A DNA stretch of 52,033 nt. It comes from an uncultured Verrucomicrobia subdivision 3 bacterium. Its GTDB lineage: Bacteria; Verrucomicrobiota; Verrucomicrobiia; Limisphaerales; UBA11358. Both the position numbers and the translations under genes were made by a program. The first letter of the stretch is position 1. Each line of letters begins with the position of its first letter. This document shows, in pieces, positions 1-52,033 of the stretch. The DNA lies in NCBI GenBank assembly GCA_903850425.1, contig CAINLR010000102.1, positions 1 to 52,033 of the forward strand, written 5' to 3'. Under the pieces are notes generated by a model, which did not search any database, was not told the DNA's origin, and saw only the letters and a program-made list of their open reading frames with translations.

Positions 1-136
1 GGCGGAGCGAAATCTGGCGCCCAAGCGATACGTCTGGCGCAAGAAGGGTGAGGAAATTCTGGCCAAGATTTCCAAAGCCCGGGCGGCCCAAGTCGCCACA
101 TCACCGTTATGACCCCTCATTTACAGAACACTACAC
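1..136 (+). mobile_element. 3' end of an IS630-family insertion sequence
   Basis: This is the distal end of an insertion sequence cut by the window edge. It holds the last codons of a transposase and then a terminal inverted repeat ending at 136, followed by a TA at 137-138 that fits the TA target duplication of IS630/Tc1-mariner elements. Read inward from 136, the end matches the outer end of the element at 51897 in 15 of the first 19 bases, the first nine being identical. The two elements have the same orientation. Confidence 0.8.
2..112 (+). CDS. IS630-family transposase, C-terminal fragment
   Basis: The reading frame is open from the first bases and stops with TGA at 110-112. It encodes about 36 residues, including NLAPKRYVWRKKGEEILAKI. 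This basic 'P-K-R-Y-x-W ... I-L-x-K-I' tail is typical of the C-terminus of IS630-family DDE transposases, downstream of the last catalytic acidic residue. The catalytic DDE residues lie outside the window. The family call rests on this short tail, on the TA-flanked terminal repeat just downstream, and on the matching transposase N-terminus at the other end of the window. Confidence 0.75.
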   Translation, partial: AERNLAPKRYVWRKKGEEILAKISKARAAQVATSPL

Positions 137-138
137 TA
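113..138. repeat. IS630 terminal inverted repeat plus TA target site
   Basis: The reverse complement of 113-136 starts GTGTAGTGT, as does the sequence from 51897 on the plus strand. After the ninth base the two ends diverge but share a TAAA block. TA dinucleotides at 137-138 and 51895-51896 lie directly outside the two repeats. The TA at 137-138 and the adjoining IS base form the TAG stop codon of the neighbouring minus-strand glycosidase. Confidence 0.75.
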
Positions 139-2757
139 GTGGGCGGCCAAACCAAGCTCAAACTTCTGCGGCACGGCATAGCCACGCTTGTAGGTGAACT
201 CGGTTCGGCCGGTTTTATCGGCTCGCAAGGAATCAATAATCCTGCCATTGGCTTTCAGTTCATAAGTTGCGTTGGGGAGCAAATGGGTGACTAGGTGCCG
301 CGTTGCACCTTTGACTTGCGGTGACGATTCGGTCCACTGGCGCGGCCCTTCTGGATTATTGGACCAGTTCTCCACATTCACCGTCAACGACGGATCGGCA
401 GTCCGCGAAATCGTCATTGCCCAATCCGCGTTCGTGCCGGGAAAGTATTCCAATCCGGTGGCGCTGGCATTCGCCGCAAAGGCATGTGCCTCGCGCAGCG
501 TGATGGCACCGGCAGTGATCGCACAACCTTCAGTGCTTAGCGCAATGTCATAAAGCTGCCCCCGCAATGAGTAATGCAGTTTCGTGCCGTTGAGTTCACT
601 CGTCAGGTGCGGTTCGAGATAAAGGCGATTGGGCTTGGGTTGAATGCCGTAGATATCGCGATAGAGGCCCACGATCGGCATACAGTTTCCCGCCAGAATA
701 TCATCGCCCTCACCACGCTGCAATTTCCTCGAGTAGCGCTGAAAGGATAATCCATCCTGATCATACCGGGTTAACGTCTGTTGGATATATTTCAGCGCCA
801 AAGCCGGATCATGGGCGGCATAGGCACGGACGCCCACTTCGCCCCAGGAGAGGAATAGATCCCCATTCTCATACTTCGGGAATGGAAAGTTACTACCAGC
901 GCCCTCCTCCGGCTGATAAGGGAAAAAGCTGAGTGGCCAGAAGAAAAGATTCTCCTTTTGCGTCTCTGCTTCGATGCGGTCGAGGATGGCCTTCTGGTGC
1001 GTCACGTCATCGCAAAGACCGTAGGCGATAGCCGAGAAATTCACCGGGATGACCAGGTTGTCGCCATGAACCGCCCCGTCCTGCTCTCGCCAATAGACAT
1101 ACCACTGGTTGGTCGGATTCCAGAAGCCACCCTCAGAGATCGGCCGGTTAAAACTAGTCTTCAAGCGCGCCGCAAAATCACGATAGGTTGCCGCCTGAAC
1201 CGCATCGCCAAGAGTATCTTCCGCGCCGGCCCACAAGCCTAATGCGTAGTAAAGTTCGGTATTAACGAGTGCGTTCTCGTAGGCGGCCCAGATAATGTCA
1301 ATCCAGTCGCTTCCCCGATTTTGTCTGCAGGAGTCCGTCATCATGGCCACGAGACCGCTGTGGCCGACCTCGCGGCGCATCAGGTAGTTCAACGCTTTTT
1401 CACACGCGGCTTTCTGCCCCGCCAACCATTGCCGGTCACCGGTCAGATCAAACTGTTCCGCCACATTAATCACATAGTCTGGCTGGGAATCCAACAGATA
1501 CCCCCACTGCGCCTCGTAATAACCCAGCGCGTCATAGGTGCCGGGCATGGCATCGCCAGCATTATAGGTCCAGCGTGATTTGACGCGGCCATCCGGGCCG
1601 ATCGCATGATCGCGCTGGTAATCCAGTGCTTTGGAAAAATTGGCGATATAATCCGGTTCGCCCAACGCCGCCCCGATCTGACCAAACCATTGCTCATGCA
1701 GGCAGATGTAGCCCGAACGCCAGCCGTTGCCGCCGACGATGCGCGAGTCAATCACGCCATAGCGAGCCACCGTATTCAGCAACTCGCGAATACTCCCGCC
1801 GTTCAACCCTTGAAAGGTGCCGCGGTCGTAAGCTTGGTCGTAAGCCAGCGCCTGCATGGCAAACTCAACGCTTACTTCACCCGGCCCAACTTGGAAAGGT
1901 GCCCACAGATCCTGGCGATCCGACAGAAAGCGATTCAAACCATGCTTGGGCTTTAGTTCCCCGCTGCTGACAGAGTAATTGAAGGAGAGATTATTGTTCG
2001 TCTGATGCGAGAAGCGGACGGTTCCGTATTGGTCTTTGGGAAGCGTGGGACTAAGCCGCAGGCAATCGTTCTGCTCACGGTTCCAAAAAGTCACTGCTCC
2101 GGCGTGCGCCCCATACGTCGCGTTGGGCGTTTCCAGATATTTGTTCCAGACCACGCCGCCGTTATCGAGCATTCCCCCGGTCCAGGTGGCCATCTTGTTG
2201 AAATCCCATTCAGGAAACCCGGTGTCCTCCAGCGTGGCAACGGCGGAATACTTCCGGGTGATCCGCCACACAATACCCTCTGCTTGCACCTTGAATTGCC
2301 AGCTCTCATGCACTTCGCTCCCCGGCTGGCCAAAGACAATCCCCGTCACGGTGAGCGTGTCTTGGCGGATGACCACGCTCGGCGTGGCGATACCGTTCCG
2401 CGTGGTAAACCATTGGCCCTCCACGCGAATGCCACTGGCCACGCCCGCTTCCGCCGCCACCTCGCGCCCCCGCACGACGACTTGATCCAAAACGCAACGA
2501 CCATCGTAGTTCAATCGCAACGCCAACTGCCCCTGGCCGTCCGTCAGCGAAATCAGCTTTCGTTTGGCATCCTGATGAATCATCCCCGGTCCGGCGGCGA
2601 GAACGGAAAGACCTCCGACCAACCACAGTGCCACCCACAAACATGCGATCGGGCGGCCAAGGCGAATTGGTTGCGCGGCATTTCGTTCACACGACGTAGA
2701 CAAGTCACGCGGGCTGCGCACACCCTGCCGATCAAACTGGTCTTTATAGCTGTTCAT
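136..2757 (-). CDS. Secreted (alpha/alpha)6-barrel glycoside hydrolase, family not assigned
   Basis: An 873-residue protein with a hydrophobic export segment at about residues 38-55 after a long, basic N-terminus. An N-terminal beta-sandwich (about 60-320) precedes a six-hairpin (alpha/alpha)6 region (about 340-720), recognisable from helical repeats such as NTELYYALGLWAGAEDTLGD and from the motif SDWIDIIWAAYENALVN. A C-terminal beta domain follows. This layout is seen in clan GH-L/GH-M-like families (GH65, GH78, GH95 and amylo-1,6-glucosidase-like proteins); I cannot choose the exact family or the catalytic acids. It is the last gene of a tight minus-strand run, 16 bp after its neighbour. 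The stop codon TAG is formed by the TA target and the first base of the IS630 element, so the natural C-terminus may have been slightly altered. The start is uncertain because no other Met precedes the export segment. Confidence 0.75.
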   Translation of the reverse strand: MNSYKDQFDRQGVRSPRDLSTSCERNAAQPIRLGRPIACLWVALWLVGGLSVLAAGPGMIHQDAKRKLISLTDGQGQLALRLNYDGRCVLDQVVVRGREVAAEAGVASGIRVEGQWFTTRNGIATPSVVIRQDTLTVTGIVFGQPGSEVHESWQFKVQAEGIVWRITRKYSAVATLEDTGFPEWDFNKMATWTGGMLDNGGVVWNKYLETPNATYGAHAGAVTFWNREQNDCLRLSPTLPKDQYGTVRFSHQTNNNLSFNYSVSSGELKPKHGLNRFLSDRQDLWAPFQVGPGEVSVEFAMQALAYDQAYDRGTFQGLNGGSIRELLNTVARYGVIDSRIVGGNGWRSGYICLHEQWFGQIGAALGEPDYIANFSKALDYQRDHAIGPDGRVKSRWTYNAGDAMPGTYDALGYYEAQWGYLLDSQPDYVINVAEQFDLTGDRQWLAGQKAACEKALNYLMRREVGHSGLVAMMTDSCRQNRGSDWIDIIWAAYENALVNTELYYALGLWAGAEDTLGDAVQAATYRDFAARLKTSFNRPISEGGFWNPTNQWYVYWREQDGAVHGDNLVIPVNFSAIAYGLCDDVTHQKAILDRIEAETQKENLFFWPLSFFPYQPEEGAGSNFPFPKYENGDLFLSWGEVGVRAYAAHDPALALKYIQQTLTRYDQDGLSFQRYSRKLQRGEGDDILAGNCMPIVGLYRDIYGIQPKPNRLYLEPHLTSELNGTKLHYSLRGQLYDIALSTEGCAITAGAITLREAHAFAANASATGLEYFPGTNADWAMTISRTADPSLTVNVENWSNNPEGPRQWTESSPQVKGATRHLVTHLLPNATYELKANGRIIDSLRADKTGRTEFTYKRGYAVPQKFELGLAAH

Positions 2758-2773
2758 ACAGAGTGTTATTCGC

Positions 2774-4495
2774 CTAAAAAAATAGGACCAGCTTTCCCGC
2801 GCTATTCGGACTGAGTCGGATGGAGCCGTTGTTTAATTGCTGGCACGATCCCGCGGCGGGTGCCAGCCGGAGTTGATAGTCCATCCCGGTGGCATGGTAG
2901 GTGACGCTATTGGTCGTGACGGTCTGCACCGCCGATTTCTGCGGCGCGCCGCCGACCAGATCCCAGGCCCAGTTCAAGGGCTGCCCGTGGGCGTCCACGC
3001 CCGTGCAGGTGACATTGGTTTCGCCGCAGGCAATCGAGAAGGTTCCGCCCCCGCGCAGCGCCTGCTGGATGCTCAATGAAGTTCGGTTCAGTTCTTTGAC
3101 CACCGGCGCGCCCTCTGACCTCAGCGCCACTGGCTTGCCATCCGCTGAGAGTAATACCGGCCACATGCCCGCCTGCTGCGTCCCCGACCAGAGCGCGCCA
3201 TCCATTACAGGCAAAGTGCCATAGGCTAGATAGGTTGTCGCGAGCGCGGTGTCGTGCGTGGGCGAAACTACTTTCTCGTCGAAGCAGTGGAGGTCGCGGA
3301 TGAAAAAACCGCCCTGCTCCCAAAGCACATTGAGGCGGTAAAACCGGCTGTTATACCAGACCGTCTTGCGGTTTTCATGCTTCCAATCATTCAGGCAAAC
3401 CACCGAAGTAGGCGGTGTGAGGGAATAGTTGCGACGGAACCACCGACCCGCCTGCGTCAGGGTCATGACCTGGATTTCGCCAGCCTTGGCCTGCTCGGCC
3501 AGGAGCGCTATTTGCAGAGTCAGGCCGGTCTTCATCGCGTCCCAGCCAAACGAGTTCTCTTGTCCGGCCTGGGTATAACCAAAGGCCAGTGCCGGCTGAT
3601 GAATCAGATTGTTCATGAACCACGCCACCCAGTCCGACGAGCCGCCTGCGGCCGGATAGACTGGTTCAAGCGTCCACATGCCGGGGGAGTTGCCGTATTG
3701 GTAAATGGGATCGCTGCCGAGCATCCGAAAGACCGGGACATTAATCTGCGCGGCCTTGGTTTGGGCCGGCATGTAGGCGTTGAACCGGCTGGGATAGTAG
3801 GCTTGGTTCCAATAACCGCCCCACAAGGTGTAACCATCCGTGCCGACCTGGTCTTTGCAATTGCACGAGGCGATGATGCCATACTGCTCGGTCATGTAAG
3901 CCAGGGTGACTTCATCAATATACCACGAGCCGACCGTGCGGGGATAGTAGCCGAAGACAGACTTGAACCCGGCCATATAGACATCCACCAGCTTGCGGCG
4001 TTCGGCTGGCGTGTAGCCGGGAGAGAAACCGACATTGGCCGTGGAATCCCACTCATGATCATGCCCCCGCCATTTCAAGCCGGCCTTTTCCACCAAGGGG
4101 CGCGGTATCTCCCACCACGCCGCGATCTCGTCCTGCTTGGCCACCTGTTCCTTGAAAAGCTTTTGATAGCGGGGATTGATCAGGGCGTCATACTGCAAAG
4201 CCCAAGTCGCGGGCAGCTTGGTCGGTTTGAGCAACTCGATTTGCCGCCGGGTGGCGTCGTAAAGCACGTCTTCGGAGTTAGCGAGGCGATAGTCGGAGTT
4301 GCGGACGAAATTGTAAATGTTGACGATGCGCGGTTCGCTTGCCTCCGTCAGGGACGAGGTGTCGGCCAGCCCTGCCCCACACAGCAAAAGCCAGCAGACG
4401 CGGCCACCCAGGGCAGCGCGAAGGAGACCCATGGACTTTAGGGACGAAAGCCAGCGAAATGTCCGGCTGGTTATCAGAAGCGAAATCATAATCAA
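2774..4495 (-). CDS. Secreted TIM-barrel/deacetylase-like protein (DUF3863/3864-like), function unknown
   Basis: A protein of up to 573 residues. Met22 (4432) starts a better signal peptide (MGLLRAALGGRVCWLLLCGA) than Met1, although Met1 lies only 9 bp after the upstream GH106 gene, which would favour coupling. The first half contains IVNIYNFVRNSDYR, HDHEWDS and a strand-like SWYIDEVTLAYM. Such His/Asp-rich strand ends resemble polysaccharide-deacetylase-like or TIM-barrel carbohydrate enzymes. The last 120 residues look like a beta-sandwich. From memory it resembles secreted proteins carrying DUF3863 and DUF3864 in Bacteroidota and Verrucomicrobiota; this was not checked. Position between a GH106 and another glycosidase suggests a role in polysaccharide breakdown, but no reaction can be named. 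Confidence 0.65.
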   Translation of the reverse strand: MIMISLLITSRTFRWLSSLKSMGLLRAALGGRVCWLLLCGAGLADTSSLTEASEPRIVNIYNFVRNSDYRLANSEDVLYDATRRQIELLKPTKLPATWALQYDALINPRYQKLFKEQVAKQDEIAAWWEIPRPLVEKAGLKWRGHDHEWDSTANVGFSPGYTPAERRKLVDVYMAGFKSVFGYYPRTVGSWYIDEVTLAYMTEQYGIIASCNCKDQVGTDGYTLWGGYWNQAYYPSRFNAYMPAQTKAAQINVPVFRMLGSDPIYQYGNSPGMWTLEPVYPAAGGSSDWVAWFMNNLIHQPALAFGYTQAGQENSFGWDAMKTGLTLQIALLAEQAKAGEIQVMTLTQAGRWFRRNYSLTPPTSVVCLNDWKHENRKTVWYNSRFYRLNVLWEQGGFFIRDLHCFDEKVVSPTHDTALATTYLAYGTLPVMDGALWSGTQQAGMWPVLLSADGKPVALRSEGAPVVKELNRTSLSIQQALRGGGTFSIACGETNVTCTGVDAHGQPLNWAWDLVGGAPQKSAVQTVTTNSVTYHATGMDYQLRLAPAAGSCQQLNNGSIRLSPNSAGKLVLFF

Positions 4496-4504
4496 AATTT
4501 GCGG

Positions 4505-7500
4505 TTAAGGTAGTTGGACGATTCCCGTCGTGCGGATAGTCACGGGACCAAGCAAACCGGACTTGGGCAGCGCCGTATCGGGTGAAAACTGCGCCGAAGA
4601 ACTCCAGGTGAACCGCTGCGCTGCCGGCAACGCCGCGTCGCCAATCATCCGGTTGCGCCAGAGGTTTGCCACGCGGACTTCCAGCGCGTTGTGGCCAGTT
4701 TGCAAGGCATCGGTGATATTCACCCGGAATGGCGGCTGCCACAAAGTGCCCAGCTCATGGCCGTTCAGTTTCACCTGCGCCAAGGCTTGCACCTCGCCGA
4801 GCTCCAGCCAGATTTCAGATTTTTGTTTTCCTACTTGGGCTGCCGGTTTCCAGTCGAATGCCTTGGTGTAGGTCATCGTGCCGGAAAAATGTTTTACCCC
4901 GGCATTGGTGGACTCACTCAATGAAGCCAGCTTGTCCACGGTGATTTTCTCCGGCGCTCCCCACTTGGGCGGGAAGCGGATGTCCCATGTTCCGACAATC
5001 TCCTGCGCTGGCGCAATGGCTGAAATTTCCGCGCGCTGCGTTTTGCCACCCGCCAGTTTCAACTCATACTTCCCAGGCTGCGACGCGACGATGCTTAACT
5101 GTCCGTCTTTGCTACTCCGCACTTCCGCTGCGCGGCTAACCTCCGAAATTGGCCTACCGATGTGGATGGAGTTCGGCTCCCGCTCACTGATGGTGAAGGG
5201 CCGGCCATCAGCAGTATATGCGACCACCAAAGTCTTCACGACGCCATAGGCCGGATCACCGGCCGCCGTTAATTTACCTACCGGGAAATCAACTTCTCCA
5301 GCATTTACCAGCGACTGCACTTCGCTACGCACGTCACGCGTCCGCGCCGTGTCACCCGGCACGCCGAAGGTGGCTTTGCTAATCTTGATCAGCGGCGGCT
5401 TTGACATTACCGGCGTCACCGGCTGACCATCCCGCGTGAAACTCGCCACGGACTCAAACCCTTTGGATGGGGACCGAAATACCACGAACACCGAGCCGCG
5501 CACCGCCAGCGTCACCGACACCCGGGTCACACCATCACTCGTTGCGCTGGCCAACCGTTCGATCTCGCCGGAATCCGGATGCCACAGTTCGGCCACTTTG
5601 CCGGTGACGCGAAACGCCGGCATGAGTTGGGCGGTAGTATCTGCCTGGTTCGACAGAAAATACATATCCGTATCGCCATCGCGCCGGTGCTTGAAAAGAA
5701 TCTGCGCCGGATTCAGTCCTCCAACATCTGGCAGCACTTGCAGGGCAGCCCGTATGTCGCCATCGGCGCGAACGCGGCTTTTCAATTCAGCCGCCAGCGA
5801 TTGCACCGTGGCGTCGCAGGCGGGATAACCTTGCAAACTGGGCGAACGCGCGGGCAACGGTCCCATCACGGCAAGTCCACTATCCACGAAGGATTTAATC
5901 TTCGCCAATGTTTCCGGCCGCATGGTTTCTGACGGTGGCAAGACGAGCAGGCGATAACTCATGCCATCGGGCAAAATGAGTTGGCCGTGCTCGACGCGCG
6001 CGCGATGCAGCAGCACGTCACCATTGATATAGTCGTAGTCATAACCGGGCGGCAGTTCTGGCTGACGAATGCCGGTCATCTTGGGAGCATCCTCGCCAAT
6101 GAAATAAGCGACGTCGGCCACGGGCACGCCGGCTTGCAAAAGCACGGTGCAGCGGCGCAGATAATCAATCCAACCGCCCGACATCTCAAACCAAGTATTG
6201 TGGCGATTAAATTCAGTGCCGAAGCCGGCGTTCACACCTGGCTGCCGATCCTCCCACGGCTGATGGATATAGACGTGAAACACAAATTGGTTGATCCCCT
6301 GACACATCGCCCAATCGCCGCGCTGCTTCAGACTCCACGGCGTGCTGAGGTCCATCGGTCCCCCCGTCCACGCTTCGGCGAAGACCTGGTTTTTGCCGTA
6401 GGTGTGGGCGGCGGATGCGGCATCGCGCAACTCGACGCTGCCCAAGTCGCCACTCTCCCAAAACTCGCCGCTGATTTCGTCGCAGTTGCCGCCGTAGAGC
6501 AGAAACTCGCTGGGGAAGCCCCAGTGGCCGTAGTTCTCCAACCACATTTTAAAACCGTATTCATGGCACAAATCGCGCAGGCCGCCGACATAGTCCAAGG
6601 CCACCCGGTCGGCCACCAAACGCCGCAGGTCCCAGAGAAAACGATCCGCTTGGTCCGCGCCACCGACCATCCGGCCAGTTAAAACCGGCAAGTAGGGAAT
6701 AGGATCATAACCATAGCGTTGTTGAAACAGCGCGGCAAATCCGTCGGTCCAGTTTTCCGGTCCGCGCTCGTAACTATCCGCGACCACATGCTTCCAAGAC
6801 TTGCGCTCCGCCGCCGGCAGGCGGCCAAGTAGATTTCCGATATAAGCATCGAAATGGGTTTTCAAAGCCGTGCGATTCATCTTGTCCACTTCCAATCCGG
6901 TTGCCTCGGGGGACGCCGGACAGTTCTTCGTTCCGGTGGGAACCATGCCGATGCGCTGGACAACCCAATCGCCGGCGGGCACGTCCCACTCCAGTGAACC
7001 ATCCGGGCGCAGTTTCTGGCTGAGGTCTTGCACCAAGGCCGTCGCAATCACGCGCTCTGGGGAGTCCGGCTCGGCCTGTTGCGGCCAGGAATAAAAACTG
7101 AAGGGCGGCTGCGGATCTTGGAAAACTTTTTCCAACGATTTCTCCGCGAGGCTGTCCACGCGGGCCGCGCCGGACAGTTGAACATTACCCAGAATATTTT
7201 GGGCCGAGAGTTGCAAACGAAACACGCGCGCCGTCGTCGCGGGAAACGCCACCACCACCGGCGCCAGCGGGGTCGGACCAACCTCGACGTTAAGGTTGTG
7301 GCGATCAATGTTGAATTTCCGAATCAGTCGGAAGGTTTTGCCATCATCCGAAACCTGCAACTCGGCGGCGACGTTGATCCGTTCTGAAGGGGTCACGGTC
7401 AGACTCCGCGCCGTAAAGGGCTGTGGCAGCTCAATCGTCACCATCCCCGGTGTCTTGGAGATTTTACCACCGACTTTATCTGCAGATTCTGCGTCGTCTT

Positions 7501-8020
7501 TTGGCGCGGGGAAAGCCAGCACGGCGACATCTTGAAACGCACCTTCTGGTTGGGGGAGTTTCCCGGAAAAATGTTGCGGCCCCGGCAAACGGATTTCTGA
7601 AGAAACCAAGTGGCGCATCGCCTGTTCCGGCTTCACCCACGGACCACCCGACTGGCTCCAGCCGGGCGAATTGAAAACGCCGATGTCCACGCCCAGCCGG
7701 GTGCCTTCACGAACGGCATGAGTCATAGTCGCCCAGAATGGTTCGGACAACACCTTCACAGCGCCCGGAGCCAGCCGGCTTTGGTCGGCGATGATTCCGA
7801 TATAGGCCTCGCCAATGCCGACCCGCCGCATCGCCTCCAGATCTTTGGTGATTCCGTTCGTGGTAATATTGCCGTCCATCCAATACCAGTAACAGCGGGG
7901 CTTGGTCGCGGCGGGCGGCGCGAGAAAATCTTTTGCCAAGTCAGCCGCGCGAGCGCCCAGCAGCGTTGAATGCCAAATCACACCCAGACATATCATTCGT
8001 ATCAGCATCAATTTAATCAT
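4505..8020 (-). CDS. Secreted GH106 alpha-L-rhamnosidase
   Basis: A 1171-residue exported enzyme expected to release terminal alpha-L-rhamnose from polysaccharides. The signal peptide covers about residues 1-25. The mature protein opens with the GH106 hallmark: 'PP...KPRCYWYWMDGNITTNGI' around residues 35-57, then KDLEAMRRVGIGEAYIG, and further on FNSPGWSQSGGPWV. The catalytic barrel extends to about residue 760 and includes MWLENYGHWGFPSEFLLYGG and EAWTGGPMDLSTPWSLKQRG. The C-terminal 150 residues form a galactose-binding-like sandwich (LELGEVQALAQVKLNGHELG ... VRVANLWRNRMIGD), usual for this family. Length is normal for GH106. It starts 48 bp after the CotH/lamin-tail gene and ends 9 bp before the next gene, so it lies in the same operon. 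I did not assign the catalytic residues. Confidence 0.88.
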   Translation of the reverse strand: MIKLMLIRMICLGVIWHSTLLGARAADLAKDFLAPPAATKPRCYWYWMDGNITTNGITKDLEAMRRVGIGEAYIGIIADQSRLAPGAVKVLSEPFWATMTHAVREGTRLGVDIGVFNSPGWSQSGGPWVKPEQAMRHLVSSEIRLPGPQHFSGKLPQPEGAFQDVAVLAFPAPKDDAESADKVGGKISKTPGMVTIELPQPFTARSLTVTPSERINVAAELQVSDDGKTFRLIRKFNIDRHNLNVEVGPTPLAPVVVAFPATTARVFRLQLSAQNILGNVQLSGAARVDSLAEKSLEKVFQDPQPPFSFYSWPQQAEPDSPERVIATALVQDLSQKLRPDGSLEWDVPAGDWVVQRIGMVPTGTKNCPASPEATGLEVDKMNRTALKTHFDAYIGNLLGRLPAAERKSWKHVVADSYERGPENWTDGFAALFQQRYGYDPIPYLPVLTGRMVGGADQADRFLWDLRRLVADRVALDYVGGLRDLCHEYGFKMWLENYGHWGFPSEFLLYGGNCDEISGEFWESGDLGSVELRDAASAAHTYGKNQVFAEAWTGGPMDLSTPWSLKQRGDWAMCQGINQFVFHVYIHQPWEDRQPGVNAGFGTEFNRHNTWFEMSGGWIDYLRRCTVLLQAGVPVADVAYFIGEDAPKMTGIRQPELPPGYDYDYINGDVLLHRARVEHGQLILPDGMSYRLLVLPPSETMRPETLAKIKSFVDSGLAVMGPLPARSPSLQGYPACDATVQSLAAELKSRVRADGDIRAALQVLPDVGGLNPAQILFKHRRDGDTDMYFLSNQADTTAQLMPAFRVTGKVAELWHPDSGEIERLASATSDGVTRVSVTLAVRGSVFVVFRSPSKGFESVASFTRDGQPVTPVMSKPPLIKISKATFGVPGDTARTRDVRSEVQSLVNAGEVDFPVGKLTAAGDPAYGVVKTLVVAYTADGRPFTISEREPNSIHIGRPISEVSRAAEVRSSKDGQLSIVASQPGKYELKLAGGKTQRAEISAIAPAQEIVGTWDIRFPPKWGAPEKITVDKLASLSESTNAGVKHFSGTMTYTKAFDWKPAAQVGKQKSEIWLELGEVQALAQVKLNGHELGTLWQPPFRVNITDALQTGHNALEVRVANLWRNRMIGDAALPAAQRFTWSSSAQFSPDTALPKSGLLGPVTIRTTGIVQLP

Positions 8021-8068
8021 TGGGAATTGCCGGTTAAAGGTTCAGGACAGATTGACGACCCGTCGCCA

Positions 8069-11000
8069 CTAAGGCAAGGCCAGTAATCGGTAGAACCGCT
8101 GGGGGCTGCCGGTCATGTCATCAGAAACCGTTAGCGACGATCCGGTGCCGACAATCGTCCCGCCTAGCACCGTCCAAGTGGCGGCGGACAACTGGTCTTT
8201 GAATTGGACCTGATAATGTTGTCCCAGCAGGGTGTTGAACGTGAGTTGAATCTGGCCGTTGCTGCCCGCCGCCGCCCCGGTGAATTGCGGCAGCCCGGCC
8301 ACGAAGACGGAAAAAGTCCGAGCATCGCTCAAGGGCGGCGTGCCGTTGTCGGTCACGCGCACGGTGACTGAATTAGTGCTCGGCGCCGCGGCATTGGTCG
8401 TCACCCACACGAACGCCCCGCTGGATGCGTTGATGCTCGCGCCCGCCGGGGCATTGGTCAAACTGAACGTCAGTGACTGGTAGGCGCTCTCGGCATCGGT
8501 TGCCACCGCCGTAAATTGCACCGTCTGGCCGACGTGCACTGATTGGTTGCTGATGCTGGCCAACCCGGGCGCGGTGTTGGGAATGACGTTGTTCGTTTGC
8601 GGCGTGGGCGTGGGCATGAAGAAAAAGTTCTGCGCGCCGTCAGGAAAACGGCCCTGACTTTGATCGGTCGTTTGGGGGCCAAACGTCAACGCATCAATCG
8701 TGGTGCCGTCGGCGGCGAACAAACCGATGGCCTCGCCAGCCTTGCTCAACTTGAAATTCACATGCAATTCCGGGCGGGTGAGGCTGTTGGAAGCGCTATT
8801 GTTGTCCGCCCAGACGACGCAGAAGCCGTGAGGCGGCACCAGATATTGATGAGTATTCGGCACCAGGAATTTAGTCTTATTCGTGAGCGTGCCGGTGAGA
8901 TAGTAGCCGCCGAGGTCCACGGTGTTAGTGCCATAGTTATAGAGTTCGAACCAGTCGTCAAATTTTCCGCCCGCCGGATCGGTCAGGGTGTGGCTGTTGT
9001 CGGCCATCCATTCGTTGATGAGGATGGAGATCGGTGCCGCGGTGTTGGTGTTGAAGGCGGCGGGCGTGGCGACGAACATCGGCTGGCGATAGAACGGCTG
9101 GCCGTCGGGATAATCGCCGTAGGTCCAGTTGGCCGGCAGGTTGGTGTAGGTCAGATAATCCACGAGCTGGGGGACGTTGGTATTGATGAGGCGGGACAAC
9201 GCGACGCGGCCGGCACCGGGTGCCAGCATAAAACTGGTGTGTGGCGCGTTGGTGGTGGACTGATTGGTCTGACCATCGCACCATACTACTAGGAAAGCGT
9301 TGGAGCGGATGAAGACGTTGGTGGGAAAGGCCCACTGAGTAAGGTTGGTATAGCTGCTGGCGAGGTAAAGTCCGGTGAGGCTCAAGGCATTGGTGCCGGG
9401 GTTGTAGAGTTCAATCCACGGAGCATTGGTGCCGAAGTTATTCGTCGGGCCGCTGATGTTCACAGCTTGCAGTTCATTCAACCACACGTTGGGGAATGCG
9501 GGCAAGGTGGCGGTGACGGAGTTGCTGGCATTGGGCGTGGCGGCAAGGGGAAGCACGACCGCGGCCGGTGCGGGATTGGTGGTGATGGCGATGCCATTGC
9601 CAGAAAAGCGGACGGTGAGCGGACCGCCATTGGTGGTTTGCAGATACCAAAAGCTCAGGGTATAGGTCGCCCCGACCGTGAGCTGGCCGGAGAAGTTCTG
9701 CCAGATTGCTGAGTTCTGAGTGGTGCCGCCGGAGGAAGCGACGAGATGCAGACTGCGGCTGCCGGAATGAGTGGCATTGGTGCTGACGACCGAGGCGCTG
9801 TTGTTGCCGTCGCTGCCGATGGTCCACGGAGTTAATGAAGTCTCGAAGCCGCCATTGGTAACGACATTGACGCCGGACTCCGCCACGGAACCGGCCACCA
9901 CGCTGACGTCATCCACATAGATATCGCCGGCGGATTGGAGGTAAATGTAAAGCGGGGGCGAGCCGCTGGCGCGCGGAATGCCGGTGGCGCTGACACGGAC
10001 CCATTGCGGTGTGGCCGTGGTTGTGACCGGCACGGCCGTCCAGTCGGCCACGCGGCTGTTGTCCTGCGCGGCATCGATGAGTTGCAAGGACGCGCCGTTG
10101 GTGATCACCGGCCACGGGGCGACCGGCTCATAGCGCACGCGGTCCACCACCACTTCCTGATTCGTCTGCGCCGGGTCGGGGCGGAACAGTGTGAGGGTCT
10201 CGCCCTGGGGATCAAGGTTGCCGCTGTATTGATCGAAAGGCGGCGGGCTGGCACCATACGCGGCGGCGAAAGCCGTCTGATCTTTGGCCAGAACCAGGTA
10301 ACTCCTGGGGGATAAGCTGCTGCCCGCCGGGAAAGTATAACCCAATCCATTCACCCGCCAGCCGCTCATATCAAAGCTGAAGTTGGTCGAGGCGTTGTAT
10401 AGCTCGACATATCCGGCATTCGTCACCGGCGGGCCATACATGATTTCATTGAGAACCACCGTCTTGCTGGGATCCGGAATGGTGCCTTTGAAGACGATCG
10501 TGCGCGTGGTGTTGGTGACGAGATTGCCATACAGGTCATAACCTGTGATGTTCAAAATGTTGGTGGCGTTCGCGACGGGAATTTGCACACTCCAGCCGTA
10601 TATCGAACTCCACGTCACTGGATAAAGAACGCCGTTGATGCGGATGGTTGTGAGTGCCACCGGTGCCGTTCCACTCAACGTAACCAGATTGTTGTTTGTC
10701 ACGCTGACCGGATTGCCGCCGTTCACTCCAAACGGCGTGTTGCCACCCTCACTGCTGATGACCCCCAATGCATAGCTGCCACGCTGCGTGATGTAATCAA
10801 GGTCGCCCGACCAATCCTGGCCGGGAAAGGAGTCGTAATGGCTGATCCACGGGGCCATGTAAGTGGCGTTGAAAGTGGTCGCAATGTCGTCCTGGATGTG
10901 GGCGTATAAGCGCCGCAGGTTGCCGGGCAAGTTGATGATCTTGGACAGATTTTGATCGCCCACCAGCGGAGCCGTGCTGGCCAGACTGAAGGAAAAATCC

Positions 11001-14000
11001 ATATCCCAGGGAAAATACAGCATCTTGCCGTCGCTCGGGCGGACATAGTTCATCCAGTTATGATCGTTGCCAAACGTATACATGTCGGCGATGCCGCTCA
11101 AGCTGACCAGCGCATAGACTTTCAACCATTCGTCCACATCCATCGTGGACTGCGTCGCCGCGTCCAGCGCGGTGCCGTTCAAGTTCCACTGTTTGGCAAA
11201 ATTGATCAGCGTGGAGTAGTCGTCGGTGTTGCGATGGTTCTTGATGATGAAGTTATAGCGATAGGCTTCCTTGGAATTGCCGAGATCTTGAATATCCACG
11301 CCCTGCACGTTGTCGGGGTCGGGGAGTTTGTAACCGCCGGCATTGGCCGTCAGCGGATAGTAAGTCAGTTCGTATTCGTAGAGAATGCCATTGCTGCCGT
11401 TGGTATAGGTCGTGGTAACAAAATTATCCTCGTAACGCGGCGAAAGAATCGCCCAGCCATTCTGAGCCGTCTGCGGTGCGATCACCCGGCACAAGTCGGA
11501 ATTCACCGTGGGCGCGCCGGCATGGTTCACCATGTGCTTGATGACAATCTCCTCCTGCTGCGGACGGTTGCCGCCGCCGGAACGATCCACGAGCATCACG
11601 GGATGCACGCCGCGAAACAGTTGGTCGGGATGAAACTCCAGATGGAAGCCGATGCGGGTTGGATCCACCCGTCCGCGCTCGCTGCTCTTTAGCCGGACCA
11701 GCATGTCGTAATAAACTTCCTGCTCGTCATAGATCACCGTGCAGGGCAGGTTCTCGTTGCTCATCAAGTTGGTGACGGCATATTGCAACGAGATATTTGC
11801 CGGCGACATCAGGATGCGAAGGTTATGCGCCTTGGAAATATCACCCAGTCCGTCATTGACGCGGTAGAACGCGCCGGAGTTGGTTCCTTTGGCCGGATAA
11901 GTGGATGCCGCACCGAGTCCATCCACCGCCCGCACATAGAACTGCACCAGGCTGCTGGTCGGCTGCTTCGGAATGGTGCCGGCATAAACGCCATTGGTCG
12001 GCGTCATCGGCGCACTCGCCCACGCGCCGCCATTCACCGAATAATAAACGGAACACGAACTCACGCCCTGCGGGTCCTGGGCGTTCACAAAAACCGTGAC
12101 CGGCTGATAGGACTGCGGCACCACGGGCTGATGCTGGAACCGTGCGAACGTCGGACCGATGTTTGTGGCATAGACCGAGTTCACCGCGCCCGGCGTGCCG
12201 TTCAACTGCGGATAAGGCAGCGCCGTCGTCTGCGCCACGCGATCAAAGTAGAGTCGCGTGTTCAACAAGTTGTTTCCCGAAATCCATCGGGCGCGAAAAG
12301 ATATTTCATACAACTGACCATTGGCCACCGGTTGCGCCATGGTCTGCTCGATGTGATTGTTCATGTGCTCCTGCGGGCCGCTTGCAATGATGTGCAACAC
12401 ATGATTGCCCGCATTGGACGGGTCGGTTTCCACCAGGCTGTGCTGGTGATTGCCGAGCAACCGCCAGCCGGCAAGTCCGTTCTCAAAGTTGCCATTGGTG
12501 ATCAACTGCACCGGGTTATTCGTCGGCGATTGGATCACGCTGATGTCATCCACCCAACATTCGCCATCCGTCAACAGGCCCATGACAAAATCCTGCCACT
12601 GGGTGTCCGGCGCGGAGGTGGAACTGGGCTGCGCGACCATGCGGTAGGTAAAAGTCTGCCACGAGGATTTCGTGGATTCGATGCTCGGCGCCCACGCCTC
12701 GCCTTTGGAGTTATCCGCTTGAGGATCGCGCAATTCCAGACTAGGCCCGCCACCGCCGGGAGATTCCGGCCAGCGTCCGCCCGGAAAATAATTCACCTGA
12801 TTGGCCGGATTGCCCAGTGGATCGTTCAGCACAATTGAATCGCCGCTGCTGCTCAAGTGCCCGCTGTAATTGCCCACGATGCTTATGGCAGGATAAATGG
12901 TTTGCAAAGCCGCCGCCTCCGCCGCCACGACCAGATAACCTCTGGGCGCGATGGTCTTGCCGGCGGTGAAGGAGTAACTAATGCCGCCAGATAAGGTCCA
13001 ACCGGTCAAATCTACTGTGTTGGAACTGCGATTGTAGAGTTCCAGCCATTCTTCGGGATTGCCCTGCGGCAGCGAGTTGCTGTTCACCGCCGGAAAAGCC
13101 TTGTGGTCATACATGATCTCATTCACCACCAGTTCGGTGCGGAAGGCAAAGCTGTTGCTCGCGCCTGGCGTCGGCAAATTGGGAACCAACCAGATTCCCG
13201 TTCCGTCCGGATACCGCGCGCGCGGTGTTTTCTTCAGCACCAGCCCGTCATAGACCGATGAGTAATTAGTCGCGAACAAAACCAACTTATCCCCGGTGGC
13301 CGGCGAGATGAAATTCAGCGTGCTGTTGGACAGCACCAGGAAAGCGCCGGCGTTGATGGTCGTGTTCAGAGGAAACACATAGTCGGTGTTGGTCGCGCCG
13401 TCGTGATGCAGGATGCAGTTGCCCAATGAAACCGAGTTGGTTCCATAGTTAAATAATTCGACCCAGAACAGCAGGTTGGTGGTGCCGGAATGTTCGTTGA
13501 ACGCCACCGTCACCGGCGCGGGCGGGGACACGAAATTTTCCGCGCCCGGCGTGCCGCCGTTCTGCCAGCTCGCTGTCCAGTTGGCAGCCGAGGCACTGCC
13601 CCAATCATGATTGCGCTTGGACAGCGATGGCCCGGCACCATCCGGTGTCACCGGCCAGTCGCCGGAAGTCCCATAGGTGACGCTGTCCATCAGCCGTCCC
13701 GAGTTATTATAGAGATTCAAAGTGCCGCCGGCATTGTTCAAGGGACTTACAAACGGGCCAAACACATTGGACGACAGCCCTGTGGCAGCCATCAACGTCG
13801 TCGGATTACGCGCCAGCACAATATAACTCCGCCCAGCCACCCGTGTGCCGGGCGAAAAAGTATAAGCGGTATCTCCACTCACTCGCCAGTTGGAGATGTC
13901 CAAGTCCACAGCAAGCTGATTGTAAAACTCCACATACTCCATTCCCGCTTCGTTCGTGGAGGGATGATACATGATCTCATTGAACACCAGCGTCGCATCC

Positions 14001-15301
14001 GCGCTGTTCGCGCTGCTGGTTGGCACGGCGGTGTTCAAAGTCACCGCGCCCGCCGTTCCGCCGCTGCCGGGGATGCCTTCCAGGATGATTTCCGCATAGC
14101 CGGAATAGCCATAGTCAATGCTGCTGGTTTGCGGTGTGAAGTCAAACGTCACAAACGCCACGTTCGTAGCGAGCGGTGCCGCCGTCGAGGAAGCAATGGC
14201 CACCCGGTTCGCCGACACCCCTGTCACCGGCGGGTTGTAACTGACGCTGGTAAGTGGGATATATATGGAAGGGTTCGCCACCGTAGAGTAAGAAATATTG
14301 TAGAACTGACCATCGCGATTTTGATCCGGCCATCCGCTATAGACGACGATGTTGGTCAGGGTCGCACCATTGAGATAGTAAGTCACTGACTGCCCGGCGA
14401 GGCTGCCGCAAGTGGCATAGGATGCCCGGTTATCCGCCGCGCCAAACGTGCCGTCCGTCAGCGCACCGATACCGGTGACGCCGGCTTCATAGGAAAAATT
14501 TCCACCCCCAACCGAGCTGGGCGACTGGCCGGCGATCAGGCTGTCCGATTCAATCGGCCAGGTCGGAGTGAATGACCCGCCGCTGAACTGGTTGGACGTT
14601 GTAATCAGTATCGGCGGCACGACCAGATTGGTTGCCACGCCCCCTTGCACCGTAATGGCGGTATAACCGACCGAGCCGTTTTCCGAAGGCGGCGTGGTGA
14701 AATCAAACTTCAAGGCGGCGACGCTTCGGGCGATTTTACCTCCCGAGGCGTCATTGATGATCACCCGGTTGGCGGAGCCGGTGCCAGCCGGAACGCCCAG
14801 CGGAGAATAATTCACCGTGGTCAACAGGTTAAAGTTTCCCGGGTTAGCGACGGTGGAATAATAGACGGTGTAGGCCTGCGAATCACGGCCATTATCCTGC
14901 CAGCCGCCAAAGACAGTAATATTGGTGAGGTCGTATCCGTAGCTCGAAACGGGCAGAGCGTAAACGAGCAATGATCCAGCCGAGCCATCATCGCCGCAGA
15001 CCTCAAGGTTGGTTGCCTGAACGCTGCTGTAGGCGTTAATGGTCAGCGAAATACCGGGCATTGTAAGGTTGTTGACGTTCGCGCCGGTGTATTGGCTGAA
15101 ATTTCCGGACACAACCGTGGGAGTCCGCCCGGCGATCAGGCTGTTCGCGGCGGCCGACCAAGTGGGCGTGAGCGGCACGGGCCCCATCTGGTCAGATCCC
15201 GCAACGGTGATTTGCGCCGGGACCGAATTGGCAAAAAGGAACAGCGCGAGCAGCGACGTTCCAGCGACGATTTTTAAATGGAGCAATTGTGATTTCTTCA
15301 T
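8069..15301 (-). CDS. Giant secreted lamin-tail/CotH kinase-like multidomain protein
   Basis: A 2410-residue secreted protein with a signal peptide at residues 1-30. Two related beta-sandwich repeats of about 190 residues follow (about 31-225 and 232-410, both with 'PTW...DSLIAG/NSLIAG' and 'YSTVANP'). Next come lamin-tail-like domains near 437, 597 and 724 ('NEIMY...EYVEFYN' type), a carbohydrate-binding-like segment (about 880-1040), an Ig-like segment, and a CotH kinase-like domain at about 1155-1500 with HNWMNYVRPSDGKMLYFPWD and MDFSF. Three more lamin-tail domains, a second CBM4/9-like module, a cadherin/He_PIG-like domain and a C-terminus ending FYRLLALP complete it. CotH of Bacillus phosphorylates coat protein serine; activity here is unproven. 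Binding or surface anchoring of glycans is plausible given the glycosidase neighbours. It probably begins a transcription unit, since 457 bp precede it. Confidence 0.85.
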   Translation of the reverse strand: MKKSQLLHLKIVAGTSLLALFLFANSVPAQITVAGSDQMGPVPLTPTWSAAANSLIAGRTPTVVSGNFSQYTGANVNNLTMPGISLTINAYSSVQATNLEVCGDDGSAGSLLVYALPVSSYGYDLTNITVFGGWQDNGRDSQAYTVYYSTVANPGNFNLLTTVNYSPLGVPAGTGSANRVIINDASGGKIARSVAALKFDFTTPPSENGSVGYTAITVQGGVATNLVVPPILITTSNQFSGGSFTPTWPIESDSLIAGQSPSSVGGGNFSYEAGVTGIGALTDGTFGAADNRASYATCGSLAGQSVTYYLNGATLTNIVVYSGWPDQNRDGQFYNISYSTVANPSIYIPLTSVSYNPPVTGVSANRVAIASSTAAPLATNVAFVTFDFTPQTSSIDYGYSGYAEIILEGIPGSGGTAGAVTLNTAVPTSSANSADATLVFNEIMYHPSTNEAGMEYVEFYNQLAVDLDISNWRVSGDTAYTFSPGTRVAGRSYIVLARNPTTLMAATGLSSNVFGPFVSPLNNAGGTLNLYNNSGRLMDSVTYGTSGDWPVTPDGAGPSLSKRNHDWGSASAANWTASWQNGGTPGAENFVSPPAPVTVAFNEHSGTTNLLFWVELFNYGTNSVSLGNCILHHDGATNTDYVFPLNTTINAGAFLVLSNSTLNFISPATGDKLVLFATNYSSVYDGLVLKKTPRARYPDGTGIWLVPNLPTPGASNSFAFRTELVVNEIMYDHKAFPAVNSNSLPQGNPEEWLELYNRSSNTVDLTGWTLSGGISYSFTAGKTIAPRGYLVVAAEAAALQTIYPAISIVGNYSGHLSSSGDSIVLNDPLGNPANQVNYFPGGRWPESPGGGGPSLELRDPQADNSKGEAWAPSIESTKSSWQTFTYRMVAQPSSTSAPDTQWQDFVMGLLTDGECWVDDISVIQSPTNNPVQLITNGNFENGLAGWRLLGNHQHSLVETDPSNAGNHVLHIIASGPQEHMNNHIEQTMAQPVANGQLYEISFRARWISGNNLLNTRLYFDRVAQTTALPYPQLNGTPGAVNSVYATNIGPTFARFQHQPVVPQSYQPVTVFVNAQDPQGVSSCSVYYSVNGGAWASAPMTPTNGVYAGTIPKQPTSSLVQFYVRAVDGLGAASTYPAKGTNSGAFYRVNDGLGDISKAHNLRILMSPANISLQYAVTNLMSNENLPCTVIYDEQEVYYDMLVRLKSSERGRVDPTRIGFHLEFHPDQLFRGVHPVMLVDRSGGGNRPQQEEIVIKHMVNHAGAPTVNSDLCRVIAPQTAQNGWAILSPRYEDNFVTTTYTNGSNGILYEYELTYYPLTANAGGYKLPDPDNVQGVDIQDLGNSKEAYRYNFIIKNHRNTDDYSTLINFAKQWNLNGTALDAATQSTMDVDEWLKVYALVSLSGIADMYTFGNDHNWMNYVRPSDGKMLYFPWDMDFSFSLASTAPLVGDQNLSKIINLPGNLRRLYAHIQDDIATTFNATYMAPWISHYDSFPGQDWSGDLDYITQRGSYALGVISSEGGNTPFGVNGGNPVSVTNNNLVTLSGTAPVALTTIRINGVLYPVTWSSIYGWSVQIPVANATNILNITGYDLYGNLVTNTTRTIVFKGTIPDPSKTVVLNEIMYGPPVTNAGYVELYNASTNFSFDMSGWRVNGLGYTFPAGSSLSPRSYLVLAKDQTAFAAAYGASPPPFDQYSGNLDPQGETLTLFRPDPAQTNQEVVVDRVRYEPVAPWPVITNGASLQLIDAAQDNSRVADWTAVPVTTTATPQWVRVSATGIPRASGSPPLYIYLQSAGDIYVDDVSVVAGSVAESGVNVVTNGGFETSLTPWTIGSDGNNSASVVSTNATHSGSRSLHLVASSGGTTQNSAIWQNFSGQLTVGATYTLSFWYLQTTNGGPLTVRFSGNGIAITTNPAPAAVVLPLAATPNASNSVTATLPAFPNVWLNELQAVNISGPTNNFGTNAPWIELYNPGTNALSLTGLYLASSYTNLTQWAFPTNVFIRSNAFLVVWCDGQTNQSTTNAPHTSFMLAPGAGRVALSRLINTNVPQLVDYLTYTNLPANWTYGDYPDGQPFYRQPMFVATPAAFNTNTAAPISILINEWMADNSHTLTDPAGGKFDDWFELYNYGTNTVDLGGYYLTGTLTNKTKFLVPNTHQYLVPPHGFCVVWADNNSASNSLTRPELHVNFKLSKAGEAIGLFAADGTTIDALTFGPQTTDQSQGRFPDGAQNFFFMPTPTPQTNNVIPNTAPGLASISNQSVHVGQTVQFTAVATDAESAYQSLTFSLTNAPAGASINASSGAFVWVTTNAAAPSTNSVTVRVTDNGTPPLSDARTFSVFVAGLPQFTGAAAGSNGQIQLTFNTLLGQHYQVQFKDQLSAATWTVLGGTIVGTGSSLTVSDDMTGSPQRFYRLLALP

Positions 15302-15758
15302 GCGGACTTGATACGGTTACTAGACGGCGCGACTGAAATTACCGGTGGTTTGGACCGAAGTCCACGCGACCAGAAAGACAATGTCCGGTCCTACTTCCAC
15401 GGCAACTTCTTGGCGGCGCAATAGCATACCACAACCTGGCCGCGTGAACTTTCTTGCAACTTGTTAAACACATGTTTCAAGTGAGAGCATATCGCATTAA
15501 CGCCAAGCTTCAAACAATATGCGAGATGCTGGTTGGAATCGCCGTGCGAAGGCCGGATGGGATTCAAACGTTACGGATGCAAGTTTCGACCTGGCCGAGC
15601 TAGCCGCATATTGTCAGATATTTCGAGTCTAACCAGTCTTACTTAAGCTAAGCTACCCGGCAACTTGCGCCCCCGCGCGTTCGCCCATCGCCTCAACCTC
15701 AAATCAAGGCAACCACAGCATGGCCCCGGATTTGTGGATGCCAATGGGTGATCATCCT
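15302..15758. other. Intergenic gap, likely promoter region for the CotH operon
   Basis: No convincing reading frame lies in these 457 bp between two minus-strand genes. It should contain the promoter of the CotH/lamin-tail gene and perhaps the terminator of the GH106 gene upstream in transcription order. The only structure noticed is an imperfect palindrome at 15460-15481: arms CTTGttAAACA and TGTTTCAAG around CA, with a two-base bulge. No paired -35/-10 boxes could be placed with confidence. Confidence 0.4.
15460..15481. repeat. Imperfect palindrome upstream of the CotH operon
   Basis: Arms CTTG-AAACA and TGTTT-CAAG are complementary apart from a two-base TT bulge in the left arm. It lies about 160 bp upstream of the CotH/lamin-tail start. 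It could be an operator for a dimeric regulator, but a single copy in AT-rich intergenic DNA may be chance. Confidence 0.25.
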
Positions 15759-18700
15759 CTATTCCTCCTCCCGCAGCAATGTCACCGGACCCAACAATCC
15801 CGATTGGATTAAGGTCGTCTTCTGGGTGAGCATATCGAATCGAAAAGCGTCGTGGGTTTTGGTGAAGCGTTTTTCTTTGGGCTGGCTAAGATCGCCGATG
15901 ACGCGGTTCGCCCAGAGATTGATGACGTCAATTTCCAACTCGTTGCCGAGGGGTTTGACGGCCTCGGTAATCTCGACGCGCCAAGGAAAACACCAGAGGA
16001 GGCCGAGTTCCTTGCCGTTCACTCGCACGGCGGCGACTTCTTTGACATCGCCCAAATCGAGGAAGAGGCGCTGGCTCTTTCGGCGGGTTTCTTTCACTCC
16101 CCCGGCGGCGTCGCTCAAGTCGAATGTTTTCCGATAGGTGGCCTTACCCGAATAAAACTTAATTCCCGCGTCCGGCCGTTGCGTCCAGTCTGCCAGCTCG
16201 AGAAATTCGGCCGTGGTGGGACCGCCCCAAGCCGAATCGAAGGCGACGTGCCAAGGGCCATCGAGATTTTGCGCTTGGACGAGTTTGGGGAAATTACTTT
16301 CGGCTTCCCCCGCCACCGCATTGGCAATCGGCTTGCGAAACACTACGAAATACGAGCCGAAACGATCGAACTCCAACGGCAACGTGGTGCAACCGTCGGC
16401 TTGGCGAAAAGCTTTTGCCGAACGGATCACGCCGCTGACAGGATCAAAAATCTCAGGCTGCCTGCCAGTGACTCGGAAGGAAATATTTTGCGTGGCGGGC
16501 TGGTTTTTACGGTTGCTGACAAAGTAAATATCGGCATCGGCGGACGTGCGATGGATATAGTCGAAATGATCTGGGTGCTCCGCCTGGCCCGCGAAGGTGC
16601 AGTCCGGCTTCACCCCCTCGGCGAGTAAAACTTCGCGGGGCGCTTTCCCCCAAATGACCCGACCTTTTCCGAAGTAACGCTCGGTCCGATTCTGGCCGTC
16701 CAGCTCGCCCCAAATTTCGGCAGCGATTCGTTCGACTTCGGCATCGCATTTTGGATAGTCCTTCAGTCCGGCGGATTTCTCGGGCGGCGCACCAATGATC
16801 GTTGCTCCGTCGCGGACTAACTCCCGAAGTTTCTTGATGACCTCGACCGACATAGCTTTCGACGGGATTGGAGAAACCGTCAAGCTTTGATAACCTCCGA
16901 CTCGCCGGGCAATTTCCGGCACCGGAGAAACGCAATTTTGCAACACCAACAGCCGATAACTCATACCATCCGGCAGCACGATCCGTCCGTTTTTGACAGA
17001 CATCCGTTTGAGCAGCACTTCGGCATTGCAGTAATCACAGTCGTAGCCAATGCCAAGCCCGGGGACGATGTATTTGGGCGGAGCCAGGGACGGCGGCTCT
17101 TCTCCCAAATAGAAACAAACGTCGGCGGCAAAGTTCCCCTGTTGCAGCATATAAGAGCAGCGGGAGAGAAACGTGAAGAAGGCTGGCGACTGTTCCCACC
17201 AAGTGATGTTTGGGGTGAAATGTTGACCGGCGCAAAATTCATAGCCCGGCTTGCCATCTTCCGGCGGTTGGCAGGTTGCCTGATGCAGCATGATGCGATT
17301 AATCCCCCAGCAAAAGGCGTCGTTGGCGTAGGGTTTTAATTCGGCCGGACCAAACGACCAATGGGTGCGATCACCTTCCATTTGCGTGAACGACTCGGCT
17401 TGGGCTTGGCGTCGCCCATAGACATGCGCAGCCGAGGCGGTTTGTTTAAGATTTAGCTTCAGCCCTGGGTCAGGGTTGTAATGGTCGGGTGCGTTGTAGT
17501 TCACCCAGAACTCGCCGGCGGGAAAGTCGCAGCGACCTAAGTTCTTTAACGCATCTTCGGGCGGAATATTGTTCGGGCCAGCCGCTTCATTCCCCATAAT
17601 CAGGCCGTGCCGATGGCACACGTCGGCAAAATGACCATAGAAGTTATCCGCCAGGCAATCTTGAATGGTGCGATCGAAGTCCGCACGGAAGCGGGCGGTC
17701 ACATCGTCGTTGACAATGGTAACGCCAGTGCCCGGCTTGTAATTTCCCACCACGATCTCATCCATTTTGACATTCCACGTTTGGGCGTTACCGGGTCGTT
17801 GCCCGGCACAGAAAGTAATGGTGTAGGTTTTTCCAGGAATTAGGCCAGCGATAGCCTGCGAGATCGTTCCAGTCGCTTGAAGAAATGCCGTCTGACCGCC
17901 CTGCGGCGCATTCGGATTCCCAAATGCGCTGCCATTGCCACAAAGACCAGAGCCAGTCGGACTGGAACCATCACCGCTGAAAGTCCACGTGCCCCCCGAA
18001 GGATTATATTGATGTTTACCAGTGCCCATCCGCGGCGACTCAAAACCAGCATTTGTAATCATCACGGACTTTCCATCCGATGAAAGCAGTTGCACGTTGT
18101 CGAGGAAAACGGTGTGATCGCCCCCCGCCAGATCGGTGCCCACGAAAGCTAGAGTTTGCGCGTCAGCCTTAGCCGTGAAGGTTGCCGTATAGTCCGCCCA
18201 ACTGATTGCGCCCGGCAGCGCGGGCAAGTAGGGTTTGAGGTCGTAGCCCCTATACTTGCGGAACTGCGCTTGAAAATCCTGCGTCCAAGTGAGCTTGCCG
18301 GCTTCCCAACTGTCCGACCAGAAATACGCGAGCTGCCCGCCGGCAGCGCGCGCCGCTTTGAGAATCGGTTCCCCGAGATGTTTGAAATGATCGTCGAACG
18401 CTGAAGCATTGAGGAAGTCTATCTGATAGCCGGCGCCACCGGCGTAGGTATCGCCGTTCGGGTAGGCATGCTTGAATTGCCCTTCCGTCGTGACCGTGTA
18501 GCCAGTTCGGAGAATGGTCCACCGTCCTGCCGGCACGTCCCACTCCAATTGGCCATCGGGTTTAAGTTTATGGGTCAGCTCAATGACATCTCTTGGATTA
18601 ATCGCCACGCCCGCAATTCTATGCGGGATGGCCTGCACGCAATAGTCATGATAGTAACCGTCCACCGTTTCGGGTTGCGGAAGTTTAGCCGACAACTTTT

Positions 18701-19166
18701 TCGGACCTTCGACATTCAAATTCGCTTGCACGACTTTCTTCATGGCAAGGTCGGGCGTGACCCAGGGCCCCAGCATCACCCAGCAACTCGCGGAGAGATT
18801 GAAGCCCAACTCGATATTGAGCCGCCTGGCCTCTTTAACGGCGTGGCGGAAGAGTTCCCACCACTCCGGGCTTTGATACGTCACGCCCAAGAGCGGCGAG
18901 GTGCCGGCATAGCCGCCGTTGCAGATCAGATTGACGCCGCTGATCCCTTTGTCCTTGAATTGCTCAAGATCGCGAGTAATGCCGGCTTTGTCCACGCGAT
19001 TGTATATCCAAAACCAATACACTCGCGGTTTGGCGGAAGCGGGTGGATTGGCGAACCCTGTTTCAAGATTTCCTTTCCCCAAAACCTCAGTTTTGGAGAT
19101 GAAGACCATGGCTGCGACCAAGGCAACGGAAAGAAAAAAACGTAATCGCTGCCAAACAATGCTCAT
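15759..19166 (-). CDS. Secreted GH106 alpha-L-rhamnosidase with an inserted binding-like domain
   Basis: An 1135-residue exported protein (signal peptide about 1-30). The GH106 signature 'PP...KPRVYWFWIYN...GITRDLEQFKDKGISGVNL' sits at about residues 41-80, and SASCWVMLGPWVTPDLAMKK at about 125-144. Catalytic-domain segments continue with YFWSDSWEAGKLTWTQDFQA (281-300), FADVCHRHGLIMGNEAAG (513-530) and AESFTQMEGDRTHWSFGP (590-607). The C-terminal sandwich (LFLDLGDVKEVAAVRVNGKE, VINLWANRVIGDLSQP) is as in the other GH106 here. Between YLPALPG (313-319) and VNDDVTARFRADF (485-497), which adjoin each other in ordinary family members, about 160 residues of a foreign beta-sandwich are inserted. 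It precedes the 457-bp gap and follows a short GH78 by 77 bp. The GH106 call is firm; substrate detail is inferred. Confidence 0.86.
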   Translation of the reverse strand: MSIVWQRLRFFLSVALVAAMVFISKTEVLGKGNLETGFANPPASAKPRVYWFWIYNRVDKAGITRDLEQFKDKGISGVNLICNGGYAGTSPLLGVTYQSPEWWELFRHAVKEARRLNIELGFNLSASCWVMLGPWVTPDLAMKKVVQANLNVEGPKKLSAKLPQPETVDGYYHDYCVQAIPHRIAGVAINPRDVIELTHKLKPDGQLEWDVPAGRWTILRTGYTVTTEGQFKHAYPNGDTYAGGAGYQIDFLNASAFDDHFKHLGEPILKAARAAGGQLAYFWSDSWEAGKLTWTQDFQAQFRKYRGYDLKPYLPALPGAISWADYTATFTAKADAQTLAFVGTDLAGGDHTVFLDNVQLLSSDGKSVMITNAGFESPRMGTGKHQYNPSGGTWTFSGDGSSPTGSGLCGNGSAFGNPNAPQGGQTAFLQATGTISQAIAGLIPGKTYTITFCAGQRPGNAQTWNVKMDEIVVGNYKPGTGVTIVNDDVTARFRADFDRTIQDCLADNFYGHFADVCHRHGLIMGNEAAGPNNIPPEDALKNLGRCDFPAGEFWVNYNAPDHYNPDPGLKLNLKQTASAAHVYGRRQAQAESFTQMEGDRTHWSFGPAELKPYANDAFCWGINRIMLHQATCQPPEDGKPGYEFCAGQHFTPNITWWEQSPAFFTFLSRCSYMLQQGNFAADVCFYLGEEPPSLAPPKYIVPGLGIGYDCDYCNAEVLLKRMSVKNGRIVLPDGMSYRLLVLQNCVSPVPEIARRVGGYQSLTVSPIPSKAMSVEVIKKLRELVRDGATIIGAPPEKSAGLKDYPKCDAEVERIAAEIWGELDGQNRTERYFGKGRVIWGKAPREVLLAEGVKPDCTFAGQAEHPDHFDYIHRTSADADIYFVSNRKNQPATQNISFRVTGRQPEIFDPVSGVIRSAKAFRQADGCTTLPLEFDRFGSYFVVFRKPIANAVAGEAESNFPKLVQAQNLDGPWHVAFDSAWGGPTTAEFLELADWTQRPDAGIKFYSGKATYRKTFDLSDAAGGVKETRRKSQRLFLDLGDVKEVAAVRVNGKELGLLWCFPWRVEITEAVKPLGNELEIDVINLWANRVIGDLSQPKEKRFTKTHDAFRFDMLTQKTTLIQSGLLGPVTLLREEE
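17724..18209 (-). other. Apparently permuted carbohydrate-binding-like domain inside GH106
   Basis: Residues about 320-481 of the GH106 protein. In the planctomycete/verrucomicrobial domain type I recall, the order is 'NAGFESP...TWTFSG...GNPNAPxGxQxAFLQ...VxVDGxVVG' and then 'YxTxxFTVxAGxHTxxFxGxxxxGGDNTxFxDNV'. Here the second half comes first (YTATFTAKADAQTLAFVGTD ... HTVFLDNVQLL, 326-361) and the first half follows (ITNAGFESP ... GNPNAPQGGQTAFLQ ... WNVKMDEIVVGNYKPG, 370-479). The domain thus looks circularly permuted and inserted in a loop of the catalytic domain. Confidence 0.6.
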
Positions 19167-19243
19167 AGATAATTAGTTTATGCCAGAATCAGGTTGAACG
19201 GGTTTATTAATGGTTGATAAAACCCAAGCGGGCCAAGCACGCA

Positions 19244-21670
19244 TCAGTTGCCAGCAATTTCGCACGTAAATTGATGCTTGCCGGGTCCGATCTGGAAAAT
19301 AACCCATCTACCATACTCCGACCAAGCTTTGACTTCTGGTCTTTCAGCCAATGCCTTTTGGTCTATTTTCACTGTTTTCAAATCAGTAGCTGGCAGATAT
19401 ACCGTGGCCAGCGTTTCCTTGGGGACATTTAGTTTCAGTTTGAAATGATGCCCGGCCGCTTTCTCCCAGTCAGTCGTAATGTCTCCCGCCACCGTAGCAA
19501 CCGTTCCTTTGGCCCATTGCAAATCACCGGTGTATGGTTTTACCACAAATGTTTTCCAGCCATATCCGGTGGGTTCAAGCCCGAGCACCTTTTGGGGAAG
19601 CAAAGCGCTGGGACCGGAAGACCAGGCATGTGACGTTGATCCCCAAGGCAGGTCCCAGCCTTCATGCCAAGCCCCATTGAATGAGGCGAGCTTGGTTTGT
19701 TCGCCCCAATTCTTACGCATGTAATCCAGTGCCCATTGATCCTTACCTGCTGTGAACATCGAGTTCAACGTCCAATAGGCGAACGATTGCTCGCTGGCTT
19801 TGCCCCGCTTCATGATTAGATTAATCATGTCAGCTTTTCGACTTTCGTCGGGCAGTCCGTAAACCAAGGCGTAAACCTGCGGCTGTTGTCCGATCTTGGT
19901 GCCGGCATAACTATCCAAGTAAGCCCGGTCGCTTTCCGACCAAAGATTTTTATTAATGTTGTCCTTGAGCGCTCTCGCCTGTTCTTTCCATCGTTCCGCC
20001 TGCTTTTCAGCGTGGGCAAAATCGGTGGCGATGGCTGCGGCCGCATTCAACGCTCCATAATACTGACAGTTGAGTCCGGTGACGATGCTTTTCCGCTCCA
20101 TCTGATAGGTGTTAGGCCAGTCGAGCACAATCCAGCCGGGTAGATTGGCCAGCAAACCCGTTTTCGGATCGACGAAGGGCTGAAAATAATCCATCGCTTT
20201 TTTCAAATTGGGATAGAGATTTTCAATCAGTTCGTCCTTGCCATAATACAAAAAATACTCGTGCAGCATCAGCACCCACTCGAGCTGGTAATCCGCGATA
20301 TAGGTGGAACTGCCGGGTTGCAGGAAATAATCCGTGGGATAGCGGCTGCGAACGGCGCCGTCATTTCGCCAGCGCTGCGACTGGGCCCCGCATAAGAGGT
20401 TGTAGGCTGATAAAAACCTTGAACTTTTGCCAAAGGCATAATTGCCGTAAAGCAACATGTAACGCGAATCGCCGGCAATATATTGCGTGCGTTCACGCCA
20501 GGGAGAGTCCATATAGGTGTCTATCGAACAGAGCCGCAGGGTGTGTTTTCCGACCTTCCAGAATTCGTTGAGCTGGGGATCGGAACATTCAAACGAACCG
20601 CGCATTTCATAGTTGTAGCAGGCAAACTCAGCATCGACTTTCTTGATCTGAATACCCGGGTTCGTCTCCATTGAAAGGTAGCGAAAGGCCATCCAAGTGT
20701 AGGGCCGCCAGCTTTGAAGTCCTTCTTGAGTCGTGTATTGGTCGGAATGGTCTCCGCTGGCATGGAACATCGGCGCGTTGTTCGTATCCAATCGTTCACC
20801 GGTTCCAATTTCTAATGGAATGCCGGACTTGGCGGCGTTGATGGTGAATTGTGGGTAGCCAACGACCTCAGTCCCAAAATCGTAAACCATCAAGTTGCCG
20901 GCTTGCCATTGGCGGACCGGTTTAACTACCCTTCGATCTAGCTGCGGGCGTTCTGTCACCACCAGACTGTTCCACGGAGCCACCGGAGGAATACCGATTT
21001 CTTTTGCATCCTCCCAAGTTGAATCGTTGAACCCGGGATTTTGCCAACCAGCGGGCCAGAGTCGGGCATCGAATTCTTCGACAAATCCAATCAGGTGAGC
21101 ATTGGGGTCGCGAAGGCGCGTTTGCGTGTTCCAGGCTTTGGCTTGGGTCACCTTCCAACTCTTGTCGCTCAAGAGGTTGATAGATGAGCCGCTGGGATAG
21201 TCAAGCTTTGCCTGAAAGAAAAACCCGCCCTGGGCATTCATTTGGGAGTGCAACCCCACGCCGAAATTATGCACCACAGCCGAGAGGCAGTTTTCACCTT
21301 TGTGGAGGTAGCGCAAAATGTTGAAGTGATCGTAGCACTGATACTCCGGGTCGCAGTTCATCGGACAACGTTCCAACAACTTGCCGTTGATATACACATC
21401 AGCATAAGCATAAGCAGAAATGTAGGCGTTGGCTTCTTGTGGAAGCTTGTTCAAACGGAAGGTTTTTCGGACGAACAGGTAATGGTTCTGCGGATTTTCC
21501 GCTCCCGAATCCCAGATCCAACTGGCCAGTGGTTTTACCCCGTTGAGCGTTGCGGAAGCTGTCGAGAGGAATGAGTTTTTGCCCCAGCGATCCTTCAAGT
21601 CTTGAGGTTGCGCTGGCAGGCCAGGTGTCAAACTTAGACTTAGCAGGACAAATAATAAGGTGCTTTTCAT
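19244..21670 (-). CDS. Secreted GH78-type alpha-L-rhamnosidase (short form)
   Basis: An 808-residue exported protein with a signal peptide at about 1-20. Beta-sandwich modules come first: 'ASWIWDSG...NHYLFVRKTFRL' at 49-73 and DVYINGKLLERCP at 91-103 form a rhamnosidase N-domain. The (alpha/alpha)6 domain starts near residue 355 with RGSFECSDPQLNEFWKVGKH. The GH78 acid region is present as DSPWRERTQYIAGDSR (388-403); Glu393 aligns with the family's general acid region (D-x-P-x-R-E/D-E). A second motif, AWHEGWDLPWGSTSHAWSSG, is where the proposed base usually lies. It lacks the N-terminal Ig-like domain of the longer GH78 in this window, which explains its shorter length. It sits 108 bp from the preceding gene and 77 bp from the next in a same-strand run. 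Substrate is inferred to be rhamnoside; some family relatives act on other 6-deoxysugars. Confidence 0.8.
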   Translation of the reverse strand: MKSTLLFVLLSLSLTPGLPAQPQDLKDRWGKNSFLSTASATLNGVKPLASWIWDSGAENPQNHYLFVRKTFRLNKLPQEANAYISAYAYADVYINGKLLERCPMNCDPEYQCYDHFNILRYLHKGENCLSAVVHNFGVGLHSQMNAQGGFFFQAKLDYPSGSSINLLSDKSWKVTQAKAWNTQTRLRDPNAHLIGFVEEFDARLWPAGWQNPGFNDSTWEDAKEIGIPPVAPWNSLVVTERPQLDRRVVKPVRQWQAGNLMVYDFGTEVVGYPQFTINAAKSGIPLEIGTGERLDTNNAPMFHASGDHSDQYTTQEGLQSWRPYTWMAFRYLSMETNPGIQIKKVDAEFACYNYEMRGSFECSDPQLNEFWKVGKHTLRLCSIDTYMDSPWRERTQYIAGDSRYMLLYGNYAFGKSSRFLSAYNLLCGAQSQRWRNDGAVRSRYPTDYFLQPGSSTYIADYQLEWVLMLHEYFLYYGKDELIENLYPNLKKAMDYFQPFVDPKTGLLANLPGWIVLDWPNTYQMERKSIVTGLNCQYYGALNAAAAIATDFAHAEKQAERWKEQARALKDNINKNLWSESDRAYLDSYAGTKIGQQPQVYALVYGLPDESRKADMINLIMKRGKASEQSFAYWTLNSMFTAGKDQWALDYMRKNWGEQTKLASFNGAWHEGWDLPWGSTSHAWSSGPSALLPQKVLGLEPTGYGWKTFVVKPYTGDLQWAKGTVATVAGDITTDWEKAAGHHFKLKLNVPKETLATVYLPATDLKTVKIDQKALAERPEVKAWSEYGRWVIFQIGPGKHQFTCEIAGN

Positions 21671-21778
21671 AGTCGGAATGATTCGAGTAACCGCTCCACT
21701 TATCTATTTTGTGATCCATTGGACAAGAATTGATATTCAGCAGTTCGCCTGACGGTCCATCTGATCTCGACCTGCATG

Positions 21779-24142
21779 TCAGGGTGCCTGCTTCAATCCT
21801 TCCCACTTGACCACCCAGCTACCATCGTCGGGAAAACCGGGCGCGGGTTTGCCGGCGGGCGCACCGTCCCAGCCGGCCGCCATCATCGCCACGGCATATA
21901 GCAGACCGCCGTTGCCCGGCAAGTAAGGACCAGGACCGCCGGTGCAGATACCGCGTTCATCATAATGATTCTTCCGCGAGGGATTCAACAGGGCTTCGAC
22001 GGCCAGCGCGGGATCACCCACCCGGGCGGCCGCCATGGCCATCCAGGGAAAGTCCCAGCCCCACGTGGCATCCCAGTTCCAATTGCGGCCAACTTCTTCG
22101 ACCGTGCGCCGGGCCGTCGCGGAATCAAGGCCGGGAAACGGCGGTAACATCCCGGCGATCCCGATGTTGTCCACGTGATCAAAGGTCCGGGTGATGAACG
22201 TGTCTGATCGGAAATTGCTGAAAATGTAGAGGCCGTCTTTTTCCGGCAAGGGCGCAAGATGACTGGCCACTTCATCCCAAAGCGGCTCGCGCGGCAGGCC
22301 CAGGCGCCGTCGCCATTGTTGGGCCATTTCCAGTCCGACGTGCCAATAGGCGATTTCAAAAATGGTGTTTGTCCGCAACGGACTGGACGCGCCTTCGCTG
22401 GCCGGGAACACGGGATCAAGGTTGTATTGACCGCTGACAGGATCTCGCTTGGGGTAATCCGCCATGAAGTCGGCCGTGCCGAAAACGATGGCCTTCCATT
22501 TGGCCAGCGTTGCCGGCGTGGGGTGCAGTCGGTAATCCAACTCCGCAAAGAAGATCGGGTGCGGTGCTTTCCACAACAGCGACATCTCGATGGGATAGCC
22601 ATCATTGTAACCGGTGGGGCCGGTGGATTTGGGCCACATCAAGCCGCGATAATTAAAATTTTTGGCGATGGCTTCGGCGATCGGGGCCACGCGCGCATAG
22701 ATCGAGAGCGCTTTTTCGGCCTGCGGCCAACGGTCCCAAAGCGCATAGTGAGCGAGATGCCACCAGATCATTTCGAAGTGCCACTTGCCGTGCCAGGTAT
22801 CCACGCCGGTCAACGCGCCTTCGGCGGGTGGATTGTCACCGGCCGATTGCACGGCCAACTCATATTGCGAAAGCACGAGGCGACGCTCCAATTCCTTCCA
22901 CCGTGGATCACGGCTCGCAGACAGATCGATGGCTCCACCGCTGCTCCAGAATTTGGGCCAGGCGGTTTCGCAAGCAGCCTTCGTTTGGGCAAAAGCCACC
23001 ACATCGGCACTCGCAATATTCGTTGCGAAGCGACAGGTGAACTCAATCGCGTCAGTCCCAGCGTCCGGTGTGATGAGGAATTGATGCGGCGATGAACGAA
23101 TATTCCAACTGTCATTCTCAGAAAGTTTTTTAGTCCGCTTGGTTCCATCCACGCTGTATTGAATCACCAATTGCTTCGGGTGATGATAGGCCGGATCGCC
23201 GAAAGCCTCATTGTTCGCAGTCACGCGGCCACGATCTTGCAACGCACCGACCACTTGCGCGGTGACATTTGTCCAGCCGCCGTCAGCGGCACCATAAAGC
23301 GCGCGTTCGATTTCCGGTTTGATTGGCACCGGCTGGCGGACGGTAAATCCATGCCCGTTCAACCCAACTTCGTATTGCGCATCATCAATCGTCCGATGCA
23401 ACTGAAGCGTGACATGAGTTTGCCGGACGATCGCGGTTTGATGACCGCTGGTTCGGGAAAAATCCCCCAACCAACCACCAACATTAAGGGTCGGAGCCGG
23501 AAAATCGAGCATCACCTGCAATCGGCCATCCCGTAACAAAGGCGATTCCACCCGCACTGCCACGGTGTCGCTTTTAGGGTCCACACACGTTTCCACCGCG
23601 ACGGGCTCTCCCTGATAGGTGAAGTGACTTGTCAAAATGCCAGTCCACAATTCGAGATGGCGGGAATTCAAATGCACGTCCGAGGCCGCCAACCGCTCGC
23701 CCGCCGCGTTGATGAAACCAATCCGGCCCAGATTCAACGGCTGCGGATTCATGTATTCCCAATCCGCAATCGGTCCGGGATCACGCGTGGTCAAAGGCTG
23801 CGTCATCCGTCCGTGATCAGGCGTTCCCCACGGGCGGATATCGTTTGGCGTCACACCGGCTGGAAGCGGAAAACTATGCCAGCACCAATGGCACATCGTA
23901 TTGCCGCCCACGGTCTCCAGGCCGGTGCCGTCGGTGTTGAACGCAAAATTGCCGTTGCCCAGCGGAATCTCGCCGGCGAGATTCGGCCAGTCAATATTGT
24001 GCCGCGCCACCAGGGCATGGCGATCAATCGGCGTTTTATCGGTCGGCACCAAGGCACTCTCCGCGCCGCGACTGGGCGAGACCGTCATCACTACAACGGA
24101 AGCGATCAAAGCCGCCTGCGGGGCGAGTTTTAGGCGATGCAT
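21779..24142 (-). CDS. Secreted (alpha/alpha)6-barrel glycosidase, GH65/GH95-like
   Basis: About 787 residues from Met at 24142, which begins a clean signal peptide (MHRLKLAPQAALIASVVVM ... SPSRGAE); an upstream in-frame Met at 24211 adds 23 basic residues and is less likely. The N-terminal beta-supersandwich includes LAGEIPLGNGNFAFNTDG, a 'PLGNG' motif shared with GH65 and GH95 enzymes. The helical barrel contains TWHGKWHFEMIWWHLAHYAL and YRGLMWPKSTGPTGYNDGYP, like the corresponding part of GH65 and its relatives. Clan GH-L-like fold is clear; the exact family and the anomeric substrate (fucoside, galactoside or glucoside) are not. It lies between two GH78 genes and probably removes a different sugar from the same glycan. 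The C-terminus is short and ends just after a WVVKWEG motif. Confidence 0.75.
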   Translation of the reverse strand: MHRLKLAPQAALIASVVVMTVSPSRGAESALVPTDKTPIDRHALVARHNIDWPNLAGEIPLGNGNFAFNTDGTGLETVGGNTMCHWCWHSFPLPAGVTPNDIRPWGTPDHGRMTQPLTTRDPGPIADWEYMNPQPLNLGRIGFINAAGERLAASDVHLNSRHLELWTGILTSHFTYQGEPVAVETCVDPKSDTVAVRVESPLLRDGRLQVMLDFPAPTLNVGGWLGDFSRTSGHQTAIVRQTHVTLQLHRTIDDAQYEVGLNGHGFTVRQPVPIKPEIERALYGAADGGWTNVTAQVVGALQDRGRVTANNEAFGDPAYHHPKQLVIQYSVDGTKRTKKLSENDSWNIRSSPHQFLITPDAGTDAIEFTCRFATNIASADVVAFAQTKAACETAWPKFWSSGGAIDLSASRDPRWKELERRLVLSQYELAVQSAGDNPPAEGALTGVDTWHGKWHFEMIWWHLAHYALWDRWPQAEKALSIYARVAPIAEAIAKNFNYRGLMWPKSTGPTGYNDGYPIEMSLLWKAPHPIFFAELDYRLHPTPATLAKWKAIVFGTADFMADYPKRDPVSGQYNLDPVFPASEGASSPLRTNTIFEIAYWHVGLEMAQQWRRRLGLPREPLWDEVASHLAPLPEKDGLYIFSNFRSDTFITRTFDHVDNIGIAGMLPPFPGLDSATARRTVEEVGRNWNWDATWGWDFPWMAMAAARVGDPALAVEALLNPSRKNHYDERGICTGGPGPYLPGNGGLLYAVAMMAAGWDGAPAGKPAPGFPDDGSWVVKWEGLKQAP

Positions 24143-24233
24143 GTCAGTATTTTTAGAATTTAATTCAGTGAGCGATTTACAGTGTCTCCCTCGCGGAAGC
24201 ACACGACGCAAGTGGATATCCAGATGGATTAAC

Positions 24234-27200
24234 CTATTTTAGCTTGGAAACAAACAGGTAATTTCCGGAACCAATTTGGAAAACCATTCGGCCAGTTTCC
24301 TGTCGCAAAAATTTAACGCCTTTGGCCTTTGCCACCGGCTGGCCGCTTTCGCTAATAGATTCAAGATCCTTGGCCGGCACATAAACCGTGGCCGTCGTGT
24401 TAGCCGGAATGGCAACTTGCAAATCAAACCGGCTGGCGGATTGATGCCATTCGCTCCGAATGCGTCCGTGTATGGAATCATATTTCGCCTTGGCCCAGGT
24501 GAGATCGCCAACTGGTTCGGGCTTGATGATAATTGTTTTGAAGCCCGGCGTGCCCGGGCGAATGCCAGCCACATATTCATGCAACCAAATGTTGAGGTCG
24601 CCGATGAGCATGACGATGTTGCGGGAATTCATCCCGGCATCAGCCGTGTCGCCGTTCCACAATTCCCACATTGTCGTGGCACCTTTGGAAATCATGTAAC
24701 CCCAGCTGGGATAAGTCGTCTGCGTCGCAATCGTGTAAGCCAGATCGGAGCGGCCATTGTCGGACAACACGCGCATCAAATAATGTCCGCCAATCAATCC
24801 GGTGCCGAGGTGATTGTCGCTTTCCACCGTGATTTTTTTGACCAGGTGCGCAAATACGTTTGCTTTGAATTCATCCGGCACCATGCCAAACGCCAGTGGC
24901 AGGATGCAGGAGGTTTGGGTGCCGTTGTCGTAGTAGCCACGCTCGGAATTATAGTAGCGATGGTTGAAAGCAATTTTGACATTTTCGGCGAGCGCCTCGA
25001 AATGTTCGGCATCGGTAGTCTTGCCTAACAATCGCGCCGAACGCGCCATGAGTTGCAGGTCATGATAGAAGATCGCCGTGCTCATCATGTTGCCATCGGT
25101 GGTCAACTTCGGATCGGTGGAATTGATCACCGTCATCTCCGCCGGTGACCGCGGCGGAAAACACCAGTCGCCGTAGGTGTTCCGCGGCATGAGATCGTTC
25201 TCCAAAAACTTCGCCATGTAATCCGTCCAATGCTTCAGCGAGGCGTAGTGTTTTTGCAGAATTTCGACATTGCCATATTGATCGTAAAGCATGTTCGGGA
25301 CGATGGTGTAAGTGCTGGCCCAAACAACGCCGTCCTGATAGAGCGGCCAGAATGCCGGACACACATCCGGCACGCTGCCATCGGCACGCTGGGTGTCTTG
25401 GATGTCGGTGAGCCATTGGGCATACAACGGGGCGATGTTGAAGAGATACGTTTCGCCTTTGGAAACTTCTTGCCGGTCGCCCATCCAGCCCTGGCGTTCA
25501 TCGCGCGGCAAGTCGGTGGGCAGACTGCGGTAGTTATCGCGCACACCCCAATAGATATTGTGATAAATCTGATTAATCAACGGATTAGACGTGGCGAACT
25601 CGCCGACTTTGGGCAAGGCGTCATGAACGACTTTGCCTTCAAGCGCGCCCAATTCCGGTTGGCCGGGAAAGCCGGTGACTTCCACGTAACGAAATCCGTG
25701 ATGAGTGAATCGCGGCTCGTAAGTTTCGACACCCTTTCCTTTGAGCGTGTAACTATCCTCCGCCTTCGCGCTTCGCATGTTGGCGGTGTAGAGCGTGCCG
25801 TCTGGATTGATGCCTTCCGCGTGCCGAAGTTTCACAACCGTGCCCGCCGGCCCGCTGACCTTCAAACGACACCAGCCCGCCATGTTCTGGCCCAAGTCGT
25901 AAATGTAGATGCCGGGCTTTGGCTGGGTGAGCGCAACCGGCTTGCGCGTTTCCAAAACACGAATCGGTTCGCCCATTTGCGCCGACAACACGGGCGCACC
26001 GGGTTTCACCAACTGCACGCGCTCCCATTTGGAAGCATCGAATCCGGTCTGATTCCAACCGGGCATTTCCATCCGCGCATCGCACACTTCACCGTCAAAC
26101 TCATTGTTGGCGCGGATTGGACCAGCATCAGTCACCTTCCAGTTTTCATCACTAACCACCTGCGTCGTCGTGCCGTCGGTGTATTCGATATTCAGTTGCA
26201 ACCGCAGCTTGGGATAACCAAACGTCTCGCAGGCGGCCGGCACTTTCACACGCGGCGCATAATAACGGCCATTGCCAAGCATGACGCCCATGGTGTTGTC
26301 GCCACGCCGGACTTGACCCGTCACATCATAGGTCACATAGAACGCGCGCTGGTCATACGAGGCGATGGCCGGCGACAGCACGTCGTCACTCACCTTCCGG
26401 CCATTGAGATATAATTCGGAGAGACCCAGTCCGCAGACGTAAGCCGTGGCGCGACGCACTTGTTTCTCCGCCGGGAATTCTCGTCGCAAATAACGGGCGG
26501 GCAACGGCCGGTCGTCGGTTTGAATGCGGCCCCAAATTTGCGTGCCATATTCTCCCAGCAGTTTTGCCGGCACCCACGCGGTGTCGTCAAAGGCCAACCC
26601 CGTCCAACCCGTTTCCACATGGGTCGCGGACTGCCAATGTTCGCCTGTGAGCAACGTGAATGGAATTCCTGATTTGAATTCAACCTGCAGCTTGGCCAGC
26701 ACACCGGCCGGGTTGGGTTGGTTTCCCACATTGCGAGCGGCCACCGCCACAACATTTTTTCCCGGCTTCAACCCGGCACCGATGGCGATTTTTTTAGGTG
26801 ATGCCCAACCCTCGCCCGCGCCGGCGGGCTGGCCGTTGACAAACAAATCGAATTGATCGTCCGCCGTGATGGTGATCGCCGCCGCGCTCACGGGAACATT
26901 GGTCGGCAGTTCAAAAACGCGACGGAAGTAGCGGGTGCAAATCGGGGCGCTGTCAGCCGGGTTTCCCTCCGGAAACCAGATCCACTGCGCGCCGCCAAAA
27001 TCATTGGCTTGTTCGCCTCGATCCAATCCAATCCACTTTCCTTGCCAGTCACTTGGTTCCAGCAGGCCCATGCTCCACTGGGCGGGTGCGCTCCAGTCCG
27101 ACGCCTTGCCATGCTTATCCCAAATCTTGACTTTCCAAAAACATTGCCTGCCGGAAGTGAGCGGTTTGCCCGAATAGAGAATGCCGACGCTTTCATCGCT

Positions 27201-27491
27201 CAGGGTTTTGCCGCCATTCCACAAATCGCCTTGATTGTGCTGGAGAATTTCTTTGGAGCTCGCCACCAGAACGTGGTAAGCAGCCTGCCCTTGGTCGCGT
27301 TCGCCCGATTGCACCTGCCAGAACAAACGCGGCTGGGCCACGTCAAGCCCCAGCGGATTGGAGCGGTATTCACATTGTAAGTTCACCGGCACAACGGCTG
27401 CCACCAGCGGCCAAACGCCGGCCAGCATAAAGAGGACAGTGATCAGAACCGTCATCATCAGATTCTGTTTAAACCGGCGCTTAGTTTTCAT
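24234..27491 (-). CDS. Secreted GH78 alpha-L-rhamnosidase (long form)
   Basis: About 1085 residues from Met at 27491, which starts a basic n-region and hydrophobic core (KQNLMMTVLITVLFMLAG); an upstream Met at 27539 would add 16 residues. Domains in order: an Ig-like N-domain (VNLQCEYRSNPLGLDVAQPR, the usual GH78 opening), an extra sandwich at about 165-270 (AQWIWFPEGNPADSAPICTR, DDQFDLFVNGQPAGAGEGW), the conserved rhamnosidase N-domain (RATAYVCGLGLSELYLNGRK), and the (alpha/alpha)6 domain. The signature DLPRDERQGWMGDRQE near residues 660-675 contains the expected general-acid Glu, and TTMWELWNGD near residue 943 the expected base. All motifs are intact. It is the first gene of the minus-strand block and is divergent from the UroD gene, so the 450-bp space upstream should hold its promoter. 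Confidence 0.9.
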   Translation of the reverse strand: MKTKRRFKQNLMMTVLITVLFMLAGVWPLVAAVVPVNLQCEYRSNPLGLDVAQPRLFWQVQSGERDQGQAAYHVLVASSKEILQHNQGDLWNGGKTLSDESVGILYSGKPLTSGRQCFWKVKIWDKHGKASDWSAPAQWSMGLLEPSDWQGKWIGLDRGEQANDFGGAQWIWFPEGNPADSAPICTRYFRRVFELPTNVPVSAAAITITADDQFDLFVNGQPAGAGEGWASPKKIAIGAGLKPGKNVVAVAARNVGNQPNPAGVLAKLQVEFKSGIPFTLLTGEHWQSATHVETGWTGLAFDDTAWVPAKLLGEYGTQIWGRIQTDDRPLPARYLRREFPAEKQVRRATAYVCGLGLSELYLNGRKVSDDVLSPAIASYDQRAFYVTYDVTGQVRRGDNTMGVMLGNGRYYAPRVKVPAACETFGYPKLRLQLNIEYTDGTTTQVVSDENWKVTDAGPIRANNEFDGEVCDARMEMPGWNQTGFDASKWERVQLVKPGAPVLSAQMGEPIRVLETRKPVALTQPKPGIYIYDLGQNMAGWCRLKVSGPAGTVVKLRHAEGINPDGTLYTANMRSAKAEDSYTLKGKGVETYEPRFTHHGFRYVEVTGFPGQPELGALEGKVVHDALPKVGEFATSNPLINQIYHNIYWGVRDNYRSLPTDLPRDERQGWMGDRQEVSKGETYLFNIAPLYAQWLTDIQDTQRADGSVPDVCPAFWPLYQDGVVWASTYTIVPNMLYDQYGNVEILQKHYASLKHWTDYMAKFLENDLMPRNTYGDWCFPPRSPAEMTVINSTDPKLTTDGNMMSTAIFYHDLQLMARSARLLGKTTDAEHFEALAENVKIAFNHRYYNSERGYYDNGTQTSCILPLAFGMVPDEFKANVFAHLVKKITVESDNHLGTGLIGGHYLMRVLSDNGRSDLAYTIATQTTYPSWGYMISKGATTMWELWNGDTADAGMNSRNIVMLIGDLNIWLHEYVAGIRPGTPGFKTIIIKPEPVGDLTWAKAKYDSIHGRIRSEWHQSASRFDLQVAIPANTTATVYVPAKDLESISESGQPVAKAKGVKFLRQETGRMVFQIGSGNYLFVSKLK

Positions 27492-27539
27492 GGGTCGTTG
27501 TTTGAGGATTGTGCGCAGTGACGAGAGACACAGGTTCAT

Positions 27540-27989
27540 CCGGCACTAGATTCTAACCGTAATTAAACTGATTGGATCGGCGTTTCCAATAGAGAGAATG
27601 GCCAATTCACTGGATAATTTGGCAACCACTTCCGGCAGTTTGATGCGGGCACGCGCGAATCGCAACTCCCAAGCGGAACCAAACGAAAAACGTAAACGCA
27701 AAAACCATTGCCAGTTTCTCCACCAAAGATGTCATTCTGTGCCTTGTCAAATGGCTCGTGAACAGAAAAGCTACACAGCGGTCAACCGCGTTCACGACGG
27801 CGAACCGTTGCCTCCCGAAAACCTTCACCGGGTTTGGGAAATGAGGTTTGCCCATGAGATGCATAATAATCACCGACCCAAAATTCGACCCGATCCAGTC
27901 TGGCGACCCGGGCACCCGCGGCGCGGACCTGAATCAAGGCTGACCTTGAAAGCAAAGTGGTTCCGGTCCAATAATATTCTGACCAAGCT
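27540..27989. other. Divergent intergenic region between GH78 and the UroD operon
   Basis: These 450 bp separate the minus-strand rhamnosidase block from the plus-strand demethylase-like operon and must carry promoters in both directions. A weak plus-strand promoter-like pair is visible: TTGAAA at 27946-27951 and TAATAT at 27972-27977, with a 20-bp spacer and a start codon only 12 bp after the second box. No coding sequence or riboswitch-like structure was recognised. Confidence 0.4.
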
Positions 27990-29069
27990 ATGACTCCTAA
28001 AGAACGCATCCTGGCCATATTGAATCGCCAGCCGGTGGACCGCCTGCCAGTGGATCTCTGGCATACGCCCGAAATCGCCGCCGCCTTGCGAAATCATGTT
28101 CAGGTGGCGGACGATTTCGCCATGTGGCGGGCGCTGGGGCTGGACAAGATCGTTTGGGATTTCATGGATTACCGCACAGAGGCAGGCGAGCGCGCCGGCG
28201 GACAATCCGGCGCGGGCGCGGAATCCGGCGGCTCCCGCACCATGTGGGGCGTGCCGTTGCAGGATATTCAAGCGGGCGAGGCGCATTACGCGGAGTTTGG
28301 TTCGGCACCGTTGGCGGATTTCAACACGCCAGCCTCGCTGGATGAATACGCGTGGTGGCCGAAGGTGGAACGCTTTGACTATGACGCCGCTGTGACCTTG
28401 GCCCAAAAAGCTTCTCCGCAATTCGCTGTCATTGGCCCTTGGGTTTCGCTCTACGAGATTTACTGTCAACTGCGCGGTTTGGAACAGTCCATGATGGATC
28501 TCATCGAAAATCCTGAATTGGTGGAAGCTATTCTGGACCGGGTGGAAACCATTCAAACCGAGATGATGAAGGAGTTTTTCGCCCGCGCGCAGGGACATCT
28601 GGATCTGGTTTTCATCAGCGACGACATCGCCGGACAAAAGTCGCTGCTGCTGTCGCCGCGCCTGTGGCAGACCCATCTCCAGCCGCGTTTGAAACGCTGG
28701 TGCGAGCTGATTCATGCGCACCGACTGCGGGTGTTTTACCATACCGACGGCGCGGCGCGACCGTTGCTCAAGCCAATTCTCGATTGCGGTGTGGATGTGC
28801 TAAACCCCATTCAACACGCCTGTCCGGGCATGGACATGGCGGAACTGAAAAAGGAATTTGGTTCGCGCGTCATCTTTCATGGCGGCGTGGACAACCAAAG
28901 CATCCTGCCGCGCGGCACAGTGGACCAGGTGCGCGCCGAAGTGAGCAATTGCCTGCGCACCTTGGGTGCGGGACGTGAGGGTTTTATCTGCTCATCCTGC
29001 CACAATGTCCAAGCCGGCACGCCGCTGGAAAATATTTTCGCGATGATCGAGACCGTGCAGAAATCATGA
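27990..29069 (+). CDS. UroD-superfamily protein (methyltransferase-like, not HemE)
   Basis: A 359-residue cytoplasmic protein with a uroporphyrinogen decarboxylase fold. It opens TPKERILAILNRQPVDRLPV, the standard start of the UroD/MtaA superfamily. The C-terminal half has HTDGAARPLL, NPIQHACPGMDMAELKKEFG, FHGGVDNQSILP and the tail ICSSCHNVQAGTPLENI. The His and the Cys/His near the end are placed like the zinc-ligand region of MtaA/MtbA-type corrinoid methyltransferases, but a full zinc motif cannot be confirmed. Many such paralogues in Verrucomicrobiota lie in sugar clusters with unknown function; haem synthesis is unlikely here. It is 13 bp from the oxygenase fusion, in the same operon, which suggests a link to methyl-group handling. 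That link is inference. Confidence 0.75.
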   Translation: MTPKERILAILNRQPVDRLPVDLWHTPEIAAALRNHVQVADDFAMWRALGLDKIVWDFMDYRTEAGERAGGQSGAGAESGGSRTMWGVPLQDIQAGEAHYAEFGSAPLADFNTPASLDEYAWWPKVERFDYDAAVTLAQKASPQFAVIGPWVSLYEIYCQLRGLEQSMMDLIENPELVEAILDRVETIQTEMMKEFFARAQGHLDLVFISDDIAGQKSLLLSPRLWQTHLQPRLKRWCELIHAHRLRVFYHTDGAARPLLKPILDCGVDVLNPIQHACPGMDMAELKKEFGSRVIFHGGVDNQSILPRGTVDQVRAEVSNCLRTLGAGREGFICSSCHNVQAGTPLENIFAMIETVQKS

Positions 29070-29082
29070 ATTCACCAACCGT

Positions 29083-31341
29083 ATGAGTCAGACCATCGCT
29101 TCCGATTACAGTCTTACCGGCGCGAACGCGGCGCAGGCGGTGGAAAAAGGTCTCGCCGAGGCCGAGTGGTATGCCACCCCGATTCCAAAGGCGGAAATGC
29201 GCCAACTCCTCGAACGCCGCAATGGCCCCGCCCTCCGCGATACCGCGCTGCTATTCGCGCTCCTGCTGACAACCGGGTATGCCACCGTCGCGCTTTGGGG
29301 GGGTTGGTGGGTGGTGATTCCTTATCTCAGCTACGCCGTGCTCTACGGCACGAGTTCAGATTCGCGCTGGCACGAATGCGGACACGGAACAGCGTTCAAG
29401 ACCGACTGGATGAACTCCGCGCTCTACGAAATCGCTTCGTTCATGGTGATGCGCGAATCCGTGGTCTGGCGCTGGAGCCACACGCGGCATCACAGCGACA
29501 CCATCATCGTCGGTCGCGACCCGGAGATCCAGTTGCCCCGTCCGCCTGATATTCGCGGGTTGATTCTGAGCGTTTGCGCCGTGGGCGGATACCGCACCTA
29601 TTTTCCCAGCCTGTTCCGGCACGCGCTTGGCCGCATGTCGGCCGGCGAACGCACATTTGTTCCGGAGAGTGAGTTTTCCAAAGTCTATCGGAACGCGCGG
29701 ATCTGTGTTGCGCTTTACGGCTTGGTGATCGCCTCCGCCATTCTGTGGCAAAGTTGGATTCCGATCTTCCTGTTTGTCCTGCCGCAATTTTTCGGCACGT
29801 GGCTCATGATCATCCACAACACCACGCAGCACGCCGGACTGGCCGAGAATGTCCTCGACCACCGGCTCAACTGCCGCACGGTTTACATGAACCCGATCAG
29901 CCGGTTCATCTACTGGAACATGAACTATCATGTCGAGCACCACATGTTTCCGCTCGTGCCTTACCACGCGCTGCCGAAATTGCACGCGGCCATCAAGAGT
30001 GATTGTCCTCCGCCGTATCCTTCAATTCTTTCCGCGTGGCGCGAAATCCTGCCCGCTCTGCTCCGGCAGGTGAATGATCCCGCCTACCATGTCAAACGCC
30101 AGTTGCCGCCGACGCGTCTGCGGGCGGCGGAAGGCACCCGCACCTCGGACGCTGCAACTGATGCCGAAGGGTGGATCGAAATCTGTGCGACGACTGATCT
30201 CGGGAAATCGGACGTGCTCCGCTTCGATCATGGCCGAAAAACCTACGCACTTTGTCGCGACGGCAATGGTTCGCTCTTCGCCACGGACGGCATCTGCACG
30301 CACGGCAACAATCATCTCGCGGACGGCCTCGTCATCGGCGGCACGATCGAATGCCCGAAGCACAACGGACGCTTCCACCTCGCCGACGGCTCACCCGCCC
30401 GTGCGCCAATCTGCCGCGGCCTGCGCACCTATCCGCTGGAAGCGCGCAACGGCCGGCTGTTTCTGAATCTCAACCGCCCCGGCGGTGCGGGCGCGCGTGA
30501 AGCCAAACCCATCACGTTGCGCGTCGTCAGCAACCGCAACGTCGCCACGTTCATCAAGGAACTGGTGCTGGAACCTGCGGACGCCGCCGCGAAGGTGGAG
30601 TTCCTGCCCGGAGACTATTTGCAGTTCGACATTCCAAGCTACGGCACGATCCGCTTCGGCGATTTGGACATTCCTGAACCCTATGCCTCAGTGTGGCGGG
30701 CGCATCATGTCTTTGATCTTGTCGCCACGCATCCCGGTGATGCTCGTCGCAACAATTACTCGCTGGCCAGCAATGCCCGCACCGAATCCACCTTGCGTTT
30801 CAACGTCCGCATCGCCACGCCGCCGCCGGGACAGGATTGTCCGCCCGGCATCGGCTCGGCTTTCATGTTCAAGCTGAAACCCGGCGACACCGTCAGCGCC
30901 ATCGGGCCGTTCGGCGACTTTCACCTCAAGCCCACGCAAAAGGAAATGGTGTATATCGGCGGCGGTGCGGGCATGGCCCCGTTGCGCTCGCACCTGTCGC
31001 ACCTGTTTGAAACCGAAGCCACCGCCCGCCGCGTGAGCTTCTGGTATGGCGCGCGATCCCGGCAGGAAATTTTTTATCAGGATTATTTTGCAGGCCTCGC
31101 GGCCAAATTCCCAAACTTCCGCTTTCACCTCGCGCTGTCCATCCCGCTGCCGGAGGACAACTGGACCGAGCATCGCGGCCTCATCCACGAAGTTGTCCGG
31201 GAACAATATCTCCAGTCTCACGCGAACCTCCGGGCCGTCGAGTTTTATCTCTGCGGTCCGCCGCAGATGATTGCCGCGTGCCGCAAAATGCTGGCCAGCC
31301 TCGGCGTCGCGGAATCGCAAATCGCCTTCGACGAATTTTAA
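29083..31341 (+). CDS. Desaturase-like oxygenase / Rieske / NqrF-like reductase fusion (MocDEF-like)
   Basis: A 752-residue three-part protein. Residues about 50-320 form a membrane diiron fatty-acid-desaturase domain: hydrophobic spans at 55-90 and 208-245, with His boxes HECGH (97-101), HTRHH (133-137) and HVEHH (283-287) plus HNTTQH (245-250). Residues about 362-465 are a Rieske [2Fe-2S] domain: C405-T-H407 and C424-P-K-H427. Residues about 474-752 are an FAD/NAD(P) reductase of the NqrF type: NNYSLAS (557-563) for flavin, GGGAGMAPLRS (626-636) for the nucleotide, YLCGPP (722-727) near the end. The plant-type ferredoxin domain of NqrF is absent, replaced by the Rieske domain. The three parts correspond to MocD, MocE and MocF of rhizopine (O-methyl-inosamine) catabolism, so NADH-driven oxidative O-demethylation is the likely reaction, with formaldehyde as coproduct. 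Lipid desaturation is the alternative. Confidence 0.85.
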   Translation: MSQTIASDYSLTGANAAQAVEKGLAEAEWYATPIPKAEMRQLLERRNGPALRDTALLFALLLTTGYATVALWGGWWVVIPYLSYAVLYGTSSDSRWHECGHGTAFKTDWMNSALYEIASFMVMRESVVWRWSHTRHHSDTIIVGRDPEIQLPRPPDIRGLILSVCAVGGYRTYFPSLFRHALGRMSAGERTFVPESEFSKVYRNARICVALYGLVIASAILWQSWIPIFLFVLPQFFGTWLMIIHNTTQHAGLAENVLDHRLNCRTVYMNPISRFIYWNMNYHVEHHMFPLVPYHALPKLHAAIKSDCPPPYPSILSAWREILPALLRQVNDPAYHVKRQLPPTRLRAAEGTRTSDAATDAEGWIEICATTDLGKSDVLRFDHGRKTYALCRDGNGSLFATDGICTHGNNHLADGLVIGGTIECPKHNGRFHLADGSPARAPICRGLRTYPLEARNGRLFLNLNRPGGAGAREAKPITLRVVSNRNVATFIKELVLEPADAAAKVEFLPGDYLQFDIPSYGTIRFGDLDIPEPYASVWRAHHVFDLVATHPGDARRNNYSLASNARTESTLRFNVRIATPPPGQDCPPGIGSAFMFKLKPGDTVSAIGPFGDFHLKPTQKEMVYIGGGAGMAPLRSHLSHLFETEATARRVSFWYGARSRQEIFYQDYFAGLAAKFPNFRFHLALSIPLPEDNWTEHRGLIHEVVREQYLQSHANLRAVEFYLCGPPQMIAACRKMLASLGVAESQIAFDEF

Positions 31342-31358
31342 CCACCCCACCATCTGCC

Positions 31359-32270
31359 ATGCCTCGATTCACCAATGACGGTTCCGCCGCTGCGCCGAAA
31401 CTGCGTGTCTATCTCAATCTGGACAACCTGGTTGACTTGCGCGCGGACACGATCTGGCCCGGGCTGACGGGGCGGGCGCAATTCGAGCGGCTGGCGGCAG
31501 ACGGTTTCGCAGGGGCGCAACGCACCGAAGATAACGCACCGCCTGCCGGCAGCCCCATTCCGTTTTGTGGTTGTGACCGCATCAACAAACCAGCCGAGGC
31601 CGATGCCATCGCCGCCAAGCATGCCGCACGCGGCTACACCTGCCTGACAGTTCACGCGGGCTGGGGTTTGGAGGATGATGCGGAAGTGGATCGCCTCGTC
31701 GAAGCCATTCTCGTCGCGTCCGACCAGCATCGGTTGCCCATTTTCATCGAGACCCACCGCGCCACCATCACGCAGGACATCTGGCGCACTGTGCGAATTG
31801 CCAATAAATTTCCCGAAGTCCGCTTCAATGCCGATTTCAGCCACTATTACACGGGGCAAGAAATGGTTTACGGCGGCATGGCAATGAAACTCGCCTTCAT
31901 GGAGCCGATCCTGGCCAGGACTGGTTTCATGCACGGACGCATCTCCAGCCCCGGGTGCATGCAGGTGCCGGTGGATGTGAATTCAGAGCGGCCCCGGCAG
32001 GCTCACGGTGTTGCCAACTATCTGGAACACTTCCGGGAGCTTTGGACGCGCGCCATGCAAGGGTTCCTTCGCGCTGCCGCATCCGGAGATTATCTCATTT
32101 TTGCGCCGGAGCTGTTGGCCGGCACTTACTACTATGCCCGCTTGTTTCCCGATGCGGGTGGAAAATTGGTTGAGGAAAGTGATCGCTATCAGCAGGCGCT
32201 GCTTTACCGGCAAATAGCCGGCGAGTGTTTCGCCGAAGCTCGACGCCGTTGCACAGAGTCCTCGGAATAA
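31359..32270 (+). CDS. Xylose-isomerase-like TIM-barrel sugar isomerase/epimerase
   Basis: A 303-residue protein from the Met at 31359, 17 bp after the fusion gene; an upstream Met would overlap that gene and is unlikely. It has the AP-endonuclease-2/IolE-MocC TIM-barrel pattern: LRVYLNLDNLVDL at the start, TVHAGWGLEDDAEVDRLV in the middle, then IFIETHRATITQDIW and VRFNADFSHYYTGQE, where Glu and Asp/His are the usual metal ligands. No signal peptide is present, so it is cytoplasmic. MocC of the rhizopine pathway belongs to the same fold, which strengthens comparison with the moc genes. The reaction is unknown; isomerisation, epimerisation or dehydration of a demethylated sugar or cyclitol are all possible. 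Confidence 0.75.
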   Translation: MPRFTNDGSAAAPKLRVYLNLDNLVDLRADTIWPGLTGRAQFERLAADGFAGAQRTEDNAPPAGSPIPFCGCDRINKPAEADAIAAKHAARGYTCLTVHAGWGLEDDAEVDRLVEAILVASDQHRLPIFIETHRATITQDIWRTVRIANKFPEVRFNADFSHYYTGQEMVYGGMAMKLAFMEPILARTGFMHGRISSPGCMQVPVDVNSERPRQAHGVANYLEHFRELWTRAMQGFLRAAASGDYLIFAPELLAGTYYYARLFPDAGGKLVEESDRYQQALLYRQIAGECFAEARRRCTESSE

Positions 32271-32413
32271 ATGGCTGGGGCGGTCCGGACGCGCTGTGAG
32301 CGGACGGAGTAAGTCCGCCTTCGTCACGGATTAAATGTCGGCCTTGCCCGACTGGATGCGGCATCGGCAGCATGGTTGCCAACATGAATTTAACCAGCTA
32401 TTAGTATCCATCA

Positions 32414-33316
32414 ATGGAATCCGGCCATAAGAGTTTTTCCCGTTATTTTCCGGTCAGCGTGCGCGACCGGAAATGGGGCTGGCATGTCACCACCGTTGGC
32501 GAAATGCGGAGTCTTCCGGGAGAGACTTATCCGGAGGCGGGTCATCCGAAAGGATACAATTTTGTCTGGTCCAAGGGCCGGGTGCTGGATTGCCACGCGC
32601 TGCTCTATATCTCACACGGACACGGATCCTTTGAATCGCGGCAGAGCGCCCGGCAACCCATTGAAGCGGGCCAGGTGATTTTTTTGTTTCCCGGCGTCTG
32701 GCATCGCTACCGGCCCGATGCGCAATCCGGCTGGCACGAACACTGGGTTGGCTTTGATGGCGACGTGGCCCGGCGCTGGGTGAAGAATAAGTTTTTCCCA
32801 ACCCATACGCCGGTATTCAAACCGGGACAGGAGGAAAAATGGCTGCTGCTCTTCACCGAACTGATCGCGGTCATCAAATTGAATCGCCCCGCGCTGCAGC
32901 AGGTGATGGCGGGGTTTACCGCGCAGATGCTGGGTCTGCTTTACTCCGGACAACAGGCGGGACTGGCTGGCGATGACCAGGCCCTGCATGTCGTCCAACG
33001 AGCCATTGCGAGGATGCAGACCGATTTGGAGAGCGGCCTGAATGCGCAGGCGCTCGCCCGCGAGCTGAACGTGAGCTACAGTTCGTTCCGCCACACGTTC
33101 CAACAGCACACCGGCTCCAGTCCGCACCAATATCTGCTGGAGTTGCGCCTGGTGCGCGCCCGCAATCTGCTCACGCAGACAACCCAAAGCGTTAAAGAAA
33201 TCGCGCAACACGCGGGCTTTGACGACGAACACTACTTTTGCCGCTTTTTCAAAATGAAGACGGGTTTGACCCCTGGCCAGTGGCGGTCGCGCTCATTGGC
33301 TCGGCACACTTTGTAG
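32414..33316 (+). CDS. AraC-family transcriptional regulator
   Basis: A 300-residue regulator with an N-terminal cupin-like sensing domain (CHALLYISHGHGSFESRQSA, GQVIFLFPGVWHRYRPDA, HEHWVGFDG) and a C-terminal double helix-turn-helix (ALARELNVSYSSFRHTFQQH; VKEIAQHAGFDDEHYFCRFF; KMKTGLTPGQWR). This is the AraC/XylS layout of sugar-responsive activators. It lies 143 bp after the TIM-barrel gene on the same strand, so it may be expressed from its own promoter or as the last gene of the operon. It is the only sugar-type regulator in the window and is the natural candidate to control the demethylase operon and perhaps the divergent rhamnosidase block. The effector is unknown. Confidence 0.85.
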   Translation: MESGHKSFSRYFPVSVRDRKWGWHVTTVGEMRSLPGETYPEAGHPKGYNFVWSKGRVLDCHALLYISHGHGSFESRQSARQPIEAGQVIFLFPGVWHRYRPDAQSGWHEHWVGFDGDVARRWVKNKFFPTHTPVFKPGQEEKWLLLFTELIAVIKLNRPALQQVMAGFTAQMLGLLYSGQQAGLAGDDQALHVVQRAIARMQTDLESGLNAQALARELNVSYSSFRHTFQQHTGSSPHQYLLELRLVRARNLLTQTTQSVKEIAQHAGFDDEHYFCRFFKMKTGLTPGQWRSRSLARHTL

Positions 33317-33785
33317 CCAAGCCAAAACGCCGTCTTCGCGCTGATATGGGAACGCCAGGCCATCAACCCAGGTGAGCGCTGAGCGTTTCAAAGCCGGATT
33401 CGGTAAAACTTCTTCGGTGCATTCCTGGCGGGCAAGTGAGGCGAAACCTCCGTCACGCCGCTGAGCGGGCCGGTGCAGGCATCCGCCTGCAGCAGGTGCC
33501 AACCGCCCAGGACATCTACAACCGGTGACTTGGGCAATCCATCTCTTACTGCCCGGCGTCGCGTGGTGCTGAGAAATAATTGCGACGCATCATCGCTGGC
33601 GATGACAAAATAGAAGGTGCCCGTTAAACCGTTGAACGATTGTGCGCAGGAATCATCACCATTGGCCTAACCACCACGTTAGTCACGCCGCGACCAAGCC
33701 AACCGGCAGCGTGCGAACGCTTTTACCGGTAACACGGACAACCGGTGGCCAACCAGAGACCACCCGGCAGTTCATTTTGAGAGTT
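33317..33785. other. Intergenic region with decayed coding DNA
   Basis: These 469 bp between the AraC gene and a small minus-strand gene contain the PA14-protein remnant listed separately. Upstream of the remnant (about 33667-33785, minus strand) short stretches such as GVTNVVVRP look like further decayed coding sequence interrupted by stops. No transcription signal was identified. Confidence 0.4.
33388..33666 (-). pseudogene. Remnant of a secreted PA14-domain protein
   Basis: The minus strand is open for 92 codons from a stop at 33667-33669 to TGA at 33388-33390. It encodes GTFYFVIASDDASQLFLSTT, the core strand pattern of PA14 domains ('YtFwiaSDDgsrLwls'), then GGWHLLQADACTGPL and an end of APKKFYRIRL, the C-terminal form common to Verrucomicrobial secreted proteins. 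There is no start codon or signal peptide and the PA14 domain is incomplete. It appears to be the 3' end of a lost gene, with internal deletion between the PA14 strand and the C-terminus. Confidence 0.5.
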
Positions 33786-34160
33786 TTAGGTTTGTGCCTG
33801 CCGGCTCGCTGAAGCATCCAACGGCACGATTGGGTTGGATATGCCGGCGGATGTTTCCAGAAACACATTATCCGTGGGTGGCACCTGACTCAGAGCAGGC
33901 TCTTTGAGAGGCGCAGGTTTGGTTTCGAAATCCGATTCCGCTTGGAATAAGTAATGCACGGTGGCCACCAATGTGCGCGCGTCGGCCAGCAGTTGGCCCT
34001 TGGGCACGTGGTGCCTGCCGGTCGCGTTTATGAAGGTGGGCAAAAACAAGGCCCCACCCAGGCAAAGGCAAGCCACCACGGCAGCGAAACGGAGGAATGG
34101 ATGCTGGCGAGGCTCGGGGCGGCGTTGTTCATCGGTCCGGCTATGCGGGGAATTTTTCAT
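33786..34160 (-). CDS. Small single-pass membrane protein, unknown
   Basis: A 124-residue protein with a basic N-terminus, one transmembrane span at about residues 24-44 (FLRFAAVVACLCLGGALFLP) and a proline-rich C-terminal tail. It resembles no family I recognise. It lies 77 bp after the PDZ gene on the same strand and may be the last gene of the sigma-factor operon. An opposite-strand frame of 72 codons overlaps it but looks like a shadow. Reality as a gene is moderately likely. Confidence 0.5.
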   Translation of the reverse strand: MKNSPHSRTDEQRRPEPRQHPFLRFAAVVACLCLGGALFLPTFINATGRHHVPKGQLLADARTLVATVHYLFQAESDFETKPAPLKEPALSQVPPTDNVFLETSAGISNPIVPLDASASRQAQT

Positions 34161-34237
34161 AATTTGGTTTAACGGTTACTAATTTATTGGTTTAGTTCTC
34201 TCGACCCTATCCGAACACACCAGCCTGACCTTTTGTT

Positions 34238-35380
34238 TCAGATTTTTTGCGGACTTTCGGATTGCGCCTGGGGTTCCGGTGCTCCGTGCTCTGCCGGTTT
34301 TACTTTTGGGAGCAGGGGTTTGACTTTTTCCCACAGCGCCGCCGGCACTTTCTGCTGCTGTTCCTGGGTCTCAATTTCTCCGTCGAAGATCAACTTGCCA
34401 TCTGCGTCATGCGCGGTGAGATGCTTCTTGGGGCTGGCCATCAGAATCAAGCTGCCGGCTTCGTCGGTCTTGACGATCGTCTTCACGGAGCGATCGTCTT
34501 GCATCACGGTCACGGTGGCGTCTTTATCCACATCCACGGTTTCCGGCCCGATGGGAGCTTTTGGTGGAAGCGGGCGACCCGGCTTGGCGGGCGCGGCGGG
34601 CGGCGCGGCCCGCCGGGCGGCATCGGACTGACGCAACGCTTCCTGGATGGCTTGGCGAGCCTCTTCAATATTGCGTTGGACTTCAATATTCAACCGTTGT
34701 TTGTCCTGGCCGCCGATCGCCCCGGGAGATTTCTGGTTCTCCAGCACCCAATCAAAACTTCTGGCTCCGGGAGCAAGTTCAGGAAATTCGCCAGCCGGGC
34801 CGGGTCCCGCCGACCACGCCAAGCTTTCCGTTCGTTTGGCCAAGGTGGCGGAGACCGTTTGTTTTTTTCCGCCGCGATGCAACGTCAGCTTGATTGAGTC
34901 GCCCTCTTTTTGCATTTGAACCAGTTTGCGCAACTGGATTGGGTCAACCAGCATCTGGTCGTCCAACGCTTCGATCACGTCATATTTTTGAATGCCAGCC
35001 TTGGCCGCTGGGCTGTCGGGTGCCACGAAATTCACCACCAGACCTTGACCCGGTTTCAACCCCAGTTGCGACGCGAGCACTTCCGGCACGTCCTCGGTGG
35101 CAAGACCCAGCCACGTCACTTCGCGCGTGGCGTCCTTTCCCGCTTGTGGATGAAGTGATTCGATTTTGATCACCCGCCGGGTGGTGCTGATTCCGCCCGG
35201 GGCTTGAGCCAGATCTTCGTCGCCAGGTCCTCCAGCGGTGACGAAGACTTTTTGGGTGCGACTCGTCGGTGCTGGCGGCGGCGCAGGTTGTGCCATCGTG
35301 GTTCCCGCTAACAGCAAGACGCCGGCGGCAACTGCACTCCAGGTTCGTGTTTTGTTTGCACTCGAATTGGTCGTTTTCAT
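34238..35380 (-). CDS. Secreted or membrane-anchored PDZ-domain protein
   Basis: About 380 residues from Met at 35380; an earlier Met at 35416 would overlap the upstream gene by 14 bases. The N-terminus carries a signal or anchor (WSAVAAGVLLLAGTTMAQ). A PDZ domain follows at about 90-185: 'WLGLATEDVPEVLASQLGL', GLVVNFVAPDSPAAKAGIQK, YDVIEALDDQMLVDPIQLRK. A proline/alanine-rich linker and a beta-rich tail (VTVMQDDRSVKTIVKTDEAG) end the protein. There is no HtrA-type serine protease domain. PDZ proteins encoded next to ECF sigma and anti-sigma genes often sense envelope protein state or regulate proteolysis; that role is inferred. It starts 22 bp after the anti-sigma-like gene. Confidence 0.8.
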   Translation of the reverse strand: MKTTNSSANKTRTWSAVAAGVLLLAGTTMAQPAPPPAPTSRTQKVFVTAGGPGDEDLAQAPGGISTTRRVIKIESLHPQAGKDATREVTWLGLATEDVPEVLASQLGLKPGQGLVVNFVAPDSPAAKAGIQKYDVIEALDDQMLVDPIQLRKLVQMQKEGDSIKLTLHRGGKKQTVSATLAKRTESLAWSAGPGPAGEFPELAPGARSFDWVLENQKSPGAIGGQDKQRLNIEVQRNIEEARQAIQEALRQSDAARRAAPPAAPAKPGRPLPPKAPIGPETVDVDKDATVTVMQDDRSVKTIVKTDEAGSLILMASPKKHLTAHDADGKLIFDGEIETQEQQQKVPAALWEKVKPLLPKVKPAEHGAPEPQAQSESPQKI

Positions 35381-35402
35381 TTTTGTAGTTTTTGATTGTT
35401 GG

Positions 35403-35915
35403 TTAATAAGTTTCAAATCCCACCGGCACGACTTCCACCCGTGGCTTGCTGTTTTCTACTACCAGGCCGCGCGCTTTGTCGCTCACAACAACTTGGTCCA
35501 TCCAGTTCTCGCACCGGAAGCGCACTGGCTCCCCGTTGGGCAGTCGGGCCACCGCGTCGAACGACGACACCAGTTGCTGGTTAATTTTTACATCGTCAGC
35601 TTTGATCAAGGAACCGGCGGCACGGGTGCTGCTGAGGGAACCGGCGGCGCGGCTCGCTGGGCGGTTCACCAAGGGCTGGCTTCCCTGCCAGGCCACCATC
35701 ACAGCCACCGTCAACGCCGTGGCAGGAATCAGCCAGCGCAACGTTCTGCGCAAGTTCCGCCAGAAATCCGCCATTGACGGAGTGATCGTTTCGGACTCAG
35801 CGCGCATCTGCTTCGGCTCCGCGACCCGCAAACGCGCCGCGAAATCTTCCGGCAGTTTGCCGGGCGTCGTTCGCCGCAGTTGCTGTTCAAAGGCCTCAAG
35901 TTCGTGATCGGTCAT
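35403..35915 (-). CDS. Membrane anti-sigma-factor-like protein
   Basis: 170 residues. The start ATG at 35915-35913 overlaps the sigma-factor stop (ATGA), so the two are translationally coupled; an upstream Met at 36035 would lie deep in the sigma gene. A cytoplasmic N-terminal part (DHELEAFEQQLRRTTPGKLP) is followed by one transmembrane helix at about 61-77 (WLIPATALTVAVMVAW) and a periplasmic tail. No zinc-binding HxxxCxxC motif of ZAS anti-sigmas is present, so the assignment rests on topology and on coupling to the sigma gene. It most likely holds the sigma factor at the membrane until a signal is received. Confidence 0.65.
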   Translation of the reverse strand: MTDHELEAFEQQLRRTTPGKLPEDFAARLRVAEPKQMRAESETITPSMADFWRNLRRTLRWLIPATALTVAVMVAWQGSQPLVNRPASRAAGSLSSTRAAGSLIKADDVKINQQLVSSFDAVARLPNGEPVRFRCENWMDQVVVSDKARGLVVENSKPRVEVVPVGFETY

Positions 35916-36454
35916 GGGAAAATCTCCGTGGTCAGTTTGCGTAGTTCGGCCAGGCCGTAACGGTAGCGCGAGGCGGCGGTGTTGGCGGGAATTTCGAGCG
36001 CGGCGGCGATTTCGGCGAACGTCAATTCTCCCCACACTTTCAGCGTCACCACCTCACGATAAGGTTCCGGCAACTTGCTCATGGCTGCTTGAATCAACCG
36101 GCTTTGCTCCTGCGCTTCCACGCCGCCGTCAAACCAAGCCTCGGGAATTTCTCGGGCGGCGACTGCTTCCCGGACGATCCGGCGATCGGCGCTGCGCCCG
36201 CGGTCAATGGCCCGTCGCCGAATTGTGGCGAACACCATGCCCGCAGCGGGCGGGGCACCGTCCGTCTGGCGTTGCCAGCATTCGACCACGGCTTCCTGGA
36301 CCACATCCTGCGCGTCGGCCTCGGACCGGGTTTGCTGCCGGGCAAAGAGCAGCAAACGCGGAGCGTGCTGTTCCAGCCACGGCGGCCACTCGGATCGGAC
36401 AGAGTTCTCATTTTGATAACCGCTATTCACGCGATTTACTTGTTCAAGCGACAC
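35912..36454 (-). CDS. ECF-type RNA polymerase sigma factor
   Basis: A 180-residue sigma-70-family protein with only regions 2 and 4, the ECF layout. Region 2 is visible as LFARQQTRSEADAQDVVQEA, with the '-10' contacting DAxDVVQE helix, and region 4 as LPEPYREVVTLKVWGELTFA and EIAAALEIPANTAASRYRYG. It directs polymerase to a small regulon when released from its anti-sigma factor. It is the first gene of a minus-strand operon with the membrane anti-sigma-like protein (ATGA overlap) and the PDZ protein, and is divergent from the lyxose-isomerase gene across 153 bp. ECF factors commonly activate their own promoter, which would lie in that space. Confidence 0.88.
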   Translation of the reverse strand: MSLEQVNRVNSGYQNENSVRSEWPPWLEQHAPRLLLFARQQTRSEADAQDVVQEAVVECWQRQTDGAPPAAGMVFATIRRRAIDRGRSADRRIVREAVAAREIPEAWFDGGVEAQEQSRLIQAAMSKLPEPYREVVTLKVWGELTFAEIAAALEIPANTAASRYRYGLAELRKLTTEIFP

Positions 36455-36607
36455 CGCTTCGGAAATTTGTCTAAAATATTTTCAGCGAATCCATATCTGT
36501 CTTCGGCTGGCGTTTTCCCGCTGTCAACGAGCCGCCCCACTCTGATAGTGCGTGCCAAAATAAACTGATCTGGCAACATCAGCGCATCGCCCAATCCACT
36601 GAACTGC

Positions 36608-37318
36608 ATGAAACGCTCGGAAATCAACACGATCTTGCAGAACGCCAAAGCGTTTTTGGCGGCCAGCCAATTTCACCTCCCGCCGTTCGCCGCGTGGTCG
36701 CCGGCGGATTGGCAATCGCGCGGGTCGGAAGCTAGCGAAATTGTCGAGCGCGATCTGGGCTGGGACATCACGGATTTCGGCTCCGGTGACTTTGACCGCT
36801 GCGGTCTGTTTCTGTTCACGCTGCGCAACGGACATCGCACGGCATTGCAAACTGGCAAAGGCAAAGTTTATGCCGAGAAGCTCATGATCGTGGAGGTCGG
36901 CCAGGTCACGCCGTTGCATTTTCACTGGCAGAAAACCGAGGACATCATTGTGCGAGGCGGCGGCGAGCTGGTTGTCGAATTATTCAACTGCTCTCCCGAT
37001 GGCGGACTGGCTGCAAGCGAAGTGACCGCGCAACTCGATGGCGTGTCTCGCATCGTCAAAGCCGGCGCGACCGTGACGCTGCACGCCGGGGAAAGCATCA
37101 CGCTTGAGCCCGGCGTCTATCATAAATTCTGGGGTGCGAAAGCGCGCGTGCTGTTAGGTGAAGTTTCCACCGTCAATGACGACCGCACGGACAACCGGTT
37201 TTTCGAGCCCGTGGGCCGCTTTCCGGAAATCGAGGAAGATGCGCCGCCGCGGCACCTGCTCGTCGGCGATTATTCCAAACAGTGTGCCCACATCCGATCG
37301 CAAAAATCTCCGGTATGA
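36608..37318 (+). CDS. Cupin-type D-lyxose/D-mannose ketol-isomerase
   Basis: A 236-residue cytoplasmic cupin of the D-lyxose isomerase family (YdaE/sugar isomerase type), which interconverts D-lyxose and D-xylulose and often D-mannose and D-fructose. The N-terminus KRSEINTILQNAKAFLA and the stretch FHLPPFAAWSPADW are typical. The metal site is complete: His104 and His106 (PLHFHW), Glu111 (TEDI) and His172 (YHKFWG). Length is normal for the family. It begins a three-gene operon with a PfkB kinase (25 bp gap) and an aldolase-like gene, so the ketose formed is probably phosphorylated and cleaved. The real aldose is unknown; given the rhamnosidase neighbours a deoxy- or rare sugar should be considered. 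Confidence 0.85.
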   Translation: MKRSEINTILQNAKAFLAASQFHLPPFAAWSPADWQSRGSEASEIVERDLGWDITDFGSGDFDRCGLFLFTLRNGHRTALQTGKGKVYAEKLMIVEVGQVTPLHFHWQKTEDIIVRGGGELVVELFNCSPDGGLAASEVTAQLDGVSRIVKAGATVTLHAGESITLEPGVYHKFWGAKARVLLGEVSTVNDDRTDNRFFEPVGRFPEIEEDAPPRHLLVGDYSKQCAHIRSQKSPV

Positions 37319-37343
37319 AATTCGCGGCACCAATCTTCTTCCC

Positions 37344-38453
37344 ATGAATTCCTTTCATCAAAATCTCGCCGCCCGTCTCCGCGCGGCCGCCTCGCCCTTG
37401 CCCTCCGTAGCGGTGGGGTTTGATGGTTTTGTGGACGAAATGATTTCCGTGGTCGGCGAACGCCAGAGCCTCACAGCTTTCACCGCCGTGCCAGACATTA
37501 CAACTTTCGGCGGCCTGGTTGCCAAGGCGGCTGGCCATAGTTCTCTGCGCGAAATTGTTCTGAACGCTGTCTATCCCGGCGGCTGCGCGGTCAATATGGG
37601 CGACGGCTTGGCTGCGCTCGGCGTGCCGGTGGACGCCTTCGCCACTTTGGGTCAGCCGATCCATGCCGCTTTCGGGCCCGTCATCGCCGGCTTTCGTTCC
37701 AGCCATTCTTGGGGGAACGAGCCTGGACGCACCATTGCCTTCGAGTTCAACGATGGGAAACTAATGTTCAGCGCCGTTTCCCAACTCGCCGACTTCACGC
37801 CCGCGCATGTGGAAAAGATGTTGACTGACGGAGCTTACGCCGCCGCCTGCGCCCAAGCGCGCGTGATCGCCTTGACCGACTGGACACTTTATCCGCACAT
37901 GACCGCCGTTTGGAAACTGCTTCAAGAAAAAGTCTATTCACGATTGCATCATCGTCCGCAAATTTTCATTGATCTGGTTGACCCAGCGAGTCGTTCCGCC
38001 ACCGACATCCGAGCAATGCTTGATACGTTGCCGGCCTTCGCCGCAACCGGCCCGCTCACGTTGGGATTGAATGGTAATGAGGCCAACATCCTCGCTCGTC
38101 TGTTCGATCTGCCGGAAGCTGACGACCATCCCGCTGCGGCCCTCGCGCAAGCGCAAGCGCTGCAGGCAAGGCTGGACATCGCCGAGGTGGTCATTCACCA
38201 CATCAAATCCGCCGCTGTGGCCAGCGCCACTGAAACGATGGCCATGCGCGGACCCTATTGCGCCAAACCAAAGCGCAGCACCGGGGCCGGCGACCGTTTC
38301 AATGCCGGTTACTGCCTCGGCTTGCTCCTCCAACTCGACGCGCGTGCCCGATTGACCTGCGCCTGTGCGAGCTCGGGCTTCTTTGTGACTCAGGCCCGCA
38401 GCGCCACGCTCGCCGAGTTGGCCGATTTTATCGAAACCTTGCCAACGGAATAA
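37344..38453 (+). CDS. PfkB-family sugar kinase
   Basis: A 369-residue kinase of the ribokinase/PfkB family from Met at 37344. The longer frame starting at 37158 overlaps the isomerase gene and is unlikely. The N-terminal sugar-binding part has VAVGFDGFVDEMISVV and YPGGCAVNMGDGLAALGVPV. The C-terminal signature STGAGDRFNAGYCLG contains the anion hole and the catalytic Asp (GAGD). It would phosphorylate a ketose with ATP in the cytoplasm. Its place between an isomerase and an aldolase-like gene suggests the substrate is the ketose made by the first enzyme. Specificity cannot be read from the sequence. Confidence 0.85.
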   Translation: MNSFHQNLAARLRAAASPLPSVAVGFDGFVDEMISVVGERQSLTAFTAVPDITTFGGLVAKAAGHSSLREIVLNAVYPGGCAVNMGDGLAALGVPVDAFATLGQPIHAAFGPVIAGFRSSHSWGNEPGRTIAFEFNDGKLMFSAVSQLADFTPAHVEKMLTDGAYAAACAQARVIALTDWTLYPHMTAVWKLLQEKVYSRLHHRPQIFIDLVDPASRSATDIRAMLDTLPAFAATGPLTLGLNGNEANILARLFDLPEADDHPAAALAQAQALQARLDIAEVVIHHIKSAAVASATETMAMRGPYCAKPKRSTGAGDRFNAGYCLGLLLQLDARARLTCACASSGFFVTQARSATLAELADFIETLPTE

Positions 38454-38471
38454 CCGCTTGTGATTTGAATC

Positions 38472-39728
38472 ATGCTTCGCTCCCTCGACCAAAAACTGGC
38501 AGCCATCCGCGCGAATCCGCAGTCCACGCGCGAATTCATCCTGGCCGACGCGAAGGACGCGGACATGGCGTTCGGCGTGCGCGCGCCCGGCCCGCGCAGC
38601 TACCTCGCCAAACCCGGCGCGCGGCCGGCGCAGTTTTCGCCCGAAGTCTGGACGCGCGAGGAATACGGCTACCGCAACCTGCCGGAGTTTCTCGACATCA
38701 TCCGCGAGGTGACGCATCAGGGTTTGGTGGACATCATGCTGATGTCCGCCTACGTAAACGAACAGCTCACCATCAAGGAAGGATTGTTCAAGAACTCTCA
38801 CGTCACGCCGGCCTGCCGCGCCAACGACACCACGGATGTCTGGGCCGTGCGCCACGGTTGCTATACGCGCGAACCATCCCAGCCGTTTCGCTCCGCCTCC
38901 ATTGACCATATCCAATGCGGCGAGATCGAATGTGATCGCCGCGGCAACGACGTTCCCGGTGCCAACCTTGGTTTATATTCCGTCACGTTCGTCAATGAGT
39001 TGGAGCAGGACCGCGAAGCGTTGCTTTGGTATAAAGCCTTTCGCGAAGAAGCGGAACGCAAGGAGTTCCGGCATTTCCTCGAGGTGTTTGATCCCAACGT
39101 GCCCAGCGGAATTGCGCCGGAAAAACTGGGAGAATTCGTCAACGATAACATCATTCGCACCTTGGCGGCCGTGCCGGAGTCGGGACGGCCGGATTTTCTG
39201 AAAATTGTTTATCACGGCCCGAAGGCGATGGAAGAACTGGCACAATACGATCCGAATTTGGTCGTCGGCATTCTCGGCGGCAGCGCCGGGACCACTTACG
39301 ATGCCTTCAAGCTCCTGCACGACGCGCAGAAATACGGCGCACGCGTGGCGCTTTACGGACGCAAGATCAATCAGGCCGAACATCAATTGGCCTTCATCGA
39401 ATTGCTGCGGATGATCACGCAAGGACAGGTTTCTCCTGAAGAAGCGGTCCGCGCATATCATGGCGTGCTACAAGCCAAAGGCATCAAACCTCACCGCACT
39501 TTGGATGAAGATTCCAAGCTCACTGATCAGGCGATGAGCTACGACGGCACCGCTAAACGCCGCGCAACCTCCGAGGTTCGGAATAACCCGTTGGCAAAAG
39601 CCAAATCAGAAACCAGCGAGAATTCTGCGCCGTCCGCAAACTGGCCCAAGCTCGCCGACGGCCGTCCGGACTTTGCGCGCATGAACTCCAGCGAACGCCT
39701 GGCTTACGATTCCGAGCGGCTCAAGTAG
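38472..39728 (+). CDS. Putative class I ketose-phosphate aldolase (DeoC/LacD-like TIM barrel)
   Basis: A 418-residue cytoplasmic protein, 18 bp after the kinase gene. It looks like a TIM barrel of the DeoC/LacD/FbaB superfamily: LVDIMLMSAYVNEQLTIKEG early, PDFLKIVYHGPKAMEELAQY in the middle, where the Lys at a strand end could form the Schiff base, and VVGILGGSAGTTYDAFKLLH then YGARVALYGRKINQAEHQLA, the usual phosphate-site end of the barrel. The C-terminal 60 residues are charged and probably disordered or an extra helix, longer than LacD. Proteins like this are commonly left as hypothetical in Verrucomicrobiota; the aldolase assignment depends on operon context and these motifs. It would split the phosphorylated ketose into a triose phosphate and an aldehyde. 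Confidence 0.65.
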   Translation: MLRSLDQKLAAIRANPQSTREFILADAKDADMAFGVRAPGPRSYLAKPGARPAQFSPEVWTREEYGYRNLPEFLDIIREVTHQGLVDIMLMSAYVNEQLTIKEGLFKNSHVTPACRANDTTDVWAVRHGCYTREPSQPFRSASIDHIQCGEIECDRRGNDVPGANLGLYSVTFVNELEQDREALLWYKAFREEAERKEFRHFLEVFDPNVPSGIAPEKLGEFVNDNIIRTLAAVPESGRPDFLKIVYHGPKAMEELAQYDPNLVVGILGGSAGTTYDAFKLLHDAQKYGARVALYGRKINQAEHQLAFIELLRMITQGQVSPEEAVRAYHGVLQAKGIKPHRTLDEDSKLTDQAMSYDGTAKRRATSEVRNNPLAKAKSETSENSAPSANWPKLADGRPDFARMNSSERLAYDSERLK

Positions 39729-40328
39729 TTTTCCAATGTGTCGCGGTCGCCATCTGGTTGCGGGCGATTCAGCGGTGTTGTCGCTCCAATAAACCCAAGC
39801 CCTGCCGCCATGCTTCGGCCCGTTTGGGCCAAGCAGGGATGAGTTTATCTGCGGGGTGCAGGCCGTAGCCCTGGCCACCGTTATTATGCCATGAAACACG
39901 GCGATTCCGTTGAGAGCTGCATTATTTGATCTGGGGCGAATTCCCTATCCGCCCATGAGAATGTAAAATCGTGGGCTCCACTCTGAACCAACCAAGCTCA
40001 AACCGGACCCCAATCTGACTGTTGAAATCCGGAGCGACTTCCGCAACGCGGCCATTTGGATCATCGCCCTGGCGATCACATTTTTCGTCGGCACCTCAAC
40101 GGCAATATTTTCAAGAAATTCCACGCCGCATTCAGCTTGGAGCCGATGACGTTGGTCAGTTCAAGTCCAAGCATGCTGGCCGCCATGAAATTCCCCATCT
40201 GCGCCCGAAAACTCATTTCAACGGCGGTCCAATTCCAATCCGCCGGCCACTCCACTTCACCTCTTTCGTGGTGGCGTTAACACAATAATTGTCAACGCGT
40301 CCAGTTTCGACTAATACATTGCGAACAC
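39729..40328. other. Intergenic region, possible gene remnants
   Basis: No intact gene was recognised in these 600 bp. On the minus strand a 50-codon open stretch (about 39769-39921) encodes GYGLHPADKLIPAWPKRAEA, which has a coding look but no start and no recognised family. On the plus strand around 40020-40150 a frame reads FRNAAIWIIALAITFFVGTS, like a membrane span, and soon stops. Both are best seen as decayed fragments. The tannase promoter should lie near the right end. Confidence 0.3.
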
Positions 40329-41894
40329 ATGAACTCCCAACGCGGACGACTTCGTTTTGGTCTCAACTCCATCTTCTTCGCGACGTTGGTGCCAGTGGCG
40401 CTAATTGGCGCTCCGGCCGCGGAGACTTCTCCCACGACACTCTTTCCCGGCCTCACGCCCGCAGGTTCTTGTGCGAGCCTGAAAAATGTCTCGCTGCCGA
40501 ACACGACGATTGAATCGGCGATGATGGATACCGCCAACCACATGTGCCTGGTCACGGCGGTCGTCACGCATCCGCCGGCGGGCGACCGCGTGAAGATCTG
40601 GATCGGGCTGCCGCTGACGAATTGGAACGGTCGCTTTCAGGGCAATGGCGGCGGCGGATTTCTGGGCGGCAGTCTCGGCAGCTTGCGCGAGCCGGTCGCC
40701 CGCGGGTTCGCGGCCGGCGCGACGGACACCGGGCACGAGGGCGGCAGCGGCAGTTTCGCGCTCGATGCGCAGGGCCGGCAGAACTGGCAGGGCATCATTG
40801 ACAACGCTTATCTCGGCATCCACGAGATGACTGTCGTGGGCAAGGCCCTCACAAAAGCATTTTACGGGAAAGCCCCGCGCTATTCCTATTTTGTCGGCGG
40901 ATCCACCGGCGGACGTCAGGGGCTGATGGAAGCGCAACGGTTCCCGGACGATTACGACGGCATCATCTCCGCGTGCCCGGCGATCAACTGGCACCGCTTC
41001 GTTCCCGCCAGTCTTTGGCCCCAAGTCGTGATGCGCTCCATGTCGAACTTCGTCTCGAAAGCCAAGCTCGACGCCGCCACGGCTGCCGCGATTGCCGCCT
41101 GCGATACCGACGATGGCGTGAAAGACAGCGTCATTGATGATCCACTCCACTGCGCTTATGATCCCAAGGCACTCGTCGGCACGAAGGTGGGCAACGACAC
41201 CTTCACCGCCGCCGATGCCGAAGTGATTCGCAAGATCTGGCAAGGCCCGCGCACGCAGGAGGGCCGCTTCATGTGGCATGGATTGGATCGCGGTGCCGAC
41301 CTGTTTCCCTACGCGGGCACTGGAGATTCACCGTTGAAAGGAAAGCCGTTCAGCATCGCGCTGGAGTATTGGGTTTACTACCTCGCGCAGGATGCGAAAT
41401 GGGATTGGACTACGCTGACCTACGCGGGCTTTGAACAGCTCTGGACCAAATCCGTCGAGCAATACGGCGCGGTGATCGGCGCCGATAATCCCGACCTGAC
41501 TCGCTTTCGCGACCACGGCGGCAAGGTCATCATCGCCCATGGCCTGGCCGACCAACTTATCCCGGCGGCGGGCACCGTGGATTACTTTGAACTTGTTCAG
41601 CAGCTCATGGGTGGGGAAACGAGCACGGCAAAGTTCGCGCGCCTGTTTCTCGTTCCCGGCGTGGACCATGGCTTTCACGGTGCCGGCGCAACGCCCATTG
41701 GATTTGACGAAGCCATCCGCCGCTGGGTGGAAGAAGGCATCGCCCCGGAAAAACTCATCGCCGAAAAGCGCGACGCGAGCGGCAAAATCATCCGCACCCG
41801 CCCGCTGTTCCCCTATCCGCAAGTCGCGAAATACAAAGGGAGCGGCAGCACGGATGCAGCGGAGAATTTCGAGCGCACGCCGCCGCGCAAGTAG
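40329..41894 (+). CDS. Secreted tannase/feruloyl esterase-family protein
   Basis: A 521-residue exported alpha/beta-hydrolase with a signal peptide at about 1-31. The tannase family motifs are present: nucleophile Ser192 in YFVGGSTGGRQGLME, Asp in IIAHGLADQLIP, and His in LVPGVDHGFHGAG. The lid region carries the calcium-loop and Cys pattern CDTDDGVKDSVIDDPLHC. It is expected to cleave phenolic esters (ferulate, gallate) from plant polysaccharides or tannins outside the cytoplasm. It stands alone between a 600-bp gap and a convergent glycosidase gene. Length matches bacterial family members. It fits plant-polysaccharide breakdown together with the rhamnosidases. Confidence 0.88.
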   Translation: MNSQRGRLRFGLNSIFFATLVPVALIGAPAAETSPTTLFPGLTPAGSCASLKNVSLPNTTIESAMMDTANHMCLVTAVVTHPPAGDRVKIWIGLPLTNWNGRFQGNGGGGFLGGSLGSLREPVARGFAAGATDTGHEGGSGSFALDAQGRQNWQGIIDNAYLGIHEMTVVGKALTKAFYGKAPRYSYFVGGSTGGRQGLMEAQRFPDDYDGIISACPAINWHRFVPASLWPQVVMRSMSNFVSKAKLDAATAAAIAACDTDDGVKDSVIDDPLHCAYDPKALVGTKVGNDTFTAADAEVIRKIWQGPRTQEGRFMWHGLDRGADLFPYAGTGDSPLKGKPFSIALEYWVYYLAQDAKWDWTTLTYAGFEQLWTKSVEQYGAVIGADNPDLTRFRDHGGKVIIAHGLADQLIPAAGTVDYFELVQQLMGGETSTAKFARLFLVPGVDHGFHGAGATPIGFDEAIRRWVEEGIAPEKLIAEKRDASGKIIRTRPLFPYPQVAKYKGSGSTDAAENFERTPPRK

Positions 41895-42238
41895 CGCCCG
41901 CAACTGGGTCAGAAAGCCAGGCTAACCTGTCGTGAGTTCTGCTCTTCGTGCCTGGCTAGCGCGTCAATATCACCATCGCGTGCTCTATCCTGATGGAGCG
42001 GGAATATTGAAAAATGGGGTTCACCAGATAGTTACCTCGCCGATGCGCACGATCGCCGCGTCGCGGGAAAAACCTGCGTTGTCCCAGTTCGAGCCCAACC
42101 AGGTCGAGAAACTGTGCGGCTGCGACGGCGAGTGATAGGTGCCCGTAATAGCGAGCAGGGAGCCGCCCGCAACGAATCTACTGAAAGCGTCACCACTACT
42201 ATTTCGTTTCCAGCGGCAGGTTGCGTGGGCAACCACGT
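41895..42238. other. Convergent intergenic region with an inverted repeat
   Basis: This 344-bp space lies between the 3' ends of the tannase (plus) and glycosidase (minus) genes. It has an 8-bp inverted repeat at 41916-41957. On the minus strand (about 42021-42190) a frame reads GGSLLAITGTYHSPSQPHSF and TWLGSNWDNAGFSRDAAIVR before its stop; this looks coding-like but has no start of its own and no recognised family, so it may be a decayed fragment. Confidence 0.3.
41916..41957. repeat. Inverted repeat, possible bidirectional terminator
   Basis: AGCCAGGC at 41916-41923 is complementary to GCCTGGCT at 41950-41957, with a 26-base loop. It starts 22 bp after the tannase stop codon, a place where a terminator would be expected, but the loop is long and no T-run follows. 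Confidence 0.3.
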
Positions 42239-43564
42239 TTACTTCGGAATCTCGATAACCACGGGATGATTGCTCGCCTTCCACGAGACCGATTTAACAT
42301 TGTTCAGAAGCTGAATGGCCGCCGTGCCCACCGTCGGGTCATATACTTTCACCGATGAAAAAGCGTTTCCAAAATTCACGTCCACATTATCCTCGCCCCC
42401 GGTGAATCGCTCATCCCAGATGACTAACTCGAACGTGCCGTCCTGCTTTTGCAGGAGCAGGTCATGCACGGTTGCCGGTTGGTGCGGCAGGGCGTAATTG
42501 AGTGTTCCCGCCGTTTGAATGGCCCGATCATCGGCCAGAATCATCGTCAGGTTGTGCAAGAAAACCGCCGCTTTTCGCGGCGTGTAGTCGGGCCGGTAAA
42601 AACCAAATGTCTGATTGCCGCCCTCGTCAGAACGGTCCCGCAAGAGATAGATGGAAGTATGACTCCAGCCCCGCTTGAACTGGTCCAGATACGCGCTGAG
42701 GTAGAGCCTCGCTTGGACCTCTTCGGTGATTGGCCCTTCCAAGGTAACGCCAGTTTCCGTGGTGACCTTGGGCAGCGTTAAAAGGGTGGACTCAGAATAG
42801 CCTTCGTAATGGTGCCCCCAAGTCCGGCCATGGTTACCATACAATCCATCCACTCGGCAGCTGGAACCAGGATCGGCCGCAACCCAGGTCTGGTTGTCAT
42901 GCAAACCCGACCAGCCGGGATGAGTCAGGTAATTATGACAGTTCGCCGCATCGGCGAATTTTGTGCCGTCCGGCATGAGGCAACCGCTATTCGTCGGCAC
43001 GGTCAGATACTGTAGCCCGACATTGTCGGTCTCAGCCCCCATTTCACTGGGGCTCCAGACGGGAAAATCTTTTAACAAGGGATCGCTCTTAACCGCGCGG
43101 TATAACTCCGCTTGCAGTTTGGCTACCGGCAGCCAGGACAAATTTCTGCCACCCGCCGGCCCGGCGTAAGCGACACCCCAGTTGTTGGGCTCATTATTTC
43201 CTTCCAAGGCGATCAGCGCGTCGGCAGCGGCCAGTTGCCTGGCGCCCGCCAGGAGTCGGGTAATATTTGTCCCGCCGCTCATCAAGCCGTAGCTGAAACG
43301 AACGCCAGTTTGCTGGTGCAACTCGATCAAGTCCGCGACCGGGACCTCGCTTTCGTAGCCGGCCCGGAACCATCCCAATCCCAGGAACCTGGCGGCCTGA
43401 ATCGTGTCTGACAAGGTTTCACCGCGTTTGGAAACGGCTGAATTGACGCCGAGGCTGCGCAGGAAAGCACGGGCGGGAACCGCCGTGATTTGGGCCGTGG
43501 CCTGCCCCCACCCGCCAGCCAGCATGGCGCATGCAGCCAAAGAAAAGATGCAGCGCATTTTCAT
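42239..43564 (-). CDS. Secreted clan GH-A-like glycoside hydrolase
   Basis: A 441-residue exported protein with a signal peptide at about 1-24 (MKMRCIFSLAACAMLAGGWG). A TIM barrel follows. ALEGNNEPNNWG near residue 122 gives the 'NEP' acid/base motif of clan GH-A enzymes, and PKVTTETGVTLEGP near residue 268 provides a nucleophile-like Glu at a strand end. VWSPSEMGAE and SIYLLRDRSDEGGNQTFGFY are further barrel strands. A small C-terminal beta domain (TFELVIWDERFTGG) ends the protein, as in GH39/GH30-like enzymes. The exact family and substrate are not clear. It is convergent with the tannase gene and divergent from the DUF6807-ThuA operon. Confidence 0.75.
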   Translation of the reverse strand: MKMRCIFSLAACAMLAGGWGQATAQITAVPARAFLRSLGVNSAVSKRGETLSDTIQAARFLGLGWFRAGYESEVPVADLIELHQQTGVRFSYGLMSGGTNITRLLAGARQLAAADALIALEGNNEPNNWGVAYAGPAGGRNLSWLPVAKLQAELYRAVKSDPLLKDFPVWSPSEMGAETDNVGLQYLTVPTNSGCLMPDGTKFADAANCHNYLTHPGWSGLHDNQTWVAADPGSSCRVDGLYGNHGRTWGHHYEGYSESTLLTLPKVTTETGVTLEGPITEEVQARLYLSAYLDQFKRGWSHTSIYLLRDRSDEGGNQTFGFYRPDYTPRKAAVFLHNLTMILADDRAIQTAGTLNYALPHQPATVHDLLLQKQDGTFELVIWDERFTGGEDNVDVNFGNAFSSVKVYDPTVGTAAIQLLNNVKSVSWKASNHPVVIEIPK

Positions 43565-43871
43565 AGTGGTTGGGGCAACCGGTCAGGCACACTGTTGAGC
43601 GTCTGGCATCGCGGACCACATTTCAAGTTGGAAAATGCCGGCCAAACGGTTGTTCAAGAAACTCGCCATCACGCGCCGGACCGAGCGGGTGCTGCGGCTT
43701 AGGACCAGCGCAGAGTTATCATAAACGCGCGCGACAAACTGGTAAAAGAACCCTTAACCTCCTCGTAAATATCTTCAAATAGTCAAAGCACAACTGGTCA
43801 AGAGCAGCATCAACCGCACAAGAAAAATTGCGCGGGAGGCGGAGTGCTGGCAGGATATTCCCAACACTCCT
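43565..43871. other. Divergent promoter region, glycosidase / DUF6807-ThuA
   Basis: This 307-bp space separates two divergent genes and should hold both promoters. The part near the plus-strand gene is AT-richer (around 43750-43850). No operator or paired promoter boxes could be assigned. Confidence 0.35.
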
Positions 43872-45557
43872 ATGCATTGGCTTATCAAATCAACTTTGCT
43901 GGTTTTGGCGATGGCGGCTTCGATCCTCCCCTTGGTGTCGCCACAAACAACCCGGGCCGCGGCAACTGAATTCGCTTGGCAGACCAATGCCGAATCCATT
44001 GCTCTGCTTAGCGGCGGCAAACCGATCTGGCAGTTCAATTATGGCACCAACGGCACCAAGCCTTTTTTCCATCCGCTCGCGCTGCCAGGGGGATCACCGC
44101 TGACTTGGCAAAGTCCGGCGGACCACCCCTGGCACTACGGTTTGTGGTTCTCCTGGAAATATCTGAATGGCGTGAATTATTGGGAGGAAGACAAGAAACT
44201 TCGGCAGAGCGAAGGCAACACTTCGTGGCGCGTGGTGAAAATCGAAACGCGCCCGGATTTTTCCGCACAGATCGAACTCGCGCTGGATTATCGTCCGCGC
44301 GGAGCGGCGAAGTCGCTGCTGACCGAGCAACGCACCATCACGCTCTCGCCACCCGCTGCCGACGGTTCCTATTCGATGGACTGGAGTCTCAATTTCAAGG
44401 CCGGCGACGAAATGGTGAAATTTAACCGCACGCCCATCATCGGCGAACCGGGTGGCCAGCCAAACGGAGGTTATGCCGGACTCTCGGTGCGGTTTGCCAA
44501 GGAGCTTGCCGACGCGAGAGTTTCGGCCACGGCAGAGACCGGCGAAGCGAAAGAAAACCGCTACAAGTTCAGCGCGGCGGCGGCGGATTACAACGGAAAA
44601 ATTGGCAATGGCGAAGCGGGCGTGGCGATCATGGAACATCCGTCGAATCCGCGTTTTCCTGGTCGCTGGTATGGCATCGTTTCGCCGGGGCAATCATTTT
44701 ATTTTCTGAACGCGGCGTGGATTCAGCTCCAACCATTTGAACTGGCGGCTAATCAGTCCTTCGCGCTCCGCTACCGCGTGCTCGTGCATCCCGAACGCTG
44801 GGACGCCGCGCGGCTGGAGACGGAGCAAAAGAAGTTTGCGAGCGTGAGTGGTGTGCGCGCAGATTCCGAGCGGCGGGTTTTAGTCTTTACTAAAAACGGC
44901 AAAGGCTTTGTTCACGATAATATTCCCGCAAGCATCGTGGCGTTGCGCAAGCTCTGTGCGGAAAATAATATTACGATGGATGAAACCACCAACTCGGCGG
45001 CGTTCACGGACGACAATCTCAAGAAATACAAAGCCCTGATCTTTTCCAACACGAACAATGAGCTTTTCGACAATGACGAACAGAAAGCCGCGCTTCAGCG
45101 CTACATTCGGGCTGGCGGCGGCTTTGTGGGCATTCACTCCGCGTGCGGTTCGGAACGGCAATGGCCGTGGTTCTGGTCCATGCTCGGCGGCAAATTCGTT
45201 CGCCATCCGAAATTGCAACCGTTCACCATCAAGGTTTGCGACACGCAGCATCCTTCAACCGCGCATCTCGGCGAGACGTGGCAGTGGGCGGACGAATTTT
45301 ATCTCATGGATCACCTGAATCCCGACCTGCACGTGTTGCTCTCGGGCGATCGCATGAAGCTGGATGACGCCGCCAAGGCGCAACCTTCCGGCGAGCAAAT
45401 CGGCAACGAATGCCCGCTGGCCTGGTGCCATGAGTTTGAAGGCGGTCGCGCCTGGTATACCGCACTCGGCCACAGCAAAGAAGATTACGCAAAACCAGAA
45501 TACACCAAGCACATTCTCGGAGGCATTCTCTGGGCCATGCGTGAAACCAATCCTTAA
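43872..45557 (+). CDS. DUF6807 (PmoA-like) - ThuA fusion, secreted
   Basis: A 561-residue exported protein with a signal peptide at about 1-31. Residues about 35-310 match the DUF6807/PmoA-like domain: GKPIWQFNYGTNGTKPFFHP, PADHPWHYGLWFSWKYLNGV, IMEHPSNPRFPGRWYGIVSP. Residues about 335-560 match ThuA, a glutamine-amidotransferase-like fold: VLVFTKNGKGFVHDNIPASI, GGGFVGIHSACGSERQWPWF and VWYTALGHSKEDY-like ending. Both domains often occur with Gfo/Idh/MocA oxidoreductases in carbohydrate loci, and ThuA homologues are linked to 3-keto-sugar metabolism. The precise reaction is unknown. It leads a three-gene operon, 16 bp ahead of the next gene. Confidence 0.8.
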   Translation: MHWLIKSTLLVLAMAASILPLVSPQTTRAAATEFAWQTNAESIALLSGGKPIWQFNYGTNGTKPFFHPLALPGGSPLTWQSPADHPWHYGLWFSWKYLNGVNYWEEDKKLRQSEGNTSWRVVKIETRPDFSAQIELALDYRPRGAAKSLLTEQRTITLSPPAADGSYSMDWSLNFKAGDEMVKFNRTPIIGEPGGQPNGGYAGLSVRFAKELADARVSATAETGEAKENRYKFSAAAADYNGKIGNGEAGVAIMEHPSNPRFPGRWYGIVSPGQSFYFLNAAWIQLQPFELAANQSFALRYRVLVHPERWDAARLETEQKKFASVSGVRADSERRVLVFTKNGKGFVHDNIPASIVALRKLCAENNITMDETTNSAAFTDDNLKKYKALIFSNTNNELFDNDEQKAALQRYIRAGGGFVGIHSACGSERQWPWFWSMLGGKFVRHPKLQPFTIKVCDTQHPSTAHLGETWQWADEFYLMDHLNPDLHVLLSGDRMKLDDAAKAQPSGEQIGNECPLAWCHEFEGGRAWYTALGHSKEDYAKPEYTKHILGGILWAMRETNP

Positions 45558-45573
45558 CTCATCTTTCAAATTT

Positions 45574-46977
45574 ATGAAACCAACCAAATCCTCGTTTCAA
45601 ATCTCCCGTCGGCATTTCCTGAAAGCCTCCGCGTTCGGCGCGATGGGCGCGGCGGCGGGTCCCCTCATTGTGCCGTCGACTTTGTTTGGCCAGAGCGCGC
45701 CGAGCAAAAAAATTCAAATTGCCCATATTGGTTGCGGCCGCATCGCGCGCGACATGGACCTGCCGGGCATTATCAAGCACGACAGCGCGCGTTACGTCGC
45801 GCTGTGCGATCTCGATGCGAAGCGATTGGCGGCGGGGAAAAAATATGTCGAAGATTATTACGCGAAGAAGACCGGCAGCGCTGACGCGGTGAAGGTAAAG
45901 ACTTTCGGCGATTACCGCGAGCTGCTGCAGATGCCGGGCATTGATGCCGTGGCGATCAGCACGCCGGATCATTGGCACGCGGAATTGGTGATCGCCGCCG
46001 CGCTCGCGGGCAAAGACGTCTATGTGCAGAAGCCGCTGTCCATGACGCTCGCGGAGGGCCGCGCGGTCAGCGACGTCATCAGCGCCAAGGGCCGCATCTT
46101 TCAGATCGGCAGCCAGCAGCGTTCCAATACGCAGTTCCGCACCGGCTGCGAACTGGTTCGCAATGGTCGCATCGGCAAGTTGCACACGGTGAAAATCGGT
46201 TTGCCCAGCGATCCTTCCGGCGCGGTGGAGCCAGACATGCCCGTGCCGCCAAATCTGAATTACGACATGTGGCTCGGCCCGACGCCGCAGGTTCCCTACA
46301 CCGAGAAGCGCGTGCATCCGCAGAATGATTTTTCGCGGCCGGGCTGGCTGCGCATTGATTCTTATTGCCTCGGCATGATCACGGGCTGGGGTTCGCATCA
46401 TGTGGACATCGCGCATTGGGGCATGGACACGGAACACACCGGGCCGCTGGAAATTGATGGCAAGGCGACGTTCCCGAAATCGGGTTTGTGGAACGTCCAC
46501 GGCGATTACCACATCGAAGCCAAATATGCGAACGGCGTGAACCTGATCATTGATCACACCTTCACCAACGGCGTCGAGTTTATAGGCGAAGATGGCTGGA
46601 TCTTCGTGAGTCGCGGCGGTGGTCAGGCCACGGCGAGCGATCCCGCCAGCAAGACTGGCAAGGCGCTGGCGGCGAGCGACGAAAAGATTTTGAAATCGGT
46701 GATCGGCCCGAATGAGGTTCATCTCTACAAAAGCGCCGATCACCATGGCAACTGGCTCGAAAGCATTCAGAGCCGTAAGCCCGCCGTCACGACGGCTGAG
46801 GTCGCCCATCGCTCCACCAGCACCTGCATCCTTTCGTGGATCTCGATGAAACTGGACCGCAAACTTCGCTGGGATCCGGTGAAGGAAGAATTCGCCGGCG
46901 ATGCCGAGGCCAACGCCATGCGCAGCCGGCTGGAACGAAAACCTTACGGCATCGGAAAGCTCATCAAACAAATTTGA
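45574..46977 (+). CDS. Tat-exported Gfo/Idh/MocA-family oxidoreductase
   Basis: 467 residues from Met at 45574; an in-frame Met at 45364 lies inside the preceding gene. The Tat signal SRRHFLKASAFGAMGAAAG indicates export of the folded, cofactor-loaded enzyme. The Rossmann domain starts IQIAHIGCGRIARDMDLPGI; ISTPDHWHAELVIAAALAGK and VYVQKPLS (a variant of the usual EKP motif, Gln for Glu) follow. The C-terminal alpha/beta domain includes ITGWGSHHVDIAHWGMD, typical of the catalytic His/Asp region. It probably oxidises or reduces a sugar with NAD(H) bound during export. It lies 16 bp after the ThuA fusion and 6 bp before a second oxidoreductase. Confidence 0.88.
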   Translation: MKPTKSSFQISRRHFLKASAFGAMGAAAGPLIVPSTLFGQSAPSKKIQIAHIGCGRIARDMDLPGIIKHDSARYVALCDLDAKRLAAGKKYVEDYYAKKTGSADAVKVKTFGDYRELLQMPGIDAVAISTPDHWHAELVIAAALAGKDVYVQKPLSMTLAEGRAVSDVISAKGRIFQIGSQQRSNTQFRTGCELVRNGRIGKLHTVKIGLPSDPSGAVEPDMPVPPNLNYDMWLGPTPQVPYTEKRVHPQNDFSRPGWLRIDSYCLGMITGWGSHHVDIAHWGMDTEHTGPLEIDGKATFPKSGLWNVHGDYHIEAKYANGVNLIIDHTFTNGVEFIGEDGWIFVSRGGGQATASDPASKTGKALAASDEKILKSVIGPNEVHLYKSADHHGNWLESIQSRKPAVTTAEVAHRSTSTCILSWISMKLDRKLRWDPVKEEFAGDAEANAMRSRLERKPYGIGKLIKQI

Positions 46978-46983
46978 AACCAC

Positions 46984-48345
46984 ATGAAGAAAAGTTTTTC
47001 CCTGCTCGTCACCGGTGTTGCCATGTCCACCTTTGCTGCTGATCCAACGGTTCGCCTCATCACGCTGGACCCCGGACATTTTCACGCCGGGCTGGTGCAG
47101 AAGGAAATGTATCCGCAAGTGAGCCCGGTGGTTCATGTATATGCGCCAGCTGGCCCGGACGTCACGGCACACCTCCAGCGCATTGACGGCTTCAACACCC
47201 GCGCCGACAGCCCGACGCATTGGGAAGAAAAAGTTTTCACCGGCCCGGATTTTCTCGACCGCATGTGCCAGGAGAAGGCCGGCAATGTTGTTGTCATCTC
47301 CGGCAACAACCGACAGAAAACGGAATACATCGAAAAGGCCGTGGCCGCTGGCTTGAACGTGCTCGCCGACAAACCGATGGCCATCACGCCCGAGGGCTTC
47401 ACTCAGTTGCAGAAAACGTTCCGACTCGCCGAGCGCAAAAAAGTTCTGCTCTACGACATCATGACGGAGCGCTACGAAATCACCATCGCGTTGCAGCGTG
47501 AACTCGCGCAGATGCCGGAAGTGTTTGGCAACTTCGTTACCGGCACGCCGGAAAATCCCGCCGTAGTGATGGAGAGTGTCCACCATTTCTTCAAGCAGGT
47601 CGCGGGCAAACCGCTCATCCGCCCCGCGTGGTTTTTCGACGCGACGCAGCAAGGCGAAGCCATTCCCGATGTCGGCACGCATCTCGTTGATCTGGTTCAG
47701 TGGCAATGTTTCCCGGATCAGACGATTGATTGGCGCAAGGACATCAAAGTCGCTTCTGCCAGGAGCTGGCCGACAAAACTGACGCTGGCCCAATTCAAAC
47801 AGGCAACCGGCCTCGCAGAATATCCGGACTTCCTCAAAAAGGATGTTGGGCCGGACAACATTCTAAACGTCCCGCAAAACGGCGAGGTGAACTACACCAT
47901 TCGCGGCATCCACGCGAAGGTGATCGCGCGCTGGAATTTCGAGGCACCGCCCGGCACGAAGGATTCCCACAACGCGTGGTTCCGCGGCACGCGCGCCAAT
48001 CTCGCGATCAAGCAAGGCCCGGAGCAAAACTACAATCCGACGCTTTGCATCAAGAATGTTGCCGGCACACCCGCCGCCGACTTTGAAAAAGTCGTGCGCG
48101 CCGCCGTCGCCAAACTCGACGTCACCTGGCCAGGCATTGAAGTGAAATCAGCCGGCGACTACTGGGAAGTTGTTGTGCCCGAAAAATACAACGTCGGCCA
48201 CGAAGCGCATTTCGCGCAGGTCACCCAAAAATATTTACGCTATCTCGCCGATGGGAAAATTCCGGCGTGGGAAACCGCCGGCATCTTGGCCAAGTATTAC
48301 ACCACCACCGAGGCATTTCGGCTGGCCTCGCCGAAAGGCAAATGA
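46984..48345 (+). CDS. Secreted Gfo/Idh/MocA-type oxidoreductase (Oxidoreduct_C-like)
   Basis: 453 residues with a Sec-type signal peptide (MKKSFSLLVTGVAMSTFAAD). The Rossmann part is divergent: RLITLDPGHFHAGLVQKEMY replaces the normal GxGxxG start, but VVVISGNNRQKTEYIEKAVA and LNVLADKPMAI keep the family pattern with a DKP variant of EKP. The second half (PAWFFDATQQGEAIPDVGTH, LVDLVQWQCFPDQTIDW) matches the putative oxidoreductase C-terminal domain seen in Bacteroidota and Verrucomicrobiota. It is encoded 6 bp after the Tat-exported paralogue, so the pair may act in sequence on one sugar. Whether it still binds NAD normally is uncertain given the altered N-terminal loop. Confidence 0.82.
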   Translation: MKKSFSLLVTGVAMSTFAADPTVRLITLDPGHFHAGLVQKEMYPQVSPVVHVYAPAGPDVTAHLQRIDGFNTRADSPTHWEEKVFTGPDFLDRMCQEKAGNVVVISGNNRQKTEYIEKAVAAGLNVLADKPMAITPEGFTQLQKTFRLAERKKVLLYDIMTERYEITIALQRELAQMPEVFGNFVTGTPENPAVVMESVHHFFKQVAGKPLIRPAWFFDATQQGEAIPDVGTHLVDLVQWQCFPDQTIDWRKDIKVASARSWPTKLTLAQFKQATGLAEYPDFLKKDVGPDNILNVPQNGEVNYTIRGIHAKVIARWNFEAPPGTKDSHNAWFRGTRANLAIKQGPEQNYNPTLCIKNVAGTPAADFEKVVRAAVAKLDVTWPGIEVKSAGDYWEVVVPEKYNVGHEAHFAQVTQKYLRYLADGKIPAWETAGILAKYYTTTEAFRLASPKGK

Positions 48346-48856
48346 GCGGCGCCGAATCGCTTTCATCGTCAACCCTTCAAACCGTCGCTCCGCCAAGTTC
48401 AGCGAACTCGAACTGGCGGGAATAATGGGGCACGAACCGCCGGTGCCAGCGCCGCCACGCTTGCACTGTCGGTGCCTAGTGCGTGCGGTCGTTGTCCATC
48501 ACCAGACGCAACTCCTGCAACCCGCGTAACATCCGGCCCACCGGCCCAGGAATTTCAGAAACTTCTGACGGCGCTGCCGGGGCTAACTTAGTGGTCTTAT
48601 GCGATCGTTCGCCGGTCGCCGGTAAGGTGTTGCCATTGTAAAAAAGAACGGAGCGAGCCTGTGGCGTGGTCGGCAGAGGTTGAAACTTACCCACAACGTG
48701 AATTCACTCGCAAATTTTCCCACCGTCTTCTGGCTGTTGCGATAGCCCCGCCCGGTCCGGGCAAACCGCGGCGCGGCCACAAAAAGGTTCTGAATGCGCA
48801 ACGCCCAGCGCCTGGCCGCCGGTCAATCAGGGCTGGGAGCAAGGAGCTTTCGGGCG
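48346..48856. other. Convergent intergenic region, no clear gene
   Basis: About 510 bp between the 3' ends of the oxidoreductase operon (plus) and the transporter pair (minus). A 72-codon minus-strand frame at 48476-48694 and its neighbours look like non-coding or decayed DNA; no family was recognised. A terminator for one or both operons is expected but no GC stem with a T-run was found. Confidence 0.3.
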
Positions 48857-50386
48857 CTACTCCGAGCTCACTGAATCATTATATCGCCGCGTGGCTTCGG
48901 GTAGTTGATGCCAGATTTTTATCGCCACAAACAAACCCAGGGCGGCGAAGGGCAGCATGAACAGCGGCCACCAATGCCAGTCGCGCGGGAGCATCAAAAA
49001 GGTTTGCCCAGCCTCGGCGTGTTCCTTCGGCGTGAGGTGGCCGATGAAGTAGGATTGGATCGCGCTGCCCAGATACGTGCAGCCGTCCACGATGCCCGAG
49101 CAGGTGGCAGTGGCCTTGCGCCCGCCAAAATCCGTGGCCGCCGTGCCAGACATCAGCGAGGTGATGCCGACAGACGCCATGACGACCAGGACCGAGGCCC
49201 AGCCGATGCCCACTGGCGAGGAAAACAGCATCGCGGCCATCGCTCCGGTCAGCAGCAGCACTAGCGCACACATGAAGGCGGCGGGCGGGGCGCGGCGCGA
49301 TTGATAGACGTGGTCGGAGACCCAGCCGACCGCAAAGCCGCCCACGATGCCGAAGACGCACAGCAGAAAGCCCCAATGGTCCTTGAAAAATTCCGCGCCC
49401 GGCTGTTTCACTTCGGCGGCGAACACAAAATACCATTGCGTGACGCCGTTGCGGAAGATGCCGGAAGTCAGGCCGATCAGCGCAATGAGCAACATCAGTT
49501 TGCTGGCGAAAACTTTTTTCAGCAAATCCATCGTGGACAATTCGACGTGCATCTGGCCCGAGGAAGCATCGTGCGTGTCGAACGCGGGGAAGTTCGCCTC
49601 TTCCGGCGTGTCTTTGATCAACCACCAATCGAGCAACACCCAGAAAAGAATGATGGCCGACGGAATGAAGAAGACCGCCCAAGTGGCGTCCACCGGCTGG
49701 CCGTTCACGAGGACGTTGGTGGCAAAAATGGTCTGGAGCAAATCGTGGAACCAGCCACCGGTGGAATTGGCTTTGGTGAGGTCAATGATGCGCTGGCCCC
49801 AATCGAAGGCGAAATAAACGCCGATGGAAATGAGCGCGCCGAACAGTGCGCCGAAGACGCCCCGTTCACGGACATGGAACCAATAGGCTTTGACCTTGAT
49901 GATGGAGACGGCCCCGTAGCTTTGGAAATACATGTTCAGCGCATACAGGGTGGAGTAGGCGACGACCATGTTCATGTGCAGCCGGCCCATGACGGTGAGA
50001 TAGGTCAGCACACCGAGCAACACGTTGCAGATGGACGAACCAATGGCGGCAATGATGATGCCTTTCTTGCCGCCAATTTTGTCCACGAGCGGGCCGTTGA
50101 TCAAAAAAGAGAAACCATAAACGAACGTGCCCACGGCAAAGATGGTGCCGAACTCCTCCTTGGTCATCAGCGTGCCGAGCGCGTTTTTGGAGACGTTGAG
50201 ATTGTAGCGCCCCATGTAGAGGAACGAGTAGGTCATGCCCAGCGGAAACCAGTTGATGAAGCGGCGCAGCATGAACCAGCGGCTGTGCTGCAGCGGATTG
50301 TTGCGGAAATACTGAAAGATGACGGCGGCGAGACAGAGCGCAATCCACAGATTGGCGTGGTCGAAAATAAGCGAGCTAAAATTCAT
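48857..50386 (-). CDS. OPA-type MFS transporter (GlpT/UhpT-like), second of pair
   Basis: About 509 residues from Met at 50386 (MNFSSLIFDHANLWIALCLA); the frame runs further upstream into the neighbouring transporter gene but those residues are polar and unlikely to be translated. Roughly 12-13 membrane spans. The organophosphate:phosphate antiporter pattern is visible: GMTYSFLYMGRYNLNVSK early, then LNMYFQSYGAVSIIKVKAYW and FHVRERGVFGALFG. An extra N-terminal helix precedes the first standard span. It should exchange a phosphorylated or acidic organic solute for phosphate or move it with protons. It lies 110 bp after the paralogous transporter gene. The substrate is unknown. Confidence 0.82.
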   Translation of the reverse strand: MNFSSLIFDHANLWIALCLAAVIFQYFRNNPLQHSRWFMLRRFINWFPLGMTYSFLYMGRYNLNVSKNALGTLMTKEEFGTIFAVGTFVYGFSFLINGPLVDKIGGKKGIIIAAIGSSICNVLLGVLTYLTVMGRLHMNMVVAYSTLYALNMYFQSYGAVSIIKVKAYWFHVRERGVFGALFGALISIGVYFAFDWGQRIIDLTKANSTGGWFHDLLQTIFATNVLVNGQPVDATWAVFFIPSAIILFWVLLDWWLIKDTPEEANFPAFDTHDASSGQMHVELSTMDLLKKVFASKLMLLIALIGLTSGIFRNGVTQWYFVFAAEVKQPGAEFFKDHWGFLLCVFGIVGGFAVGWVSDHVYQSRRAPPAAFMCALVLLLTGAMAAMLFSSPVGIGWASVLVVMASVGITSLMSGTAATDFGGRKATATCSGIVDGCTYLGSAIQSYFIGHLTPKEHAEAGQTFLMLPRDWHWWPLFMLPFAALGLFVAIKIWHQLPEATRRYNDSVSSE

Positions 50387-50496
50387 CGGGCAGCGGTTTC
50401 CAAAATGACGCAGCATGGAAACAGACTCATGCGCTCCGGTCAAAGTTATTTGCGTTACAAGAACGTAACAAAGACGTTTCCCGGAGCTAAGTTGGA

Positions 50497-51849
50497 TCAA
50501 GCGCCCACCGAAGTTGCGAGGCGCTTTTGTTTGAGCGTCACCAGCAACATCGCGCCGCCGCCGACCAGGCCAAACGCGGCCATCGTGGGATACCAGACGC
50601 CCCAACCGTAGTGGTCAATGAGCCAACCCGTCGCCGGCAGCGCGAGGGCGGTGCCGAAGTATTGGAAGGAATCAATCACCCCGGACGCGAAGCCCGCCAT
50701 CTTGCGGCCGCCGATGTCCATCGGCGCGGCGGCCCCGACGAGCGAATGCGTGGAGTTGGCGGTCAGCGAAATCAATACGAGAAAAAAGCAGCCGAGGAAA
50801 ATTCCCAGCGGTGTCGGGCCCACCACACCCGTATAAATGATCATCGCGGCGATCAGGATGACGAGCGACTGGCTAAAATAAAGCCCCATGGCCACGGGCG
50901 AACGGTGGCCTTTGAAAAACTTGTCCGAAACGATGCCGGAAACCAGCGAGCCAAGCACCGCGACGAGCGGCATGAGGTTCATCGTCCAATGCACCGCATG
51001 GCTGTTCACGAGGTCGAGCTTGAGCTGCTCCACAAAATAAAGGACCGCGAGTTGATCCGAACTGTTCCGCACGGCGCCGGTGCAGGCATACGCCACGGCA
51101 TAAAACCAGACCAGCGGATGCGTGAAGATGGTGACGAACGATTCCTTGATGCTGGCGCGCGTGCCGGTGTCCGCGCTCAACTCGTCCTGAATGAGGCCGG
51201 GATAGCCCGCCACTTCCGGCGATTCTTTGGGAATGAACACGACAAGAATCGCCATCAGCGCGGTGAACAACGGCGGGATGCGAAACAGCCAGCGCCATTC
51301 GCCCGCGCCGATCGTCCAGACGCCGAGGGCAAATCCGGCCAGCAGAAACGGCGCGAGATTATTGATGGCAAACTGGCCCGCTTGAATCATGAAACCGAAG
51401 ATGCCCGCGAAGGTGCCGCGCTCGCTGCGGTTGAACCACGCGGCATTGATCTTGATCATGCCCGGCGCGCCAAACGACTGAAAATAGCCATTCAACAACC
51501 AGATCAACGCAAAGGTCGAGAAGGTGCCGGCAAAGGAGACAAAGCCGTAGCACAAATTGATGACGATGGTGCCAGTCGCGCCGAGGAGCATGGCCGTCTT
51601 GCCGCCGATGCGGTCGGTCAGCAGTCCATTGACCAATTGTCCAACCCCATACGCGATGGACCAGGCACCCAAAATTCCGGTGATGGCGGTCTTGTTGAAT
51701 CCGAACTCCTCCACCATGCCGGGCGTGGCAAAGCGGAAATTGTAGCGGCACATGTAAAAGGACGCATACATCAGTCCGAGAATCGCCCAGTTCAATCCGC
51801 GACGGGCGCGGAATCCGGGTGGATATTTTAAGCGTATGCTTGAACTCAT
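50497..51849 (-). CDS. OPA-type MFS transporter (GlpT/UhpT-like), first of pair
   Basis: A 450-residue, 12-span transporter. The OPA signature reads LGLMYASFYMCRYNFRFATP in helix 1 and LNGYFQSFGAPGMIKINAAW in helix 4-5, with the MFS loop motif DRIGGKTAMLLGA after helix 2. The C-terminal half contains GIVSDKFFKGHRSPVAMGLY. This family includes GlpT, UhpT and sugar-acid carriers. With its neighbour it could import phosphorylated sugars or products of the glycosidases. Only 47 bp separate its start codon from the end of an IS630 element, so its native promoter has probably been displaced or replaced. Confidence 0.85.
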   Translation of the reverse strand: MSSSIRLKYPPGFRARRGLNWAILGLMYASFYMCRYNFRFATPGMVEEFGFNKTAITGILGAWSIAYGVGQLVNGLLTDRIGGKTAMLLGATGTIVINLCYGFVSFAGTFSTFALIWLLNGYFQSFGAPGMIKINAAWFNRSERGTFAGIFGFMIQAGQFAINNLAPFLLAGFALGVWTIGAGEWRWLFRIPPLFTALMAILVVFIPKESPEVAGYPGLIQDELSADTGTRASIKESFVTIFTHPLVWFYAVAYACTGAVRNSSDQLAVLYFVEQLKLDLVNSHAVHWTMNLMPLVAVLGSLVSGIVSDKFFKGHRSPVAMGLYFSQSLVILIAAMIIYTGVVGPTPLGIFLGCFFLVLISLTANSTHSLVGAAAPMDIGGRKMAGFASGVIDSFQYFGTALALPATGWLIDHYGWGVWYPTMAAFGLVGGGAMLLVTLKQKRLATSVGA

Positions 51850-51896
51850 GACTTGCGGGCCGGACCTTGTTTCGTGGAAATAATCAGGAATAGCTA

Positions 51897-52033
51897 GTGT
51901 AGTGTCCCTTAAAAGCGTGACACAACTGCTAATGGGGATTATTGTGGGTGAACGATGTCACGCCACGCCCCCCACCTTGAACTCACGGCGGCACAAGCCG
52001 TCGAGTTGCGTGCCTTGGTGCGCGCCACTACCA
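51897..52033 (+). mobile_element. 5' end of an IS630-family insertion sequence
   Basis: The element begins after a TA at 51895-51896 with a terminal repeat starting GTGTAGTGTCCCTTAAAAG. It contains the transposase start and runs off the window. It has the same orientation as the IS fragment at the left end; the two terminal repeats match in 15 of the first 19 bases. Confidence 0.8.
51955..52033 (+). CDS. IS630-family transposase, N-terminal fragment
   Basis: The first 26 codons of a transposase cut by the window edge. An in-frame TGA at 51949-51951 directly upstream fixes the start at ATG 51955. The protein begins MSRHAPHLELTAAQAVELRA, the usual opening of IS630-family transposases just before the N-terminal helix-turn-helix that binds the terminal repeat. 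The start codon is 58 bp from the element's end, a normal distance for this family. Confidence 0.75.
   Translation, partial: MSRHAPHLELTAAQAVELRALVRATT

Follow-up and report, generated by a model that had tools for sequence, protein, structure and literature searches.

A DUF642-like domain with swapped halves inserted into the catalytic domain of a putative GH106 rhamnosidase from an uncultured verrucomicrobial bacterium

The window analysed here, a stretch of 52,033 nucleotides from an uncultured Verrucomicrobia subdivision 3 bacterium, carries on its minus strand a rhamnosidase cluster of two GH106 and two GH78 genes (4505-8020, 15759-19166, 19244-21670 and 24234-27539). ORFs of 873, 573 and 810 aa in the cluster gave no Pfam match at 1e-5, and between the two GH106 genes (8069-15301) lies the gene for a 2410-aa protein with six lamin-tail stretches, a CotH kinase domain and a CBM_4_9 domain. 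At 29083-31341 of the window, a 752-aa ORF fuses fatty acid desaturase, Rieske and NAD-binding oxidoreductase domains. The GH106 gene whose features are given in Table 1 encodes a protein with a signal-like segment at its N terminus, as judged from sequence, which scores 558.8 bits against the curated profile PF17132 (Glyco_hydro_106; cut-off 29) and matches the rhamnoside jelly roll NF045579 at residues 968-1094. In the related enzyme BT0986, the available text of PMC6828813 gives E461 as the proposed acid, E593 as the base and D458, S459, E538 and E561 as calcium ligands. By alignment to solved chains, these residues correspond to E288, E591, D285, S286, E527 and E552 of the window protein, and all six equivalents, which lie on both sides of the insert, are invariant across an alignment of five proteins. 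The product, predicted to release rhamnose from polysaccharides, most likely stays a secreted rhamnosidase.

Table 1. Features of the insert-bearing GH106 gene (positions in the window) and of a second protein with a swapped unit
Feature	Position	Strand	Basis
GH106 alpha-L-rhamnosidase gene (predicted), 1135 aa	15759..19166	minus	four PF17132 stretches, E 2.9e-167
First part of GH106 catalytic domain, aa 33-319, up to ..YLPALPG; has D285, S286, E288	18210..19070	minus	alignment to 6q2f_A, 5mqm_A
E288, counterpart of BT0986 proposed acid E461	18303..18305	minus	alignment to solved GH106 chains; invariant in five-protein alignment
gccgggc, upstream junction (codons P318-G319 and preceding base)	18210..18216	minus	sequence
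Insert, C-terminal half of DUF642-like domain, aa 320-358	18093..18209	minus	profile 110-150 at aa 318-358 (44.3 bits, E 5e-15 for a 4-protein search)
Linker, old C terminus to old N terminus, aa 359-371, 13 residues	18054..18092	minus	lies between both profile matches
Insert, N-terminal half of DUF642-like domain, aa 372-479	17730..18053	minus	profile 1-112 at aa 372-480 (119.3 bits, E 4e-38 for a 4-protein search)
gccgggc, downstream junction (codons P478-G479 and preceding base)	17730..17736	minus	sequence; 7 bases identical to upstream junction
Second part of GH106 catalytic domain, aa 484-745; has E527, E552, E591	16932..17717	minus	PF17132 339-600 at aa 480-745
RHS-repeat protein, 1586 aa, from genome G071 (same class, different family)	L126:4693-9450		RHS_repeat, 107.8 bits

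The first-pass annotation had described some 160 residues at 17724-18209 as interrupting the GH106 domain, and these coordinates proved right. On the minus strand the segment encodes residues 320-481, and its two flanks meet in the alignment with 6q2f, where query residue 321 falls on residue 539 and query residue 481 on residue 537, with nothing extra in 6q2f and about 160 residues extra in the window protein. We compared the spacing of the flanks at this site in 50 GH106 ORF records, which were drawn non-randomly from the fetched loci, some of them overlapping: it is -2 to +15 residues in 41 of them, and the other nine have 159-162 extra residues. The nine records stand for four proteins plus overlapping copies of their loci, and two pairs among the 41 are one gene each (L011/L016 and L008/L010). 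Alignment to other GH106 proteins thus locates the insertion, and the 41 insert-less records show that the first half of the segment does not belong to the GH106 fold. Together, these comparisons support residues 320-481 as an insertion into the GH106 catalytic domain. A clade of four GH106 proteins (L008, L027, L037 and L046) has a natural loop of 4-15 residues exactly at this spot.

The internal order of the insert was read against profiles of the domain. A profile from copies in other proteins was used first and gave 129 hits, and a rebuilt profile of 150 positions was made from normally ordered copies. The whole domain is present once in the window insert with its order swapped, positions 110-150 preceding positions 1-112, and the doubled match is limited to positions 110-112. 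Three further inserts (L052, L053 and L054) are split nearly as the window's is. At the level of sequence the insert is a circular permutant, as the first-pass annotation had proposed from its reversed halves, in that all segments occur once, their order is swapped and the old termini are linked; the complete swapped domain is present in all four proteins. The two halves complement each other, so the first is not a second, truncated domain. Pro-Gly stands at each junction in the window protein (LPG/AISW and KPG/TG); elsewhere, L053 retains both PG pairs, whereas the upstream one is EG in L052 and the downstream one PR in L054. AlphaFold2 modelled the insert alone with a pLDDT of 61.7, model residues 52-86 and 92-108 lying below 50, and the full protein, from an alignment of 5 sequences, with a pLDDT of 47.7. 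A Foldseek search with the insert model (pLDDT 61.7) returned no match at E<=0.001, and VIA with the same weak model gave a best Z of 7.0 to generic sandwiches, with rows of CBM-bearing carbohydrate esterases at a Z of about 6. The models being too poor to show the fold, we place no weight on these generic matches; the permutation claim is made on sequence, and as such we regard it as strong.

The source of the insert is a DUF642-like domain. An unpermuted copy from the same genome (L018) passes the DUF642 profile (PF04862), whose cut-off is 27, with 33.4 bits. As it stands, the window insert reaches 25.8-25.9 bits, below the cut-off, and with its halves reordered 30.8 bits; the L053 insert passes as it stands with 29.8 bits and rises to 34.4 when reordered. 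The permuted forms also match an HpiC1-like profile (25.6 bits in the window and 29.1 in L053; cut-off 27), which is unlisted for the reordered forms, these being without the linker; the loss of this match counts against the explanation proposed below. On the window insert the CBM_4_9 profile (PF02018) remains below its cut-off (17.4 versus 25.9), and the Pfam match of CBM60 to two array proteins (see below) stays under the threshold. The normal order prevails among the profile hits: 120 of the 129 are single near-full matches in that order, overlapping loci being counted repeatedly, and among the nine partial hits two are the swapped halves of one RHS protein and the others lie at frame ends or are shortened. 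Isolated swapped units occur in 16 of 97 ORF records with hits, which were likewise taken non-randomly from the fetched loci, with overlapping copies among them; the 16 amount to six proteins, four GH106 and two RHS. Weak swapped-order hits in ORFs of 850-1530 aa were considered as further isolated permutants, and those fetched (L115-L117, L124 and L125) turned out to be divergent arrays or to hold several normal copies. We infer that the insert is a complete, permuted galactose-binding-type beta-sandwich of DUF642-like kind, with a predicted fold.

The same site and order recur in three other MAGs, with identities over the protein of 77% (L052, labelled Akkermansiaceae), 78% (L053, or G008:C146, Verrucomicrobia subdivision 3) and 73% (L054, Capsulimonas, Armatimonadota, a phylum label that derives from MAG binning); the collection scan that gave these relatives detects close ones only. 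Their gene neighbourhoods differ: the next genes in L052 resemble the GH78 genes of the window (24-48% identity) and L054 has other genes around. The inserts form one clade (SH-aLRT 95) and so do the hosts with the insert removed (SH-aLRT 100), which fits one event. Over six pairs, dN/dS is 0.12-0.23 for the insert and 0.07-0.12 for the catalytic part, ratios that are rough at a dS of 0.8-1.8; dN in the insert exceeds dN in the catalytic part by a factor of 1.6-2.9, at an insert dS of 1.0-1.8 that nears saturation. The insert is constrained, less so than the enzyme. Genome surveys took in 387 phylum-wide, 49 genus and 320 order genomes, which partly overlap, and a full-length match covering the insert and both flanks was found among the matches listed only in the window's genome and in G008; the genus survey scored all first-look candidates, and the phylum-wide and order surveys the best seven or nine per genome. 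With no further full-insert GH106 in these surveys, the inserted form looks rare. In a plasmid collection, two records covered 62% and 70% of the insert and none covered at least 80%.

Normally ordered copies also occur head to tail. Eight direct arrays in large proteins have linkers of 9-13 residues and a start-to-start period of 154-159 residues (154 in L057, L093 and L119; 155 in L121; 158 in L058, L122 and L123; 159 in L118). From A320 to G479 the insert measures 160 residues including its 13-residue linker, which is about one array period in shifted phase. One continuous stretch of an array protein in G008:C308 aligns to window residues 318-481 with 59% identity, and one in G032:C67 to residues 317-479 with 54% identity; the G008 genome has both an array and an insert-bearing GH106. 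In all eight arrays, the stretches that match the insert have the complementary halves on either side (L120 is the L093 protein). Pro-Gly occupies the cut position in 28 of 36 normal copies inspected. In the window's own genome the two copies are not directly tandem, some 104 residues lying between them, which counts against the explanation proposed below.

A second swapped unit was found in an RHS-repeat protein (Table 1), in which profile positions 101-150 match residues 1207-1257 and, after 8 residues, positions 1-96 match residues 1266-1352. Other RHS proteins of that family, those of G709, G729, G731 and G767 among them, are without the unit, and their flank matches (4-64 and 211-270) adjoin. 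A truncated RHS fragment in G742 (L147:4453-5004) has the same junction and is 64% identical over positions 5-172. The RHS cut lies near profile positions 96-104, about ten residues before the GH106 cut at 110-112. In a quick tree with several long branches, the RHS pair joins three other copies, one of them from Planctomycetota (SH-aLRT 92), inside a subgroup that also holds GH78 copies (91), and the GH106 inserts (95) lie apart from it, both inside one 16-row group (92). A common permuted ancestor of the GH106 and RHS inserts is disfavoured, at moderate support, by these separate subgroups and by the differing breakpoints. With the same moderate tree support, the RHS unit is probably an independent event, and permuted insertion would then have happened twice. 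Neither the array origin nor the RHS case had been noticed in the first-pass annotation.

We propose that one period of a head-to-tail DUF642-like array was copied, out of phase, into an ancestral GH106 gene at the site of a surface loop and folds there as a permuted accessory domain. The captured order would be the C-terminal half of one copy, the linker and the N-terminal half of the next copy. The cut would fall at the Pro-Gly that precedes the strand TSYTxYTATF in most copies and that matches the host's own Pro-Gly in the LPxLPG loop, and capture could have proceeded by template switching or through an excised circle between two Pro-Gly sites, the sequence fitting either. A microhomology of 6-7 bases could nevertheless arise fortuitously where Pro-Gly codons are rich in G+C, and neither L052 nor L054 keeps it. 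The inter-domain linker would join the old termini, and the new termini, both in one loop, would leave the domain attached to two host segments that lie side by side. The host keeps its active-site residues, and the insert, placed on the catalytic face of the barrel, would help to hold a polysaccharide substrate. As a whole, we consider this explanation probable. By extension, arrays could donate out-of-phase cassettes of one period to loops of unrelated proteins, permutation and insertion coming about in one step, with GH106 and RHS as two landings; this broader reading is tentative, and we would put its chances somewhat below even.

Several other accounts of the insert have to be weighed. 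The assembly comprises 197 contigs, of which the window is one, and a misassembled or chimeric MAG contig could in principle join pieces in this way; three further MAGs, whose records carry different prefixes, nevertheless show the same in-frame arrangement at 73-78% identity. The conservation in four genomes, the single clade and the dN/dS values therefore lead us to conclude that the insert is not a misassembly, an explanation to which we attach practically no probability. The same conservation bears on the idea that the halves are unrelated remnants, a truncated end followed by a truncated start, and not one folded unit. The insert-only model is weak at residues 52-86 and 92-108 and dN exceeds that of the host, which speaks for this idea, but the halves are complementary, both have been kept in the four genomes under the constraint noted above, and the RHS case retains nearly the same complementarity (1-96 and 101-150), so that this reading appears very improbable. 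Duplication followed by trimming, the textbook route to circular permutants, deserves more weight: had a whole tandem pair been inserted first and its outer halves been lost later, the product would look identical, and direct tandem pairs exist. Against this, no record among the 50 for GH106 has two copies or a copy and a half, both ends fall together at Pro-Gly and the doubling is confined to positions 110-112 of the profile. We therefore hold trimming to be unlikely, at perhaps one chance in several, and prefer capture of a single array period.

What the captured domain does is a separate matter. The insert lies between E288 and E527, and a helix at about residues 487-519, taken from the secondary structure of a poor model (pLDDT 47.7), precedes the strand adjoining E527. 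By the established topology of beta/alpha barrels, a helix leading into a strand begins at the catalytic face, and on this ground the insert should sit there; the first-pass annotation had suggested that it could bring a carbohydrate-binding surface next to the active site. Normal-order copies stand behind a GH78 catalytic domain in 8 of 15 proteins scanned (L098-L102 and L112-L114), a hand-picked set. In the window's own genome (C141), the large protein encoded at L059:4784-11407 combines Ig-like domains and autotransporter-type repeats with two DUF642-like copies, and its frame runs into the beginning of a 1019-aa GH78 ORF (11322-14381; Bac_rhamnosid6H, 396.7 bits). By analogy with this GH78 company of the normal copies, and given the rhamnosidase cluster, the insert is expected to be a substrate-holding, sugar-binding-like accessory module. 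Some DUF642 and HpiC1-like folds are not sugar binders, and the insert could instead be a spacer, a stabilising domain or a mediator of protein contacts. According to the available text of PMC7848910, a GH10 xylanase was still catalytically active after excision of its inserted CBM4 domains, which fits such a role. The association of the normal-order relatives with GH78 rhamnosidases, including the overlapping gene pair of the same genome, speaks against it, and we judge a role without sugar binding unlikely, yet the most plausible of the alternatives considered here. If the insert does hold substrate, the permuted attachment may turn its binding face to the host active site in a way barred to a domain with normal termini.

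Domain nesting and circular permutation are both familiar on their own, but the route of a permuted domain into another one is rarely traceable. Here the likely donor arrays, the product and two hosts are all visible, and a route by capture of one period becomes testable. Profile searches can also under-score permuted modules: with DUF642 (PF04862), the unpermuted parent and the reordered window insert pass the cut-off, whereas the insert as it stands falls below it, and accessory domains of CAZymes may be missed in this way. The solved GH106 structures, BT0986 (5mqm and 5mwk) and 6q2f, have the catalytic domain in common with the window protein, and BT0986 the six active-site residues as well, but in the alignments they are without a comparable insert at the insertion loop. 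The CBM36/CBM60 pair offers a natural circular permutation between CBM-like domains, as in the insert, but one that is not known to be nested in a catalytic domain. Among the literature matches listed (titles and abstract openings of open papers), none joined natural permutation of a binding module with insertion into a glycoside hydrolase. In the GH10 xylanases Xyn10C and Pm25, inserted CBM4 domains lie between beta3 and alpha3 of the TIM barrel (PMC7848910), so that binding domains interrupt a TIM-barrel catalytic domain as in the window GH106; they differ in that the available text does not describe the CBMs as permuted, in that homologs carry one to three of them, and in the glycoside hydrolase and domain families involved. 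Similarly, SusG has CBM58 inside its GH13 catalytic domain, although enzyme and CBM are of other families and the same text does not describe this CBM as permuted (PMC7848910). Inserted CBM-like domains are thus known, and what is new in the case described here is that the inserted domain is permuted, with its likely donors visible and a second example at hand.
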